A stretch of DNA of 64,000 nucleotides from Castellaniella sp. MT123. GTDB lineage: Bacteria > Pseudomonadota > Gammaproteobacteria > Burkholderiales > Burkholderiaceae_B. The notes below the pieces were generated by a model, which saw nothing but the letters and a program-made list of their open reading frames with translations, ran no database searches and was not told the origin of the DNA. A program made the position numbers and the translations under genes. Below, piece after piece: positions 1 through 64,000 of the stretch (positions are counted from its first letter, which is position 1; each line of letters begins with the position of its first letter). Location: the NCBI RefSeq assembly GCF_039614765.1, contig NZ_CP154879.1, forward strand, positions 310,001-374,000, written 5' to 3'.

Positions 1-399
1 GAATTCCTTGTTGGTCAGGCTGATGCGTTTGTCTTGGCGTTGAACGCGGCGGCGTGGGATGTCGAGAACCAGGTCCGCGACGTGCAGTTGATGGCCCAGG
101 CTCGGGGCGTTGCCGCGTCGCAGCAGGGTGCGCACGCGCGCCAGCAGTTCCGAGAAGGCAAACGGCTTGACCAGATAGTCGTCCGCGCCCAGTTCCAGTC
201 CTTTGACGCGGTCCTCCACGCTGTCTCTTGCGGTCAGAAAGAGGACGGGCACGGCCGATTTCGCTTCGCGCAGGGCCCGCACGATGTGCCAGCCATCGAC
301 GTCGGGCAGCATCACGTCCAGGATGATCAGGTCGTAAGAGCCCGTGAGCGCCAGGTGGTGGCCGTCCAGACCCGTACGGGTATGTGCTTCGGTTGTCAA
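1..399 (-). pseudogene. 5'-truncated OmpR-family (heavy-metal type) response regulator, also cut by window edge
   Basis: Reading leftward from about 399 the minus strand encodes the back two thirds of a receiver domain and the start of an OmpR-type effector domain. Visible are the phospho-acceptor segment [10 protein letters not shown], the switch segment FLTARD and the conserved lysine motif [20 protein letters not shown], followed by a linker and the start of the winged-helix domain (LTNKEF) at the window edge. The wording resembles CusR/CopR-like heavy-metal regulators. The first roughly 40 residues (beta-1, the acidic pair and alpha-1) are absent: the recognisable sequence begins at [14 protein letters not shown] and upstream DNA is the 3' end of the ppk2 gene. 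A TTG at 399 overlapping the ppk2 stop could in principle start translation, but the product would lack the acidic Mg-binding pocket. I read it as a degraded or rearranged gene; the C-terminal half lies outside the window. Confidence 0.7.
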
Positions 400-1241
400 G
401 GGGCCAGGCGGCCCGCCTTGAGGCGGTCCGGCGAGAACTCGAACACGATGTCGGGATCGGGACGCACAAGCTTGTTCTTCTTGCCCGCGTAGTGCAGTCG
501 CGACAGGATGTCGCGCATCAGGTTGAGCCGTGCAAGTCGTTTGTCGTCGGCGCGCACGACGTGCCAGGGGGCCACCGCGTTGTGCGTGCGCATCAGCATC
601 TCGTCCCGTGCTTGCGAGTAGGCCCTCCAGTGCTTCACAGCGACGGCGTCGATCGGGCTCGATTTCCACTGTTTCAGCGGGTCGCGACGCCGATCGCGCA
701 GGCGCTTGATCTGTTCATCCTTGCCGATGTCCAGATAATACTTGAGCAGCTTGATGCCCGAGCCGACGAGCATCGCCTCGAAGCTGGGGACCGACTGCAT
801 GAATTCCTCGTGCTCGTCGGGCGTACAGAAACCCATCACGTGTTCGACTCCCGCGCGGTTGTACCAACTGCGGTTGAACAGCACGAGTTCCTCAGCCACC
901 GGCAGGTGCGGCACGTAGCGCTGGAAGTACCAGGCACTGCGCTCGCGGTCGGACGGTTTGCCCAGTGCCACGACGCGGGTCTCGCGAGGGCTGAGGTTCT
1001 CGACGATGCGCTTGATGCTGCCATCCTTGCCCGCTGCGTCGCGGCCTTCGAGGAGGATGAGGATACGGTCATGGCACTCGATGAAGTGACGCTGCAGCTT
1101 CACAAGTTCGATTTGCAGCAGGCGCAACTGAGCCTCGTATTCGTCCCGGCCGAGTGCCTGAGCAGCGGCGGCATCGTCCTCGTGCCGACGGGGTTGCGCG
1201 ACGTCGGTACGAATTGCCTTGTCCTTCTTGGTCTTTGTCAT
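396..1241 (-). CDS. ppk2: Polyphosphate kinase 2 (PPK2)
   Basis: Cytosolic polyphosphate kinase 2, 281 aa, which transfers phosphate between polyphosphate and nucleoside phosphates. The P-loop kinase core is intact: Walker [10 protein letters not shown] at about residues 66-74, the downstream [16 protein letters not shown] segment, [12 protein letters not shown], and the lid/arginine-rich [15 protein letters not shown] near residue 200. Length and motifs fit the single-domain class I group (ADP/GDP phosphorylation), but subclass cannot be settled by eye. The first ~30 residues are a charged variable tail usual for the family. It is transcribed leftward, divergent from the small Met-rich gene, and its stop overlaps the remnant response regulator. 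No partner ppk1 or ppx gene lies in the window. Confidence 0.93.
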
Positions 1242-1446
1242 GCGTTTCTCCGTCAGGTGGGTGGAATCGGTTGCCCGGCCGGGTTGGCATTGGCGTGCCG
1301 TTTGATGACACTACTGTAAGGCGTGCGCAGCGAGCAAAATGGGTTCAGTATTGTCATGCTTGTTCTCGCGGTGATCGTGCTCATCCGATATATTTTCAAG
1401 CAGTGAAGGTCGTTTGCAGGCTTTGTTTGATAACCAGGAGCTATCG

Positions 1447-1833
1447 ATGAATACCAAGATGATTGTGATTGCGTCCTTTGCCGCGCTGGCGATCGGCGCA
1501 GGTGCGCCCAGTGTCGCTGCGACAGATGCCCCGGCCCAGGCCGGTGGCCCCGGCATGATGCAGCAGGGGCAGGCCGGCAGTGGCGTTCCTCCGATGATGC
1601 GGGGGGGCGGCTCGTGGGGCATGATGGACGGCCAGCAAGGCGGCATGAGAAGCGGTCAGTGGATGCGGGGTGGCATGATGGGCGGCGGCATGATGAATGC
1701 GTGCCCGGCCATGGACGGTGCGGGCCTGGATCCCAAGACGATGATGCAGATGCGCGGCGAAATGATGCGGGCGATGGGTGACATCCTGGTCAAATATGCC
1801 GACAAGATCCAGCCGCCCGCAGCGAAACCGTAA
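1447..1833 (+). CDS. Small secreted Met/Gly-rich protein
   Basis: A 128-aa protein with a signal peptide (MNTKMIVIASFAALAIGAGA, probable cleavage after the following SVAA) and a low-complexity mature part rich in Met, Gly and Gln, with repeated MM, GGMM and MRGG blocks and one cysteine (MNACPAMDG). The C-terminal 45 residues look helical (PKTMMQMRGEMMRAMGDILVKYADKI). ATG 1447 is chosen because AGGAG sits six bases upstream and the signal peptide begins there. No family is recognised. Met-rich periplasmic proteins often bind copper(I) or silver(I); together with the neighbouring remnant of a heavy-metal-type regulator this suggests a metal-related role, which is inference. The gene is divergent from ppk2 and convergent with the DUF748 gene. 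Confidence 0.75.
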   Translation: MNTKMIVIASFAALAIGAGAPSVAATDAPAQAGGPGMMQQGQAGSGVPPMMRGGGSWGMMDGQQGGMRSGQWMRGGMMGGGMMNACPAMDGAGLDPKTMMQMRGEMMRAMGDILVKYADKIQPPAAKP

Positions 1834-1860
1834 CGGAAGCGATGCGCCCGTCCTGGCTGG

Positions 1861-4800
1861 CTAATGCAGGGCAAAGTCCACGCTCGTCGCTGAACCGCCG
1901 TCATTGGCGTCCGCCGCGCCGATCTTGGGCGCCACGATGAAGATCCGGTCGGTCAGGTCCTGGGCGGTCGTCAAAAGCTGTTCGTATACGGCCTGAGCGC
2001 GTGCCTCGGCGAGTGCGTCCAGGGCCTGTTTGCCCACAGGAGCCGCCGCCAGCAGCAGGGTGTTCATCTGTTCGGGCGGCAGCGATTTGGCGAAACCTAT
2101 GGCGTTGCGCGGCTTGTCCTTGATCTTGGTGTTGCTGTAGACCTTTTCCAGGTATTTGGCGCGGTCGGCATCGGTTAGCGAGACGCTTCCCGGATCCGTT
2201 TTTTTGCCGCGGCCGGAGGTGTCCCGCGCCTTGGCCGCGCGCATCTGATCGTCCACCCAGGCTTGGCGCAGGCCTTCCTCGTCGGCTTGCGGGTCGGCAC
2301 GCCCGATGATGTCCATTTTCAGCGAGGGGCGGTCGGATAGCGCCTTGACCAGGGTGGCGATGTTGGACTTGGCCGTGTCATCCAGCGTGGCGCTGCCCGG
2401 TGCGAAGTCGACGCGCGACAGGTCTTCGCTGCCGCCGCCAAAGGCGGAGGCCAGCAACTTGAAGGGCGCGGTGACCGCCTTGGCCAGCGTGTTCAGGATG
2501 ACCCTTACGATGATGCCGCCGACCGAGAACTGCGGGTCGTCCAGCGATCCGGAGATCGGCAGGTTGATGTCGATGTTGCCGCTGGAGTCCTTCAGCAGGG
2601 CGACGGCCAGCAGCACCGGAAGTTTGATCGCGTCGGGACTGCCGGATGGCTTGCCGAAGGTGAGCTGGTTGAGCAGGACCTTGTTGCTGGCCTGCAAGGC
2701 CCGGTTCTTGATCTGGTACTGCAGATCGACCGACAGCTTGCCGCGTTCAATCGCGTAGCCGACGTATTTGGACGAATACGTGGTGAAACGGGGCAGGTCC
2801 ACGCCTTTGGCGGATGCCTTGAGATCCAGCGCCAGGTAGCGCGAGAAGGGCTGCACCGTGCCCGAGATCGTCAAGGGGGCCGTACCATACACGCGGCCCG
2901 AGACGCGGACCTTGGCCGGCGTGGGCCGGGTCGAGGAGACGGCGGTCAGGGTGCCGTCGATGGATGACAGCTCGGCGCGGTAATTGGGCCGGACGAAATG
3001 GTCGTTGAACGTCACGCGGCCACGCCGGAGCGTGATGCTGGCGATCGAGATGTCGGGTCCGGCGCTGACCTGCCGGACAGCGGATTTCCCCTGTTTACCC
3101 TCGTGGCCCCGGCGGGTCTGCGTGTTCTGCGTGATGGATCCGGCGGCCTGGCCCTTGTCCACCAGGACGTCCATGACGTTCAGGCGGGCGTTGCTGCTGA
3201 GCAGGATATTGCCGTAGAAATTGTCCAGCAGGATGTGACCCAGTCCCAGGACGAGCCGCGATCCCGACATCGAGACCTGCATGTCATTGAGGCCCAAGTG
3301 TTTCCAGTTGAGGAATGGCGCCTTGTTGACGCGGTCCTGGAAGTCGAAATCGTTGACCTGAATCGCGCCGCGCCAGTCCGCCTGTATGGGTTTGTTCTGC
3401 GCCAGCGTGACTGCGGCGTTGCCGTGCGCACCCAGGGACAGGCTGCGAACCGTCGCGTTCAGACGGGAGGCGAAATAGGGTGCCAGGGAGGCTGCGTCGA
3501 ACTTGCCCAGATCGACCGAGGTCTTCAGCGACAGCGGCTGCACAGTCAGGGAGCCCTTGAGCGCGAGCGTGCCATGCTTTTGGACGCCGTTGGCCTGCAG
3601 GGTGAAGTTCGTCGGTTTGGCGTCCAGGGCCAGACGGTCGGCGACCAGATCCAGTGTGCCGATGGATAACGGCACACTCGGTTTGACGGAGTCGTCGCGT
3701 GCGGCGAACTGCCGCAGGCCCAGTTTCACGTCGCGGGCTTCGACCCGGGAGTCCGCCACCTCGACCTTGCCTTCCAGGGTGAGGCGGCCATCCTGCAGCG
3801 TCACAGGGGCAAAATGGCGGATTGCCGCTGCGAATGGTGCCAACGTCAGCTTGTCCAGCCGCACCTGGGCGTGGATCGAGAGGGGCTGCAGGACGATGGG
3901 CGCCTGGACCTGCAGTGAACTGCCGTCGGCCTGATTGCCCATGCTCAGCTGTGCGAGCATGGGCTGATCGGCGTTCTGTGGCAGAGTGATGTGCCGGATC
4001 TCGGCGCCCAGGCCATTGAGCGTGTGATCCAGGCCGATCGGCTCGTCATGCAGATGCGCCTGGCCTGCATCCAGCCGGAAGGTGTCGATGGCGATTTTCC
4101 AGCCGGGCGCCGCGGGGCTGGGCGCTTCCGGCTGCGCGGAAGCCGGAGTGGCCGGTGCGGCGGGTGATCCGCTGGCCGGGTTGGTCGAGGTCCGGGTGGG
4201 TGTCGGTTCGGTGGGCTTTTCCGGGGGGTGGCCCGGACCGGCCAATTTGGCGAAGCCATTGGCCACGCGCTGCCAGTTCAGCTGATGCGCGTCCCGGTGC
4301 GCTTCCACGTGCGGTTTTTCCAGGGTGATGGCACCGATGGAAACCGTCCGCGCGGTCACGTCGGCCGCCAGCCCATCGACCTTCAGGCCATCCCAGGTCA
4401 GAAGCGGCGATCCTGAAGACTCGGTCACATCCAGCTGGCGCAGGCCCGCGTCACCCTGGACCTGGATGGTCGGTGCGGTGTTCGGGGGCAGTTCGAGCAG
4501 GATTTTCAGCCTGGAATCGAGCTGGGCGCTCTTGAGCTGGACGGGCAAGGGCATGGGCCAGAAATCGGCCCATTTGTCGAGCGCCAGGCCATCGAGCGTC
4601 GCGTCCAGACTGAAGGTCGGGGTGGCGTCGAACGGACGTGCCGTGCCGGAAAGGTCGAAGGGGCTGCCGTTGATGCGCATGTGCATCGTGGGCTGCACGT
4701 CCGTCTTCCTGGCGAAACCCAGAGACGAAAGGGAAGGAATCGCCAGCGTCAGGTCATCGATCGTCTGCTGGCGACCGGTGACGTGATCGTCCAGACTGAT

Positions 4801-5331
4801 GACGCCACCGGTCAGCGACAGATTGTTCAGGGAAAATCGCGGCACCCCTGTCGAGGCAGGCGTTCCGTTATCCGGGTGCCCGGCCGATGTGCTGGCAAAC
4901 CGCTCGACGATGTCGGAAAAATTGAAATGCGTGGCGTCCTGGCGCGATAGGGCCACCTGGGGCTGAGCGATGCGGAGCCGGTCGAGCACCGGTGCGAACA
5001 GCACGATGGAGCGCCAGGCCACCCTCAGGTCGATCTCGTCGATTTTCAGGAGCGGCGCCGACTGGGGCTGAGCGATGACGAGGTTCTGCGCACTGAGCGC
5101 CAGGGTGAAGGGATTGAAGCGGATCTCGCCCACATCCACCTGGCGGCCCAGCAGTTCGGCGACGTTTTTGGTGAGTGCGTGGTGCACGGCCTTCGGGACC
5201 AGCCAGGCTGACAGCGCAGCCAGGACCAGCAGTGTGAGCGTGATGCCCGCCAGAATTCTGCGTGTTCGCCGGCTGAGTTTCAGGACTGGCATTCGCAAGT
5301 GCATGGCACGAACTCCCGTGTATGGCGTCAT
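1861..5331 (-). CDS. DUF748 / AsmA-like envelope protein with OmpA-like C-terminal part
   Basis: A large 1156-aa envelope protein. One N-terminal membrane anchor (ILAGITLTLLVLAALSAWLV, about residues 28-47) is followed by a long region of beta-rich AsmA/DUF748 character (VDVGEIRFNPFTLALSAQNLVI, then repeated LxLDGLALDKW, VADRLALDAKPTNF and similar units). A Pro/Thr/Ala-rich linker lies near residues 360-400. Family members of this AsmA/TamB type are thought to act in lipid or outer-membrane homeostasis in the periplasm. The C-terminal ~200 residues (VDFAPGSATLDDTAKSNIATLVKAL, MDIIGRADPQADEEGLRQ) resemble an OmpA-like peptidoglycan-binding fold. The start may instead be the Met at residue 10. 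It is single, transcribed leftward after a 120-bp gap from trkH. Confidence 0.85.
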   Translation of the reverse strand: MTPYTGVRAMHLRMPVLKLSRRTRRILAGITLTLLVLAALSAWLVPKAVHHALTKNVAELLGRQVDVGEIRFNPFTLALSAQNLVIAQPQSAPLLKIDEIDLRVAWRSIVLFAPVLDRLRIAQPQVALSRQDATHFNFSDIVERFASTSAGHPDNGTPASTGVPRFSLNNLSLTGGVISLDDHVTGRQQTIDDLTLAIPSLSSLGFARKTDVQPTMHMRINGSPFDLSGTARPFDATPTFSLDATLDGLALDKWADFWPMPLPVQLKSAQLDSRLKILLELPPNTAPTIQVQGDAGLRQLDVTESSGSPLLTWDGLKVDGLAADVTARTVSIGAITLEKPHVEAHRDAHQLNWQRVANGFAKLAGPGHPPEKPTEPTPTRTSTNPASGSPAAPATPASAQPEAPSPAAPGWKIAIDTFRLDAGQAHLHDEPIGLDHTLNGLGAEIRHITLPQNADQPMLAQLSMGNQADGSSLQVQAPIVLQPLSIHAQVRLDKLTLAPFAAAIRHFAPVTLQDGRLTLEGKVEVADSRVEARDVKLGLRQFAARDDSVKPSVPLSIGTLDLVADRLALDAKPTNFTLQANGVQKHGTLALKGSLTVQPLSLKTSVDLGKFDAASLAPYFASRLNATVRSLSLGAHGNAAVTLAQNKPIQADWRGAIQVNDFDFQDRVNKAPFLNWKHLGLNDMQVSMSGSRLVLGLGHILLDNFYGNILLSSNARLNVMDVLVDKGQAAGSITQNTQTRRGHEGKQGKSAVRQVSAGPDISIASITLRRGRVTFNDHFVRPNYRAELSSIDGTLTAVSSTRPTPAKVRVSGRVYGTAPLTISGTVQPFSRYLALDLKASAKGVDLPRFTTYSSKYVGYAIERGKLSVDLQYQIKNRALQASNKVLLNQLTFGKPSGSPDAIKLPVLLAVALLKDSSGNIDINLPISGSLDDPQFSVGGIIVRVILNTLAKAVTAPFKLLASAFGGGSEDLSRVDFAPGSATLDDTAKSNIATLVKALSDRPSLKMDIIGRADPQADEEGLRQAWVDDQMRAAKARDTSGRGKKTDPGSVSLTDADRAKYLEKVYSNTKIKDKPRNAIGFAKSLPPEQMNTLLLAAAPVGKQALDALAEARAQAVYEQLLTTAQDLTDRIFIVAPKIGAADANDGGSATSVDFALH

Positions 5332-5451
5332 ACGCCCCCGAACCGGCTTGTGCGTGTCAAAGTGGCGCCGTCCGTGGCTTTTCGCCCATTATCTCAGCCG
5401 GGTTCCAGCGCGTCCATTGGGAATGGATCTGTCGGGTTGGCAATGCAGCGT

Positions 5452-6816
5452 CTACCCGATCTGGATGCTCGCCTCGGGGTGACGCACGCGGCTTTGGTGT
5501 TGCTTGCCCAGGCTATAGACCAGAGTCAGGGGACCCAGGCGCCCGATGAACATCAGGACCATCAGCAGGACCTGGCTAGGCGGGCTGAGCCGTCGGGTCA
5601 GGTCCGGGCTGAGCCCCGTGGTGCTGAAGGCCGACATGATCTCGGTGACGATATCGATGAACGGCAGATCCTCGAGCAGGCTCATCAGGAAAATCCCCAG
5701 GCAGACCAGTGTCCCGGATACGACCAGCAGAGCCAGCGCTTTCTGGATGGTTTCCTGGGGCACCGTGCGGTACATGAGTACCACCTCTTTGCGCTGCAGG
5801 ATGTAGGCTCGCACGGTTGCCAGCAGCACGAGAAAGGTCCCGAGCTTGATGCCGCTGGCGGTGGATAGCGATCCTCCGCCGATGAACATCAGAAGGGTCA
5901 GCAGGAAGCGGGAGCTGTCGCGCAGCTGGGCGACGTCCGTGGCGGCGAAGCCCGAAGTCCGGCTGCTGACGACCTGCGTCCAGGCCGCCAGGCCTTGCTG
6001 GGCGAGCGGCATCGGCCCCAGCGTGCCCGGGTTGCGTGCCTCGATCAACCAGAAGACCAGCAGTCCGGTCAGGTTCAGCAACGCAGTGCCGATCAGTATC
6101 AATCGGGAATAATAGGCGAGGGCTTTCCAGGCCCGGCTGTGGTACAGATCGGCCAGGACGCTGAAGCCCAGACCGCCCAGGATCATGCAGCCGGTGATCA
6201 CGAAAATCGATACCGGATCGCGGGTCAGGCCGGCCAGACTGTCCGGAAAGAGGGTGACGCCCGCATTGTTGAAGGCGGAAACCGCATGGAATCCAGCCAT
6301 CAGGAAGGCGCGCTTCAGTCCTTCGGGGTGCCACCACCACAGGGTCAGGACCAGGATTGCCGCAGCCTCGATGGCGACCGAGAACTTCAGTACCGTCAGG
6401 GCGGTGTGCCGGATCCGTTGGACGCTGGTCTGGTTGAAGGCTTCCAGGGCCAGGGCCTGGTATTTCAGGCTGACGCGCCGGCCCAGGGTCAAGGCGGCGA
6501 TGATGGCAAAGGTCATGAAACCCACACCGCCGATCTGGATCAGGGCCAGGATGACCGCCTGGCCAAAGAACGTCAGGTCCTGGCTGGGGTCGATGACGGT
6601 CATGCCGGTTACCGTGACCGAAGACGTCGCCGTGAACAGGGCTTCGAACAGCCCGAAGGGGCGGCGCTGCGCAATCGGCAGGGACAGCAGGATCGTCCCC
6701 AGCGCAATGAGCGCCAGAAAGCTGCCTGCCAGTACGGCGGGTGGGCTTGCCTGCAGCTGGCCGGAATGTCTCAGGTGACGGTAGGCGTGGACGGGATGGA
6801 CGGGAAAGCGGGCCAT
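5452..6816 (-). CDS. TrkH/KtrB-family potassium uptake membrane subunit
   Basis: Ion-conducting subunit of a Trk/Ktr potassium uptake system, 454 aa, inner membrane. Four P-loop selectivity-filter regions are visible: TSSVTVTGMTVID (about residue 85), SAFNNAGVTLFPDS (about 185), SRTSGFAATDVAQL (about 290) and SAFSTTGLSPDLT (about 405), separated by paired hydrophobic helices. The length and short loops are closer to KtrB than to the longer enteric TrkH. It follows the trkA/ktrA gene with no spacing (stop of the regulator abuts this ATG), so the two are cotranscribed and form one complex. Confidence 0.93.
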   Translation of the reverse strand: MARFPVHPVHAYRHLRHSGQLQASPPAVLAGSFLALIALGTILLSLPIAQRRPFGLFEALFTATSSVTVTGMTVIDPSQDLTFFGQAVILALIQIGGVGFMTFAIIAALTLGRRVSLKYQALALEAFNQTSVQRIRHTALTVLKFSVAIEAAAILVLTLWWWHPEGLKRAFLMAGFHAVSAFNNAGVTLFPDSLAGLTRDPVSIFVITGCMILGGLGFSVLADLYHSRAWKALAYYSRLILIGTALLNLTGLLVFWLIEARNPGTLGPMPLAQQGLAAWTQVVSSRTSGFAATDVAQLRDSSRFLLTLLMFIGGGSLSTASGIKLGTFLVLLATVRAYILQRKEVVLMYRTVPQETIQKALALLVVSGTLVCLGIFLMSLLEDLPFIDIVTEIMSAFSTTGLSPDLTRRLSPPSQVLLMVLMFIGRLGPLTLVYSLGKQHQSRVRHPEASIQIG

Positions 6817-7473
6817 TCAGCGCAGTTTTGGCGCAGCGGTCTTGAGCTGCTGCAGAGGACCATAAAGGATCAGGGTGTCGTGGGGGCGCAGGATGAATGT
6901 GTGTTCGGGGTTGAGCGTCGTTTCGCCTTTGCGCCGGATGAGCAAGGCACGGATCAACCCTGGTGGGTTCGTGGTCAGAACGTCTCCGAGGGTGCGGCCG
7001 TCGAGCGGTTCGCTGGTTTCGATTTCGACGACAAAGTCGCCGTTACCCAGTGAAATGTAGTCATTGACCATCGGGTAGCTGAGCACCTGCGCGATCCGGA
7101 CACCCATTTCTTCCTCGGGGTGAATGATGCGGGTGACGCCGAGTTTTGCCAGGATCAGGTGGTGGGCGCGTGACGATGATTTGACCCAGATGGCTTTCAC
7201 GCCCAGGGTTTTGAGCTGGACGACGCAGACGAGACTGGCTTCGATATCCTCGCCGATGGCCACCAGCACGACGTCGTAATCCCCCAGGCCCAGTTCGCCC
7301 AGTGCGTCATGATCGGTGGCGTCGGCGATGGCTGCGCGCGTGATCTGGTCGGCGTATTTTTCCACCAGCCGGCTGTTGGAATCGATTCCCAGGACGGAGT
7401 GCCCGAGACGGGAGAGTTCCAGTGCGGTGGCGGCGCCGAAGCGCCCCAGGCCGATGATGGCGAATTGTCCCAT
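6817..7473 (-). CDS. TrkA/KtrA-family potassium channel regulatory protein
   Basis: Cytoplasmic RCK subunit, 218 aa, that gates the adjacent TrkH/KtrB protein in response to nucleotide binding. The N-terminal Rossmann (TrkA-N) domain has the motif IGLGRFGAATALELSRLGHSVLGID (residues ~5-29; read here as two parts, IGLGRFGAA and ELSRLGHSVLGID) followed by ADATDHDAL. The C-terminal ~80 residues form a TrkA-C domain (ISLGNGDFVVEIETSEPLDGR). Single RCK unit as in KtrA, not the double unit of E. coli TrkA. It lies 25 bp downstream of dctM and directly upstream of the channel gene. Confidence 0.93.
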   Translation of the reverse strand: MGQFAIIGLGRFGAATALELSRLGHSVLGIDSNSRLVEKYADQITRAAIADATDHDALGELGLGDYDVVLVAIGEDIEASLVCVVQLKTLGVKAIWVKSSSRAHHLILAKLGVTRIIHPEEEMGVRIAQVLSYPMVNDYISLGNGDFVVEIETSEPLDGRTLGDVLTTNPPGLIRALLIRRKGETTLNPEHTFILRPHDTLILYGPLQQLKTAAPKLR

Positions 7474-7498
7474 GGGTCTTCTGTGCGGAGTCGGTGGA

Positions 7499-8794
7499 TC
7501 ACATATGTGACGGCAGCCAGGTAGCCAGCCCAGGGAAGAACCATAACACGACCAGCAGCAACATCATCAGCCCGAAATACGGCGCGCAGACCCGGGCGAT
7601 GTAGGTGATTTCCTTGGCTGTCATGCTCTGCAGCACGAACAGGTTGAAGCCGACGGGGGGTGTGATCTGCGCCGTTTCCACGGTGATGACCAGGAAGATG
7701 CCGAACCAGATCGGATCGATGCCGGCCGCCTGGATGATGGGCAGCACCACCCCCATGGTCAGTACGATGGTGGAGATGCCATCCAGGAAACAGCCCAGCA
7801 CGATGTAGAACAGACCCAGGGCGACGATCAGCATGGCGGGCGACAGATGCAGGCTGCCGACGAATTCCGCCAGCTGGCGCGGCAAACCGATGTAACCCAT
7901 CGATAGCGTCATGAAGGCCGCGCCCGCCAGAATCAGGGCGATCATGCAGTACAGCCGGGAGGCACCCAGCAGGGAATCGCGGAAGGATTGCCAGGTCAGA
8001 GATTTCTGCCAGGCCGACAGCAGAAATGCGCCCAGCACGCCAATGGCGGCGGATTCCGTGGCTGTCGCGACGCCGGAATAGATGCTGACAATCACGCCCA
8101 GGATCAGCAGCACAACCGGAATCAGCTGGCGCGATTCGCGGAGTTTTTCGAGCAGGGACAGGTTGCCGGCGGATTCCGGAACCTGCGACGGATGCAGCAG
8201 CGCCCAGCCGGCGAGCCAGCCGCTGAAAAGCGCCGCCAGCAGCAGGCCGGGGATGACGCCGGCGATGAAGAGCTTTGCGATGGAAGTTTCCGCCGCAACG
8301 CCATACACGATCAGGATAATGGACGGTGGGATGAGCAGGCCCAGTGTGGCCGGACCGCCCAGCGAGCCGATGATCTGCGCATCGGGATAGCCGCGCTTGC
8401 GCAGTTCGGGCAGGTTCATCTTGCCCACGGTCACGCAGGTTGCGGCCGACGAGCCGCAGACCGAGGCAAATATCGTGCAGCCCAGCACGTTGGTATGCAG
8501 CAGGCGCCCGGGCAGGCGGTTGACCCAGGGTGCCAGGCCGCGAAACAGGTTTTCGGACAGATTGGTGCGGTACAGGATTTCGCCCATCCAGATGAACAGG
8601 GGCAGGGCGGTCAGGGTCCAGCTGCTGGAGCTGCCCCAGATCGTGATTGCCATGGCGTCGCCCGCGGGCCTGGCCGAAAAGAATTCCATGCCGAACAGGG
8701 CGACGCCCGCCAGGGCCAGGCCCACCCAGACGCCGCCGCCCAGCAGAGTGAACAGGACCACGATCAGGGCGATGCTGGCGGTGATCTCATTCAT
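7499..8794 (-). CDS. dctM: TRAP transporter large permease (DctM family)
   Basis: Large membrane subunit of a tripartite ATP-independent periplasmic transporter, 431 aa with about 12 hydrophobic segments. Typical DctM features include the N-terminal LIVVLFTLLGGGVWVGLALA helix, the ASVCGSSAATCVTVGKMNLPELRKRGYPDAQI loop (residues ~115-145) and GPATLGLLIPPSIILIVYG just after it. Near the C-terminus PIIQAAGIDPIWFGI and the TPPVGFNLFVLQ loop are also standard. It carries out sodium-driven uptake with DctQ, using substrate delivered by DctP. Its start overlaps the end of dctQ by 8 bp, indicating translational coupling. The substrate is not readable from this subunit. Confidence 0.94.
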   Translation of the reverse strand: MNEITASIALIVVLFTLLGGGVWVGLALAGVALFGMEFFSARPAGDAMAITIWGSSSSWTLTALPLFIWMGEILYRTNLSENLFRGLAPWVNRLPGRLLHTNVLGCTIFASVCGSSAATCVTVGKMNLPELRKRGYPDAQIIGSLGGPATLGLLIPPSIILIVYGVAAETSIAKLFIAGVIPGLLLAALFSGWLAGWALLHPSQVPESAGNLSLLEKLRESRQLIPVVLLILGVIVSIYSGVATATESAAIGVLGAFLLSAWQKSLTWQSFRDSLLGASRLYCMIALILAGAAFMTLSMGYIGLPRQLAEFVGSLHLSPAMLIVALGLFYIVLGCFLDGISTIVLTMGVVLPIIQAAGIDPIWFGIFLVITVETAQITPPVGFNLFVLQSMTAKEITYIARVCAPYFGLMMLLLVVLWFFPGLATWLPSHM

Positions 8795-9293
8795 GATGCA
8801 GGTCCTCGGTGGACTCCTGGCGGCGCTTGCCCAGGATTTCCAGGCAGAACTCGTCCAGGAAAGCGATAAAGAAGACCAGGGTCCCGGCAGCCATCAACAG
8901 CTGCGGGATCCACATGGGGGTGGCGTCGATGCCGGTGGAAATGTCCTGGAAGGCCCAGGACTGCCAGACCAGACGCGCGGAATAGAACGCCAGGAAACCG
9001 GCCAACAGGACGGCGATCAGCAGGGCGGCAATTTCCAGCGCCCGGCGCCTGGCGCCCCGGAGCATGCCCAGCACCAGCGTGACACGGATGTGTTCGCCTT
9101 TTTTCAAGGTGCTGGCCAGCGCCAGGAAGCCCGACCCGGCCATGGCGTAGCCGGCGTAGGCATCGATCCCCCCCACGGGAAAGCCCATCAGCCGCCCCAG
9201 GATGGTCACGGTGACCGCGATCAGGACCACGATCATGCACAGGCCGGCCAGCCAGGCGCTGGCGTCATAGAGTTTATCGAGCCAGGGACGCAT
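8787..9293 (-). CDS. dctQ: TRAP transporter small permease (DctQ family)
   Basis: Small membrane subunit of the TRAP transporter, 168 aa with four hydrophobic segments (about residues 12-32, 45-65, 85-105 and 130-150). The family motif around VTVTILGRLMGFPVGGIDAYAGYAMAGSGFLALASTL is clear in its parts: a first helix ending in GRLMG, then the amphipathic linker and second helix. It bridges DctM and helps receive the loaded DctP. Its ATG overlaps the dctP stop in a TAATG arrangement and its own end overlaps dctM, so the three genes form one tightly coupled operon. Confidence 0.92.
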   Translation of the reverse strand: MRPWLDKLYDASAWLAGLCMIVVLIAVTVTILGRLMGFPVGGIDAYAGYAMAGSGFLALASTLKKGEHIRVTLVLGMLRGARRRALEIAALLIAVLLAGFLAFYSARLVWQSWAFQDISTGIDATPMWIPQLLMAAGTLVFFIAFLDEFCLEILGKRRQESTEDLHHE

Positions 9294-10273
9294 TATCGGC
9301 TGGCGCGGTAGATTTCCAGGACTTTCTTGCCGTCATCCCCGGCCTTGGCCGTCCATTCCTGGATGACCGTGTCGCCGACCTTCGCCAGGCCTGCGCGCAG
9401 CTGGTCGGATGGTTCCACGATCTGCATGCCCCCCGCCTTCAGTTTGGCGATGGAGTCGGCGTCCACCTGGCGGGAGTTCTTCCAGCCCCGGGTCTCGGCG
9501 TCGGCGGCGGCCTTCAGGACGGCGTCCTGTTCGGCCTTGGGCAGGGATTCGAAGGCGCGCTTGTTGACCACGACCGCGTTCTTTGGAATCCAGGCCTGCA
9601 CATTGGTGAAGTACTTCAGATTTTCGTAGAGTTTGTTGTCAGCCCCGGTGGCGCTGGAGGTGATCAGGCCTTCGATGACGCCCGTGGCCAGGGCCTGGGA
9701 CAGTTCGGCTTCCTGGATGGTGACGGGTTGCGCGCCGACCAGTTCACCAATGCGTGCGGTGGTGGGGCTGTAGACCCGCCATTTCATGCCTTTCAGGTCG
9801 GCCACGGAATTGATCGGTTTATTGCTATAGATGCTTTGCGGGGGCCAGGCGACCGCGTAGAGCAGTTTCATGTTCTGCTGGTCGAGTTTCTTTTCCAGCG
9901 CGGGGCGCTGTGCCTGATAGAGCTTCCAGGCATCTTCGTAGTTGCCGGCGAGGAATGGCAAGCCATCCAGCCCGAACAGCGGCCATTCGTTCTGGAAGCT
10001 GACCATGAAGAATTCGCCGGCCTGCGCCTGGCCGCCCTGCACAGCGCGCTTGATTTCCGGCATCTTGAACAGGGATGCCCCGGAATGGACAGTGATCTTC
10101 ACCTGGCCCTGGGTCGCGGCATTCACGTCCTTGGCGAACTGTTCGAGATTCTGGGTGTGGAAATTGAAGGCCGGGTAGGCCGAGGCCAGATCCCATTGAG
10201 TGGCGGCGTGGGCATTGAGGGCCAGGCTCAAGCCAGTGGCCAGGGAGGCGGCAAGGAAAATGCGGCGTTTCAT
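9293..10273 (-). CDS. dctP: TRAP transporter substrate-binding protein (DctP family)
   Basis: Periplasmic binding protein, 326 aa. A signal peptide (MKRRIFLAASLATGLSLALN, cut after AHA) is followed by the DctP fold: TQWDLASAYPAFNFHTQNL, VKITVHSGASLFKMPEIKRAVQ, the DGLPFLAGNYEDAWKLY segment and MKWRVYSPTTARIGELVGAQPV around the ligand-contact arginine. ATG 10273 is chosen because a strong GGAG box lies just upstream and a signal peptide starts there; a longer reading upstream has no signal peptide. Substrates of this family are usually carboxylates. The neighbouring GntR gene and divergent pxp genes suggest pyroglutamate (5-oxoproline) or a related acid; this is inference. Confidence 0.92.
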   Translation of the reverse strand: MKRRIFLAASLATGLSLALNAHAATQWDLASAYPAFNFHTQNLEQFAKDVNAATQGQVKITVHSGASLFKMPEIKRAVQGGQAQAGEFFMVSFQNEWPLFGLDGLPFLAGNYEDAWKLYQAQRPALEKKLDQQNMKLLYAVAWPPQSIYSNKPINSVADLKGMKWRVYSPTTARIGELVGAQPVTIQEAELSQALATGVIEGLITSSATGADNKLYENLKYFTNVQAWIPKNAVVVNKRAFESLPKAEQDAVLKAAADAETRGWKNSRQVDADSIAKLKAGGMQIVEPSDQLRAGLAKVGDTVIQEWTAKAGDDGKKVLEIYRASR

Positions 10274-10409
10274 CGGGAGGTCTCCTGGAGGCAGGTCGTT
10301 GCGTGAGGAGGCATTGCCGGCGGGTGCTGGGCGACGACGGGCCAGATCCGGTCCGGGCGATGACCAGAATGAAAGGTAGCGGAATCCCGACAGATCAGCC
10401 ATCAGGGTT

Positions 10410-10484
10410 TTCAACAATAAGAATAATTTTGTAGTGGATATAGCCTGTTAATGTTGATCAGTTAACTAGTGATTGTTGAACTAT
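10410..10484. promoter_or_regulatory. AT-rich dctP upstream region with inverted pair TTCAACAAT / ATTGTTGAA
   Basis: The 272-bp gap between dctP and gntR becomes AT-rich here. TTCAACAAT at 10410-10418 and its exact complement ATTGTTGAA at 10472-10480 flank about 53 bases that probably hold the dctP promoter. The right half continues as ATTG-TTGAA-CTAT, similar to the ATTG-TTGAG-CAAT core of the palindrome before pxpA, so both may be operators of the GntR/FCD protein encoded between them. Function is inferred only from position and resemblance. Confidence 0.4.
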
Positions 10485-10545
10485 TTTTGAGATGAGAGAC
10501 CGGGTCTGTCGATATCGTGCCAGTAAGTCGCGCTCGGGTGACCGT

Positions 10546-11217
10546 TCAGTCCACATGTTCGGCGTATACCGACAGCACCATGCGCTCTGATTGGATAAGG
10601 TAGCCTTCCAGCGTCTTGGCTGCGGCGGCTGTATCGCCGGATTCAAATAATGTCAGCAGGTGGATGTTCTGGTCCACGAAAGGCGCATGCAGGTATTCCG
10701 GGTCGTCCAGCAGGCCAAAGGCCAGCCGCAGTTCGGCGGCAATGTCGGCGAACATCACCGACAGGCGCGCGCTGTCGGCCAGCGCCACGATTCCGGCATG
10801 AAAGGCCATGTTGGCCGAGCCCACACCCAGCCAGTCGCCGGTCTCGCGCATCCGGCTGGCGTCATGGGTGGCCTGGATCAGCCGTTTGTGCGCCGGGTGG
10901 CGCGGCCAGGCCTGGACCAGCGCCTGACATTCGATCAGGCGGCGCACCCGGTAGATGTCGATGATGTCGGCGATGCTGGGTACCACCACCGACACGCCCC
11001 GGTTGGGTTCGTGATGCAGCAGGCCTTCCTTGACCAGGATGCGGAAGGCCTCGCGCAGGGTGTTGCGCGAGACGGCCAGTTGGTCGCTCAGACTGGCTTC
11101 GGACAGGCGCTGTCCGGCGTGCAATTGACCGTGGATCAGTTGCTGGCGGATATTTTCGGCCACGGTGTCAGCCAGGCTCAGAGGGCTTGGGGTGCTGGGA
11201 TAATGCCGGGATCGCAT
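10546..11217 (-). CDS. GntR-family transcriptional regulator, FCD domain
   Basis: A 223-aa FadR-subfamily repressor/activator. The N-terminal winged helix is clear (LADTVAENIRQQLIHGQL, then LSDQLAVSRNTLREAFRILVKEGLLHHEPNRGVSV; each motif shown in part), and the C-terminal helical FCD effector domain has the metal/ligand region with FHAGIVALADSARL (about residue 140). ATG 11217 is chosen since the helix-turn-helix begins about 14 residues later and an AGGA lies upstream; a longer reading adds an unstructured leader running through the pxpA promoter. It sits between the TRAP operon and divergent pxpA-pxpBC and probably controls both, with an organic acid such as 5-oxoproline as effector (inference). 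Confidence 0.88.
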   Translation of the reverse strand: MRSRHYPSTPSPLSLADTVAENIRQQLIHGQLHAGQRLSEASLSDQLAVSRNTLREAFRILVKEGLLHHEPNRGVSVVVPSIADIIDIYRVRRLIECQALVQAWPRHPAHKRLIQATHDASRMRETGDWLGVGSANMAFHAGIVALADSARLSVMFADIAAELRLAFGLLDDPEYLHAPFVDQNIHLLTLFESGDTAAAAKTLEGYLIQSERMVLSVYAEHVD

Positions 11218-11280
11218 GAGAATCCTGAGAATGGCGCGGGCGTCTGGTCCGCAGGGCTGGAACAGCGTGTTTTTTTGCCT

Positions 11281-11305
11281 GTGCGGATTGTTGAGCAATC
11301 CGCAC
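11281..11305. promoter_or_regulatory. 25-bp palindrome before pxpA, candidate GntR operator
   Basis: GTGCGGATTG at 11281-11290 and its perfect complement CAATCCGCAC at 11296-11305 are separated by TTGAG. The element ends 27 bp before the pxpA ATG, within the 115-bp divergent gntR-pxpA region, and its core ATTG-N5-CAAT is the kind of short dyad bound by FCD-type GntR proteins. It could also fold as a leader hairpin. Confidence 0.55.
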
Positions 11306-11332
11306 AACGTCTTGGAATGATAAGGAAGACTC

Positions 11333-12097
11333 ATGGACTTGAACAGTGATCTGGGCGAAAGTTTCGGGGCCTGGCGGATGGGGGATGACGCCAGCATGCT
11401 GGACATCGTCACCAGCGCCAACGTCGCGTGCGGCTTTCATGCGGGGGATCCCGCCGGCATCCTGGATACTTTGCGGGCGGCTGCCGCGCGGGGTGTCGTG
11501 GTCGGCGCCCACGTGGGGTATCGGGATCTGGTCGGGTTCGGGCGCCGTGCCATGGATCCGACCAGCCGGGAACTGGTTGCCGACGTGATCTATCAGATCG
11601 GTGCCTTGCGGGGGTTGGCCGACGCCGCCGGCACCCGGGTGCGCTACGTCAAGCCCCACGGTGCTCTGTACAACACGATCGCGCACGATGCGCGGCAGGC
11701 GGCCGATGTCATCACCGCGATCCTGGACCTGGATCCGGACCTGATCCTGATGGGGCTCGCGGGTGCACCGCTGCTGGACTGGGCTCGCCAGCGCGGCTTG
11801 CGGGTCGTTGCAGAGGCCTTTGCCGACCGGGCTTATACCGCCCAGGGCGTGTTGGTGTCGCGGCGCGAACCGGGGGCCGTGCTGCACGATCCGGACCGGA
11901 TCGCGGACCGGATGCTGGATTGGGTGCGGACCGGCGAGATCACGGCGATCGACGGATCGCGGGTGCGCCTGCGGGCCGATTCGATCTGCGTGCACGGCGA
12001 CAGTCCCGGAGCCGTGGCTATGGCTCGCGCTGTGCGGGCCCGTCTCGAATCGGCCGGCGTGGTGCCGCGGCCGTTTGCCGGAACCCCGGGCGTCTGA
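11333..12097 (+). CDS. pxpA: 5-oxoprolinase subunit A (LamB/YcsF family)
   Basis: Component of the ATP-dependent prokaryotic 5-oxoprolinase PxpABC, which opens 5-oxo-L-proline to glutamate in the cytosol. The 254-aa protein has the family signature from residue 2, [18 protein letters not shown], then [30 protein letters not shown] and VKPHGALYN, and near the C-terminus the [12 protein letters not shown] motif. Length is normal for the family. ATG 11333 follows AAGGAAG. The stop overlaps the ATG of pxpBC (TGATG), showing coupled translation. Confidence 0.95.
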
Positions 12098-13758
12098 TGG
12101 CGCATCCGCGGATCCTGTTGGCGGGTGACGCCGCGCTGCTGGCGGAACTCGGCAGCCTGGATGCCGTGCTGGCGCTCTTTCAGGTGACCCGTGCCCGGCG
12201 ACTCGCCGGGGTGACGGACCTGGTGCCGGCCGCCCGGACCCTGCTCGCGCAGTTTGAGCCGTCGGTGGTGACCCCTGATGCGGTGTCGGCATGGCTGCGG
12301 CGCTGCTGGCAGGAATCCAGGGGCCGCATGCATGTGTTGGCGAACGCCCCCGCCGGGGCAGGCCTTCCTGCCAGAACCATCGAGATTCCCGTGCATTACA
12401 CCGGGGACGATCTGGACGAAGTCGCCGACCGGCTGGGCCTGTCGCGCGCCGAGCTGATCGAGCGCCACACCGCCCATGATTTCCAGGCGGCATTCGCCGG
12501 CTTCGCCCCGGGCTTTGTCTACCTGACGGGGGGCGACGCCTGTTTTCATGGCCTACCCAGGCGCCCCAGCCCCCGCACCCGCGTTCCGGCCGGCTCCGTG
12601 GCGGCAGCGGGTGAATTCAGTGCCGTGTATCCGGCGGAAAGCCCGGGGGGGTGGCAGTTGCTGGGTATCACGCCGTTGCGCATGTGGGATCTGGCCCGCG
12701 CCGAACCGGCCCTGGTGCAGCCTGGGTTTCGGGTGCGGTTCCGGGATCTGGGTGCGCCGGAAGTCGTGGTCAGCCTGCCTGCGCCGTGCGCGGTGACCGC
12801 CCGCATCTCCACGGCTGCAGAGTCGCCGGGCGCGGTGCCAGGGGCTTTCGCAGCCGCCGTGCCGCATCTGGAAGTCCTCGGCGCCGGCTTGCAGACGGTC
12901 TTCCAGGATCTGGGGCGGCCCGGGCTGACCGGCATGGGTGTGTCCTGCTCCGGGGCGCTGGATCGTGGCGCCCTGCGACGGGCCAATCGGCTGGTGGGCA
13001 ATCGATCCGATGCGACTGTGCTGGAAAATGCTCTGGGTGGATTGCGGCTGGCCTGTCACGGCCGGGCGGTCGTCGCGGTGACCGGGGCCCAGGTGCCCGT
13101 GGCCTTGACGACCGCTTCGGGGGTTCGCCTGCCTGCGGCGGGCGGGCGCGCCCTGACGATGGAGGACGGTCAGGTGCTGCGTATCGGCCAGCCGCGTGCG
13201 GGCGTCCGATGTTACGTGGCCGTGCGAGGCGGTTGGGCGGTGCCGCCCGTGCTGGGCAGTTGTGCGACCGATGTGTTGGCCGGCATTGGTCCCGACCCGG
13301 TACGCACCGGCGATCGCCTGGTGGTGGGGCGGGAAGCGGTCGCCGGCGACCCGATGTGGCAGTCGAAAGTCGATCCCGAATCCGTTCGCCCGCATCCTCG
13401 TCCGGGGGACGTCGTGACGCTGGATGTCGTTCCGGGGCCGCGTGACGATTGGTTCGAACCCGAGGCGCTGGCGCGGCTGCAGTCCCAGGAATGGCTCGTC
13501 ACGCCGCAATCGAACCGGGTCGGGATGCGGCTGTCCGGCCACGAGCCACTGCCGCGCCGCCGGAAGCGGGAACTGCCCAGCGAGGGGACTGTGACGGGGG
13601 CCATCCAGGTGCCGGCCAATGGCCAGCCGGTGCTGTTCCTGGCGGACCATCCGCTGACCGGCGGCTATCCCGTGATCGCCGTCGTGCATAGCCGGGAACT
13701 GGATCGCCTGGGCCAAGTACCAGTGGGCGCGCGCCTGCGTTTTCGATTTGTTAACTGA
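12097..13758 (+). CDS. Fused 5-oxoprolinase subunits B and C
   Basis: A 553-aa fusion of PxpB (KipI/allophanate hydrolase subunit 1 type) and PxpC (KipA/subunit 2 type). The N-terminal ~225 residues carry the PxpB motifs EIPVHYTGDDLDEVA, HDFQAAFAGFAPGFVYLTG, PSPRTRVPAGSVAAAGEF and GGWQLLGITP. From about residue 255 the PxpC part runs LEVLGAGLQTVFQDLGRPG, SGALDRGALRRANRLVGN, VAVTGAQVPV, and ends with TVTGAIQVPANGQPVLFLADHP. Most genomes encode the two subunits separately; here the junction is a short Ala/Pro-rich linker with no internal stop. It starts in the TGATG overlap with pxpA and converges with the lysR gene, stops 10 bp apart. Confidence 0.93.
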   Translation: MAHPRILLAGDAALLAELGSLDAVLALFQVTRARRLAGVTDLVPAARTLLAQFEPSVVTPDAVSAWLRRCWQESRGRMHVLANAPAGAGLPARTIEIPVHYTGDDLDEVADRLGLSRAELIERHTAHDFQAAFAGFAPGFVYLTGGDACFHGLPRRPSPRTRVPAGSVAAAGEFSAVYPAESPGGWQLLGITPLRMWDLARAEPALVQPGFRVRFRDLGAPEVVVSLPAPCAVTARISTAAESPGAVPGAFAAAVPHLEVLGAGLQTVFQDLGRPGLTGMGVSCSGALDRGALRRANRLVGNRSDATVLENALGGLRLACHGRAVVAVTGAQVPVALTTASGVRLPAAGGRALTMEDGQVLRIGQPRAGVRCYVAVRGGWAVPPVLGSCATDVLAGIGPDPVRTGDRLVVGREAVAGDPMWQSKVDPESVRPHPRPGDVVTLDVVPGPRDDWFEPEALARLQSQEWLVTPQSNRVGMRLSGHEPLPRRRKRELPSEGTVTGAIQVPANGQPVLFLADHPLTGGYPVIAVVHSRELDRLGQVPVGARLRFRFVN

Positions 13759-13768
13759 TGGTGAGTCC

Positions 13769-14701
13769 TTATACCCCGTGTTCGCGGATGTGGCCCACCA
13801 GAAATTCCGTGAAGCCTCGCAGCGTTTCGGAGGGGTTCTCGGTCGACCAGATGGCGCACGTGGGGATGCGGTCGGCAATATCGCTCAGCGGTCTGACGGC
13901 CACGCCGGTGCGTACCGCGTTGCGTACGCAGCTGGCATACACGCTGACTCCGACCCCTGCGGCGATCATGCCCATGATGCCGCTGGTGTTGGAAGCCTGC
14001 TGCACGATGTTGGGGAAGAAATCGGCGTTGTGGCATAGCGGGAACAGGAGACGGCGAAACGCGCCGAACGCGCTTTCCGTCCCGATCACGAAAGGCTCGC
14101 CGGCCAAGTCCGCCAGTTGCAGGGAAGCCTGCGCGCTCAGGGGATGCGTGTCGGGCAGCAGGGCCACGTATTCGTTTTGGTCCACCAAGAGGCTGCGCAC
14201 CTTCTGGCTGGGGAATTCCCCGATGACGAAGCCCACGTCCAGGCGGCCTTCGAGCAGGGCGAGACATTGCCGGGCGCTGGGGTTGTATTCCATTTCCACG
14301 CTGACGTCGGGATAGAGACTGCGGTATTCGCGCAGCAGCGTGGGCAGCCGTCCATTGATCGCAAAATCCATGTAACCCACCCGCAATTGCCCGCCACGGC
14401 CCGCCGCCGCATCCATGGCCGCCGGCTTGGCGCGTAGCAGGTGGCCGTAAGCCAGGCGGCATTCGGCGGCAAAGGCCTCTCCTGCCGAGGTGAGTCGCAC
14501 GCGCCGGGTGGAGCGTTCCAGCAGGGCCACTTCCGTGCCCTGTTCCAGGGCCCGGATCATGCGGCTTAGCGCCGGTTGGCTGGTGAAAAGACGTTCGGCG
14601 GCCTTGCCGAAATGCAGCTCTTCCGCCACGATCAGGAACGCCCGGATGTGCCGTACGTCGAAGCGCAAGGCGGGCAGGGTTTCCACGGTGGATTTGGCCA
14701 T
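13769..14701 (-). CDS. LysR-family transcriptional regulator
   Basis: A 310-aa LysR protein. The N-terminal helix-turn-helix spans about residues 17-75 (FLIVAEELHFGKAAERLF, TSQPALSRMIRALEQ, LLERSTRRVRLTSAG) and the effector domain follows (GGQLRVGYMDFAINGRLPTLLREYRSLYPDV). It is divergent from the MFS1 gene. The shared upstream region contains a near-perfect dyad and an element that recurs before both copies of the cysteine hydrolase gene, so this protein is the obvious candidate regulator for the hydantoinase-like locus. LysR proteins of this sort normally activate in response to a pathway metabolite. Confidence 0.92.
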   Translation of the reverse strand: MAKSTVETLPALRFDVRHIRAFLIVAEELHFGKAAERLFTSQPALSRMIRALEQGTEVALLERSTRRVRLTSAGEAFAAECRLAYGHLLRAKPAAMDAAAGRGGQLRVGYMDFAINGRLPTLLREYRSLYPDVSVEMEYNPSARQCLALLEGRLDVGFVIGEFPSQKVRSLLVDQNEYVALLPDTHPLSAQASLQLADLAGEPFVIGTESAFGAFRRLLFPLCHNADFFPNIVQQASNTSGIMGMIAAGVGVSVYASCVRNAVRTGVAVRPLSDIADRIPTCAIWSTENPSETLRGFTEFLVGHIREHGV

Positions 14702-14726
14702 CCGAGTCTGTTTCCCGAAGGTGATG

Positions 14727-14774
14727 GATGATTAATGCCATGATGAGTATTAATCATCACGCAATTCACATCAA
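14727..14774. promoter_or_regulatory. Divergent lysR/MFS1 regulatory element, member 1 of a three-copy motif
   Basis: GATGATTAAT (14727-14736) and its perfect complement ATTAATCATC (14749-14758) form a dyad. Overlapping it, GTATTAAT at 14747 is followed exactly 18 bases later by TTCACATCAA at 14765. The two hydrolase genes downstream have the same arrangement, GCATTAAT then TTGATATCAA 18 bases later. This fits a LysR-type recognition plus activation site reading into MFS1, and probably autoregulates lysR. Confidence 0.6.
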
Positions 14775-14903
14775 AAATAGTCGCGTACCTGATTATATTG
14801 TTCTTATCGGCAATTGACACAGACCCTTGTACCCTGTGAACACGGCCGAAAAAACCGGTAGGGACCTAGCCATCCGGTCCCGCCGAATCCTAAAAAAGAG
14901 ATC

Positions 14904-14936
14904 GCATCCGGTATTTGCAAATCGGATACCCGATGC
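14904..14936 (+). other. Leader stem-loop before MFS1
   Basis: GCATCCGGTAT (14904-14914) pairs with ATACCCGATGC (14926-14936) with one mismatch and an 11-base loop. It ends ten bases before the GGAG ribosome site (14947-14950) of MFS1, so it lies in the transcript leader and could affect translation. It matches no riboswitch class that I recognise. Confidence 0.4.
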
Positions 14937-14956
14937 AAGATTATCTGGAGACAAGC

Positions 14957-16306
14957 ATGTCACAGCGTACAACGCACGCGGCGCCGGACCCTGCCTTGCG
15001 CAAGGTCACGGTTGCCGCCATCGCCGGGACCGTCATCGAATGGTTCGATTTCGCGATCTATGGGTTTATGGCGCCCGCCATCGCCCTGGCATTTTTTCCT
15101 GAAGGCAATCCGGTGACGGCATTGCTGCAGACCTTTGCCATTTTTGCGGTGGCCTTCGCCCTGCGCCCGATCGGCGGAGCCTTCTTCGGCATGATGGGCG
15201 ACCGCATCGGGCGCAAGCGTGTCCTGGCCCTGACCGTCTTGCTGATGTCTTGCGCCACCGCGGCGATCGGCCTGATTCCGAACCATGAATCCATCGGCAT
15301 CTGGGCGGCTGTCCTGCTGACCGTGGCGCGGTGCGTCCAGGGCTTCTCCGCCGGCGGCGAATATGCCGGCGCGGTGACCTACGTGATCGAGCATGCGCCC
15401 GACCATCAGCGGTCGCGCTACAGCAGCTGGATGCCCTCGGCCACCTTCGCCTCCTTCGCCTTGGCGGCTCTGATCTCGTATTTCCTCGCCGTCGGCCTGA
15501 GCACAGCGGAAATGAATGCCTGGGGCTGGCGCGTGCCATTCCTGGTGGCGGCGCCGCTGGGGCTGGTGGCGTTTTATATCCGCAGCCATCTGCGGGAGAG
15601 CCCTCTATTCCAGAAAGTGCTCGAAAGCTCGGGAGTGCCGCATTCCTCACTGGGGCAGACGTTGGCGGTTCAATGGAAATCCATGCTCCGGTTGGGGGGC
15701 TATATCAGCCTGACCGCAGTGTCCTTCTATATCTTTTCCACCTACATGACGACGTTCCTGAGATCCGTCATGCACATGCCTGCGGACCGGGTGCTGATGA
15801 GCAATGTGGTGGCCTTGACCTTCGCCGCCGCTATCGCGCCGGTGATCGGACCCATCTGCGACCGCGTTGGGCGACGTGCGACGATGTTCGCGTCGGTCGT
15901 CCTCCTGGGCGGACTGTCGGTACCCGCCTATATCCTGGCGTCCAGCGGCACACTCGGTCATGCCCTGGTGGCCCAGCTGGTGCTTGCGCTCGGCGCCGTG
16001 ACGGCGAATGTGGTGACGGCTGTTCTTCTGAGCGAGGTCTTTCCCACGAAGGTGCGCTATACCGCTTCGGCGGTGACCTACAACATCAGCTATGCACTTT
16101 TCGGTGGCACGGCCCCCTTCATCGCCACCTATCTGATCGACGTCACGGGCAACATCCTGGCGCCGGCAATCTATATCACTGCGCTGGCGGGCCTGGCTTT
16201 CATTGCGGCCTGGTTGTTGCCCGAAACTGCTGGCCGTCCGCTGGACGGGCTGGATCAGCCCGTTGGCGCCCCGCAGCCTTCCCGGGCCCGGCTGTCGGTG
16301 CAGTAA
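14957..16306 (+). CDS. MFS transporter, metabolite:H+ symporter (MHS/ProP-like) family
   Basis: Inner-membrane secondary transporter, 449 aa with about 12 hydrophobic segments. MHS hallmarks are visible: the first helix region GTVIEWFDFAIYGFMAPAIA (residues ~24-43), the inter-helix 2-3 loop GMMGDRIGRKRVL, and RCVQGFSAGGEYAGA at about residue 118. Family members import organic acids, osmolytes or aromatic compounds by proton symport. ATG 14957 follows CTGGAG at the right distance. It is divergent from lysR and upstream of the hydrolase-hyuAB genes, and shares their upstream element, so it probably imports the substrate or a relative of it. Confidence 0.9.
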   Translation: MSQRTTHAAPDPALRKVTVAAIAGTVIEWFDFAIYGFMAPAIALAFFPEGNPVTALLQTFAIFAVAFALRPIGGAFFGMMGDRIGRKRVLALTVLLMSCATAAIGLIPNHESIGIWAAVLLTVARCVQGFSAGGEYAGAVTYVIEHAPDHQRSRYSSWMPSATFASFALAALISYFLAVGLSTAEMNAWGWRVPFLVAAPLGLVAFYIRSHLRESPLFQKVLESSGVPHSSLGQTLAVQWKSMLRLGGYISLTAVSFYIFSTYMTTFLRSVMHMPADRVLMSNVVALTFAAAIAPVIGPICDRVGRRATMFASVVLLGGLSVPAYILASSGTLGHALVAQLVLALGAVTANVVTAVLLSEVFPTKVRYTASAVTYNISYALFGGTAPFIATYLIDVTGNILAPAIYITALAGLAFIAAWLLPETAGRPLDGLDQPVGAPQPSRARLSVQ

Positions 16307-16380
16307 GCCGAAGACGCCATCGAGTGGGCGCGACAGCGCCCTGGAAGCAGGTATGGATCAATTGGATTGATGATCATATG

Positions 16381-16408
16381 GCATTAATAATCATTCAATT
16401 GATATCAA
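16381..16408 (+). promoter_or_regulatory. Upstream element of hydrolase copy 1, member 2 of the three-copy motif
   Basis: GCATTAAT at 16381-16388 is followed after ten bases by the perfect palindrome TTGATATCAA at 16399-16408. The same two blocks at the same spacing precede copy 2 (22796-22823), and a two-mismatch version precedes MFS1. TTGATA can act as a -35 hexamer; a -10 is less clear (CTCTAAG region around 16424-16430). Confidence 0.6.
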
Positions 16409-16512
16409 ATAACAATCGATGTTCTCTAAGCTGAACCTGTGCATCCGCCCTTCGTTACGCGGCGGATCACGCAAGACCCAACGATATTTTTCTACATCAA
16501 AGGAGCCACATC

Positions 16513-17229
16513 ATGTCCGACAATCTTGAACAAGTCCTAGAAGCCGCCTTCGCCGAAGCCACCCGTCGTTACCAGTCGCGGGGTTTCCAGCGCCGCGTGG
16601 GCTTTGGCAAGCGCCCGGCGCTGATCAGCGTGGACCTGGCCAACGCCTGGACGCGTCCGGGCAACCCTTTTACTTGCGAACACGTTGATGACCAGATCAT
16701 TCCGTCGATGCAGGCGCTGCTCAAGGGCTTTCGCAAGTACAACTTGCCCGTGGTGCACGTGACGACCTGCTACGAGATCACCGATCGCGACAACCAGAAC
16801 ACCGACATGGGCTTGTGGCACAACAAGATCCCGATCGACGTCGTCAGCCAGGGCAACCCCGACATCTGGGCGATTGATTCGCGCATCGCGCCGATCGAAG
16901 GCGAGCTGACCCTGATCAAAAAGCGCGCCAGCGCGTTCCACGGGACGTACCTGGCGGGTTACCTGCGCGCCGCGGGGGTGGATACGATTCTGGTGACCGG
17001 CGTGACCGCCTCGGCTTGTGTGCGCGAGACGATCTGCGACGGCCTGGCCGACGGATTTCGCACGATCGCCGTCAAGGAAGCGATTGGAGACCGGGTGCCG
17101 GGTGCCGTACTCTGGAACCTGTTCGATATCGACGCCAAGTTCGGCGATGTCGAGACGACCGAGACCTGCCTGAAATATCTCGACCGCATCGGTCAGGAAC
17201 AGGAGGTCCCCGAGAAAGCGGTGGCCTGA
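16513..17229 (+). CDS. Cysteine hydrolase, N-carbamoylsarcosine amidase-like (copy 1)
   Basis: A 238-aa cysteine hydrolase of the isochorismatase-like fold. The expected triad is present: Asp41 in ALISVDLANAW, Lys136/137 in LIKKRASAFHGT, and nucleophile Cys169 in TGVTASACVRET. The extended N-terminus and GFGKRPALISVD opening match proteins of the N-carbamoylsarcosine amidohydrolase group, which release ammonia and CO2 from N-carbamoyl amino acids. Maleamate and other amide hydrolysis remain possible. It is first in a probable operon with hyuA and hyuB. In the creatinine route by way of N-methylhydantoin, an ATP-dependent hydantoinase makes N-carbamoylsarcosine and this type of enzyme cleaves it to sarcosine. 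The protein is identical to the product at 22929-23645. Confidence 0.9.
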   Translation: MSDNLEQVLEAAFAEATRRYQSRGFQRRVGFGKRPALISVDLANAWTRPGNPFTCEHVDDQIIPSMQALLKGFRKYNLPVVHVTTCYEITDRDNQNTDMGLWHNKIPIDVVSQGNPDIWAIDSRIAPIEGELTLIKKRASAFHGTYLAGYLRAAGVDTILVTGVTASACVRETICDGLADGFRTIAVKEAIGDRVPGAVLWNLFDIDAKFGDVETTETCLKYLDRIGQEQEVPEKAVA

Positions 17230-17246
17230 GGCCATCAGGCTTCACA

Positions 17247-17271
17247 CGCACCACCCCTGTCGGGTGGTGCG
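17247..17271 (+). other. Intergenic stem-loop between hydrolase copy 1 and hyuA
   Basis: CGCACCACCC (17247-17256) pairs perfectly with GGGTGGTGCG (17262-17271) around a CTGTC loop. No T-run follows, so it is more likely an operon-internal mRNA processing or stability element, or a partial terminator, than a full intrinsic terminator. hyuA begins 23 bases further on. Confidence 0.5.
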
Positions 17272-17293
17272 CATAAACAAGATGGAGGAGACC

Positions 17294-19441
17294 ATGGCAA
17301 GAATAGGCGTCGATGTTGGCGGAACCAACACGGACCTGGTGCTGGAGACCTTTGCTGATGATCCGGTGGGGGCCGGCATTTATCAGCACAAGGTGCCCAG
17401 CACGAAGCAGGATCAGTCTGAAGGTGTCGTGCGCGGCATCATCGAACTATGCGGCAAGGCGGGCATTGCCCGATCGGCCGTCAAGCAAATCATGCACGGC
17501 ACCACGGTGGCGACCAACGCCACCCTGGAGTACGACGGGGCGAACGTGGGCATGCTGACCACGCGCGGTTTTCGCGACATCCTGCACATCGGGCGACACA
17601 AGCGCCCGCACAATTTCTCTCTGCATTTCGACGTGCCCTGGCAGTCACACCCGCTGGTCAAGCGCCGCAACCGCCTGCCGATCACGGAACGGATCCTGCC
17701 ACCAGATGGCCGCATCGTCACACCGCTGGTGGAGGACGAGGTCTACGAGGCTGCCCTGCGCCTGCGCGACAATGGCGTCGAGGCCGTCATCGTCTGTTTT
17801 TTGTTCTCGTTCCTGAATGATGCTCACGAACGTCGCGCACAGGAAATCGTCCGCGAAGTATTGCCAGGGATGTACTGTTGGCGCTCGTCCGAAGTGGTCG
17901 ACGTGATGCGTGAATTCGAACGCTTTTCCACCACGGCGATGAATGCCTTCGTGGGGCCGAAGACGGCGCGCTACATCAGCCGCCTGGAAAGCCGGCTGCG
18001 CGAAAACGGTATCGAGGCGGATCTGCGCATCATGCAGTCCAATGGGGGGCTGGCCACGGTCGAACAGTGTATCGACCGACCCGTCAGTATCCTCATGTCG
18101 GGCCCGGCGGGTGGTGTGATCGGCGGGCGTTTCTTCGCCGATATGGTGGGCCAGAGCAACATCCTGGCGGTGGACATCGGTGGTACCTCCGCCGACATCG
18201 CGGCCCTGACCGCAGGCGAGCTGCGCATCAAGAATCCGCGCGACGCCGTAGTCGCGGACTATCCGGTGATGGCACCCATGATCGACATGATCACAATCGG
18301 TGCGGGCGGTGGATCGGTGGCCTACCTGGATTCCGCAGGGGGCTTTCACGTCGGCCCGCGATCCGCGGGATCCGAGCCCGGGCCGGCCTGCTACGGGCGC
18401 GGCGGCACCGAACCCACCACGACCGACGCCAATGTGGTGCTTGGGCGCCTGGATGCTGATCAGATGCTGGGCGGTGATCTGGGAGCCACGGCTTCCCTGG
18501 CCGAACAGGCCATCCGCGAGAAGATTGCTGAGCCCCTGGGCATGAGCGTGACCGAGGCGGCGCTGGGCATCCTGCGGGTGGTGAACAACAATATGTCGCT
18601 GGCCATCCGCTCGGCATCCGTAGCCCGGGGCCTGGATCCGCGCGAGTTCGCCCTCATGCCTTTCGGCGGCGCCGGCCCCGTGCATGGTCCATCCCTGGCG
18701 ACCGAAGTCGGCGCAAAGTATGTCCTGGTGCCGCCCATGCCCGGGATCACAGCGGCGGCGGGGCTGCTGGCCACCGACCTGAAATACGAGTACACGCGTT
18801 CACAGCTGTGCAACCTGTGCACGGCGGGGGTTGATGAACTCGCCGCCATCAACCGCACCCTCGCGGCCTTGGAGGTTGAATGTCGCGATCGGCTGGTCGC
18901 CGACCATGTCGCACCCGAGGACATGGCGCTGCGGTATATCGCCGAATGCCGCTACCACGGTCAGGGCTTCGAACTGCGCGTCGATCTGCCCGCATCCACC
19001 ATCGAGGCCAGCCATCTCGAATCCTTGATTGAAGCTTTTCATACTGTGCACGAGAAAGACTATGGCTATGGCTTCCGTGGCGCCGATGTGGAACTGGTGA
19101 CGTTGCGCCTGATCGGCACCGGCCGCTTTCCGCGTCTGGACTGGTCGCAATGGGGCAAGGGTCGCCAGGTGGATAACGGCCTGGAGCAGGCTTATCTGTA
19201 TACGCGGGACACCGTGTTCGATGACGGCACCCGTCTGCCCACGCCACGCTATGACCGACAGCGCCTCGCGCCCGAACAAGTCATCGATGGCCCGGCGATC
19301 ATCCTGCAACATGACTCGACCTCCCTGGTGCCTCCGGGCTGGCAAGCCTGGGTCAGCCCCTCGGGCAACATGATCGTCGGTGTCCGGGCCGCGACCGAAA
19401 AAAAGACGGCCGGCAAGCAACTCGAGGAGACACTTCAATGA
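17294..19441 (+). CDS. hyuA: HyuA-type N-methylhydantoinase/oxoprolinase subunit A
   Basis: ATP-binding subunit of an ATP-dependent hydantoinase/oxoprolinase-family enzyme, 715 aa, cytosolic. The actin-like ATPase fold starts at ARIGVDVGGTNTDLVLE, followed by VKQIMHGTTVATNATLE, ILMSGPAGGVIGG, LAVDIGGTSADIAAL and the TIGAGGGSVAYLD and EPGPACYGRGG motifs. Note GGTNTD in place of the common GGTFTD. ATG 17294 is preceded by GGAGGAG. Its stop overlaps the hyuB start (ATGA). With the adjacent carbamoyl amidase the best guess is N-methylhydantoin or a related cyclic ureide as substrate. Acetone/acetophenone carboxylase-like roles are less likely because no third carboxylase subunit is present. Confidence 0.9.
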   Translation: MARIGVDVGGTNTDLVLETFADDPVGAGIYQHKVPSTKQDQSEGVVRGIIELCGKAGIARSAVKQIMHGTTVATNATLEYDGANVGMLTTRGFRDILHIGRHKRPHNFSLHFDVPWQSHPLVKRRNRLPITERILPPDGRIVTPLVEDEVYEAALRLRDNGVEAVIVCFLFSFLNDAHERRAQEIVREVLPGMYCWRSSEVVDVMREFERFSTTAMNAFVGPKTARYISRLESRLRENGIEADLRIMQSNGGLATVEQCIDRPVSILMSGPAGGVIGGRFFADMVGQSNILAVDIGGTSADIAALTAGELRIKNPRDAVVADYPVMAPMIDMITIGAGGGSVAYLDSAGGFHVGPRSAGSEPGPACYGRGGTEPTTTDANVVLGRLDADQMLGGDLGATASLAEQAIREKIAEPLGMSVTEAALGILRVVNNNMSLAIRSASVARGLDPREFALMPFGGAGPVHGPSLATEVGAKYVLVPPMPGITAAAGLLATDLKYEYTRSQLCNLCTAGVDELAAINRTLAALEVECRDRLVADHVAPEDMALRYIAECRYHGQGFELRVDLPASTIEASHLESLIEAFHTVHEKDYGYGFRGADVELVTLRLIGTGRFPRLDWSQWGKGRQVDNGLEQAYLYTRDTVFDDGTRLPTPRYDRQRLAPEQVIDGPAIILQHDSTSLVPPGWQAWVSPSGNMIVGVRAATEKKTAGKQLEETLQ

Positions 19442-21210
19442 GCAAGGAATTGACACTCGACCCGATCACCCTGCAGGTGATCAGTGGCGCCTTGGACACT
19501 ATCGCCGAGGAAATGGGGCATGTGCTGTATCGCATGTCGTTTTCTTCCATCATCCGCGAATCGCAGGACCTGGGCGCGGGCCTGTTCGACCTGAACTACC
19601 AGACGCTCTGCGAGTCCGAGTCGACTCCCATGCACATCGGTTCGATCCCGGCCTATCTGCGCGGCATCGAGAAGACGTTGCAGGGCGGCCAATGGAACGA
19701 GGGCGATGTGGTTGTGCACAATCACCCCTACTACGGATCCAGCCACACGCCCGATCTGGCGATCGTCATCCCCATCTACTATCAGGGGGAAAGGGTCGGT
19801 TTCGCCGCAAATACGGCGCACCACATCGATATCGGCGCGGCCACTCCGGGCCTGATCATCGATGTCACCGACATGTATGCCGAAGGCATGCTGCTTGCCG
19901 GCCTGAAGCTGTACGACCGAGGCCAGCGCAATGAGGCCCTGGTGCAGATGATCACCAGTAATAGCCGCGCCGGTGACCAGCTGATGCATGACATCGATGC
20001 GCAGATCGCGTCGGCGCGCCTGGGGGTGAAGCGCTTTCAGGAACTGCTCGACCGCTATGGACGCGATATGGTTTTCGCCGCGGCCAACCAGCTGATGGAC
20101 TATAGCGAGATGCGCATGCGCCAGGGAATCGCGGCCATACCCGATGGGGAATACCGCGCCGAGGGTTTCCTGGATGACGACGGCCGGCGCCGTGACGTAC
20201 GCCTGCCCATCGTCGTCACCGTCAAGGTGCAGGGTGATTCGGTCACGGTCGACCTGACCGGTTCAGCCGAGCAGACGCCCACGGCCTATAACGTGCCTTT
20301 CGAGGGTTCGTGCAAGGTCGCCGCCTATGCGGCTTTTCGCAAGTTGCTGCTGGACGTGTGCACCATTGACAGCCGTGTGCCATCGAACGAAGGCTCCTTT
20401 CGGCCGATTCATGTGGTCGCGCCAGAGGGAACGATCTTCAATCCAAAGGCGCCGGCAGCGGCGGAGGCCCGTTTCACACAGTGCAATCGCATGATCGACT
20501 TGATCTTGCAGGCCTTGGCGCCAGTGCTGCCCAACAAGGTGATCGCCGGCAGCTCGGCGTCCATTTCGTTCGCTTCCTACTCGGGTACGCGCGAGAACGG
20601 CGACTACTGGGTGTTTCTGGAGGTCAACGAGGGTGCCTACGGCGGTCGGCCGCGATCCGATGGTCCGGACAGCATCGACAACCTGATGGCCAACACGCGC
20701 AATAATCCGATCGAGGACCTGGGCATGCATCTGCCCATGGTGTGCGACCGCTACGAGTTGCGCGATGACGTGCTGCCGGGTGCCGGACGGTTCAGGGGCG
20801 GTCTGGGTGTAGTCAAGGCCCAGCGCGTGCTCACTCCGGGCTTCATCACGCACGAGAGTGAACGCCACCTAGAGGCCCCGCGCGGCCTGTTTGGCGGTCA
20901 CGACGGCGTGGTTGGACGCAACATTATCCACAACGTCGACAGCCCGGATGAAGTCATCGAGATGTACTCGAAGTTCTCCGGCTTTCAGACGCGCGCCGGT
21001 GATGTCATGACCTATTACTCGCCCTGCGGCGGGGGCTATGGCAATCCGCTCGACCGTCCGGCCGAGACGGTGCGCGAGGACGTGCTCGATGACTTCTGCA
21101 CCCGCAAGGCGGCCTACGAGGTCTACGGTGTCGTCCTGGACGACAGTCTGGTGCTGGATCGGGCGGCAACCACCCGCCGGCGCGCGAAATTGGCTGCCGC
21201 AGCCCACTGA
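19438..21210 (+). CDS. hyuB: HyuB-type N-methylhydantoinase/oxoprolinase subunit B
   Basis: Partner of HyuA, 590 aa. The family opening is clear (LDPITLQVISGALDTIAEEMG, residues ~5-25, then SFSSIIRESQDLGAGLFD), followed by NHPYYGSSHTPDLAIVIPIY, the metal-site region FAANTAHHIDIGA, and GRPRSDGPDSIDNLMANTRNNPIE in the second half. The end GGGYGNPLDRPAETVREDVLDD is also standard. Together HyuA and HyuB hydrolyse a cyclic amide bond using ATP. The ATG sits in the last codons of hyuA, so the subunits are made in coupled fashion. No third (HyuC) subunit follows; the next gene is a transporter after a 160-bp structured gap. Confidence 0.92.
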   Translation: MSKELTLDPITLQVISGALDTIAEEMGHVLYRMSFSSIIRESQDLGAGLFDLNYQTLCESESTPMHIGSIPAYLRGIEKTLQGGQWNEGDVVVHNHPYYGSSHTPDLAIVIPIYYQGERVGFAANTAHHIDIGAATPGLIIDVTDMYAEGMLLAGLKLYDRGQRNEALVQMITSNSRAGDQLMHDIDAQIASARLGVKRFQELLDRYGRDMVFAAANQLMDYSEMRMRQGIAAIPDGEYRAEGFLDDDGRRRDVRLPIVVTVKVQGDSVTVDLTGSAEQTPTAYNVPFEGSCKVAAYAAFRKLLLDVCTIDSRVPSNEGSFRPIHVVAPEGTIFNPKAPAAAEARFTQCNRMIDLILQALAPVLPNKVIAGSSASISFASYSGTRENGDYWVFLEVNEGAYGGRPRSDGPDSIDNLMANTRNNPIEDLGMHLPMVCDRYELRDDVLPGAGRFRGGLGVVKAQRVLTPGFITHESERHLEAPRGLFGGHDGVVGRNIIHNVDSPDEVIEMYSKFSGFQTRAGDVMTYYSPCGGGYGNPLDRPAETVREDVLDDFCTRKAAYEVYGVVLDDSLVLDRAATTRRRAKLAAAAH

Positions 21211-21216
21211 CCGAAG

Positions 21217-21334
21217 ATGACGCGCATTCTGCGCGTCATGCTCTAACGCCTGGCAGTACTCCGTGTCCGGCCGTAGCCCTTCCATGGGCTGCGGTCCGGA
21301 GATCACCGGCCCGCTTTCCGCAAGCGGCTGCCGG
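21217..21334 (+). other. Three consecutive strong stem-loops between hyuB and MFS2
   Basis: Hairpin 1: ATGACGCGCA (21217-21226) with TGCGCGTCAT (21230-21239), three-base loop. Hairpin 2: 21266-21300, arms TCCGG-CCGTAGCCC and GGGCTGCGG-T-CCGGA with a six-base loop and one bulged T. Hairpin 3: 21306-21334, CCGGC and CCGCTT pairing with AAGCGG and GCCGG. None is followed by a T-run. The MFS2 ATG comes 36 bases after the last. They could uncouple expression of the transporter from hyuAB or protect transcript ends. Confidence 0.55.
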
Positions 21335-21370
21335 GCGGGATCCCTTCACCCTATTCGAGGGAGTACACAA

Positions 21371-22741
21371 ATGGATACCACGCTAGTTGCAGACTTGCCC
21401 CGGGTGCACAAGGTCACGCCGAAGGATGTCGTGATCGCCTCCTGGATCTGTTTTTTTGCCTGGACCTTCGCAGTCTATGATTTCGTGCTTTTCGGCAACC
21501 TGCTGCCCGTTCTGGCGCACGATTTCGGCTGGAGCGCGGCCACGGCCACGGGAGCCAATACCTGGGTGACCGCCGGTACGGCCATGGTGGCCTTCGGCGT
21601 TGGTCCCTATGTGGATCGTGCGGGACGCAAAAAGGGCATTGTGGTGGCCGTCATCGGTGCGGCCATCTTTTCGCTGTTGACCGCTCCTATGGGGTGGGTG
21701 ATGGGCCTGACGGGTGGGCTCGGATTCGTCCTGCTCATCGTCATCCGTTCCCTGGCTGGCCTGGGCTATGCGGAACAGGCGATCAATGCCACCTATCTGG
21801 GTGAGATCTTTGCCCTGCATTATTCCAGTCCGGATCAGGCGCGCCGGCGCGGCTTCATCTATTCGCTGGTGCAGTCGGGCTGGCCCGTGGGTTCAGTGCT
21901 GGCGGCGGCCTCGATCGCCGTCATCCTGCCAATGGGGGGCTGGGAATGGTGCTTCATCGTCGCTGTTTTTCCGGCGGTCTTCATGGTGATCGCCGCGCGT
22001 CATCTGAAGGAAAGCCCCCAATTCCTGGCGCGTCGCCATGCGGAGGAGCTGCTCGCGGCCGGGCGCAGGCCGGAGGCACTGGCCTATGCGCGGGCCAGCG
22101 GCATCAGTCTGGAGGAAACCAGTACGCCGGCGGCGGCCGCCTTCAAGGGGGAATCCCTGCGCTCGACCCTGGTTATCGGGATCTCGTTCATGCTGAACTG
22201 GTTTGGCGTACTCGCCTTCCTGATTCTGGGGACTTCGCTGCTGACTGCGGAAACTGGCAAGGCCATCGCCTTTGACAATGCCCTCACCATTTTGATCATC
22301 TCCAACGCCACGGCCTTCTGCGGCTACCTGTTCTTTGGCTGGTTGGGGGACCGGATCGGCCGGCGCAATGCCATCGGCCTGGGCTGGCTGCTGTGTGCGG
22401 CTTCTTTCCAGGCCATGCTGATGGCGCCCAACGGGGACTTCAACCTGATCATTGCGTTTTATAGCGCTGGGCTGTTCTTCATGATCGGCCCGTATTCGGC
22501 CCTGCTGTTCTTCAGTGCGGAAAGCTTTCCCGTGCATACCCGTGCCACGGGAGGATCGCTGATCAACGCCGCGGGTCAGGTGGGCTCGATTATCGCGGGC
22601 ATGCTGATTACGGCGTCTTTGACTCGGGGCTGGAACTGGATCGATGCAAGCTTTTATTGGGGGGTGCTGCCGATCCTGGCCTCCGGCCTGCTGATCTTTG
22701 CGGCCCGCAACGTCGATCCGAGGCACGTCCGGCGCGATTGA
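21371..22741 (+). CDS. MFS transporter (MFS2)
   Basis: Major facilitator protein, 456 aa with about 12 hydrophobic segments, inner membrane. The first helix region reads ASWICFFAWTFAVYDFVLFG; the helix 2-3 loop is GPYVDRAGRKKGI (about residue 75) and the second-half counterpart is GWLGDRIGRRNAIG (about residue 325). It also has SLAGLGYAEQAINATYLGEIF. ATG 21371 has GAGGGAG upstream and begins just before the charged leader of the first helix; a longer reading through the hairpin region is unlikely. It follows hyuAB on the same strand and precedes the second hydrolase copy, so it presumably imports the amide substrate or exports a product. Substrate unknown. Confidence 0.88.
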   Translation: MDTTLVADLPRVHKVTPKDVVIASWICFFAWTFAVYDFVLFGNLLPVLAHDFGWSAATATGANTWVTAGTAMVAFGVGPYVDRAGRKKGIVVAVIGAAIFSLLTAPMGWVMGLTGGLGFVLLIVIRSLAGLGYAEQAINATYLGEIFALHYSSPDQARRRGFIYSLVQSGWPVGSVLAAASIAVILPMGGWEWCFIVAVFPAVFMVIAARHLKESPQFLARRHAEELLAAGRRPEALAYARASGISLEETSTPAAAAFKGESLRSTLVIGISFMLNWFGVLAFLILGTSLLTAETGKAIAFDNALTILIISNATAFCGYLFFGWLGDRIGRRNAIGLGWLLCAASFQAMLMAPNGDFNLIIAFYSAGLFFMIGPYSALLFFSAESFPVHTRATGGSLINAAGQVGSIIAGMLITASLTRGWNWIDASFYWGVLPILASGLLIFAARNVDPRHVRRD

Positions 22742-22795
22742 GCGGCGGATGATTTGAGATCGCCGAATCGTATTCCGGAGATTGTTGTTTAAAAA

Positions 22796-22823
22796 GCATT
22801 AATGAGGTCTTTATTGATATCAA
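22796..22823 (+). promoter_or_regulatory. Upstream element of hydrolase copy 2, member 3 of the three-copy motif
   Basis: GCATTAAT (22796-22803) and TTGATATCAA (22814-22823) at the same 18-base offset as at copy 1. The ten bases between the two boxes differ from copy 1 while both boxes are exactly kept, which points to the boxes as the functional parts. Confidence 0.6.
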
Positions 22824-22928
22824 ATAACGGCCACTATTTCTCTAAACTGAACCTGTGAATCCGCCCTTCGTTACGCGGCGGATCGCTCAAGACCCAACGA
22901 TATTTTCCTACATCAAAGGAGCCACATC

Positions 22929-23645
22929 ATGTCCGACAATCTCGAACAAGTCCTGGAAGCCGCCTTCGCCGAAGCCACCCGTCGTTATCAGTCGCGGGGT
23001 TTCCAGCGCCGCGTGGGCTTTGGCAAGCGCCCGGCGCTGATCAGCGTGGACCTGGCCAACGCCTGGACGCGTCCAGGCAACCCTTTTACGTGCGAACACG
23101 TCGATGATCAGATCATTCCGTCGATGCAGGCGCTGCTCAAGGGCTTTCGCAAGTACAACTTGCCCGTGGTGCACGTGACGACCTGCTACGAGATCACCGA
23201 TCGCGACAACCAGAACACCGACATGGGCCTGTGGCACAACAAGATCCCGATCGATGTCGTCAGCCAGGGCAACCCCGACATCTGGGCGATTGATTCGCGC
23301 ATCGCGCCGATCGAAGGCGAGCTGACCCTGATCAAAAAGCGCGCCAGCGCGTTCCACGGGACGTACCTGGCGGGTTACCTGCGCGCCGCGGGGGTGGATA
23401 CGATTCTGGTGACCGGCGTGACCGCCTCGGCTTGTGTGCGCGAGACGATCTGCGATGGCCTGGCCGACGGGTTTCGCACGATCGCCGTCAAGGAGGCGAT
23501 TGGTGACCGGGTGCCGGGTGCCGTACTCTGGAACCTGTTCGATATCGACGCCAAGTTCGGTGATGTCGAGACGACCGAGACCTGCCTGAAATATCTCGAC
23601 CGCATTGGCCAGGAACAGGAGGTCCCCGAGAAAGCGGTGGCGTGA
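22929..23645 (+). CDS. Cysteine hydrolase, N-carbamoylsarcosine amidase-like (copy 2)
   Basis: Encodes the same 238-aa protein as 16513-17229, residue for residue, with Asp41, Lys136/137 and Cys169 retained. The coding DNA differs from copy 1 by 17 third-position or silent first-position changes by my count, with a long identical stretch in the middle, so either strong selection or gene conversion keeps the protein fixed. It has its own copy of the regulatory element and leader and is followed by a strong terminator-like hairpin, so it is a separate single-gene transcription unit. Likely role: cleavage of an N-carbamoyl or amide intermediate generated by HyuAB. Confidence 0.9.
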   Translation: MSDNLEQVLEAAFAEATRRYQSRGFQRRVGFGKRPALISVDLANAWTRPGNPFTCEHVDDQIIPSMQALLKGFRKYNLPVVHVTTCYEITDRDNQNTDMGLWHNKIPIDVVSQGNPDIWAIDSRIAPIEGELTLIKKRASAFHGTYLAGYLRAAGVDTILVTGVTASACVRETICDGLADGFRTIAVKEAIGDRVPGAVLWNLFDIDAKFGDVETTETCLKYLDRIGQEQEVPEKAVA

Positions 23646-24013
23646 CGGGTTGGGCGGGGCGTCATCGGCGGAACCGATGAATCTGCTCCCCTGAACGCCA
23701 GGGACTGCGGCGCCATGATTGGCGGCTGCGTTTGTGCCGGACTGCCTTGATAGGGCAGGCGCGCCAAAAACGAAAAATGGCTTACTGACCGAGGTCAGTA
23801 AGCCATTTGATTTTGAAGGCCAATGTGACGCCCGGGTACGTCATCCCCGAGATGATCCGTGCATTCTGTCGGGGCCTATCGCGACGGAATTTGCATATTT
23901 CCATAAGGAATTAATCCGTACCAGAATATTTCCTAAAATTCTGATGATTCATCGAGATTGGCGCACTGGATGTTCTGGTTTGCCGCCGACCTTGTTGAAA
24001 AGCAGGAGAATTC
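23646..24013. other. Intergenic region, hydrolase copy 2 to binding protein
   Basis: 368 bases without a gene. It holds one perfect 15-bp stem-loop (listed separately) followed by an AT-richer part from about 23880 that probably carries the promoter of the binding-protein gene, whose ribosome site is GCAGGAG just before 24014. No copy of the GCATTAAT/TTGATATCAA element is seen here. Confidence 0.6.
23775..23808. terminator. Intrinsic terminator after hydrolase copy 2
   Basis: AAATGGCTTACTGAC (23775-23789) and GTCAGTAAGCCATTT (23794-23808) form a perfect 15-bp stem with loop CGAG. GATTTT follows on the plus strand and AAAAA precedes, so it could end transcription in either direction. Confidence 0.8.
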
Positions 24014-24925
24014 ATGAAAGCATTGCCCCTCGTTCTGGCCGCTGCGCTGACAGTGGCCGGTATCGGTTCCTCCCAGGCCGCTGACTTCAGCCGGCTGGAC
24101 CGGATCAAGTCGACCGGAGAAATCGTCATCGGCACGCGGGATGCCGCGATTCCGTTTTCTTATCTGGATGATCACCAGAAATCTGTCGGTTACACCATGG
24201 ACATCTGCTATGGCATTGCCGATGCCATCCGGAAGGATCTGGGCCTGTCCTCCATCCACGTCAAGGAAGTCCCTGTCACCGGGTCAACCCGCATTCCGCT
24301 GATCGCCAATGGCACGGTCGATCTGTCCTGCGGGCCCGACACCAACAACGTCCAGCGCCAGAAGCAGGTCAGCTTTGCGCCCGCCACCTTCGTGTCCGCC
24401 ACGCATTTCGCGTCCTTGAAGCAATCGAATCTGCGTCATCTGCGGGATTTCCAGGGGAAGACGGTGATTTCCGTGTCGGGCAGCACCAACCTGAAGTGGC
24501 TGACAGAAATCAATGCGCAGAAACAGCTGGGCATGCGGATCATCACGGCCAGTGACCATGCCGAGGCCTTCCTGGCAGTGGCCAATGGGCGGGCGTCAGC
24601 GTTCTTCATGGATGGCATCCTGCTGGCAGGGCTGGTGGCAAATTCCCATGATCCCCAGGCCTGGTCCATCAGCAAGGAAGCCTATACGTTCGAGCCCTAC
24701 GGCATCATCGAGCCCAAGAACGATGCGCGCTTCAAGACGGCTGTCGATGACGCCGTGAAGGCCATGATCAAGGACGGTCGGGTCGATACGCTCTACACCA
24801 AATGGTTTACCCAGCCCATTCCGCCCAAGCATGTCAACTTGAACTGGCCCATGACGCCAGAACTGAAGAAACTGCTGGCTCATCCGACTGATTCGCCAGA
24901 ACCCGAGGTGCTGAAGCAGGACTGA
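24014..24925 (+). CDS. ABC transporter substrate-binding protein, glutamate/aspartate (GltI-like) type
   Basis: Periplasmic binding protein of the family-3 amino-acid group, 303 aa. A signal peptide (MKALPLVLAAALTVAGIGSS, cut after QAA) is followed by LDRIKSTGEIVIGTRDAAIPFSYLDD (given in part: IVIGTRDAAIPFSYLDD), the GYTMDICYGIADAI helix, RIPLIANGTVDLSCGPDTN, and VSGSTNLKWLTEI, all typical of glutamate/aspartate binders. No permease or ATPase gene is adjacent, so it is an orphan binding protein that must share a transporter encoded elsewhere or act in sensing. It lies in its own unit bounded by terminators. A link with the amide-degrading locus upstream is only positional. Confidence 0.88.
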   Translation: MKALPLVLAAALTVAGIGSSQAADFSRLDRIKSTGEIVIGTRDAAIPFSYLDDHQKSVGYTMDICYGIADAIRKDLGLSSIHVKEVPVTGSTRIPLIANGTVDLSCGPDTNNVQRQKQVSFAPATFVSATHFASLKQSNLRHLRDFQGKTVISVSGSTNLKWLTEINAQKQLGMRIITASDHAEAFLAVANGRASAFFMDGILLAGLVANSHDPQAWSISKEAYTFEPYGIIEPKNDARFKTAVDDAVKAMIKDGRVDTLYTKWFTQPIPPKHVNLNWPMTPELKKLLAHPTDSPEPEVLKQD

Positions 24926-25021
24926 GGAATGCCCGTCCACCGCTGATGGGGTAGAGCCGAGCCATGGGTAGGGCTCCCCATCAGCCGACGGTGATTACCC
25001 AGAATTCGCCCAGCCAAAGAA

Positions 25022-25053
25022 AAACCGCCTAGGCGTTGGACCCTAGGCGGTTT
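25022..25053. terminator. Intrinsic terminator between binding-protein gene and tRNA-Arg
   Basis: AAACCGCCTAGG (25022-25033) and CCTAGGCGGTTT (25042-25053) pair perfectly over 12 bp with an eight-base loop. TTTCT follows on the plus strand and a run of A precedes, so it can serve the binding-protein gene and, on the other strand, the tRNA gene. Confidence 0.8.
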
Positions 25054-25081
25054 CTAACCTGTTAAGAAAACAGGGTAATTC

Positions 25082-25158
25082 TGGTGCGGCTGGCAGGATT
25101 CGAACCCACGACCCCTTGGTTCGTAGCCAAGTACTCTATCCAACTGAGCTACAGCCGC
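25082..25158 (-). tRNA. tRNA-Arg (anticodon ACG)
   Basis: A complete 77-nt tRNA with encoded CCA. Acceptor stem GCGGCTG begins at 25158, D-arm has AGCTCAGTTGGATAGAG, the anticodon stem CTTGG/CCAAG encloses CTACGAA so the anticodon is ACG, and the T-arm contains GGTTCGAATCC. A34 is normally changed to inosine to read CGU, CGC and CGA. Confidence 0.96.
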
Positions 25159-25227
25159 TAAAGAGGCGTAAATATAACATGCTTTTTCTGGCTTGTCACA
25201 TCACGCTTTTTCCAGCGAGTTTTTCAA

Positions 25228-26253
25228 TCACCCCAGGTGGATCAGTGTCCCGGAATCCGGGGGCAACAGCCATGCCTGAACTGGAAAGCGCGAAATAATA
25301 CCACGGATTGCGGATTCCGGCATCTGAGACAGGGCAGTGGACAGTGCATCGGCGGTTGTCGCGTCGGCGGCGCGTACCGTGACGCTACGCCAGACCGGCG
25401 TGGCCTGACCCGTATGCGGGTCGAACAAGTGCGTATAGTGGCCGGCAGGGTCGAAGGGAGTGCCATAGCCGCCGGAGGTCGACAGTGCCTGGTTTCGCAG
25501 ATCGACGGTATCCAGGGCTTGGTCCGGATGCGCCGGATCGGCGATTCCCGCGTGCCACGGGTGGCCGGGCGACCGTTGCCCGATCGCGCGGAGCTCGCCC
25601 ATATCGACGATGGCGTGCTCCAGGCCGTTGCTGCGCAGCAGGTCCGTGACCCGGTCCGTGATATAGCCCTGGGCAATACCATTCAGTGTCAAGGCCATTC
25701 CCGGGCGATCCAGCGTGATCCGATCCTCTTCGAGGCGGATGGCGCGATAGTCGACGCGCTGCAGCACAGCATGGAGCTTTGCCGGTGCCGGCGGCAGCGG
25801 CGTGCCCTGGGTCACACTTTGTGCGTACAGATCCCACAGCACCTGGACCGTCGGATCGAACATGCCATTGGTGGCTTCGGCAAAGCCCACTGATTGGCTG
25901 AGCAGGCGCGACAGGTCGGGTGGTGGCGCATCGAGCCGTCCGTCGCGGTTCAGCAGAACCAGCGCGCTGTCTTCCTGATACAGGCTGAAGATCTTCTCCA
26001 GCCGATGGACCTCGGCCACGGCCATCTGCACGAGTGCCTCGGCGTGCTTGCGGTCGGGATGCAGCAGCTGCAGCTGGGCGTCCGCGCCCAGGGCCACACC
26101 GCGCCAGATGACGGGATCCGGCAGTGCATCTTGTTGTTTGAGGGCGGCCCACAGCGGTGTGGACCCCAGCAGTGCCGCACTGGCAGCGACGATGCCGAGA
26201 AACCGGCGCCTGGGAAGCAAGGAGGTATTCATGATGGGTTCCAGCTGGTGCAT
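25228..26253 (-). CDS. nosX: FAD:protein FMN transferase, ApbE/NosX family
   Basis: ApbE-type flavin transferase, 341 aa, that attaches FMN to a threonine in partner proteins; in nos operons it flavinylates NosR. A Tat-type signal (LLPRRRFLGIVAAS) targets it to the periplasm. The ApbE core is seen in IFSLYQEDSALVLLNRDG, TNGMFDPTVQVLWDLY, DMGELRAIG, STSGGYGTPFDPAG and HLFDPHTGQATPVW. The ATG at 26253 overlaps the nosL stop (TAATG); an internal ATG at 26232, nearer to the twin arginines, is an equally possible start. It is the last gene of nosRZDFYLX. Confidence 0.92.
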   Translation of the reverse strand: MHQLEPIMNTSLLPRRRFLGIVAASAALLGSTPLWAALKQQDALPDPVIWRGVALGADAQLQLLHPDRKHAEALVQMAVAEVHRLEKIFSLYQEDSALVLLNRDGRLDAPPPDLSRLLSQSVGFAEATNGMFDPTVQVLWDLYAQSVTQGTPLPPAPAKLHAVLQRVDYRAIRLEEDRITLDRPGMALTLNGIAQGYITDRVTDLLRSNGLEHAIVDMGELRAIGQRSPGHPWHAGIADPAHPDQALDTVDLRNQALSTSGGYGTPFDPAGHYTHLFDPHTGQATPVWRSVTVRAADATTADALSTALSQMPESAIRGIISRFPVQAWLLPPDSGTLIHLG

Positions 26254-26801
26254 TATCCGCGTGGAGAGGATGGTTCGACATACCGCAGGACATAGTCCTC
26301 GGGCATGCCCTGAAAATCGACGATCTGGCCGCCGTGTTGCGCGGCAAACCGGCGGGCGTCATCCATCCGGGCAAACGGGAGCGCGTCGGGCGCCCCCATG
26401 CCGCCGATGGCGTCGCCGTGAATGACGTAATGGGCCTGATGGGCGTCGATCCAGGCGTCAGCCGGCGGGTTGCCGTCGGGCCCGGCGCGGCCCATGTCCT
26501 GCACATAGATGGCCAGGATGGCCTTGGGCTCCTCGGGCAGCAATGTATAGGCAAAGACCTCGCGGATCGTCGAGAACCAGACCGGCCGGGGGTCGTCGCG
26601 CAGCAGGATCTGGCCCTTCGGGCCGACGTGTTCGTTCAGGTTCATGCCGCAGTAATGTCCGATCGACTGGTCGGTCATGGCTGCCGGCGTGGGGGGCGGC
26701 GTGGACGCGTCCGACTTGCCGCCGCAGCCGGTCAGCGCCAGGGACAGGCCCAGCGCCAGGCAGGCCAATGGGACGCGGAGTGTCAGGGGAAAGCCGTTCA
26801 T
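26253..26801 (-). CDS. nosL: NosL copper chaperone lipoprotein
   Basis: Outer-surface/periplasmic lipoprotein of 182 aa that delivers Cu(I) for assembly of the CuZ centre of N2O reductase. The lipobox LALTGC places the lipidated cysteine at about residue 26. The copper-binding CGM motif appears in SIGHYCGMNL, and the NosL fold follows (GQILLRDDPRPVWFSTIREVFAY, then AIYVQDMGRAG and VIHGDAIGGMGAPDALPFA). ATG 26801 is chosen for the GGAGGG upstream and the overlap with the nosY stop (ATGA). Confidence 0.94.
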   Translation of the reverse strand: MNGFPLTLRVPLACLALGLSLALTGCGGKSDASTPPPTPAAMTDQSIGHYCGMNLNEHVGPKGQILLRDDPRPVWFSTIREVFAYTLLPEEPKAILAIYVQDMGRAGPDGNPPADAWIDAHQAHYVIHGDAIGGMGAPDALPFARMDDARRFAAQHGGQIVDFQGMPEDYVLRYVEPSSPRG

Positions 26802-27628
26802 AGCGCCCTCCGGTTGAAGGCAGCCGAGGCCAGGCCGAAGGGGATGGCGATCCACAGAACCTGGGCCAGCAGCAGGGTCCCGGTCGATAGTGTGGCCTGG
26901 TCGCTGAGGCCCGCCATGCCGGCGAACATGGCGATGTTCTCGTGGCCGGTCAGGTTCAACAGCCGATACACGTCGGTCGGGTTGAACAACAGAATGGTGT
27001 TCAGCAGCGGTGCGGTGATGGAGCGTCCCTGATCGACGACCAGCACGCCCAGCAGCACCATGTCGTAAATGACGACCAGGAACAGCCAGACCCCGATTGC
27101 GATGCCTGCTGCGGTGGCCCGTTCCTGCACCAGAGAGCTGATCAGGTAGCCCAGCGACAGAAAGCTGGCTCCCAACAGGATGCTGGCGGCGATCAGCAGG
27201 GCAAACGGCGCCCAGGCCGAGAAGTCGAGCCCGCCATGCGCCAGCTGCAGGGTGACCCCCGCGATGCCGTAGCCCGCGATCGTGGCGATCGACAGGATGG
27301 CCAGATGGCCGCAGAACTTGCCCAGCATCACTTGGCGGCGGGCCACCGGGTAGCTCAGCAGCAGTGCCATCGTCCCGCGATCGATTTCACCGACGATGGC
27401 GTCGTAGGACAGCAGCATTGCAATCAGCGGCACCAGAAAAATGGACAGGCTCGAGAGGCTGACGACGGTGACGGTCAGGGGATCGACTTTGACAGTGCCG
27501 GTGGGGCCGCTGCCCAGGAATCCCAGGGACAGCGCCAGCATGGCGAGCAGGATCGTGACCGCCAGCACCCAGCGGTTGCGCAGGCCGTCGCGGATTTCCT
27601 TCTGGATCAGGATCAAGGTCGGATTCAT
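26798..27628 (-). CDS. nosY: NosY ABC transporter permease
   Basis: Inner-membrane permease, 276 aa, with six hydrophobic segments. It forms the NosDFY complex with NosF and NosD, needed for CuZ maturation. Opening LIQKEIRDGLRNRWVLAVTILL, the LLSYDAIVGEIDRGTMALLLSYPVARRQVMLGKF cytoplasmic loop (in parts: DAIVGEIDRGTMALLLSYP) and the C-terminal LWIAIPFGLASAAFNRRAL are typical. Start and stop both overlap neighbours by four bases. Confidence 0.94.
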   Translation of the reverse strand: MNPTLILIQKEIRDGLRNRWVLAVTILLAMLALSLGFLGSGPTGTVKVDPLTVTVVSLSSLSIFLVPLIAMLLSYDAIVGEIDRGTMALLLSYPVARRQVMLGKFCGHLAILSIATIAGYGIAGVTLQLAHGGLDFSAWAPFALLIAASILLGASFLSLGYLISSLVQERATAAGIAIGVWLFLVVIYDMVLLGVLVVDQGRSITAPLLNTILLFNPTDVYRLLNLTGHENIAMFAGMAGLSDQATLSTGTLLLAQVLWIAIPFGLASAAFNRRAL

Positions 27629-28527
27629 GCGTCCTCCCGGCGCAGAAACTGCGCATACATTTCATCGAGGCCCGGATGTTCCAGCTCGATGTCGCTGACG
27701 TTGGGGATGGTTTGGGCCAGATGCAGCTGCCGCAGCTTCTGGGCCTGAGGGCAACTGATCTCGATGCGGTGCGCCCCGCTGCGCTGCCAGCCGTCGGGAA
27801 TGTGGACGGGGTCCGTATCCAGGGTCAGCCGGATGCGCACGGGCAGATCGGCATCGCGGCGCAATTCGCTCAGGCTGCCGTCCGCGATCTTGCGACCCTT
27901 GCGCATGACGATGACGCGGTCGGCCAGCCCTTCCAGTTCGGCCAGGGCGTGAGTGGATAGCAGGATAGCCGCTCCGGCGGCCCGCAATTCACCCACGATG
28001 GAGTAGAACAACAGGCGCGACGCGGGATCCAGGCCGCTGGTGGGCTCATCGAGCAACAATACCCGTGGATGGCCCAATAGCGCCTGTGCCAAGGCCAGAC
28101 GTTGACGCATGCCTTTTGAATAGCCGCCCACGCGTCGCTTGGCCGCATCGGCGATGCCGACGCGGGACAGCAACGCGGGGTTGCCTGCCGTCGACAGGCC
28201 TTTCAGGCGCGCGTAGAAGGCCAGCGTTTCGACGCCTGTCAGGGAAGGATGCAATGCGACCGTTTCGGGCAGATAGCCGATCTGTCGGCGGCTGCGCGTC
28301 GATGCCTCGGTGCCGGGCACATCGCCCAGTACGCGCACCGAGCCGGATTCGGGGCGGATCAGCCCCAGGATCAGCTTGATCAGCGTGCTCTTGCCCGCCC
28401 CGTTGTGGCCGGCCAGGATGACGCATTCGCCCGGTTCGATCGATAGACTGACGTTATCGACAGCGCGCAGGGCGGCGTAGCGTTTGGTGATGGATCGCAG
28501 ATCGATCGGAGAGCCTGTGACAGTCAT
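27625..28527 (-). CDS. nosF: NosF ABC transporter ATP-binding protein
   Basis: Cytosolic ATPase of the NosDFY complex, 300 aa. Walker A GHNGAGKST (about residues 40-48), Q-loop region IGYLPETVAL, signature YSKGMRQRLALAQALL, Walker B VLLLDEPTSGLD and switch histidine STHALAE are all intact. ATG 28527 lies in an ATGA overlap with the nosD stop; the frame stays open upstream through nosD but that is an antigenic shadow of another frame, and the protein begins TVTGSPIDLRSITKRYAAL as expected. Confidence 0.95.
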   Translation of the reverse strand: MTVTGSPIDLRSITKRYAALRAVDNVSLSIEPGECVILAGHNGAGKSTLIKLILGLIRPESGSVRVLGDVPGTEASTRSRRQIGYLPETVALHPSLTGVETLAFYARLKGLSTAGNPALLSRVGIADAAKRRVGGYSKGMRQRLALAQALLGHPRVLLLDEPTSGLDPASRLLFYSIVGELRAAGAAILLSTHALAELEGLADRVIVMRKGRKIADGSLSELRRDADLPVRIRLTLDTDPVHIPDGWQRSGAHRIEISCPQAQKLRQLHLAQTIPNVSDIELEHPGLDEMYAQFLRREDA

Positions 28528-29813
28528 GGCAATGCCTTGGATTTTTCCCAGGTGGGGGTCACCGGAGCGACCATCAGAGGGGTGCTGTCGATCACACCAC
28601 CCGGCAGGATGGCGGGAAATTGGGATTGGGCCCAGCGTACGATGGTCACGGCGGGGCTGTTGAGCAGCAGGCGTGCGTTGGGTGCGCGCCAGATGACCTG
28701 ATCGATCAGGCCATTGGGTCGGTAGGCGGTATCGGCGATGCCGTCGCCATCCAGATCGAAGGCTGCCATATCCGACCAGTAGTTGCCGCGTCCCTTCTCC
28801 GACCACTCGATAAAACGGGTGCCGACGTATTTGACCTGGTTCTGGTTGTTGACGAATGCGTTGCCGTAGATCTTGTTGCCTTCCGACCCGGTGTAGTGGA
28901 CGCCGATCTGACAGCCCTGAAAGTGGTTGTCGGCCAGCGTATTGAAATTCGAGTTGTAGACGAAGACGCATTTCTCGGCCCGGTTCATGACGTTGCCGGT
29001 GATGGTCGAGTCGTCTGTCGCGTTGAGCATCAGGCCTTGGAACTGGCTGTCGAGGGCAATGTTGTCGCGCACGGTCAGGCGCCGCGAAAACATGATTGCA
29101 TAGCCGATCTCGTTGCCCAGCGACACATTGTCGCTGACTTCGCTGTCGTTGGTGTACATGTAGTGCACGGCATAGCGAAGATGGTGGAAGACATTGCCGC
29201 TGAATACATTTTCGCGGCTGTTGTTCGAGAAGATCCCGTCCCGGCCTTCGGAGATGTCGTTGTTCAGGACCTTGGATCCCGGCGCATTCCAGACGGTGAT
29301 GCCGTTGCCGCGTTCGTTGACGCGCAGCCCCGTGTTGCCGACGATACGGTTGTGTTCCACCCGGGCATCGCGGACGCCCCACAGGTAGACACCCACGGAA
29401 TTGTCGATGATGTCGTTGGATAGAATCTGGGCACCGGTGGCGGTTTTGTCCAGAAAGACGCCCGCGTCCATGTCCGACAGGCTCAGGCCGGAATGCTGGA
29501 TGGTCAGGTGCTGAAGGGTGACGTCCTGGGCCTGGACCCAGATTGTGCGGCCCTTGCGAGTCCCCAGAATGTGTGCGCTGCGGTCCGCCGGGCCGATCAA
29601 AGTCAGCGGCTTGTCGATGCGCAGGTCGCCGGTGTAGTCGCCAGCGGCCAGGCGCAGGGTGTCCCCCGCAGTCGCCGCCGTGATCGCGGCCTGCAGGTTG
29701 GTTCCTGCCGGCACATCGATCACGGCGGCACCGGCCGGCACGCTGACACCGACAGCGATGGCCAGCCCTGCGGCCATCGCTGCCAGTTTGCGAGTCACGG
29801 TCGGGCGCCACAT
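28524..29813 (-). CDS. nosD: NosD periplasmic copper-site assembly protein
   Basis: Periplasmic right-handed beta-helix protein, 429 aa, part of NosDFY and required for the CuZ cluster. A signal peptide (AAMAAGLAIAVGVSVPAGA) is followed by many CASH/PbH1-type turns rich in N, G and V (NDIIDNSVGVYLWGVRDA, HNRIVGNTGLRVNERGNG, SRENVFSGNVFHHLRYAVHY). The C-terminal part has RGNYWSDMAAFDLDGDGIAD, common in NosD. It starts three bases after the nosZ stop and overlaps nosF. Confidence 0.94.
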   Translation of the reverse strand: MWRPTVTRKLAAMAAGLAIAVGVSVPAGAAVIDVPAGTNLQAAITAATAGDTLRLAAGDYTGDLRIDKPLTLIGPADRSAHILGTRKGRTIWVQAQDVTLQHLTIQHSGLSLSDMDAGVFLDKTATGAQILSNDIIDNSVGVYLWGVRDARVEHNRIVGNTGLRVNERGNGITVWNAPGSKVLNNDISEGRDGIFSNNSRENVFSGNVFHHLRYAVHYMYTNDSEVSDNVSLGNEIGYAIMFSRRLTVRDNIALDSQFQGLMLNATDDSTITGNVMNRAEKCVFVYNSNFNTLADNHFQGCQIGVHYTGSEGNKIYGNAFVNNQNQVKYVGTRFIEWSEKGRGNYWSDMAAFDLDGDGIADTAYRPNGLIDQVIWRAPNARLLLNSPAVTIVRWAQSQFPAILPGGVIDSTPLMVAPVTPTWEKSKALP

Positions 29814-29816
29814 GGT

Positions 29817-31736
29817 TTAGGCCTGCTTCGGCTTGACGTTCATCTGACCCGACATTTCCATGTGCAGGGCATGGCAGAAGAACTGGCAGTAGTACCAATG
29901 AACGCCTGGGCGGGAAGCCGTGAACGTCACGGAGGACGTAGCCTGAGGTCCGATTTCCATGGCAAGGCCGTGGCCGCTGAGGGTGAAACCGTGCGTCAGG
30001 TCCTCGATGCGTTCCATGTTGGTCACGAATACTGTGACCTCGTCACCTTCGTTGACTTCGAAGTGCGACAGGCTGAACACGGGCGCGATGGCAACCATGT
30101 AGACCCGGACCTTGTTGCCGTCGCGGATGACGTTGGCCGCCGATTCCAGCGTGACGCCGTCCTTCTTGGCCCATTGGCGGGCATCTTCCCACATCGGATC
30201 GTTGCGGTCCCAGATCTGCTTGGGGTGGACCTTCGAGCGATGCACCAGCAGCATGTCGTGCGGCTCGGCGAAGCTGGGGCCGTCATGCGCCAGCCGCATC
30301 TCGTCGCCCGAAATGTCGATCAGCTGATCGTTTTCCGGTTTGAGCGGTCCCGTGTTCAGGAAGCGGTCCTTGGAGAACTTGTTCAGCGACACCAGCCACT
30401 TGCCGTCGGCTTCCTTGGTCTCGCCCATGGTCGTGTGATTGTGGCCGGGCTGGTATTGCACGTCCAGCTTCTGGATGATGGGATCGACCTTTTCGCCTTG
30501 ATAGGCGCGTTTGGCTTTTTCCATATCCCATTTTACGATCTGGCTGTCGATGAACAAGGTCGTGTAGGCGTTACCGCGGCCGTCGAAGGCCGTGTGCAGG
30601 GGGCCCAGGCCCAGTTGCGGTTCGGCCACCACCACGTCGCGTTCCTTGATCTTGCCGGCGAACAGGTCGTCCAGCTTGCGCACGTCGATCATCGTGATGG
30701 TCGGCGAGAGCTTGCCGTTGAACACCACATGGATGCCATCGGGTGCGGCATTGCAGCCGTGCGGTGAATTTGGAACCGGGATGTAGCGCGTGTATTTGGA
30801 ACCGTGGCGCCCGTCGATGACAGGAACGCCGTTCATTTCCTTGTAGTCGCCCTTCTTGACCGCTTCTTCGATCAGCTTGAGGTTGAACACGACGGCCCAG
30901 TCCTGTTCGGCAGCGGACATTTCCGTCACGGTCAGACCCTTCTCCGAGTTGTAGCAGGTGGCGAAGGAATATTTGCCTTGATAGTCGGCGTCGCCGTTGT
31001 CCAGGTTGCCATCCACCAGCACTTGCCAGGCGATCTTCATGGTCTCGCCGTCGACGGCGGTATAGATGGCCCAGTAGTTCTTCTTCGGGTCATCCATGAC
31101 TTTGCCGTCGTTAGGCAGCGGGACGATGTGTTCGCCGTTGCAGAACACGTAGCCGGTTTTCGGATAGCGCTGGGGGCGCAGGCCGTGGATGCCGTCGGCG
31201 TTGGGGATCTCGATGACCTTGTCGGTCTTCATCACGTCGCAGCGGATGCGGGCGACGCGGGTGTTGGCCTTGTCGTTGACGAAGATGTAGCGCCCGTCGT
31301 AGGTATTGTCGGTGAACGACATGTGGGGGTGGTGCAGGTCGCCGTTGGGCAGCACGCCGCCGATCGACTCGACGAACTTGCGTGTCTCGGGCGTGAGATG
31401 CTCGTTCAGGATCTTGCGGCTTTCGTTGGTGCGGCCCCAGCCCGTGGCGCTGCACATGTTGAATACCGGAATGCGCATGAGTTCGCGCATGGACGGCACG
31501 CCCAGGATACGGACCTCGCCCGACTGGCCGCCCGAGTTGAAGGCATAGTATTCGTCCAGTTCGCCCGGAGGGACTTCGGTGCTCTGGTGGCCCTTTTCAT
31601 TTTTCTTGTCATCCTTGTCTTTGGCCGTGGCGGCGCCCAGGTGGGTGACGCCCACGGCAGCCGCCCCGGTCAGCGCGGCGGTGCCGAGAAAGCCTCGACG
31701 GCTCAGGGCGGGTTTATCTTGGTTCTGGTCGGACAT
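29817..31736 (-). CDS. nosZ: Nitrous oxide reductase (NosZ, Tat-exported)
   Basis: Terminal enzyme of denitrification, reducing N2O to N2 in the periplasm, 639 aa. The N-terminal Tat signal ([19 protein letters not shown]) marks the Tat-dependent clade I form. CuZ histidine motifs are visible: [34 protein letters not shown] and [10 protein letters not shown]. The C-terminal cupredoxin domain has the CuA site [19 protein letters not shown] 31736 follows AGGGAGC; the longer upstream reading is not needed. It lies 49 bp after nosR and is followed by nosDFYLX. Confidence 0.97.
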
Positions 31737-31785
31737 GAAGTGCTCCCTGGAAGGGTTGATGTTCGTAGCGGTCCGGTTTCCGGTG

Positions 31786-34152
31786 CTACGGGTTCGACGA
31801 AACGGGGGTGGCGGCGTCATCGGCCGTGCGCGGACGAACGGTCGGCTTGCGGCTGGCGATGACTTCGCCCGGGATGCCAGCGTCGGGCGGCGGTGTCTTG
31901 TTGCGCTTGAGCTTGGCGTTCTTCTGGATCAGGTGCGGGCAGCGCTTTTCGTTGTGATAGAGCTGCTGGCAGTTCAGGCACTGAATGCATTCATTGGGGT
32001 TGATGTCGCCCTCGGGGTTGATTGCCTGCACGGGGCAATCCACGGCGCACAGCTGGCAGGGATTGCCACAGGTCTTGTAGCGCCGCAGCCAGTCGAAGAT
32101 GCGCAGGCGCGCCGGGATGGCGAGGGCAGCCCCCAGTGGGCACAGATAGCGGCAATAGAAGCGTTCGATGAACAGACCCGCCAGCAACAGCACCACGGCG
32201 AAGATCACGAAAGGCCATTCGCGGATGAACTTCAGGATGATCGCGGTCTTGAATGGCTCGACCTCGGAGAACTTTTCCGCCAGGCCCAGCTCGTAGAGCG
32301 AGATGCCGAACAGGATCAGGAAGATGATGTATTTCAGCCCGGCCAGCCGCGTGTTCAAACCGTGCGGCACCTTGATCTGCGGGATGTGAAGCTTTTGCGC
32401 CAGCTGGTTGGTCAGTTCCTGCAGCGCGCCGAACGGGCACAGCCAGCCGCAGAAAGCGCCCCGGTTCCAGAAGATCAGGGACATCGCCGTGGCAATCCAC
32501 AGGATGAACACGATCGGATCCATCAGGAAATATTCCCAGCTGAAGTCGGTCCGCAGCGAGGTCGTGAACGTCAGGACATTGACGACAGAGAGCTGCGCCT
32601 GGGCATACCAGCCAATCCAGAACAGGGTGAATATCAGGAAGCCGGTCCGGAAGCGCCGGTAGATGACTTCGTTCTTGACGAGCTGGTTCTGGAAGAAGAA
32701 CACGCCAATCAGGGCCAGCAGGGCAATCGAGATCACGATGATCTGGGTCGTTTTGGCCTTCCAGATCTGCTTCCAGAGCGCCGGAGCGTTATCCTGGGCG
32801 GCCGCGGGAGCTTGCGTGGGCGCGGCCGATGAACTAGCGGCCGTGCTGGCGGGCTGGGCCGCCGGTGTCGCGGGTGTCTCGACCTTGGTGAAGGCGGCAG
32901 GCAGCTGGTAGTTCAGAACGAACGCAGTGAAGGCCTTTTCCTTCACGTTGATGATGCGCTGGACGCTGAGCTGCAGCCGCCAGGCGGCGGTCGGGTCGAA
33001 GACGGCATTGGTTGGCGCGGTGAACAGCGCAATCTCGCGAAAGCCCGGGGCGCCGGCCGCCATGATGTCGGCGAGGCGTTGATGGTCGAGGTCGGTGAAA
33101 CGGAAGCTGTTTTCGTCCTGGACGACCTCGATGCGGTCGAATACGCCCCCGCGCACGTAGCCAGAGCCTTTGAAGGAATAACGCCCGTTGCCGGCCACCA
33201 GAATCGCCTGCTGGCCGGGCTTGAGGCGGTCGCGCAGGTAGTTGTAATCGCTGTCGCCCAGCAGGCTGCGGCCGATGGTCGGCACGCTGACCACGGCGGC
33301 ATACAGGTCGATGAACGTGTCCTTAGGGTCGCCGGGTTCCGGGTGGTCGATGGCCCCTTGCCGACCGGTCGCCTCGAATGCCTTGTTGACGTCGGCGACG
33401 CTGACCCTGAGGGCGGAGACGGCCCCCGTTTTCAGCAGCTCGTCCCAGGATTGAATCCCGGTCTTTTCCATGTCGATGACACGGTGTTCGACGGGTGCGG
33501 CGTGGGTCTGTGCTTCCTGGCCGATGCCGTAGTTGCGAGCCACCGCCAGCACCGAACGGGGGATGCTGTCGCCGATGACCATCAGGGTGACGGTTGCGCC
33601 GCTGATGATGTCCACAGGCGGCGGGGCGCCGGGGCGGGGCGGTTCCTTGACGTAGTTCTGGCCGATGTAGCCGTCGATGAAGCGCTGGACCTTGGCTTCG
33701 GGGATCCCGATCAGGACAATCGGTTCGTGGTGCTCGACCAGCTTGACGCCGACGATTTTTCCCTCGAGTGTCAGACCGACCAGGATGTCGATGGGCTTGC
33801 TCGAGTAGCCGCGTGTGTTGACGATGTCGGTCGTCAGGTAGACGTAGCCGATCATCTTGTCGGCGGCGTAGGCGCGGGCAATCGTCGGCTTGCCTTCGGG
33901 GGGGCCGATCCGGTCGGCCCCGGGGAAGATGTCGGCCGGCTTGACCTTGTTCAGAAAGGCGCCCAGGCGCGGGCTGTTGCCCAGTGGCGTGCCGCCGCCC
34001 CCGAACTTGAACGCCTCATGCGCGCGGCTCGAGTCCGGTTGCGCTATGGACTGGATAGGAGTGGCGAGCAGGCAGGCCGCCAACACGATCAACAGGCCGA
34101 ACCAGACCCAGGAGTTGGACGGTTGAGACAGGCTCTGGCGGAAGGGGCGCAT
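31786..34152 (-). CDS. nosR: NosR flavo-iron-sulfur regulatory/electron-transfer protein
   Basis: Inner-membrane protein needed for nosZ expression and for electron supply to N2O reductase, about 788 aa. A leader helix ([20 protein letters not shown]) is followed by a periplasmic FMN-binding domain ([26 protein letters not shown], with [10 protein letters not shown] as the likely flavin-threonine site), a Pro/Ala linker near residue 440, several membrane helices, [13 protein letters not shown] and [11 protein letters not shown] motifs, and two 4Fe-4S clusters ([17 protein letters not shown] and [18 protein letters not shown]). ATG 34152 is preferred to one at 34206 because a good -10/FNR-like promoter lies between 34187 and 34228. 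Confidence 0.95.
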
Positions 34153-34186
34153 GACGACAGGGTGAGAAATTAGAGATAACCCTGAT

Positions 34187-34228
34187 ATGCTAAGGGCGGA
34201 TCCCAAACCTGAATTTGCGCTGAGTCAA
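34187..34228 (-). promoter_or_regulatory. FNR/DNR-type promoter of the nos operon
   Basis: Read on the minus strand, TTGAC-TCAG-CGCAA (34228-34215) matches the FNR consensus TTGAT-N4-ATCAA at 7 of 10 positions. TAGCAT at 34192-34187 falls where a -10 is expected if the box is centred 41.5 bases before transcription start (about 34180), the class II layout. This would give oxygen- or nitric-oxide-responsive control of nosR onward. Confidence 0.6.
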
Positions 34229-34291
34229 AAGAAGCGTCTGTCGGAAATGCCAATCAATCTCGGCTTGGCCCGGGGGCCTCGGGACTGCCGT

Positions 34292-34927
34292 TTACCGCGC
34301 GCTGCGCTTTTTGGCCGGCCGGCGGCTGACGGCGGGATGGCCGTCGATGTAATAGCGCAGGGGTTTTTCCGCCCATTCGCCGGCGTAATCCACGCCGATC
34401 CGCGGGCTGGTTGCGGCCGGGACGTGCGTCGGTGCCTCGTCCCGGGCAAGCCACAGCGTGTCGCCGCACAGGTCGATGCCGTAGTGATCCAGGGTGATGT
34501 TCATGGCCTTGCACAGGCGCCCGGGGCCGTTCGTGGCAACGTCCAGCCCGGAGACGGGCGCCAGCGCACGCAGCAGCACGGCAGTGCCGCTGCCTTCGGG
34601 GCCGGTCACCACGTTGATGCAGTGGTGCATGCCGTAGATCAGATAGACGTACGCATGGCCCGGGGGCCCGAACATGGCCCGGGTGCGGGCAGTGCGCCCG
34701 CGCGAGGTGTGCGCGGCCAGGTCGCCAGGCCCCAGGTAGGCCTCGACTTCCACGATGCGGCCGATGTGTGGGCCCGTCGGGGTGGCATGGATCAGCAGCC
34801 GTCCGAGCAGGTCGGGGGCAACGGCGGTGGCGGGCCGGTCGTAAAAGTCGCGGTCCAGTTTGCGGCATTCGCCCTGGATCGCGTCGCCGGGCAGTCTCAG
34901 TTTTGCAAGATTGACGGGGGTAAGCAT
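34292..34927 (-). CDS. DNA-3-methyladenine glycosylase (AAG/MPG family)
   Basis: Base-excision repair enzyme, 211 aa, that removes 3-methyladenine and other alkylated purines. AAG-family motifs run in order: LDRDFYDRPATAVAPDLLGRLL, IGRIVEVEAYLGPGDLAAHTSRG (catalytic Glu in VEVEAY), RTRAMFGPPGHAYVYLIYGMHHCINVV and GPGRLCKAM. ATG 34927 is chosen because it begins near the first conserved block; a longer reading adds an arginine-rich shadow from the upstream gene. It lies just downstream of the deaminase gene on the same strand, 14 bp apart, so the two purine-related genes may be cotranscribed. Confidence 0.92.
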   Translation of the reverse strand: MLTPVNLAKLRLPGDAIQGECRKLDRDFYDRPATAVAPDLLGRLLIHATPTGPHIGRIVEVEAYLGPGDLAAHTSRGRTARTRAMFGPPGHAYVYLIYGMHHCINVVTGPEGSGTAVLLRALAPVSGLDVATNGPGRLCKAMNITLDHYGIDLCGDTLWLARDEAPTHVPAATSPRIGVDYAGEWAEKPLRYYIDGHPAVSRRPAKKRSAR

Positions 34928-34940
34928 CGGGGAACGGGGC

Positions 34941-35990
34941 TCAGCCCCGGCGGGCAGCCGACGCCAGCCGGTCCAGCAGACGGGCCTTGTCGGCTGGAGG
35001 CAAGAATGAGGCATTCAGGCTGTTGGCGGCCAGCGTCACCAGTTCGTCATGCGACAGATCCAGGGCGGCGGCGCTGGCGACGTAGTTGTCCAGCACGTAG
35101 CCGCCGAAGTAGGCCGGGTCATCGGCATTCAGAGTGATCATGGCGCCGGCACGCAGCAATCGCGCCAGGTTGTGTTCAGACAGGTCGTGGACCACGCCCA
35201 GTTTCAGGTTGGACAATGGGCAAACCGTCAGGGGGATTTGTCGCTGGATCAGGATCTGGAGCAGCTCGGGATCGTCGCTGCTGCGCACGCCATGATCGAT
35301 GCGGGCGACGCCCAGGATATCCAGTGCGGAGCGGACATAGTCCGCCGGTCCTTCTTCGCCGGCATGCGCCACAAGGTGGAAACCCAGCCGTGCGCACCGG
35401 GCGTAGACCCGGGCGAATTTTTCCGGCGGGTTGCCCTGTTCGGACGAGTCCAGGCCGATGCCGATCCAGAGATCGGCGTAGGTTTCCCGCAGCGGCAGCG
35501 CGGCCTCCAGGGTGGTGATGGCGTCTTCCTCGCTGAGATGGCGCAGGAAGCTGAGCAGCAGATAGCTGCTGATGCCCAGGGTATCGCGCCCTTCGCGCAG
35601 AGCCCGTGCCAGCCCCGCAAAAACTGTGTCGATGGCAATGCCCCGATGGGTATGGGTCTGCGGGTCGAACATGATCTCGACGTGAACCAGGCCGTCGGCC
35701 TGGGCGCGCCGCAGATAGGCCATGGCCAGCTCGTAAAAATCCTGTTCCGTGACGAGCACGCTGGCGCCTGCATAGTACAGGTCCAGAAAGGACTGCAGGT
35801 CGGTGAAGCGATAGGCGGCGCGCACCGCTTCGACATCCGCGTAGGGCAGGGTGACACCATTGCGGCGGGCGAGCTCGAACATCAGTTCGGGTTCGAGCGT
35901 GCCTTCGATGTGCAGGTGCAGTTCGGCCTTGGGTAACGTGCGCAGCCATGCGCGCAGCACGGGATCGGGGGTTGGGCTGGACATGAGCAT
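34941..35990 (-). CDS. Adenine/adenosine deaminase family protein (adenine-deaminase type)
   Basis: Zinc-dependent aminohydrolase of purine salvage, 349 aa. Zinc and catalytic motifs: [12 protein letters not shown] (His25/His27), [26 protein letters not shown] and [11 protein letters not shown]. The DDPAYFGGY ending, with no adenosine-type DDP-L/S variant, is the form found in the Add-like adenine deaminases of bacteria and yeast, so conversion of adenine to hypoxanthine is more likely than adenosine deamination. The family is often annotated simply as adenosine deaminase. Confidence 0.9.
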
Positions 35991-36096
35991 CCGGGTCTGG
36001 CTTGACAGGCATTCATTATAAAGGCCGTGTCCCTAAAGGCCGTGTCCCGCGCGGACAGGCAAGCGGCCTGTCTTTGGGGCCGCGCGGGACGACCGA

Positions 36097-36477
36097 TCAG
36101 GCGTTGGGGCCGCGCCAGGCCGCTAGCGCCAGCGCCAGCCAGGACAGGATCAGGAGCAGCCCGCCGACCGGGGTGATGGCCCCCAGGATGCGGATGCTGG
36201 TCAGGACCAGCGCGTACAGGCTGCCGCAAAACAGCAGCAGCCCGGCCAGCATCAGGCCGCCGGCCCAGACTGCCGGCGTCGGTGCCAGTCGGGCCCAGAG
36301 GGCGGCAAGCGCCAGCAGACCCAGCCCATGGATCATCTGGTAGTGGGCAGCGGTACGCCAGGTATCCAGCAGTTCCGGTGTCACCAGGCGCCGCAGGCCG
36401 TGTGCGCCGAAAGCGCCGGCCGCCACGCCCAGCGCCAGGATCACGGCGCCGCACAGGATCAGGAAACGGGGTGTCAT
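36097..36477 (-). CDS. DUF423 small membrane protein
   Basis: A 126-aa inner-membrane protein with four hydrophobic segments. The DUF423 pattern is clear: AGAFGAHGLRRLVTPELLDTWRTAAHYQMIHGLGLL (in parts AFGAHGLRR and HYQMIHGLGLLALA), then GLLLFCGSLYALVLT and ITPVGGLLLILSWLALALAAW. The family has no firmly known function. ATG 36477 is the family start. Divergent from the acyl-CoA dehydrogenase gene. Confidence 0.92.
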   Translation of the reverse strand: MTPRFLILCGAVILALGVAAGAFGAHGLRRLVTPELLDTWRTAAHYQMIHGLGLLALAALWARLAPTPAVWAGGLMLAGLLLFCGSLYALVLTSIRILGAITPVGGLLLILSWLALALAAWRGPNA

Positions 36478-36581
36478 GTCGGGAGTCTCCGTGAAGGTGT
36501 CGGGGTCGATTGTATCGGGGCGCTGTCCGCTGCCGGGAATCGCGGGTAGACTGAGGTCGTGCAATCCCGGAGGAACACCTG

Positions 36582-38228
36582 ATGAACGTCGCGGATGCCG
36601 CACCGGATGCGTTCCGGGCCGAAAACCTGGTGCCGGACTTGCCGGACTGTAACCTGTTTCTGACGGACGCCGCGCTGGTGCAAGGGGTGCGCCGCGAAGG
36701 CGGCCAGGATCACGAGGCCGATCTGGATTCCTGGGGACTGCGCCTGGGGCGCGCCGATCTGTCCAGGCTGGCGGCGGACATCAACCGCACCGCGCCGACG
36801 TTGCGGGCCTTCGACCGGACCGGACACCGGCTCGACGTGGTCGATTTCCACCCGGGTTGGGCCGAGTTCCTGACTTTGGCTTTCGCTCAGGGTATGCACG
36901 GCCGCGCCTGGATCGCGCCGACTCCGGGTGCGCACGTGGCCCGCGCGGCGCATTACCTGATGCATGGTCAGGTCGAAGCCGGATCCTTGTGTCCGATCAC
37001 CATGACCAGCGCCGCGATTCCGTTGTTGATGCGCGAACCGTGGTTCACCGCCCTGCAACCCCGGCTCGCCAGCGGTCAGTACGACGGGCGCGATATTCCG
37101 GTGTCGGCCAAGCAATCGATGATGGTGGGCATGGGCATGACCGAGAAACAGGGTGGGTCCGACCTGCGCAGCAATGTCAGCCGGGCGGAACCGGCCGGAG
37201 ACGGCTGGTTTCACCTGACCGGGCACAAATGGTTCTTTTCTTCGCCCATGTCCGATGCCCATCTGATGCTGGCCCGTGATGGCGATGGGCATTCCTGCTT
37301 CTATGTGCCGCGCTGGCTGGATGATGGCCGGCGCAATCCGGTGCGCATCCTGAGGCTGAAGGACAAACTTGGCAACCGCTCCAATGCCAGTGCCGAGGTC
37401 GAGTTCGACGCGGCCCTTGGGCGACGCGTGGGCGAGCCCGGGCGGGGGATCGCCACCTTGGTCGAGATGGCGTCCTACACGCGCATGGACTGCGTGCTGG
37501 GCAGCGCTGCGCTGCTGCGCCAGGCCGTTGTTCAGGGTATTCATCATGCACGTCATCGCCGCGCCTTCGGCCGCCTCCTGATCGATCAACCCCTCATGCG
37601 GCAGGTGCTGGCCGACCTGGCCCTGGAAAGCGAGGCCGCAACCACGCTGGCGCTGCGTCTCGCCCACGCGTTCGACCATCCGGAAAATCCGGCGGAACAG
37701 TCCCTGCGCCGGATCCTGACCCCGGCCGCGAAATTCTGGATCTGCAAGCGGACAATCGAGGCCACCGCTGAATGCATGGAGATCTGGGGCGGCAACGGCT
37801 ACATCGAGGATGGCCCGATGGCCCGGCTCTACCGTGAGGCACCCGTCAATTCGATCTGGGAAGGTTCGGGCAACGTCATGTGCCTGGATGTGCTGCGCGC
37901 GGTCCGGCAGGATGCGCAGCCCGTGGCCCAGGCAATCGATGCGCTGGCGCGGGCGCACCCGGGGGAACCCGCCATGCGGGCGACGGCTGACCGTCTGCTG
38001 CAGGGATTGCGGGCCGATCCTGACCAGCAGCAGACCCTCGCTCGACGGATCTCCCAGGACCTGGTGCTGCTGGTCCAGTCGGATCTGCTGCTGCGCCATG
38101 CGCCGGACTGGTTGTCGCGGGCGTTCGTGGACAGCCGTCTGACGGGGGGCGGAGGCCGTGTCTATGGCGCCCAGCCATCCGGCCTGGCATCCGACGCGCT
38201 GTTGCGACGGGCCTGGCCTGACGCGTGA
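36582..38228 (+). CDS. AidB-like acyl-CoA dehydrogenase
   Basis: Flavoprotein of the acyl-CoA dehydrogenase superfamily, AidB subgroup, 548 aa. Motifs: PITMTSAAIPLLMREPWF, GMGMTEKQGGSDLRSNVSRAEP (flavin-contact region), WFFSSPMSDAHLMLAR, LKDKLGNRSNASAEVEFD, RRAFGRLLIDQPLMRQVL, and the AECMEIWGGNGYIEDGPMARLYREAPVNSIWEGSGN end (in parts: MEIWGGNGYIEDGPMARL). AidB proteins are linked to the adaptive response to alkylating agents and to isovaleryl-CoA-like oxidation; which applies here is open. ATG 36582 has GGAGGA upstream. An alkyl-purine glycosylase gene 1.7 kb away fits a loose alkylation-repair neighbourhood. Confidence 0.92.
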   Translation: MNVADAAPDAFRAENLVPDLPDCNLFLTDAALVQGVRREGGQDHEADLDSWGLRLGRADLSRLAADINRTAPTLRAFDRTGHRLDVVDFHPGWAEFLTLAFAQGMHGRAWIAPTPGAHVARAAHYLMHGQVEAGSLCPITMTSAAIPLLMREPWFTALQPRLASGQYDGRDIPVSAKQSMMVGMGMTEKQGGSDLRSNVSRAEPAGDGWFHLTGHKWFFSSPMSDAHLMLARDGDGHSCFYVPRWLDDGRRNPVRILRLKDKLGNRSNASAEVEFDAALGRRVGEPGRGIATLVEMASYTRMDCVLGSAALLRQAVVQGIHHARHRRAFGRLLIDQPLMRQVLADLALESEAATTLALRLAHAFDHPENPAEQSLRRILTPAAKFWICKRTIEATAECMEIWGGNGYIEDGPMARLYREAPVNSIWEGSGNVMCLDVLRAVRQDAQPVAQAIDALARAHPGEPAMRATADRLLQGLRADPDQQQTLARRISQDLVLLVQSDLLLRHAPDWLSRAFVDSRLTGGGGRVYGAQPSGLASDALLRRAWPDA

Positions 38229-38280
38229 ATTACAATACCCGGTCCTGGCCGCGTTGGCGGCCCATTTTCCGCTGCCCGCC

Positions 38281-38901
38281 TTGCGCCGTCTCCCTTTTGG
38301 TTCCCGCGTCATCCGCCGCCTGATTGCATTGGCGCTGCTGGTCTGTGCCACCTGGTTGTCAACCGGGAAGTTCTCCATTGGATCGTCTTCCGTTCCCACC
38401 GGCTCATCGGCTGCCGGGGTGTACACGCTGGCTGGCCGGATCGTCAACGTGGCGGATGGCGATACCCTGACCGTGCTGGTCGGTGGCAAGCAGGAGCGGG
38501 TGCGGCTTGCCAGCATCGACGCCCCGGAAACCAGCCACGGCAGTCAACGTCCTGGGCAGCCCTATGGACAGGCCTCCCGGCAGGCTCTGGCGGATCTGGT
38601 GGCCGGCCGGACATTGCAGCTGCGCTGTTACGAACATGACCAGTACGGGCGCAATATCTGCGACGTGCCCCTGCCGGATGGCCAGGTGGCCAATCGCGTC
38701 ATGGTTGCGGGCGGGATGGCCTGGGCCAATGAGCAGGGGGGTGGAAAATACCTGCGTGACCCGGATCTGCGGCGCCTGGAAAAGCAGGCGCGTCAGGCAC
38801 GCCTGGGCCTGTGGCAGCGTCCGGGGGCCGTGGCACCCTGGGAATGGCGCTGGAAATGCTGGAAGGCGCTTGAAACTGGACACTCAACCCCCATTTGCTG
38901 A
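38281..38901 (+). CDS. Staphylococcal nuclease-like (thermonuclease) secreted protein
   Basis: An SNase-fold nuclease-like protein of about 206 aa with an N-terminal membrane or signal helix (VIRRLIALALLVCATWLS). The nuclease domain reads GRIVNVADGDTLTVLVGGKQERVRLASIDAPETSHGSQRPGQPYG (in parts: VADGDTLTVL and VRLASIDAPE), then YEHDQYGRNICDVPLPDGQ, VMVAGGMAWAN, and ARQARLGLWQ. Asp and Arg positions of the active site are kept. The start is uncertain: the frame is open from an ATG at 38158 inside the dehydrogenase gene, and TTG 38281 is proposed to avoid the overlap. No clear ribosome site. Confidence 0.8.
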   Translation: MRRLPFGSRVIRRLIALALLVCATWLSTGKFSIGSSSVPTGSSAAGVYTLAGRIVNVADGDTLTVLVGGKQERVRLASIDAPETSHGSQRPGQPYGQASRQALADLVAGRTLQLRCYEHDQYGRNICDVPLPDGQVANRVMVAGGMAWANEQGGGKYLRDPDLRRLEKQARQARLGLWQRPGAVAPWEWRWKCWKALETGHSTPIC

Positions 38902-38903
38902 TC

Positions 38904-39413
38904 ATGGCACTGAAAGTATTCGATCTCGCTTGCGAGCATGACCACGTCTTCGAGGGTTGGTTCGCATCCCAGGAAAGCTACGACGACCAACGGTCGCGGG
39001 GGCTGGTCCGTTGTCCGATCTGCCAGAGCGACCAGATCACCCGCCGCGTGTCTGCGCCGCACCTGAACGTCAGCCATCTGCGGCGGGAATCGCCGCGCGC
39101 CGAGCCCCAGTTGCAGTCCGATCGGGCGCCATCGGGGCAGGTGGCCGAGGGGCGGGCCGCTGTTGCGGCGCCGTCCAGCGATCAACTGGCGCGCCTGCAG
39201 GCCGAGGTCCTGCGCCAGATCCGCCGCATCGTGCGCCAGTCCGACGACGTCGGGACGCAATTCGTCGACGAAGCCCGGCGCATGCACAGCGGCGAGATCG
39301 AGGAACGACCCATCCGCGGGACAGCTTCGGCCCAGGAATGTCGGGAACTGGACGAGGAAGGCATTTCCATCATGCCGATCCCTGAGATCCTGGACGATGA
39401 CCGGCTGCAATAG
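38904..39413 (+). CDS. DUF1178 family protein
   Basis: A 169-aa cytosolic protein of unknown function. The N-terminal DUF1178 signature is intact: MALKVFDLACEHDHVFEGWF, then SRGLVRCPICQSDQITRRVSAP with a CPIC zinc-type pair. The C-terminal half is RRIVRQSDDVGTQFVDEARRMHSGEIEERPIRGTAS (given in part: DDVGTQFVDEARRMHSGE), also a family hallmark. ATG 38904 lies three bases after the preceding stop. It converges with efp across a terminator. Confidence 0.93.
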   Translation: MALKVFDLACEHDHVFEGWFASQESYDDQRSRGLVRCPICQSDQITRRVSAPHLNVSHLRRESPRAEPQLQSDRAPSGQVAEGRAAVAAPSSDQLARLQAEVLRQIRRIVRQSDDVGTQFVDEARRMHSGEIEERPIRGTASAQECRELDEEGISIMPIPEILDDDRLQ

Positions 39414-39479
39414 CGGCTACCCTATCCGCGTGTGACGGCCTGGCGCAGTGGCGCATGACGCAGGCCCATGGCGGGCGGT

Positions 39480-39515
39480 CAAAAAGAAACCGGGCATGCG
39501 CCCGGTTTCTTTTTG
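39480..39515. terminator. Bidirectional terminator between DUF1178 gene and efp
   Basis: CAAAAAGAAACCGGGC (39480-39495) pairs with GCCCGGTTTCTTTTTG (39500-39515), a perfect 16-bp stem with loop ATGC. The A/T-rich base of the stem supplies a U-run in both directions, fitting the convergent genes on either side. Confidence 0.9.
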
Positions 39516-39529
39516 ACGTTCCGTCAGGA

Positions 39530-40087
39530 TCACATCACGCGGCTACGGTATTCGTTGGTGCGCGTGTCGATTTCGATTTTGTCGCCGATATTGCAGAACA
39601 GCGGCACGGACAGTTCGTAGCCGGTGTTGATCTTCGCCGGCTTCAGAACCTTGCCGGAGGTGTCGCCCTTCACGGCGGGTTCCGTGTAGATGATTTCGCG
39701 TACGATGATGGTCGGCAGTTCGACGGAGATCGCGCGGCCTTCGTAGAAAACGACTTCTACCGTCATGCCTTCTTCCAGGTAGTTCAGCGCATCGCCCATG
39801 CTGTCGGCTTCGACTTCGTGCTGGTTGTATTCTTCGTCCATGAAGACGTACATCGGGTCGGCGAAGTAGGAATACGTGCAGTCCTTGTTTTCGAGCATGA
39901 CCTGCTCGAATTTTTCGTCGGCCTTGTAGACGAATTCGCTGGCGCTGCCGGTCAGCAGGTTCTTGAACTTCAGCTTGACGACGGCGGCATTACGACCGGA
40001 CTTGTTGTATTCGGCCTTCTGGACGACGAGCGGGTCATTGCCGACCATCACGACGTTACCAACGCGCAGTTCTTGGGCGATCTTCAT
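39530..40087 (-). CDS. efp: Elongation factor P, arginine-32 type
   Basis: Translation factor of 185 aa that relieves ribosome stalling at polyproline. Three beta domains are apparent: [20 protein letters not shown] at the start, the modified loop [17 protein letters not shown]-like middle ([17 protein letters not shown]) and C-terminal [20 protein letters not shown]. Residue 32 at the loop tip is Arg, the form activated by EarP rhamnosylation, and earP lies directly upstream on the same strand. ATG 40087 is fixed by the conserved N-terminus. Confidence 0.97.
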
Positions 40088-40170
40088 AAGGGAGAAACTC
40101 CGGGGATTGATGTGCCCCGAGCATGAAAACGCATTCCGAGGCAAAGCAGAAAAAAGATTAACTTCGCATT

Positions 40171-41265
40171 CTAACTCTTCTGGCGGCATTTCTGGCAGAA
40201 ATCCACCAGATTTTGGGCCAGATCGGCGCGTGCGGCCAGTTCGCCCGACCAGTCCCGGCAACGCGCCTGCCAGGCATGCCAGGGGTCCGGCTGCAGGACC
40301 TGCAACAGCGACGCGCAGACCCCGGTATCGTCCTGGCGGTTCCAGGCTTGGGTCAGCGCCTGCGCGGGGTCGGGCCAACGTGCGAGGGTCAGCCAGGCGT
40401 CGAGCTTGTCGAGATGGGCCGATTCGGCCTGGCGATAGATCTGCCAGACCAGTGGGCTGCCCGCCCAGAGGGCTCGCACCAGCGAATCCTCGCCGCGCAC
40501 GAAATTCAGGTCGCAGCACCACAGCAGTTCATCGAACCGGGTCTGCGGGACGAAGGGGATCGGCAGAACGCGTAGGGACCCCTCATCCGTCAGGCCGGCC
40601 GGCCGGCCTCCGGGCACCAACAGGCAGGTGGGGATTTCCTGATGGACCAGACCCGCCCGCAGGCCGGCGAGCGGCGCGTCCGGATAGCAGAACAGCAGGA
40701 TATGGCGGGCATTGGCGGGCAGGGTATCCGCGTGCAGCCCCGTGAGTGCCTGCAGGCGCTGCCGGCGGTCTTGCTTCCGGGCCTGGTCGCGGCGAGCCGT
40801 CAGATCCGGTTCGCGTAGCAGTCCGCCGGTTTCCTGGGTGAAGCCGGGAAAGAAAAAATACTTCGGCACCCCGTTGGGCTGCGGCGAGGGCAGGCCGTGG
40901 CAGCCTTCCACCCAGGACTCGGCGCTCAGGTATTCCAGGTTGATCCACAGGCAGCGCCGTGCCGCCATGGCATTTTCATACCGGGCGGGCAGCGCGCAGG
41001 CGAAGGCTTCGATGACGACGCCGTCCTCGGGGGGGGGCGCGTGCCCGGCGTGCGCCCATGAGCCGATCCGCACGCCTTCCACCTGCTGCTGTTCCATGGC
41101 CGGCCGGACCGCTGGAACCAGCCTGCCGAGTGTCTCCAGATCGTCGATCCAGAGGCGGACGGTGTGTCCCATCCCCGCCAGCCGATGCGCCAGGCGCCAG
41201 CAGACGCCCGCGTCGCCGAAATTGTCGATGACGCGGCAGAACAGGTCGAATGCCGGAAGATCCAT
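40171..41265 (-). CDS. earP: EF-P arginine rhamnosyltransferase EarP
   Basis: Cytosolic GT-B type glycosyltransferase, 364 aa, that adds rhamnose from dTDP-rhamnose to Arg32 of EF-P. Family motifs: [20 protein letters not shown] at residues ~7-26 (with the catalytic DNFGDAG), [42 protein letters not shown], and near the C-terminus [24 protein letters not shown] (given in part: [14 protein letters not shown]). ATG 41265 begins at the family start. It lies 83 bp upstream of efp in the same direction. Confidence 0.95.
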
Positions 41266-41302
41266 GGTCGGCGTGCGGACGGGCCCTATCCGATGCGGAT
41301 GG

Positions 41303-42505
41303 TCAGTGGAACTGCACGGGCTCGGGGTCGATTTCCTCGGGGAGTTCCGGGTGCTGCATCTCGCCCAGCATGTTCGGAAAGTAGGGCGTGCCGCAGTCTT
41401 CGCAGAATTCCATGGCCTGCAGGCCGGGCAGGCGCCGTATGTCCTGGATGCCGGATTCGCGCAACAGGGCCGCCAGTGTGTCCCAGGTGTCGACCTGGCC
41501 TTCGGTACCCTGGTCCAGGCTGGATTCTTCGCGGCTGAGCGACGGCCAGACACAGCCGTAGATGACGTCATTGTTCTGGCGCGTGCAGAAGCCGATGCGG
41601 TATTCCTCGATGGCCTGCTCGCCGCAGGCCACGATGGCGGCCCGCAGATCGGTGCCGGGAATGTGGGCGGCTGTCTGCAACCATGTGATGGCGGATTTCA
41701 GCGTGAGTGGCCGGATTCCCTGGTCAGCCTGCCGCGTGCTGGTGTAGAACGCCTCGGGCGGTAGATATTCCAGCTGGCATCCGGTGAACAGGGGTTCGAC
41801 GATGCGCGCGCATCCCTGAGCCCATTGCGCGGTGACCGAGGCGCGGGTAGGCGGTTGATCCTGCCCGGACGATTGCCATTGGAAGAGCGCCTGTCCGTGG
41901 GGGACGAGGACGGCACCCAGCAGGAAATAGGCGTCCGCCAGCAGGTCTTCCGGCGTTTCGGCGTCATGCCTGGCGGGCGGCTCGCGGCGCAACCCCAGCA
42001 CCTGTTGGGCCAGGGACTGCGTCCAGCCGCGAGTTTCGCGAAAAGATTGCGGCAACTGGTCGAAGCGGATGAGTTCGGGCAGCAGGACGAGCCGCGCCCC
42101 CGGCGCCAGGACCGAGGCGCCCAGCAGATTCGTGAGTTGTTCCACGTGTTGCGGCGTCAATCGACCCGCAGGTAGCTGGTAGCGCGTCCAGGCCAGCAGG
42201 GGTGCCGAGATCAGCAGCGCATCGAAAACCTGGTCCTCGTGCGTGATCGACAGGGATTCGGAGTGTGCCTCGGCCTGTTCCACCAGGATCTCGTAGGCGG
42301 GGGACCGCTGTTCCAGCAGCCGGTCCAGGGCGGTTTCCACCGCCTGCCCCTGGCGTGCGGCCAATGCCTTGTCCAGCGCTTCGCCCAGCAGGTTTTCCCA
42401 CCAGCCGTCTTCCACCCGGCTGCCCGAGCTGGAAAGAGCTTCGGCCAGGGAAATCAGGGAGAGCGACGTCCGGGAGGTGGAGGAGGATCGTGAACGGGCG
42501 GGCAT
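41303..42505 (-). CDS. DUF2863 family protein
   Basis: A 400-aa cytosolic protein of unknown function, restricted mainly to beta-proteobacteria as far as I know. Visible segments: VFDALLISAPLLAWTRYQLP, LTPQHVEQLTNLLGASVLAP, LLADAYFLLGAVLVPHGQALFQWQ, and a C-terminal CGEQAIEEYRIGFC ... CEDCGTPYFPN with a CxxC pair that may bind zinc. N-terminal 20 residues are Ser/Arg-rich and variable. It lies 37 bp upstream of earP, same strand. Function cannot be inferred. Confidence 0.85.
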   Translation of the reverse strand: MPARSRSSSTSRTSLSLISLAEALSSSGSRVEDGWWENLLGEALDKALAARQGQAVETALDRLLEQRSPAYEILVEQAEAHSESLSITHEDQVFDALLISAPLLAWTRYQLPAGRLTPQHVEQLTNLLGASVLAPGARLVLLPELIRFDQLPQSFRETRGWTQSLAQQVLGLRREPPARHDAETPEDLLADAYFLLGAVLVPHGQALFQWQSSGQDQPPTRASVTAQWAQGCARIVEPLFTGCQLEYLPPEAFYTSTRQADQGIRPLTLKSAITWLQTAAHIPGTDLRAAIVACGEQAIEEYRIGFCTRQNNDVIYGCVWPSLSREESSLDQGTEGQVDTWDTLAALLRESGIQDIRRLPGLQAMEFCEDCGTPYFPNMLGEMQHPELPEEIDPEPVQFH

Positions 42506-42596
42506 GAGGAACCGGGAAAAGAGGCAAATACCAGAGATCTATTAGTGTACCTCGTCTACCTGTGCCAGCCGGACTCGCCGTGGTCATCATATAAAA

Positions 42597-42632
42597 CCCC
42601 CGAAGGCTGGATTGACGTCCAACATTCGGGGG
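42597..42632 (-). terminator. Intrinsic terminator after acnB
   Basis: CCCCCGAA (42597-42604) pairs with TTCGGGGG (42625-42632), with an inner TGGA/TCCA pairing. On the minus strand the stem is followed by TTTTAT, fitting the end of the acnB transcript. A second GC hairpin (CGCCCCCC/GGGGGGCG, 42664-42683) lies between it and the acnB stop. Confidence 0.75.
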
Positions 42633-42693
42633 TCGGTTCTGCCGGAGCTTGCGGTGCCGCGGCCGCCCCCCGGATGGGGGGCGTTCGCGGTGA

Positions 42694-45279
42694 TCAGGCC
42701 TCGACCGTGCTGGCGACCGCCGTGAAGTCCTCGATCTGATCGAAGTTCATGTAGCGGTAGATCTGCTCGCCGTTTTTGGCCAGCAGCCCCATCGCTTCGA
42801 GGTATTCCTCGCGGGTCGGGATGCGGCCCAGACGCGAGCAGATGGCGGCCATCTCGGCGGAACCCAGGAACACATTGGAGTTCTTGCCCAGCCGGTTCGG
42901 GAAGTTGCGCGTGCTGGTCGAGAACACCGTGGCACCTTCACGCACCTGAGCCTGATTGCCCATGCACAACGAGCAGCCCGGCATTTCCATGCGGGCGCCG
43001 GCGGTACCGAAGGTGCTGTAGTGGCCTTCCTTGGTCAGCTCGCTGGCGTCCATCTTGGTCGGCGGCGCGACCCACAGCTTGGACGGCAGATCGCGCTTGC
43101 CTTCCAGCAGCGTCGCGGCGGCGCGGAAGTGACCGATATTGGTCATGCAGCTGCCAATGAAGACCTCGTCGATGGCGGTGCCGGCGACGTCGGACAGTGT
43201 CTTCACGTCATCCGGGTCGTTCGGGCAGGCCACGATGGGTTCGTGGATCTCCGCCAGGTCGATGTCGATGACCGCCGCGTATTCGGCGTCGGCATCGGGT
43301 TCGACCAGTTGCGGGTTGGCCAGCCAGGCTTCCATGTTCCGGATGCGGCGCGCCAGGGTGCGGGCATCCTGGTAGCCGTTGGCGATCATCCATTTCAGCA
43401 GCGTGATGTTGCTGTTCAGGTATTCGATGATCGGTTCCTGGTTCAGCCGCACCGTGCAGGCGGCGGCGGAACGTTCGGCCGAGGCGTCGGACAGTTCGAA
43501 GGCCTGTTCGATCTTCAGGTCGGGCAGCCCCTCGATTTCCAGGATGCGGCCGGAGAAGATGTTCTTCTTGCCTTTCTTTTCGACCGTCAGCAGGCCCTGT
43601 TTGATGGCGTACAGCGGGATGGCATTGACCAGATCGCGCAGCGTGACGCCGGGCTGCATCTTGCCCTTGAAGCGCACCAGCACCGATTCCGGCATGTCCA
43701 GCGGCATGACGCCGGTGGCGGCGGCAAAGGCCACCAGACCGGAGCCCGCCGGGAAGCTGATGCCGATCGGAAAACGCGTGTGCGAGTCGCCGCCGGTGCC
43801 GACCGTGTCGGGCAACAGCATGCGGTTCAGCCAGGAGTGGATGATCCCGTCGCCCGGACGCAGCGCCACGCCACCGCGCGTGCTGATGAAGGCGGGCAGT
43901 TCATGGTGGGTTTTCACGTCCACGGGTTTCGGGTAGGCTGCCGTGTGGCAGAAGGACTGCATCACCAGATCGGCCGAGAAACCCACGCACGCCAGGTCCT
44001 TGAGCTCGTCGCGGGTCATGGGGCCGGTGGTGTCCTGGCTGCCGACCGAAGTCATGCGCGGTTCGCAGTAGGTGCCCGGGCGCACACCCTGGCCTTCAGG
44101 CAGGCCGCAGGCGCGGCCGACCAGTTTCTGCGCCAGGGAATAGCCCTTGCCGGTATCGGCGGGGGCCTCGGGCAGGCGGAACTGCGTCGTGGGCGGCAGG
44201 CCCAGCGCGGCGCGGGCCTTGGTCGTCAGGCCGCGGCCGATGATCAGCGGGATACGGCCGCCGGCGCGCACTTCGTCCAGCAGCACGTCGGATTTCAACT
44301 GGAATTCAGAGATTACCTGGCCATTTTTCAGGGCCTTGCCTTCGTAGGGGCGCAGCTCGATCACGTCGCCCATGTTCATGCCGGAGACGTCCAGCTCGAT
44401 CGGCAGGGCGCCCGAATCTTCCATCGTGTTATAGAAGATCGGCGCGATCTTGCTTCCCAGACAGACACCGCCGAAGCGCTTGTTGGGCACGAAGGGGATG
44501 TCTTCGCCGGTGTACCAGATCACCGAGTTGGTGGCTGATTTGCGCGAGGAGCCTGTGCCCACCACGTCACCCACGTAGGCGACGAGGTGACCCTTGGCCT
44601 TCAGTTCGTCGATCAGCTTGATCGGGCCGACCTGGCCGGCCGCGTCCGGCGTGATGCCGTCGCGCGGGTTCTTCAGCATCGCCAGGGCATGCAGCGGGAT
44701 GTCCGGGCGGCTCCAGGCGTCCGGCGCCGGAGACAGGTCGTCCGTATTGGTTTCGCCGGTGACCTTGAAGACCGTCAGCGTCAGGCTTTGCGGGACTTCG
44801 GGACGGCTGGTGAACCATTCAGCGTCCGCCCAGCTTTGCAGAATTGACTTGGCCTGGACATTGCCCGCCTTGGCTTTTTCCTCGATGTCGTGGAAGGCAT
44901 CGAACACCAGCAGGGTCTTTTTCAGGGCATCGGCGGCAACCGGGGCCAGATCGGCATGGTCCAGCAGCTCGATCAGCGCGCCGATGTTGTAGCCGCCCAG
45001 CATCGTGCCCAGCAGTTCTGTGGCCCGCTTCGCGTCGATCAGCGGACATTTTTCCTTGCCCAGCGCCACAGAGGCCAGATAGGAAGCCTTGACTTTGGCG
45101 GCGTCGTCCACGCCGGCGGGAACGCGGTGCGTGAACAGATCCAGCAAGAACTGCTCTTCCCCGGCGGGCGGGTTTTTCAGCAATTCGATCAGATCGGCTG
45201 TTTGTTGCGCCGTCAGGGGAAGCGGCGGAATACCGATGGCTTCGCGAGCGGTGGCTTCGGTGCGGTAGGAGTCCAGCAT
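42694..45279 (-). CDS. acnB: Aconitate hydratase B / 2-methylisocitrate dehydratase
   Basis: Iron-sulfur aconitase B, 861 aa, which isomerises citrate to isocitrate and in propionate users can hydrate 2-methyl-cis-aconitate. The N-terminal AcnB-specific helical domain ([23 protein letters not shown]) is followed by the swivel domain ([35 protein letters not shown]) and the core with the cluster cysteines ([27 protein letters not shown]). Next to it lie prpD, prpC and prpB, and no acnD or prpF gene is seen, so AcnB may serve both the TCA and methylcitrate cycles here. A 21-bp operator-like palindrome sits 72 bp upstream. Confidence 0.97.
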
Positions 45280-45350
45280 GGCGTGATGCCCCAGGAAAGA
45301 GGGTTGGATAACGCCGGTATTTTACGGGTTGAAATGTGGATCAGGCAAGG

Positions 45351-45371
45351 GTCTTATATAAGATATAAGAC
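45351..45371. promoter_or_regulatory. Operator-like palindrome upstream of acnB
   Basis: A 21-bp imperfect dyad with half sites GTCTTATAT and ATATAAGAC. It is the exact reverse complement of 51527-51547 between mdh and the GntR/UTRA gene. Twenty-one identical bases at two promoters 6 kb apart is strong evidence for a shared protein-binding site. Confidence 0.75.
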
Positions 45372-45409
45372 ACCCGCCCGAGGGAACCTGCGCGCAGGCC
45401 TGGATTGGA

Positions 45410-46030
45410 TCAGAACCGGTAGCCGACGCCGGCGGTCACCACCCAGGGGTCGATATGCGCCGTCCCGATATCGGTGCCGTTCAGACGCACTTTGGACGAG
45501 ATGCCGATGTAGCGCAGGTCGGCGTTCAGGAACCAGCGTTTGTCCAGCATCACGTCGACCCCGACCTGTCCGGCAAGACCCCAGGAATCGTCCAGGCTCA
45601 GGTTGCCCAGCTTGCTCTCCGTGCTGAAAAATGTGGTGTAGTTCAACCCCACGCCCACGTAGGGCTGGAACGTGGATTCAGGCAGGAAGTGCCATTGCAG
45701 GCTGAGCGTGGGCGGCAGTTGCTTGGTCGATCCGATTTCCCCCATCCCGTCGGCGTTGATGGTGTGCTTGAACGGTGCCGCCCCCAGCAGTTCGATCCCG
45801 ATGTTGCGCGTGGCCATGTAGGTCAGGGTGAAGCTGGGACGCGTGCTGCCGTCGATATCCAGCTTGACGGCGCCGCCGGCGACCGTCCCGTTGTTCGATT
45901 TTGGTTCGACGTGGCTGACCCCCGCCTTGAGCAGCCAGTCGCCGGCCTCATGCGCCATGACAGGGCTGGCGGCCAGCAGGCTGGCTGCCAGAACGGCAGC
46001 GGCAATACGCGGATTTGGATGACATACCAT
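45410..46030 (-). CDS. OmpW-family outer membrane protein
   Basis: Small eight-strand beta-barrel, 206 aa. Signal peptide VLAASLLAASPVMA, then EAGDWLLKAGVSHVEPKSNNG, the family segment TLTYMATRNIGIELLGAAPFKHTI, PTLSLQWHFLPESTFQPYVGVGLNYTTFF, and a C-terminal WVVTAGVGYRF ending in Phe as outer-membrane proteins do. ATG 46030 follows AGGGAG. OmpW proteins are thought to pass small hydrophobic compounds. It sits between the prp genes and acnB on the same strand, but a long gap on its upstream side suggests its own promoter. Confidence 0.93.
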   Translation of the reverse strand: MVCHPNPRIAAAVLAASLLAASPVMAHEAGDWLLKAGVSHVEPKSNNGTVAGGAVKLDIDGSTRPSFTLTYMATRNIGIELLGAAPFKHTINADGMGEIGSTKQLPPTLSLQWHFLPESTFQPYVGVGLNYTTFFSTESKLGNLSLDDSWGLAGQVGVDVMLDKRWFLNADLRYIGISSKVRLNGTDIGTAHIDPWVVTAGVGYRF

Positions 46031-46156
46031 CGGAAAATCTCCCTGTTTACAGTGTGGATTTAAGGAGACCCCATTGTGCCGAGATGTTTCCGCGAAGGAT
46101 TTAATCCGGATCAATGAATCCGCATTTTCCTCATTTGTTAGTGTTTCATGGGTGTG

Positions 46157-46211
46157 CCCGGAGCCTTGCGCGTTCCGGGCTCCTGCGTGAAACGGACCGT
46201 CTCACGCAGGA
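46157..46211 (-). other. Two hairpins downstream of the prp/GNAT genes
   Basis: GCCCGGA/TCCGGGC (46157-46163 with 46174-46180) and TCCTGCGTGA/TCACGCAGGA (46181-46190 with 46202-46211, with an inner ACGG/CCGT pairing) lie end to end just past the GNAT stop. No T-run follows on the minus strand, so they are at best weak or factor-assisted terminators. Confidence 0.45.
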
Positions 46212-46217
46212 ATCGGA

Positions 46218-46535
46218 TCACGCAGTCAGATCCTGATATTCCGGATGTCGCTGTACGTAGGCTGCGACATACGAACATACTGGCCGGACCGTCCAGCCGC
46301 GCGCCCGAGCCGTCTCCAGCCCGACGCGCACCAGATCGGCCGCGATCCCGCGCCCGCCCACAGAGGCCGGAACCCCAGTATGGACGAACGAGGCCACGGA
46401 TCCTTCCAGCACGTAATCCAGTACGCACAACTGGCCGTCCTCGGTGAACTCGAACCGGTGGGCGGCTTCGTTGTGGCGGACTGCGCGGGGCGCAACCCCC
46501 GCAATAGCATCAGCGGATGGGAGTTCAGATGACAT
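46218..46535 (-). CDS. Small GNAT-like N-acetyltransferase (YjdJ/COG2388 type)
   Basis: A 105-aa single-domain acetyltransferase-like protein. The reduced GNAT core is visible: [59 protein letters not shown] (acetyl-CoA loop VGGRGIA), [21 protein letters not shown]. The final [15 protein letters not shown] is typical of the group related to eukaryotic NATD1. Its ATG overlaps the prpD stop by 11 bp, so it is cotranslated with the methylcitrate genes; substrate unknown. Confidence 0.9.
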
Positions 46536-47976
46536 ACAAATCCACGTATTCGTGCACCGGCATGGATTCCAGCTTCGCCTGATCCAGCGACGCGGCCAGG
46601 ATGCGCTGCTGCTGGCGGGCCGGGAATTGCCGCGCCAGATTCGTGCGGAACTTCGCTTCCAGCAGCGGGATCCCGTCCTTGCGGCGGCGCTTGTGGCCGA
46701 TCGGGTATTCGCAGATGATCTCGTCGAGCTTCGTGCCGTCGGTGAATTCCACGGTCAGCGCATTGGCGATGGAGCGTTTTTCCGGATCGTGATAGTCCTT
46801 CGTGAACGCTGGGTCTTCCACGCAGACCGTCTTTTCGCGCAGCGCGTCGATGCGTGGATCGGCCGCCACGGCATCTTCGTAGTCGCCGGCGGTGAGACGC
46901 CCAAAGAGGATGGGCACCGCCACCATGTACTGGATGCAGTGGTCGCGGTCCGCCGGGTTGTTCAGTGGCCCCTTCTTGTCGATGATGCGGATGCAGGCCT
47001 CGTGCGTGCGGATGGTGATCTTGCGGATGTCGGCGTCGGTCTTGCCCAGCGACTTCAGCCGGTCGTGGATCTGCATGGCGCATTCTACGGCCGTCTGGGA
47101 ATGGAATTCAGCCGGGAAAGAGATCTTGAACAGCACGTTTTCCATCACGTAGCTGCCGTAGGGCCGTTGGAACTTGAAGGGCTGGCCCTTGAACAGCACG
47201 TCGTAGAAGCCCCACACCGGTGCCGTCAGCACCGAGGGGTAGCCCATCTCGCCCGTACGCGCCATCAGCGCCAGGCGCACTGCGCGGCTGGTGGCGTCGC
47301 CCGCCGCCCAGGACTTGCGGCTGCCGGTGTTCGGGGCGTGGCGGTAAGTGCGCAGGCTTTGCCCGTCGACCCAGGCCAGGGATACCGCGTTGATGGTTTC
47401 GTCGCGCGTCAGGCCCAGCATCTGCGAGACGACGGCGGTGGAGGCGACCTTCACCAGCACCACGTGATCCAGGCCGACCTTGTTGAAGGAATTTTCCAGC
47501 GCGATGCAGCCCTGGATTTCGTGCGCCTTGATCATGCCTTCGAGCACGGCGCGCATGGTCAGGGGGGCCTTGCCGGCAGCCACGGCATTGCGCGACAGCC
47601 AGTCGGCGACCGCCAGGATGCCGCCCAGATTGTCCGACGGGTGGCCCCATTCGGCGGCCAGCCAGGTGTCGTTGAAATCCAGCCAGCGGATCATGCAACC
47701 GATGTTGAAGGCCGCCTGCACTGGATCCAGCTGGAACTGGGTGCCTGGGACCTTGGCGCCATTGGGTACGACCGTGCCGGGTACGATGGGACCCATCAGC
47801 TTGCGGCAGGCCGGGTATTCCAGGGCTTCCAGCCCGCAGCCCAGGGTGTCGATCAGGCAATTGCGGGCGGTCTCGAGCGCCAGAGCGCTGTCGATCTTGT
47901 AGTCGAGCACGTAGTCGACGATGTCCACCAGCACCTGATCGGGTTGGGGGCGGACGTTGGAGATAGTCGCGGACAT
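46525..47976 (-). CDS. prpD: 2-methylcitrate dehydratase PrpD
   Basis: Methylcitrate-cycle dehydratase, 483 aa, converting 2-methylcitrate to 2-methyl-cis-aconitate in propionate breakdown. MmgE/PrpD fold: [35 protein letters not shown] (in part: [16 protein letters not shown]), [62 protein letters not shown] and [20 protein letters not shown]. Length equals that of the well-studied enzyme. Start 47976 lies 23 bp after prpC; a frame open further upstream through prpC is not used. Confidence 0.96.
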
Positions 47977-47999
47977 GAATTTTCCTGATGGGTTGCGGC

Positions 48000-49265
48000 T
48001 TACTTGCGCTTTGCCAGGGGGACGAATTTCTGGTCCTCCGGGCCAACGTAGTTGGCGGTCGGGCGGATGATCTTGTTGTCGATGCGCTGCTCGATGATGT
48101 GCGCGGACCAGCCGGCCGTGCGTGCGATCACGAACAGGGGGGTGAACATCGCGGTGGGTACGCCCATCATGTGGTAGGACACGGCCGAGAACCAGTCCAG
48201 ATTCGGGAACATCTTTTTCGCGTCCCACATGACCGATTCCAGGCGCTCGGCGATGTCGAACATTTTCATCGAGCCGGCGGATTTCGACAGGCGCTGGGCC
48301 ACGGCCTTGATGACCTGGTTGCGCGGATCGGACACGGTGTAGACCGGGTGGCCGAACCCGATGACCACTTCCTTGGCCTCGACACGGCGGCGGATGTCGG
48401 CCTCGGCCTCGTCCGGGGTGTCGTAGCGCTTCTGGATTTCGAAGGCGACCTCGTTGGCGCCGCCATGCTTCGGGCCGCGCAGGGCGCCGATCGCCCCGGT
48501 GATCGCCGAGTACATGTCGGATCCCGTGCCTGCAATCACACGTCCCGTGAAGGTCGAGGCGTTGAATTCGTGTTCCGCGTACAGGATGAGCGACGTGTGC
48601 ATGGCGCGCACCCATTCGTCGGACGGGGCTTCGCCATGCAGCAGGTGCAGGAAATGGCCGCCGATGCTGTCGTCATCCGTCTCGACGTTGATGATGCGGC
48701 CATTGTGGCTGTAGTGGTACCAGTACAGCAGTGCCGACCCCAGACTGGCCATCAGGCGGTCGGCGATGTCGCGCGCGTCCGGCAGGTTGTGGTCGTCCTT
48801 TTCAGGCAGCACGCAGCCCAGCACCGAGGCGGCCGTTCGCATCACGTCCATGGGGTGGCTGGCGGCGGGCAGGGCTTCCAGGGCGACCTGAACCTGGGCC
48901 GGCAGCCCGCGCAGGCGGCGCAGTTTTTCCTTGTAGGCCTTCAGTTCGGCGGGGGTCGGGAGCTTGCCGTGGATCAGCAGATGGGCGACTTCCTCGAATT
49001 CGCAGGTGTCGGCAATATCCAGGATGTCGTAGCCGCGATAGTGCAGATCATTGCCGCTGCGACCCACCGTGCACAGCGCGGTGTTGCCCGCGACGATGCC
49101 GGACAGGGCGACGGATTTCTTTGGTTTGAAGCCGGGCGTGGGCGTGGCGGCCTGCGCGGCTGTGGCGCTGGTCGCGGTCACAGCGGCCTTCGGTGCGGCT
49201 GCAGGGGTCTTCGTGGTCTTGCCCGAAGCGGGGGTCTTTGCGGAATTCTTGGTTCGTGTCGCCAT
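48000..49265 (-). CDS. prpC: 2-methylcitrate synthase PrpC with N-terminal extension
   Basis: Condenses propionyl-CoA with oxaloacetate, 421 aa. Citrate synthase fold from about residue 47: [35 protein letters not shown], then catalytic histidines in [13 protein letters not shown] and [15 protein letters not shown] and catalytic Asp in [16 protein letters not shown]. The first ~45 residues are an Ala/Thr/Lys/Pro low-complexity tail absent from typical PrpC (about 380 aa); an AGGAG just upstream of ATG 49265 supports its being translated. It lies between prpB and prpD. Confidence 0.95.
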
Positions 49266-49317
49266 GAGAGGTCTCCTGGATTGACGGGGTGGATGCGGGA
49301 TGGGGTGCGGCCCTGGA

Positions 49318-50217
49318 TCAGGACGCCTTGCCTTTGCCTTGTTGAAACAGGGCGTCGAGCTGTTCTTCGAAACGGTGGTAGCCGATCCGGTCGTACAGTT
49401 CCTCGCGCGTCTGCATCGTGTCGATGACGTTGCGCTGATGCCCGTCGCGGCGGATCGCCGTGTAGACAGCCTCGGCCGCCTTGTTCATGGCGCGGAACGC
49501 CGACAGCGGGTAGAGCACCATGCCGACGCCGGCGCCGGCCAGTTCCTGCACCGAGAAGAGTGGCGTCTGGCCGAATTCCGTGATGTTGGCCAGCACGGGT
49601 ACATTCAAGGAGCTAGAAAATTTTGCATAGGTTTCCAGATCGTAGGATGCCTCCGCGAAGATCGCGTCGGCGCCGGCTTCCACGCAGGCGTGCGCGCGCT
49701 CCAGCGCCGCGTCCACACCGCTGACCGCGATGGCGTCGGTGCGGGCGATCAGGTAGAAATCGCTGTCGGTGCGCGCGTCGGCCGCAGCCTTGACGCGATC
49801 GGCCATTTCTTCCGTGCTGACGATTTCCTTGCCGGGTCGGTGGCCGCAGCGCTTGGCGCCTACCTGGTCTTCGATGTGGCAACCGGCCGCGCCGAACTTG
49901 ATCAGCGATTTCACGGTGCGGGCGATATTGAAGGCGGATGGTCCGAACCCGGTGTCGATGTCCACCAGCAGGGGCAGGTCGCAGACGTCGGTGATGCGGC
50001 GGATGTCGGTCAGGACGTCATCTAGGGTGTTGATGCCCAGATCGGGCAGGCCCAGCGATCCGGCCGCGACGCCGCCGCCGGACAGGTAGATGGCATGGTA
50101 GCCGGCGCGTTTGGCGAGCAAAGCGTGATTGGCATTGATGGTGCCGACGATCTGCAGCGGGGATTCTTCGATGAGGGCCTGGCGCAGCAAGGCGCCGGGA
50201 GATGCGGGACGGGTCAT
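49318..50217 (-). CDS. prpB: 2-methylisocitrate lyase PrpB
   Basis: Splits 2-methylisocitrate into pyruvate and succinate, 299 aa. Isocitrate-lyase-family motifs: [29 protein letters not shown] (in part: [13 protein letters not shown]), [20 protein letters not shown] with Mg-binding Asp, and the catalytic loop [11 protein letters not shown] (Cys at about residue 124), then [18 protein letters not shown] and [15 protein letters not shown] 50217 follows GGAGC. First gene of prpBCD and downstream of mdh across a 234-bp GC-rich gap without a gene. Confidence 0.96.
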
Positions 50218-50451
50218 GAACGGCGCTCCGGTGTGCCGCCGGGGCCGGGCAGGCCCAGTGCGCGGCAGAGGTCGCCCCGGGTCGGGGCGGAATTCCTGCC
50301 GATGAAGACATCCATGGTGCGTGCGCAGTGCCGGAATGTCTGTCATCGGCTGGACAATCAGCGGCGGCCCGCCTGGACCTCGTGGGCCCGGCGGGGACCG
50401 CCGCCCGGTGTCCCGCTCGCCGAATTCGACGTGGGAGACACCAGAACCAGT

Positions 50452-51441
50452 TTATTTTAGAAGCTCGGCGATGCCGTCGCGTTCTTCCAGCAACTCGTTC
50501 AGGGTGTGGTCCATGTGCTTGCGCGAGAACGCATCGATTTCCAGGCCGGTGACACGGGTGTATTCGCCGTTGGCGGTCGTGACCGGAACCCCGTAGATGA
50601 TGCCTTCGGGAATGCCGTAGGAGCCGTCGGACGGGATGCCCATGGTGACCCATGCGCCGTTCGAGCCGAGCACCCAGTCATGGATGTGATCGATGGCGGC
50701 ATTGGCAGCCGAGGCGGCCGATGACAGACCGCGTGCGGCAATGATGGCGGCGCCACGCTTGCCCACAGTCGGGATGAAGGTGTCGGCGATCCAGGTCTGG
50801 TCATTGATCAGCGCCTGCACGGACTGGCCGCCGATGGTGGCGAAGCGCGTGTCCGGGTACATGGTGGGCGAGTGGTTGCCCCATACGATCAGCTTTTCGA
50901 TGTCGGCCACGGCCTTGCCGGTTTTGGCGGCGATCTGCGACAGGGCGCGATTGTGGTCCAGGCGCAGCATGGCGGTGAAGTTTTTCGCCGGCAGGTCCGG
51001 CGCCGACTTCATGGCGATGTAGGCGTTGGTGTTGGCCGGGTTGCCCACCACCAGCACCTTGACGTTGCGGCTGGCGACTTCGTTCAGGGCTTTGCCCTGG
51101 GCGGTGAAGATCTGGGCGTTGACGTGCAGCAGGTCCTTGCGTTCCATGCCGGGGCCGCGCGGGCGGGCGCCGACCAGCAGCGCGACGTCGGCATCCTTGA
51201 AGGCGGTACGCGGATCGCTGTGGGCGCTCATGCCGGCCAGCAGCGGGAAGGCGCAGTCGTCCAGTTCCATCATCACGCCCTGCAGGGCCTTCTGAGCCTT
51301 CTCGTCGGGAATTTCAAGCAGTTGCAGGATGACCGGCTGGTCCTTGCCGAGCATTTCTCCCGAAGCGATGCGAAACAGCAGGGCATAGCCGATCTGGCCG
51401 GCCGCACCGGTGACCGCGACGCGCATGGCGGGTTTGGACAT
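50452..51441 (-). CDS. mdh: Malate dehydrogenase
   Basis: NAD-dependent malate dehydrogenase, 329 aa, TCA cycle. Rossmann motif [25 protein letters not shown] at residues ~8-32 (core GAAGQIGY), [13 protein letters not shown] substrate arginines, [24 protein letters not shown] and the active-site [13 protein letters not shown]. This is the cytosolic-MDH-like form common in beta-proteobacteria. It is divergent from the GntR/UTRA gene and the shared region holds the 21-bp operator. Confidence 0.97.
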
Positions 51442-51526
51442 GGTTATTCTCCGATAGGATGAGAGGGGTATCCGGGGTTGCGAAAACGCCGAAAAGAGTA
51501 GTGTATTTCATCGGTCAGCGTCAAGG

Positions 51527-51547
51527 GTCTTATATCTTATATAAGAC
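51527..51547. promoter_or_regulatory. Operator-like palindrome between mdh and gntR
   Basis: A 21-bp dyad, half sites GTCTTATAT and ATATAAGAC, exactly the reverse complement of 45351-45371. It lies 86 bp before the mdh ATG and 80-110 bp before the GntR start, suitable for repression of both genes and autoregulation. Confidence 0.75.
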
Positions 51548-51637
51548 AGAAGAGTATTAGACATCTGATTCCGGAAATGCGAAAATGCATAAGTTCCATT
51601 TTGTAGCATGGGCTACCCCGCAGCGTTTCCGTCCGAC

Positions 51638-52408
51638 ATGTCCGACTCTTCCCCGATCGACCGCCAACAGCCGCTGGGCCGCACTTCTCATAGTGCCGCG
51701 TTCAGCCCGCTGTATCAGCAGATCAAAGGGCTGATCCTGCAGGGGCTGGACCGCGGCGAATGGAAACCCGGCGAGGCCATCCCCAGCGAACTGGAACTCG
51801 CCGCCCGTTTTCAGGTCAGCCAGGGCACGGTGCGCAAAGCGATCGACGAACTGGCCGCCGACAATCTGTTGATCCGCCGCCAGGGAAAAGGCACCTTCGT
51901 CGCCACCCACAACGAGGCCAAGGTCCGCTACCGCTTCCTGCGCCTGACACCCGACGATGGTCAGCCCGCGGTGTCCAGCAGTCAGATCCTGGATTGCCGG
52001 CGCGCCAAGGCATCGGCCGAAATCGCCGCCGCCCTGGATTTGCGGGCGGGGGATGCAGTGGTCAACATGCGCCGCGTACTGTCGTTTGCCGACGTGCCCA
52101 CCATCCTGGACGACATCTGGCTGCCGGGCAGCATCTTCAAAGGCCTCACACTGGAATCGCTGCTGCGCTACCGGGGTCCGGTCTATGCCTTGTTCGAAAC
52201 TGAATTCGGGGTCAGCATGGTACGCGCCGAAGAAAAAATCCGCGCCGTGGCGGCCTCGGATGCGCAGGCCAACCTGCTGCGGGTCGCCTCAGGCAGCCCG
52301 CTGCTGCAGGTCGAACGCATCGCCTATACCTACGGCGATCGGCCCATGGAATTGCGGCGCGGCCATTACGTCACCGAACGCTACCATTATCGCAACAGTT
52401 TGAATTGA
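51638..52408 (+). CDS. GntR-family regulator with UTRA domain (TCA-cycle region)
   Basis: HutC-subfamily GntR regulator, 256 aa from ATG 51638 (ATG 51608, ten codons earlier, is also possible; neither has a clear ribosome site). The winged helix is SPLYQQIKGLILQGLDRGEW, IPSELELAARFQVSQGTVRKAIDELAADNLL and RRQGKGTFVATH in order; the UTRA ligand domain follows (DILDCRRAKASAEIAAAL-like, VNMRRVLSFADVPTILDDIWLPG, LLQVERIAYTYGDRPMELRRGHY). It stands between mdh and sdhC, and the matching palindromes upstream of acnB and mdh/gntR are its probable sites, so it likely tunes TCA and methylcitrate genes to an organic-acid signal. Confidence 0.9.
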   Translation: MSDSSPIDRQQPLGRTSHSAAFSPLYQQIKGLILQGLDRGEWKPGEAIPSELELAARFQVSQGTVRKAIDELAADNLLIRRQGKGTFVATHNEAKVRYRFLRLTPDDGQPAVSSSQILDCRRAKASAEIAAALDLRAGDAVVNMRRVLSFADVPTILDDIWLPGSIFKGLTLESLLRYRGPVYALFETEFGVSMVRAEEKIRAVAASDAQANLLRVASGSPLLQVERIAYTYGDRPMELRRGHYVTERYHYRNSLN

Positions 52409-52474
52409 CTTGCAGATCGGCGAAAATGCCGAGTAAGTCCCGAAATCCTTCCATCATCCAACTACGAGGCCATC

Positions 52475-52888
52475 ATGTCTGACTCAGCCACAAAGCCGCG
52501 CCCGCAGTTTCGTAACCTGGGGTTGACCGACCTCATGAGTTACAAGCTGCCGCCCGCCGCCAAAGCATCCATCCTGCACCGCGTCAGCGGCGCGCTGTTG
52601 TTCCTGGCGCTGCCCCTGATCCTGGTGCCGCTGTTTGCGCAAAGCGTCCGCTCGCCCGAGACCTTTGCGACCATGAAGGAATGGGTCGCCAATCCGGCCT
52701 GTAAGGTTATCCTCCTGGTGCTGATGTGGGGCTACTTCCACCATTTCTGTGCCGGCATCCGTTACCTGACGCTGGACCTGCACATCGGCAACGCGCGCGA
52801 ACCGTCCCAGCGTTCTGGCGCCCTGGTGATCGGCGTGGCCCTGGCGTTGACCGTGGTGTTTGGCTTGAAATTGTTTGGAGCATGGTAA
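52475..52888 (+). CDS. sdhC: Succinate dehydrogenase cytochrome b556 subunit
   Basis: Membrane anchor of complex II, 137 aa with three hydrophobic helices. The SdhC signature SILHRVSGALLFLALPLILVP (residues ~32-52) and the haem-ligand region GYFHHFCAGIRYLTLDLHIG are present, with quinone-site Ser/Arg in HRVSG. It opens the sdhCDAB-sdhE-gltA operon; its stop overlaps the sdhD ATG (TAATG). Confidence 0.96.
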   Translation: MSDSATKPRPQFRNLGLTDLMSYKLPPAAKASILHRVSGALLFLALPLILVPLFAQSVRSPETFATMKEWVANPACKVILLVLMWGYFHHFCAGIRYLTLDLHIGNAREPSQRSGALVIGVALALTVVFGLKLFGAW

Positions 52889-53268
52889 TGACACAAGAAC
52901 GCATCGGCCGCAAGCGCCTGGTCGTGGGCGCGCATTACGGCACCCGGGACTTCGCCGTCCAGCGGGCCACCGCCGTCATCATGGCGGTCTACACGCTGAT
53001 CCTGGTCCTGTACGCCGTCTTCGTCCCCAGCCTGGATTTCCAATCCTGGCGAGCCTTCTTCTCCTTCACCCTCGGCACCCTGCCGGTCGGCCAGCTGCTG
53101 GCTACCCTGGCTTTCCTGTCGCTGGCCTGGCATGCCTGGATCGGCGTGCGCGACATCTGGATGGATTATGTGCATTCCGACGGCCTGCGGTTGTTTCTGC
53201 AGGTCCTGACCATTCTCTGGCTGGTGGCCTCGGTGGTCTTCTTTGGTCAAATTCTCTGGAGTCTCTAA
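52888..53268 (+). CDS. sdhD: Succinate dehydrogenase membrane anchor subunit
   Basis: Second membrane subunit of complex II, 126 aa, three helices. Motifs: KRLVVGAHYGTRDFAVQRATAVIMAVYTL (in part: HYGTRDFAVQRATA) and LAWHAWIGVRDIWMDYVHSDGLRL, with the haem/quinone His and Asp-Tyr of the family. ATG 52888 in the TAATG overlap is preferred over an in-frame ATG six bases upstream because GGAG spacing is right. Confidence 0.94.
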   Translation: MTQERIGRKRLVVGAHYGTRDFAVQRATAVIMAVYTLILVLYAVFVPSLDFQSWRAFFSFTLGTLPVGQLLATLAFLSLAWHAWIGVRDIWMDYVHSDGLRLFLQVLTILWLVASVVFFGQILWSL

Positions 53269-53269
53269 C

Positions 53270-55045
53270 GTGGCTGCTGTCAACAAATCTCTCCCGCGCC
53301 GCCAGTTCGATGTGGTGGTCGTCGGCGCCGGCGGGGCCGGCCTGCGCTGTGCCCTGCAGTTGTCCCAGGCCGGCCTGACGGTGGCTGTGCTCACAAAGGT
53401 CTTCCCCACACGCTCGCACACGGTTGCGGCCCAGGGCGGCGTCAGCGCGTCGCTGGGCAACATGAGCGAAGACCACTGGCAATGGCACATGTACGATACG
53501 GTCAAGGGCTCCGACTGGCTCGGCGACCAGGATTCGATCGAATTCATGGTGCGCGAAGCGCCCAATGCGGTCTACGAGCTCGAGCACTTCGGCATGCCGT
53601 TCGATCGCAATCCGGATGGCACCATCTACCAGCGCCCGTTTGGCGGGCATACCTCGCATTTCGGTGAAAAGCCGGTGCAGCGGGCCTGTGCGGCCGCCGA
53701 CCGGACCGGCCACGCCATGCTGCACACCCTGTATCAGCGCAACGTAGCCGCCCGCACCAATTTCTTCGTCGAATGGATGGCGCTCGATCTGCTGCGCAAC
53801 GGCGACGGCGACATTCTGGGCGTGACCGCCATGGAAATGGAGACCGGCGAGATCTACGTCCTGGAAGCCAAGCACACCGTGCTGGCCACTGGCGGCGCAG
53901 GCCGGATCTGGGCGGCGACGACCAATGCCTTCATCAACACCGGCGACGGTCTGGGCATGGCAGCGCGCGCCGGCATCCCGCTGCAGGACATGGAATTCTG
54001 GCAGTTCCACCCCACCGGCGTGGCCGGGGCGGGCGTGCTCATCACCGAAGGCGTGCGAGGCGAAGGCGGCTTCCTGCTGAACAAGGACGGCGAACGTTTC
54101 ATGGAACGTTACGCGCCGCAGCTCAAGGACCTGGCGCCGCGAGACTTCGTGTCGCGTTCCATGGACCAGGAAATCAAGGAAGGCCGTGGTTGCGGCGATG
54201 GCAGCTACGTGTTGCTGAAACTCGATCACCTGGGCGCGGAAACCATCATGAAGCGCCTGCCCTCGATCCGCGAAATCGCCATCAAATTCGCCAACGTCGA
54301 CCCGATCAAGGATCCGATCCCGGTCGTGCCCACCATCCACTACCAGATGGGCGGCATCCCGGCGAACTATCACGGCCAGGTCGTCACCCGCGTCAATGGC
54401 GAGGACAAGGTCGTCAACGGTCTGTACGCCATCGGCGAGTGCGCGGCCACATCCGTGCACGGCGCCAACCGCCTGGGCACCAATTCGTTGCTGGACCTGA
54501 TCGTCTTCGGCCGTTCGGCGGGCAACTTCATCGTGTCCCAGCATCCGGAACGCCAGCACAGTCACCAGATTGTTCCCGACACCGATATCGATGCCTCGCT
54601 GGATCGCGTCAACCGCCTGGAAACCCGCGCTTCGGGCGAGAAGCCCCAGGACGTGGCCAACAAGATGCGTCTGGCAATGCAAAGCCACTACGGGGTGTTC
54701 CGCAAGCTCGATACCCTGAAGGAAGGCGAGCAGGTCATCAACAGCCTCGTGCCGGAAGTCGACAACATTTATTTTTCGGACAAGTCCAAGGTCTTCAACA
54801 CCGCCCGCCTCGAGGCGCTGGAAGTCGCCAACATGATCGAGGTGGCCCGCGCGACGGCAAAATCCGCCGCCAACCGCCTGGAATCGCGCGGCGCCCACGC
54901 GCTGGAGGACTACCCCGAGCGCGACGACGTGAACTGGCTCAAGCACACTCTGTGGTTCGCCGAGGATAACCGTCTCGACTACAAACCCGTGCGCATGCAG
55001 CCGCTCACCATGGACAGCATTCCGCCCAAGCCGCGTACCTTCTAA
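53270..55045 (+). CDS. sdhA: Succinate dehydrogenase flavoprotein subunit
   Basis: Catalytic flavoprotein of complex II, 591 aa, oxidising succinate to fumarate at the inner face of the membrane. FAD fold [21 protein letters not shown], covalent-FAD histidine in [11 protein letters not shown], active-site segments [18 protein letters not shown] and [15 protein letters not shown], and [18 protein letters not shown] are intact. GTG 53270 is chosen as start: GGAG lies at the proper distance, it follows the sdhD stop by one base, and the product begins just before the Rossmann strand. Confidence 0.96.
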
Positions 55046-55059
55046 TACTGGATATCGTC

Positions 55060-55773
55060 ATGACTAAACGTATCGTGAAATTCGAGATCTACCGCTACGA
55101 TCCGGACAAGGACGAACGGCCCTACATGCAGAAGCTGGAAGTCGAACTTCAGCCGACGGATAAAATGCTGCTGGACGCCATTCTGCGCATCAAGAACGAG
55201 GTCGACGACAGCCTGGCGCTGCGCCGGTCCTGCCGCGAAGGCGTGTGCGGCTCGGACGCCATGAACATCAACGGGCACAACGGCCTGGCGTGCACCACGA
55301 ACCTGCTGACCCTCAGCGAACCGATCGTGCTCAAGCCGCTGCCCGGCCTGCCGGTGGTGCGCGACCTGATCGTGGACATGACTTTCTTCTTCGATCAGTA
55401 TCATTCGATCAAGCCTTACCTGATCAACGACGAGCCGCCCCCGGAAAAGGAACGCCTGCAGTCTCCCGAAGAGCGCGAAGAACTCAACGGCCTGTACGAA
55501 TGCATCCTGTGCGGCTGCTGCTCGACGGCCTGTCCGTCGTTCTGGTGGAATCCGGACAAATTCGTCGGGCCCGCAGGCTTGCTGCAGGCCTATCGCTTCA
55601 TCGCGGACTCGCGCGACAGGGCGACCGGCGAACGTCTGGATAATCTGGAAGACCCCTACCGTCTGTTCCGCTGCCATACGATCATGAACTGTACCGAAGT
55701 CTGCCCGAAGGGTCTGAACCCCTCGGCCGCCATCGGCAAGATCAAGGAAATGCTCGTTCGCCGCACAGTCTAG
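55060..55773 (+). CDS. sdhB: Succinate dehydrogenase iron-sulfur subunit
   Basis: Iron-sulfur subunit of complex II, 237 aa, passing electrons from SdhA to quinone. Cluster motifs: 2Fe-2[23 protein letters not shown], 4Fe-4[17 protein letters not shown], and 3Fe-4[18 protein letters not shown]. Length and order are standard. Fourteen bases after sdhA. Confidence 0.97.
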
Positions 55774-55781
55774 GTCACATC

Positions 55782-56045
55782 ATGTCTGGCGAACTATCCG
55801 GTCTGGATCGCGCGCGCCTGCGCTGGCGGGCGCGCCGCGGTCTGCTCGAAAACGATCTCATCATCACGCGTTTCCTGGATACCCACGAAGCGCAGCTGAG
55901 CGAGGGTGACGTTCGGGCACTGACGCAGCTTTTTGAAATGGGCGACAACGAATTGCTCGATGTCCTGCTGGGACGGTCTGATCTGTCCGGGGATTACGAT
56001 ACCCCGGACATCCGGCGGCTCGTCGCGCAAATGAAAGCGCTGTAA
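55782..56045 (+). CDS. sdhE: FAD assembly factor SdhE
   Basis: Small 87-aa helical protein that helps covalent flavinylation of SdhA. The key RGxxE motif is present in [16 protein letters not shown] (residues ~18-33), followed by [19 protein letters not shown]. Eight bases after sdhB and before gltA, as in other beta-proteobacteria. Confidence 0.94.
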
Positions 56046-56067
56046 TTTAGAGTTTGAGGAAAATCAC

Positions 56068-57363
56068 ATGAAGCTATCCGACAAAAAAGCCACGCTCTCG
56101 TTCTCCGACGGCAGTCCCTCGGTCGAGTTCCCGGTATATCAGGGCACTGTGGGCCCGGATGTGATCGACATCCGCAAACTCTATGGCCAGACCGGAATGT
56201 TCACCTACGATCCGGGCTTCATGGCCACGGCGTCGTGCGAGTCGGCCATCACTTTCATCGATGGCGACAAGGGGCAGCTGCTGTACCGTGGCTATCCGAT
56301 CGATCAGCTCGCGCAGAAATGTGATTTCCTGACGATCTGCTACCTGATCATGAACGGCGAACTGCCGAACGCGCAGCAAAAGAGCGACTTCGACGACCTG
56401 GTCACGCATCACTCGCTGGTGCACGAGCAGATGCACACCTTCCTGCAGGGCTTCCGTCGGGATGCGCACCCGATGGCAGTCCTGACCGGGCTGGTGGGCG
56501 CGCTGTCCGCCTTCTACCATGACTCCACGGACATTACCAATCCGCATCATCGGGAAGTCTCCGCAATCCGCCTGATCGCGAAGATGCCGACGCTGGTGGC
56601 GATGGCCTACAAACATTCCCTGGGTCAGCCTTTCATCTATCCGAAGAACGATCTGTCGTACACCGGCAATTTCCTGCGCATGATGTTTGCCACGCCGTGC
56701 GACGACTATCAGGTCAACGAAGTCGTCGAACGGGCGCTGGATCGCATCTTCATCCTGCATGCCGACCATGAGCAGAATGCCTCGACCTCGACCGTGCGCC
56801 TGTGCGGTTCCTCGGGTACCAATCCATTTGCCGCGATCGCGGCCGGCGTGGCCTGCCTGTGGGGGCCCGCGCACGGGGGCGCCAACGAAGCCTGCCTGAA
56901 TATGCTGGAACATCTCCAGGCCAATGGCGGCGTGGCGAAGGTCGGCGAGTTCATGGAAAAGGTCAAGGACAAGAACTCGGGCGTGCGCCTGATGGGCTTC
57001 GGCCACCGGGTCTATAAAAACTACGACCCGCGCGCCAAGATGATGCAGGAAACCTGCCGCGAAGTGCTCGACGCACTGGGCCTGCACGACGACCCGTTGT
57101 TCAAGCTGGCCATGGAAGTCGAACGCATCGCGCTGGAAGACCCGTACTTCGTGGAACGCAAGCTGTACCCGAACGTGGACTTCTATTCAGGCATCGTGCA
57201 GCGCGCCATCGGTATCCCGACGTCGCTGTTCACGGCGATCTTCGCCCTGGCTCGCACAGTGGGCTGGATCGCGCAATGGAACGAGATGCTGTCCGATCCC
57301 GACTACAAGATCGGCCGTCCGCGCCAGCTGTACACGGGCGCTGCGGTACGCGATGTGAAGTAA
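56068..57363 (+). CDS. gltA: Citrate synthase (type II)
   Basis: First enzyme of the TCA cycle, 431 aa. The hexameric type II form is indicated by the N-terminal beta domain ([23 protein letters not shown], in part) and length. Catalytic residues appear in [36 protein letters not shown] and [16 protein letters not shown]. The [14 protein letters not shown] segment is standard. Last gene of the sdh operon, ended by the terminator at 57386-57419. Confidence 0.97.
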
Positions 57364-57385
57364 TTTCCTGCTGTCGCGGTAGCTA

Positions 57386-57419
57386 CAATGAAAACGGGCC
57401 ATCTGGCCCGTTTTCATTG
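57386..57419 (+). terminator. Intrinsic terminator after gltA
   Basis: CAATGAAAACGGGCC (57386-57400) and GGCCCGTTTTCATTG (57405-57419) form a perfect 15-bp stem with loop ATCT; the T-run lies in the right arm. Confidence 0.85.
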
Positions 57420-57508
57420 CCTGGTCGGGGGAGCCCGAAGGGCCGCCGAGCCCCTGGCCCAAACACTCCAGTCTTCGCACCAAACGTGTTTAAAACCCAG
57501 ATGAAGCC

Positions 57509-57536
57509 AAAAAACAGGCGGAGAACCTCCGCCTGT
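57509..57536 (-). terminator. Intrinsic terminator after maeB
   Basis: ACAGGCGGAG (57514-57523) pairs with CTCCGCCTGT (57527-57536) around a three-base loop; on the minus strand the stem is followed by a run of T (complement of 57509-57514). It lies 24 bp beyond the maeB stop. Confidence 0.85.
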
Positions 57537-57560
57537 CATACCGCTATCTGTGTTGATGGA

Positions 57561-59855
57561 TCAAACCGCTTGCCCCGCCTCCTGCTGCGCGTCCACCACC
57601 GCCAGCGCCGTCATGTTCACGATGCGGCGCACCGTCGAACTGGTCGTCAGGATGTGCACCGGGCGCGCTGCGCCCAGCAGCACCGGCCCCATCGCCACCC
57701 CGTGGCTGCCCGTCATCTTCAGCATGTTGTAGGTGATGTTGCCCGCATCCAGGTTCGGCATGATCAGCAGATTGGCCGGTCCCTTCAGCGTGGTATCGGG
57801 ATAGGCCTTCGTACGGATCGATTCGGACAATGCCGAGTCGGCATGCATTTCGCCATCGACTTCCAGATTTGGGGCGCGTTCGGCGATCAACCGCCGGGCT
57901 TGCGCCATCTTGCGCGACGAATCCGAGGGGCGGCTGCCAAAGTTGGAATGCGAGAGCAGGGCGATCTTCGGGACGACGCCGAAGCGGCGGACCTCCTCGG
58001 CGGCCAGGATCGTCATGTCGGCGATCTGCTCGGCGCTGGGGTCTTCGTTCACGTGCGTGTCGCAGACGAACAACGTCTGGGTCGGCAGCATCAGCACATT
58101 CATGGCCGCGAACGTACCGGCGGTTGGCTTCAGGCCGATGACCTCCTCGACGTACTTCAGCTGATTGTCAAAGCGGCTGGCGACGCCGCAGATCATGGCG
58201 TCGGCGTCTCCGCTTTGCAGCAGCATGACGCTGATCAGCGAGTTGTGCTTGCGCACCATGGCCTTGGCGATGTCGGGCGTGACGCCCTCGCGCCCGCGCA
58301 GCTTGTAGTAGGCGCCCCAGGTTTCGTTGAAGCGGGCGTCGTTTTCCGGATCCACGACCTCGATGTTCTGGCCCGGCACCAGGCGCAGGCCGAACTTCTG
58401 GATGCGCATGTTGATCACGGACGGACGGCCCACCAGGATCGGGAAGGCGAGCTTTTCGTCCAGCACCGTCTGAGCGGCGCGCAGAACGCGTTCGTCCTCG
58501 CCGTCGGCGTAGACCACGCGCTTGGGGGCGGCCTTGGCCTGGCGGAACAGGGGCCGCATCAGCTGTCCGGAGTGATAGACGATGCTCATCAGGGACTGAC
58601 GGTAGGCGTCCATGTCCTCGATCGGGCGCCGAGCGACGCCTGATGCGGCGGCGGCCTCGGCCACTGCGGGAGCGATCTGGATGATCAGGCGTGGGTCGAA
58701 GGGCTTTGGAATGATGTAGTCCGGCCCGAAGCTCAGGTCCTGGTCGGCATAGGCGCCGGCGACTTCCGCGCTGCTTTCGGCCTCGGCCAGCTCGGCGATC
58801 GCCTTGACGCAGGCCAGCTTCATTTCCTCGTTGATGACCGTGGCGCCGCAGTCCATGGCGCCGCGGAAGATGAAGGGAAAGCACAGGACGTTGTTGACCT
58901 GGTTCGGATAGTCCGAGCGGCCGGTCGCGACGATGCAGTCCGGGCGGGCCGCCTTGGCGTCCTCAGGACGAATTTCCGGGTCGGGGTTGGCTAGTGCCAG
59001 GATGAACGGGCGATCCGCCATGCTGCGCACCATGTCCTGCGTCAGCACGCCCGGTGCGGAACAGCCCAGGAAGACATCCGCACCCTTGCAGATGTCGGCC
59101 AGGGTGCGGGCGTCGGTTTGCTGGGCGTAACGGGCCTTGTTGGGTTCCATGTTTTCGTCGCGGCCCTGCCAGATTACACCGCGGGAATCCACGACGAAGA
59201 CGTTCTTCTGTGAGACGCCCAGTTTGACCATCAGGTCCAGGCAGGCGATGGCGGCGGCGCCGGCGCCTGAGCAGACCAGCTTGACCTCGCCGATCTTTTT
59301 GCCGACGACCTTCAAGCCGTTGAGGACGGCGGCCGAGGAGATGATGGCGGTGCCGTGCTGGTCGTCATGAAAGACAGGGATCTTCATGCGCTCGCGCAGC
59401 TTCTTTTCAATGTAGAAGCACTCGGGCGCCTTGATGTCTTCCAGGTTGACGCCGCCCAGCGTGGGTTCCAGCGCGGCGATGATGTCGACCAGCTTGTCGG
59501 GATCGTGTTCGGCGAGCTCGATGTCGAAGACGTCGATGCCGGCGAATTTCTTGAACAGGCAGCCCTTGCCTTCCATGACGGGTTTGGCCGCCAGCGGGCC
59601 GATGTTGCCCAGGCCCAGCACGGCCGTGCCGTTGGTGATCACGCCCACCAGATTGGCGCGCGAGGTGTATTTGGCGGCCGCCGATTCGCCTTCCGCGTGA
59701 ATGGTCATGCTGGCGGCGGCTACGCCGGGCGAGTAGGCCAGCGACAGGTCGTCCTGATTGGCCAGCGGCTTCGTGGGGACGACGGAGATTTTTCCGGGGG
59801 TCGGGAATGCGTGGTAGTCGAGCGCCATTTTGGCGCGATCGTCTTTCAGATCCAT
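57561..59855 (-). CDS. maeB: NADP-type malic enzyme with phosphotransacetylase-like domain
   Basis: Malic enzyme, 764 aa, decarboxylating malate to pyruvate. The malic domain occupies the first ~160 residues ([46 protein letters not shown] in parts, [14 protein letters not shown]), the NAD(P) domain follows ([17 protein letters not shown]), and from about residue 430 comes a PTA/PTB domain ([38 protein letters not shown]) that in this family is regulatory, acetyl-CoA-sensitive and not an active transferase. It lies between gltA and sucA on the opposite strand, connecting TCA intermediates to pyruvate. Confidence 0.95.
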
Positions 59856-60166
59856 GGTTGCAAATGCTCCTGCTGGTTCCAGTCGTATTGTGGTGTGCCG
59901 TCATGATCGCGGGGCTGGTCGCGATCCGGGCAAGTGTTTGTTAATACCAACGCCAATCTCGTGAAAAGGGGCATTGACCGGGCGTTTTGGGCTGGTCAGT
60001 TTATACCCGTGTAGCAAGACGGGTATACTTTAGCCCTAATACGGCTTATGTAAGGCGTCGTACTCCAGCCTTCTGCCCCTGCTATCCGCTCATCGGTCTG
60101 GCCGAGCCGCGGAAGGTTTTTCAATCTGCATCGTTCGGGTGAAGCACCCGTCAGGTGAAGCGCACA
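59856..60166. other. Divergent maeB/sucA control region
   Basis: 311 bases without a gene. A perfect 9-bp inverted pair TATACCCGT (60002-60010) / ACGGGTATA (60019-60027) overlaps a possible -10 TATACT at 60024-60029 reading toward sucA, so a bound repressor there could block transcription. The rest of the sucA leader (about 135 nt) shows only weak local pairing. No other feature is seen. Confidence 0.5.
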
Positions 60167-63046
60167 ATGTCTACGGAACTTGAACTTCAGTCCAACTCTT
60201 ATCTGTTCGGGGCCAATGCCCCCTACGTAGAAGACCTCTACGAAGCCTATCTCGATAACCCGGGTTCCATTCCAGACCAGTGGCGCACCTACTTCGATCA
60301 GCTCCAGCACCAGCCGGCCGCTGATGGCCGCGAAGCCACCCGCGATCAGGCTCACGCCCCCATTATCGCGTCGTTTGCGCAGCGCGCCCGCGAAAACACC
60401 TTCCAGATCCGTCCGGCTCAGGCATCCGACCAGGCTTTGGCCATCGCCGGCAAGCAGGTCTATGTGCAGTCCATCATTGCCGCGTACCGCTCGATGGGTA
60501 CGCGCATTGCCCAGCTCGACCCCCTGAAGCGCAGCGAGCGCCCCCAGATTCCCGAACTCGATCCGGCTTTCTATGGCCTGTCCGAGGCCGACCTGGATCA
60601 AATCTATTCGGCTACCAATACGTACTTCACCAAAGCCGACACGATGACCATGCGGGACATCATCAAGGCGCTGCAAGACACGTATTGCCGCAACATCGGC
60701 GCCGAGTTCATGTATATCGCCGATCCGGCCGTCAAGCGCTGGATCCAGGAACGTCTGGAATCCACCCTGGGCGTGCCCGAGTTCACGGTCGAGCAAAAGC
60801 GCAATATCCTGAAACAGGTCACCGAAGCCGAAGGCCTGGAACGCTTCCTGCACACCAAATATGTCGGCCAGAAGCGCTTTTCCCTCGAAGGCGGTGAAAG
60901 CTTCATCGCCGCCATGGACGAAGTCGTCAACCACGCCGGCGAGAACGGCGTACAAGAGATCGTCGTCGGCATGGCGCACCGCGGCCGTCTGAACCTGCTC
61001 GTCAACGTCATGGGCAAGATGCCAAGCGACCTGTTTGCCGAATTCGAAGGCAAGCACACGCAAGCGCTCAGCGATGGCGACGTCAAATATCACAACGGCT
61101 TTTCCAGCGATCTGTCCACGCGTGGCGGTCCGTTGCACCTGTCCCTGGCATTCAATCCGTCCCACCTCGAAATCGTCAACCCGGTGGTCGAAGGCAGTGT
61201 GCGCGCGCGCCAGGACCGGCGCGCCGATCCCGAAGGCGATCAGGTGCTGCCCGTGCTGGTGCACGGTGATGCCGCCTTTGCCGGCCAGGGTGTGGTCATG
61301 GAAACCCTCAATCTCGCCCAGACGCGCGGTTATGGTACGGGCGGTACGCTGCACATCGTCATCAACAATCAGATTGGCTTCACGACGTCCGACCCGCGCG
61401 ACACGCGTTCCACTACGTATTGCACCGATGTGGTCAAAATGATCGAAGCGCCGGTCTTCCACGTCAATGGCGACGATCCCGAGGCCGTGGTGTTCGTCAC
61501 CAAACTCGCGCTCGATTACCGCCTGAAGTTCCGGCACGACGTGGTGGTGGACATCGTCTGTTTCCGCAAACTGGGCCACAACGAACAGGACACGCCGTCC
61601 TTGACCCAGCCGCTCATGTACAAGAGCATCGGCAAGCACCCCGGCACCCGCAAGGTATACGCCGATCGCCTCGTGGCGCAAGGCGCGCTGGCCGAGGGCG
61701 AGCCCGACGAAATGGTCAAGAACTACCGGCAGCTGATGGAAGATGGCCAGCGCACGGTGGAACCGGTCCTGACCGACTACAAGAACAAATACGCGACCGA
61801 CTGGTCCCAGTTTCTGGGCGCCAAATGGACCGATCAGGCGGATACCGGCGTGCCGCTGGCCGAACTGACCCGGATCGGCGAAAAGCTCACCCAGGTGCCC
61901 GAAGGCTTCACCGTACATCCGCTGGTCAACAAGCTGCTGGGAGACCGTCTGGCGATGGCGCGCGGTGAACACCCGGTCGACTGGGGCATGGGCGAACATC
62001 TGGCCTTTGCCACGCTGGTCGCCAACGGCTACGCGATCCGCATCACCGGCCAGGATTCGGGGCGCGGCACGTTCACGCACCGCCACGCCGTGTTGCATGA
62101 CCAGAAACGTGAACGCTGGGATGCCGGCACCTACATCCCGCTGCAGAATGTGGCCGACAATCAGGCACCGTTCACGGTGATCGACTCGGTACTGTCCGAG
62201 GCCGCCGTGCTGGGCTTCGAATATGGCTACGCGACGGCGGAACCCAACATCCTGACCATCTGGGAAGCCCAGTTCGGCGACTTCGCCAACGGCGCCCAGG
62301 TCGTGATCGACCAGTTCATCGCCGCCGGCGAGGCCAAATGGGGTCGTGCCTGCGGTCTGACGCTGATGCTTCCGCATGGTTACGAAGGCCAGGGTCCGGA
62401 ACACTCGTCCGCTCGCATCGAACGTTTCCTGCAACTGTGCGCCGACAACAACATGCAGGTCGTGCAACCCACCAGCGGCGCGCAGATCTTCCACCTGCTG
62501 CGCCGCCAGATGATCCGCCAGTTCCGCAAGCCGCTGGTGATCTTCACGCCGAAGTCCCTGCTGCGCAACAAGAACGCGGCATCCCCCCTGGAAGACCTGG
62601 CCAACGGCAGCTTCCAGCCGGTGATCGGCGAGGTCCTCGCCGACATCGTGCCGACCGACATCAAGCGCGTGCTGGTGTGCTCCGGCAAGGTCTACTACGA
62701 TCTGGTGCATGCCCGTGACGAGCAGGGCCGCAAGGACGTGGCCATCATCCGCATCGAACAGCTGTACCCGTTCGCCCATAAGTCCTTCCAGACCGAACTG
62801 CAGAAATATCCCAACGCCACGGAACTGGTCTGGGTGCAGGACGAACCGCAGAACCAGGGCCCATGGTTCTATGTGCAGCACCATCTCTACGAGAACATGA
62901 ACGACGGTCAGAAGCTTGGCTACGCCGGTCGTGCGGCCTCGGCATCGCCCGCGGTGGGTTACATGGCCAAGCACCAGGAGCAGCAGCGCGCCCTGATCGA
63001 ACAGGCGTTTGCGCCGAAACTGAAAAGCTTCTCGCTGATCAAGTAA
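60167..63046 (+). CDS. sucA: 2-oxoglutarate dehydrogenase E1 component
   Basis: Thiamine-diphosphate-dependent E1 of the 2-oxoglutarate dehydrogenase complex, 959 aa. N-terminal E2-binding segment NSYLFGANAPYVEDLYEAYL, GMAHRGRLNLLVNVMGK, FNPSHLEIVNPVVEGSVRARQ (in part), the TPP motif GDAAFAGQGVVMETLNLAQ with NNQIGFTTSDP, and C-terminal EAQFGDFANGAQVVIDQFI and MLPHGYEGQGPEHSSARIERFLQ are intact. ATG 60167 is preferred to a GTG 12 bases upstream because protein homology begins there. sucB follows after 40 bp. Confidence 0.97.
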   Translation: MSTELELQSNSYLFGANAPYVEDLYEAYLDNPGSIPDQWRTYFDQLQHQPAADGREATRDQAHAPIIASFAQRARENTFQIRPAQASDQALAIAGKQVYVQSIIAAYRSMGTRIAQLDPLKRSERPQIPELDPAFYGLSEADLDQIYSATNTYFTKADTMTMRDIIKALQDTYCRNIGAEFMYIADPAVKRWIQERLESTLGVPEFTVEQKRNILKQVTEAEGLERFLHTKYVGQKRFSLEGGESFIAAMDEVVNHAGENGVQEIVVGMAHRGRLNLLVNVMGKMPSDLFAEFEGKHTQALSDGDVKYHNGFSSDLSTRGGPLHLSLAFNPSHLEIVNPVVEGSVRARQDRRADPEGDQVLPVLVHGDAAFAGQGVVMETLNLAQTRGYGTGGTLHIVINNQIGFTTSDPRDTRSTTYCTDVVKMIEAPVFHVNGDDPEAVVFVTKLALDYRLKFRHDVVVDIVCFRKLGHNEQDTPSLTQPLMYKSIGKHPGTRKVYADRLVAQGALAEGEPDEMVKNYRQLMEDGQRTVEPVLTDYKNKYATDWSQFLGAKWTDQADTGVPLAELTRIGEKLTQVPEGFTVHPLVNKLLGDRLAMARGEHPVDWGMGEHLAFATLVANGYAIRITGQDSGRGTFTHRHAVLHDQKRERWDAGTYIPLQNVADNQAPFTVIDSVLSEAAVLGFEYGYATAEPNILTIWEAQFGDFANGAQVVIDQFIAAGEAKWGRACGLTLMLPHGYEGQGPEHSSARIERFLQLCADNNMQVVQPTSGAQIFHLLRRQMIRQFRKPLVIFTPKSLLRNKNAASPLEDLANGSFQPVIGEVLADIVPTDIKRVLVCSGKVYYDLVHARDEQGRKDVAIIRIEQLYPFAHKSFQTELQKYPNATELVWVQDEPQNQGPWFYVQHHLYENMNDGQKLGYAGRAASASPAVGYMAKHQEQQRALIEQAFAPKLKSFSLIK

Positions 63047-63086
63047 TCCGACAACCTCAAAGACAGACAAACCGGAAAAATACATT

Positions 63087-64000
63087 ATGGCCATTACTGA
63101 AGTCCTCGTTCCGCAGCTTTCCGAATCCATCTCCGAAGCCACCTTGCTGAACTGGAAGAAGCAGCCTGGCGAGGCCGTCCAGGCCGACGAGATCCTGATC
63201 GAGGTCGAGACCGACAAGGTCGTCCTTGAAGTCCCCGCGCCCGCCTCGGGCGTGCTGGCTGAAATCGTGAAGGGCGACGGCAGCACTGTGGTCGCCGGCG
63301 AGGTTCTGGCGCGCATCGACACGGCAGCCAAGGCCGCCGAAGCCCCCAAGGCTCCGGCTCCAGCTCCCGTTGCGGCCGCCGCCGCGCCGGCCGCCGCGCC
63401 GGTTGCGAAATCCTCGGTGGCTTCCCCCGCCGCCGGCAAGATCCTGTCCGAAAAGGGCATCGATCCGGCCACCCTCGAAGGCACAGGCCGCGGCGGTCGC
63501 GTGACCAAGGCTGATGCCCTGAATGCGGGTGCGGCCACCGCCCCGGCGGCTGTCGCAGCACCGGCCGCGCCGGTTCCGGTCAACCTGGACGGCCGCCCCG
63601 AACAGCGCGTACCCATGAGCCGCCTGCGTGCCCGCGTGGCCGAGCGCCTGCTCCAGTCGCAGTCGGAGAACGCCATCCTGACGACCTTCAACGAGGTCAA
63701 CATGCAGGCCATCATGGACTTGCGCAAGAAATACAAGGACCAGTTCGAAAAAGAACACGGTGTGAAGCTCGGCTTCACGTCCTTCTTCGTCAAGGCGGCC
63801 GTGGCCGCCCTGAAGCGCTACCCGGTCGTCAATGCCTCGGTCGACGGCAAGGACATCATCTATCACGGGTATTTCGACATCGGTGTGGCCGTCGGCAGCC
63901 CCCGCGGCCTGGTCGTCCCCATCTTGCGCAATGCCGATCAGCTGTCGCTGGCCGATATCGAAAAGCAGATCGCCGACTTCGGTCGCCGCGCGCAGGACGG
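63087..64000 (+). CDS. sucB: 2-oxoglutarate dehydrogenase E2 component (partial, runs off window)
   Basis: Dihydrolipoyl succinyltransferase; the first ~304 residues are present. Lipoyl domain at residues 1-77 with the lipoylated lysine in EVETDKVVLEVPAP, an Ala/Pro-rich linker (about 80-107), the E1/E3-binding domain (PAAGKILSEKGIDPATLEGTG, then GRGGRVTKAD), a second Ala/Pro linker, and the start of the catalytic domain (RVPMSRLRARVAERLLQSQS, LGFTSFFVKAAVAALKRYP, DIGVAVGSPRGLVVPILRNAD). The catalytic HxxxD end lies outside the window. Confidence 0.97.
   Translation, partial: MAITEVLVPQLSESISEATLLNWKKQPGEAVQADEILIEVETDKVVLEVPAPASGVLAEIVKGDGSTVVAGEVLARIDTAAKAAEAPKAPAPAPVAAAAAPAAAPVAKSSVASPAAGKILSEKGIDPATLEGTGRGGRVTKADALNAGAATAPAAVAAPAAPVPVNLDGRPEQRVPMSRLRARVAERLLQSQSENAILTTFNEVNMQAIMDLRKKYKDQFEKEHGVKLGFTSFFVKAAVAALKRYPVVNASVDGKDIIYHGYFDIGVAVGSPRGLVVPILRNADQLSLADIEKQIADFGRRAQD

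Follow-up and report, generated by a model that had tools for sequence, protein, structure and literature searches.

The window, i.e. the whole 64,000-nucleotide stretch analysed here (positions 310,001 to 374,000 of contig NZ_CP154879.1 of Castellaniella sp. MT123), contains two csh copies (cshA and cshB) that bracket hyuA, hyuB and an MFS gene (MFS2), as an earlier note on this DNA had described. The features from the regulator gene to the substrate-binding protein (SBP) gene are as follows:

13769..14701, minus strand: lysR-type regulator, proposed for the csh genes (Pfam HTH_1 and LysR_substrate)
14747..14775, plus strand: operator-like site between lysR and MFS1 (differs from GCATNAAT-N10-TTGATATCAAA at 3 positions)
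14960..16306, plus strand: MFS1 transporter of the metabolite:H+ symporter type (its counterpart in a MAG of the same species is 99% identical in aa)
16381..16409, plus strand: operator-like site upstream of cshA (exact match)
16422..16512, plus strand: cshA leader (86/91 columns identical to the cshB leader)
16513..17229, plus strand: cshA (copy A), N-carbamoylsarcosine-amidase-like hydrolase (717 bp, 238 aa)
17247..17271, plus strand: strong hairpin between cshA and hyuA, without a T run
17294..19441, plus strand: hyuA, N-methylhydantoinase-like subunit
19438..21210, plus strand: hyuB, N-methylhydantoinase-like subunit (4-base overlap with hyuA)
21371..22741, plus strand: MFS2 transporter (no counterpart found at the locus of the same-species MAG)
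22796..22824, plus strand: operator-like site upstream of cshB (exact match; the N10 spacer differs)
22838..22928, plus strand: cshB leader
22929..23645, plus strand: cshB (copy B; 717 bp, protein identical to that of cshA)
24014..24925, plus strand: amino-acid-type ABC SBP (lies where divergence from the MAG is raised)

The genome is a single contig of 3,366,678 bases and holds a third csh copy (copy C, 95% aa) ∼1.8 Mb from the window pair. The 70-base stretch around the cshA-hyuA hairpin (17227-17296) has a folding energy of -33.5 kcal/mol (z -4.51). A foreign base composition of the hyuA-hyuB-MFS2 block was rejected because its GC (0.62-0.635) and GC3 (0.77-0.79) lie inside the range of the neighbouring genes.

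Csh matches the N-carbamoylsarcosine amidohydrolase of PDB entry 1nba over residues 5-234 of 238 (3.4e-70), and its D41, K136 and C169 align with D51, K144 and C177 of that protein, which we take to be the catalytic residues; it thus combines near full-length similarity with the Asp-Lys-Cys set of this enzyme. Two other assignments fell far short of the curated NCBIfam equivalog cut-offs, i.e. RutB (41.6 versus 377.95 bits) and biuret amidohydrolase (36.7 versus 370 bits). HyuA and HyuB contain the Pfam hydantoinase A and B domains and have the N-methylhydantoinase 7hk5 as best PDB match, and they were rejected as caprolactamase CapA/CapB (561.9 and 265.3 versus a curated cut-off of 1000 bits). 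No creatinine deaminase was identified in a search with one Pfam family. The homologies suggest that the locus is an N-methylhydantoin/N-carbamoylsarcosine breakdown module, probably under a LysR-type regulator, in which (i) the probable role of HyuAB is to open N-methylhydantoin, yielding N-carbamoylsarcosine, and (ii) Csh would convert N-carbamoylsarcosine to sarcosine, CO2 and ammonia. Judged from sequence, the csh product probably helps to degrade a creatinine by-product.

The GCATTAAT box ahead of the csh copies makes up one half of a longer, operator-like site, GCATNAAT-N10-TTGATATCAAA. With up to 3 mismatches allowed, this site occurs three times in the whole genome, all three in the csh locus and preceding MFS1, cshA and cshB, while a backwards control has 0 sites genome-wide at the same tolerance. 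Homologues of the lysR gene (48-68% aa) stand divergently beside csh in 16 of 18 loci of relatives (L008-L025). Because both csh copies carry the same operator-like site, control of MFS1, cshA-hyuA-hyuB and cshB probably falls to a single LysR protein, and the site is a specific, testable candidate operator for the regulator of N-carbamoylsarcosine use. Upstream of other csh genes, at least 15 of the 19 positions are matched in 15 of 81 cases (L127 and the three window copies left out). The scores upstream of csh in six other pairs are only 10-12/19, so the operator-like site is not what the copies of those pairs share.

The two 238-aa proteins are identical and the 717-bp alignment has 17 coding differences, all synonymous, as first noted; 16 are at codon position 3 and one is a Leu change at position 1. 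A repeat search of the window yielded one family of direct repeats, at 16422-16721 and 22838-23137 (96%). The copies had been said to match from the GCATTAAT box to the stop codon. They are indeed alike over this range, but unevenly from the box onward: there is no difference at the 19 fixed operator bases, only 9 of the other 23 promoter columns up to TTCTCTAA match, and the leader, which runs from TTCTCTAA to the ATG, matches in 86 of 91 columns (Fisher p 2e-8 for promoter versus leader, with the border set by eye ahead of the test). Past the stop codons, 40-base bins match at the level of random pairs (19/46, 24/47 and 20/44). This promoter-leader border suggests recombination. An assembly artefact, named at the outset as a possible source of the repeat, is unlikely because the genome is one contig, each copy has its own flanks and a distinct third copy lies elsewhere.

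The silent-only divergence had been taken to imply strong selection for dosage or repeated gene conversion. Measured against the copy in the same species, csh has a dN/dS of 0.014-0.017; against other relatives the value is ∼0.03-0.17 where dS could be estimated. The chance of zero replacements beside 17 silent changes is ∼0.46 at a dN/dS of 0.014, and drops to 0.06 at 0.05 and 0.004 at 0.1. Purifying selection at the within-species rate, if it applies, can thus explain the protein identity with nothing special added, dosage selection included, while the silent sites of the pair give conversion no support: the 200-bp central identical stretch is not significant (P 0.058-0.062), nor, at the 29 polymorphic sites, are the A=B runs (P 0.12) or the switches (P 0.08), and polarising these sites with 17 outgroup sequences gave a mixed outcome. 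The AU test does not separate the three A/B/MAG topologies (p 0.85, 0.14 and 0.24), although an 86-sequence csh tree joins A and B with an ultrafast bootstrap of 100 (matches below 191 residues, L061_4 and L070_10001 with in-frame stops in the matched stretch, and the duplicate fetches L040 and L054 were left out). No second genome with both csh copies was found in the genus.

We compared the locus with that of the same-species MAG (L006; 89% complete, misassembly possible), which has a single csh and lacks hyuA-hyuB-MFS2. Window positions 6513-17229 and 22780-33637 align to one continuous MAG stretch around this csh. The MAG genome contains only a 186-base match at 70% to the hyuA-hyuB-MFS2 DNA, and its best match to HyuB is only 30%. 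On that assembly, the block plus one csh varies between strains of the species. The MAG csh has 12 coding differences from both window copies and a composite affinity: (i) its promoter matches that of cshA in 22 of 23 columns and that of cshB in 9; (ii) its leader agrees with cshB at 5 of the 5 sites where A and B differ, and its downstream flank is also that of cshB; and (iii) of the 17 A/B-differing sites in its ORF, 7 agree with A and 10 with B, interspersed in 10 runs (P 0.74) with no sign of a single A-to-B crossover. Two stretches show raised divergence from the MAG: 23012-25073 (77/2050 versus 297/18565 elsewhere; 0 of 60 block shuffles reach this value) and 16363-16913 (27/550 versus 135/10167; 2 of 60). 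The dS values are 0.11-0.13 for csh and SBP and 0.03-0.07 for five left-flank genes; NosZ (0.096) and FtsH (0.106) are near the csh/SBP level.

Among relatives, 80 of 304 were kept, giving 77 loci, and csh copies were surveyed in 43 of these, chosen by hand and including loci already known to have two copies. At least two csh matches are present in 11 of the 42 genomes, a hand-picked set that gives no frequency; counted among the 11 are the MAG, with its copy C, and O. marisflavi, with an intact copy and fragments of a second. The bracketing, which the earlier note did not recall as described, is shared: csh copies also flank hyuAB in L035, L038, L126 and L127 (L028 joins them when its broken third copy is included), while other loci (e.g. 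L009, L059 and L067) have hyuAB with one csh. In five of six other pairs compared (L127, L070, L055 and the wholly uncompared Fodinicurvata pair left out), the ORFs are 90-99% identical and the flanks mostly at random level. In Oceanimonas, Oceanisphaera and, weakly, Zobellella, csh copies in conserved synteny group by genome, and grouping by position is rejected (AU p ∼1e-52). The Zobellella pair has a dS of 0.44, and the distance from one of its copies to Oceanisphaera is just as small (0.43-0.46). Concerted evolution is thus clear in Oceanisphaera and Oceanimonas and seen by tree only in Zobellella; the window pair may have evolved likewise. A plasmid donor of the block was rejected, as a 7.7-kb megablast matched 3 of 72,556 plasmid records, none of them with 80% coverage (29% at 75% for the first); csh-like genes are present on 7 plasmid records (E<=1e-60, 60-80% aa).

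Several histories could produce this pattern. A single recent duplication of csh with its promoter, in which purifying selection tolerated only silent changes and no conversion took place, agrees with the 0.46 probability above and with the non-significant run tests, yet it is unlikely: a recent copy should share the spacer, and the promoters differ far more than the leaders, that of cshA alone being MAG-like. Selection for dosage, by which two copies are kept since HyuAB demands more Csh, would fit the duplication of csh beside hyuAB in several lineages, but the loci with hyuAB and a single csh make it less likely still.

The direction of the strain difference can be read in two ways. The two-copy state may be the older one, the MAG lineage having lost the block by recombination between direct csh repeats, as its A-like promoter, B-type leader and B-type downstream flank would suggest; the scattered A and B sites in its ORF and its 12 changes of its own speak against this, and we consider it doubtful. 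A stronger candidate, although we put it somewhat below even, is one double crossover in which ∼8.7 kb of resident DNA gave way to a donor segment already organised as csh-hyuA-hyuB-MFS2-csh-SBP, with one exchange point close to the cshA leader and the other at about 25.07 kb. The two stretches of raised divergence and the high dS of csh and SBP relative to the five left-flank genes are consistent with such an import, but NosZ and FtsH come close, so such patches are not exceptional, and tract exchange is equally possible in the MAG lineage. This import may be the route by which the block arrived, and it is compatible with the explanation that we favour.

That explanation, which we regard as probable, combines a strain-variable block at csh, purifying selection and re-homogenisation of the copies by recombination. 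Here the block would enter and exit the chromosome by homologous recombination at csh, which supplies the shared sequence; purifying selection would hold the Csh protein constant; and recombination between the copies, judging from the border, would have made leader and ORF alike again on at least one occasion since the promoters diverged. The border and the concerted evolution of csh in other genera together favour gene conversion. More speculatively, and with rather low confidence, csh might be recurrently duplicated and homogenised over its ORF length, with operator plus ORF serving as portable homology by which hyuAB joins or leaves a LysR regulon.

What is new here is the operator-like site, the MAG without the block, the promoter/leader border and the recurring csh duplicates; a literature search covering few subscription journals found no paper on duplicated csh genes. 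With the csh copies, concerted evolution can be studied on a small and tractable scale in a gene of peripheral catabolism, with comparisons across several genera of conserved synteny; the locus also offers a pathway block that is present or absent within one species at a duplicated gene.

Compared with known systems, Csh resembles 1nba over nearly its whole length with Asp, Lys and Cys aligned, its function being assigned from sequence, and in contrast this genome holds three csh copies. The first half of 7hk5 best matches HyuA and the second half HyuB, but 7hk5 is one chain of 1288 residues rather than the product of two genes. In Corynebacterium glutamicum ATCC 14067, cshA and hyuB have been proposed to act in creatinine/N-methylhydantoin breakdown (PMC8864220); the csh/hyu genes there are placed under AmtR, whereas here the operator-like site lies beside lysR, and csh duplication is not mentioned in the parts of that account consulted, unlike the twin copies here. 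Recurrent concerted evolution of bacterial genes is described for, e.g., tuf and amoCAB (PMC6053082), whose main text contains none of the terms isochorismatase, amidase, amidohydrolase, hydantoin or sarcosine. Copies of those genes in conserved synteny group by genome, as csh does in the relatives, but csh is a peripheral catabolic gene, unlike the genes treated there.

The twin genes for an N-carbamoylsarcosine-amidase-like protein (cshA and cshB, copies A and B) lie in the window as follows:

16513-17229, + strand, cshA (copy A), 717 bp, 238-aa product
22929-23645, + strand, cshB (copy B), 717 bp, 238-aa product

As the earlier note stated, the two products are identical and the genes differ at 17 positions, all synonymous. 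If changes fell randomly over synonymous and replacement sites, 17/17 would have a chance of ~5e-11, so selection on the Csh protein is plain. Against the single csh of a same-species metagenome-assembled genome (MAG; L006, X), dS is 0.109–0.129 and a single residue is replaced. Other relatives give a dN/dS of ~0.03–0.17 where dS can be estimated; several comparisons are saturated. The chance that A and B show zero replacements is 0.46 at a dN/dS of 0.014, 0.19 at 0.03, 0.06 at 0.05 and 0.004 at 0.1, so their identity is ordinary at within-species dN/dS and would be unlikely at the higher dN/dS of distant relatives. The identical proteins are not remarkable here, and the identical central stretch pointed out in the earlier note is not significant (P ~0.06). 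The MT123 genome is a single 3.37-Mb contig, and the twin arrangement is real and biologically sensible.

The GCATTAAT box described before both copies is present, but it is the left half of a longer element, GCATNAAT-N10-TTGATATCAAA, with three window matches at ≤3 mismatches (0.01 expected):

14747, operator-like site between lysR and the transporter gene MFS1
16381, operator-like site before cshA
22796, operator-like site before cshB

The pattern was set by eye from the upstream regions of MFS1, both window csh copies, the MAG csh and its counterparts in 17 relatives, and hits in those regions are therefore in part built in; its real test is the whole-genome scan (≤3 mismatches), which returned the same three sites and none for the backwards control. 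A site matching at ≥15/19 positions precedes 15 of 81 other csh genes, at −114 to −147 and with no equally good match elsewhere in the same locus, but 57 of the 81 score ≤12; the site is thus a near-relative feature, not one common to all csh genes. In L038, a relative's locus, both csh copies have one variant of the operator-like site in common, just as the window pair shares its own site; the variant lies 121 and 114 bases upstream and consists of GCAATAAT followed by ten bases that differ and a right half that is similar. Since lysR is divergent in 16/18 loci (L008–L025), we infer that the predicted operator is a target of the LysR protein encoded beside it.

Copies A and B agree at 19/19 operator bases, at 9/23 other columns up to TTCTCTAA and at 86/91 columns of the leader, which runs from TTCTCTAA to the ATG (promoter versus leader, Fisher p 2e-8, border set by eye); 3' of the stop codon only random-level similarity is left. 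Such a border would be expected of old copies homogenised from leader to stop codon, and one recent duplication would not produce it. The MAG csh has an A-like promoter (22/23 columns) and a B-like leader (5/5 A/B-differing sites). Within the ORF, private sites number 12 in the MAG copy, 10 in A and 7 in B, which look like a near-trichotomy; the AU test rejects none of the three groupings, although the ultrafast bootstrap for A+B is 100.

Between the copies lie hyuA, hyuB and the transporter gene MFS2. The MAG (Castellaniella sp. isolate DR_1_1.49, G061; G208, with the same contig places, is marked as the same species and 89% complete) has one continuous stretch, with one csh, that matches the window over 6513-17229 (98.5%) and over 22780-33637 (97.3%). 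It has no close match to hyuB (best 30%) and only a 186-base match at 70% to the block DNA. Provided that the MAG is reliable here, the block is therefore strain-variable, through either insertion or loss. Eight congeneric genomes gave three weak matches to the block DNA (at most 65% over ~500 bases) and no csh at E≤1e-60. Across the family, csh occurs at E≤1e-90 in 7/268 genomes, including MT123 and the MAG, and hyuB at E≤1e-180 in MT123 only (1/268). Import of ~8.7 kb at the csh locus would suit the elevated divergence from the MAG around csh and the 3' substrate-binding protein gene (dS 0.11–0.13, versus 0.03–0.07 in left-flank genes), although NosZ and FtsH come near these values.

Both copies best match N-carbamoylsarcosine amidohydrolase 1nba (E 3.4e-70); their D41, K136 and C169 align with D51, K144 and C177, which we take to be its catalytic residues. 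HyuA and HyuB best match N-methylhydantoinase chain 7hk5. RutB, biuret amidohydrolase and caprolactamase were rejected as identities, their NCBIfam equivalog scores falling far under the cut-offs. Two further loci are relevant:

G000 (MT123 genome) 1374893-1375621 (L129), creatininase (TIGR04448), adjoining an NCS1-type permease
G000 2134693-2135379 (L004 8655-9380), - strand, third csh (copy C), 95% aa identity to A/B

The creatininase (365.5 bits, cut-off 235) beside its permease fits creatinine use; the creatininase route leads to creatine, not N-methylhydantoin. A Pfam Amidohydro_3 search identified no creatinine deaminase among seven matches, of which one locus was inspected; its gene resembles hutI. 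Copy C adjoins polyamine-type ABC transporter-like genes, whose binding protein weakly matches PotD, and a presumed dipeptidase gene without an NCBIfam match. Its orthologue is present in the MAG (dS 0.023), and both carry a weaker operator version (14/19 for L007).

Elsewhere in the window, a strong hairpin without a T run (17247-17271) lies between cshA and hyuA and is perhaps an RNA-stability or attenuation element; the folding energy of 17227-17296 is −33.5 kcal/mol (z −4.51). At 11333-13758, pxpA (LamB/YcsF) precedes a reading frame resembling further 5-oxoprolinase subunits. Genes at 25228-34206 resemble, by their translations, a nitrous oxide reductase cluster (nosZ, nosR and others).

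At least two csh matches occur in 11/42 genomes searched, which is no frequency because the loci were hand-chosen and include known two-copy ones.

Duplicate csh pairs (identical residues; dS or state)
Oceanisphaera, 227/230 aa, 0.133
Oceanimonas CHS3-5, 224/229 aa, 0.164
Aromatoleum toluvorans, 222/228 aa, 0.114
Azoarcus Aa7, 225/228 aa, 0.022
A. toluclasticum, 224/228 aa, 0.118
Halomonas cerina, 223/231 aa, 0.099
Zobellella, 219/229 aa, 0.457
P. fluorescens PS691, 214/229 aa, 1.34
O. marisflavi, 142/144 aa, one copy broken

Broken csh copies, each near an intact, almost identical csh and compared as they are
L055 13899-14809
L028 18903-19819

Bracketing of hyuAB by csh copies, which the earlier note did not know as a described arrangement, also occurs in L035, L038, L126 and L127, as well as in L028 when the broken third copy there is included. 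The order csh–TRAP genes–csh–hyuA–hyuB–NCS1 is kept in L028, L034, L045 and L055, with a broken second csh in L055. Intact copies cluster by genome, and the AU test rejects a clustering by position (delta lnL 138, p ~1e-52). The paralogues within Oceanisphaera differ at dS 0.134 and those within Oceanimonas at 0.164, versus 0.41–0.57 between these genera; but the two Zobellella copies (0.44) are not closer to each other than the second of them is to Oceanisphaera (0.43–0.46). In five of six other pairs with flanks compared, ORFs are 90–99% identical while the flanks stay close to 0.46, the mean of random pairs. The departures are a similar leader of 80 bases in L126 and individual 40-base bins that rise to 0.62, where random pairs reach 0.61. 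In the sixth pair, L035, ORF identity is 82%. Repeated duplication at the same place would be a less likely account than concerted evolution given the conserved synteny, following the argument made in PMC6053082. Of more interest than the protein identity are that csh evolves in concert in related genera and that the pathway block varies between strains and has an operator–csh unit on either side.
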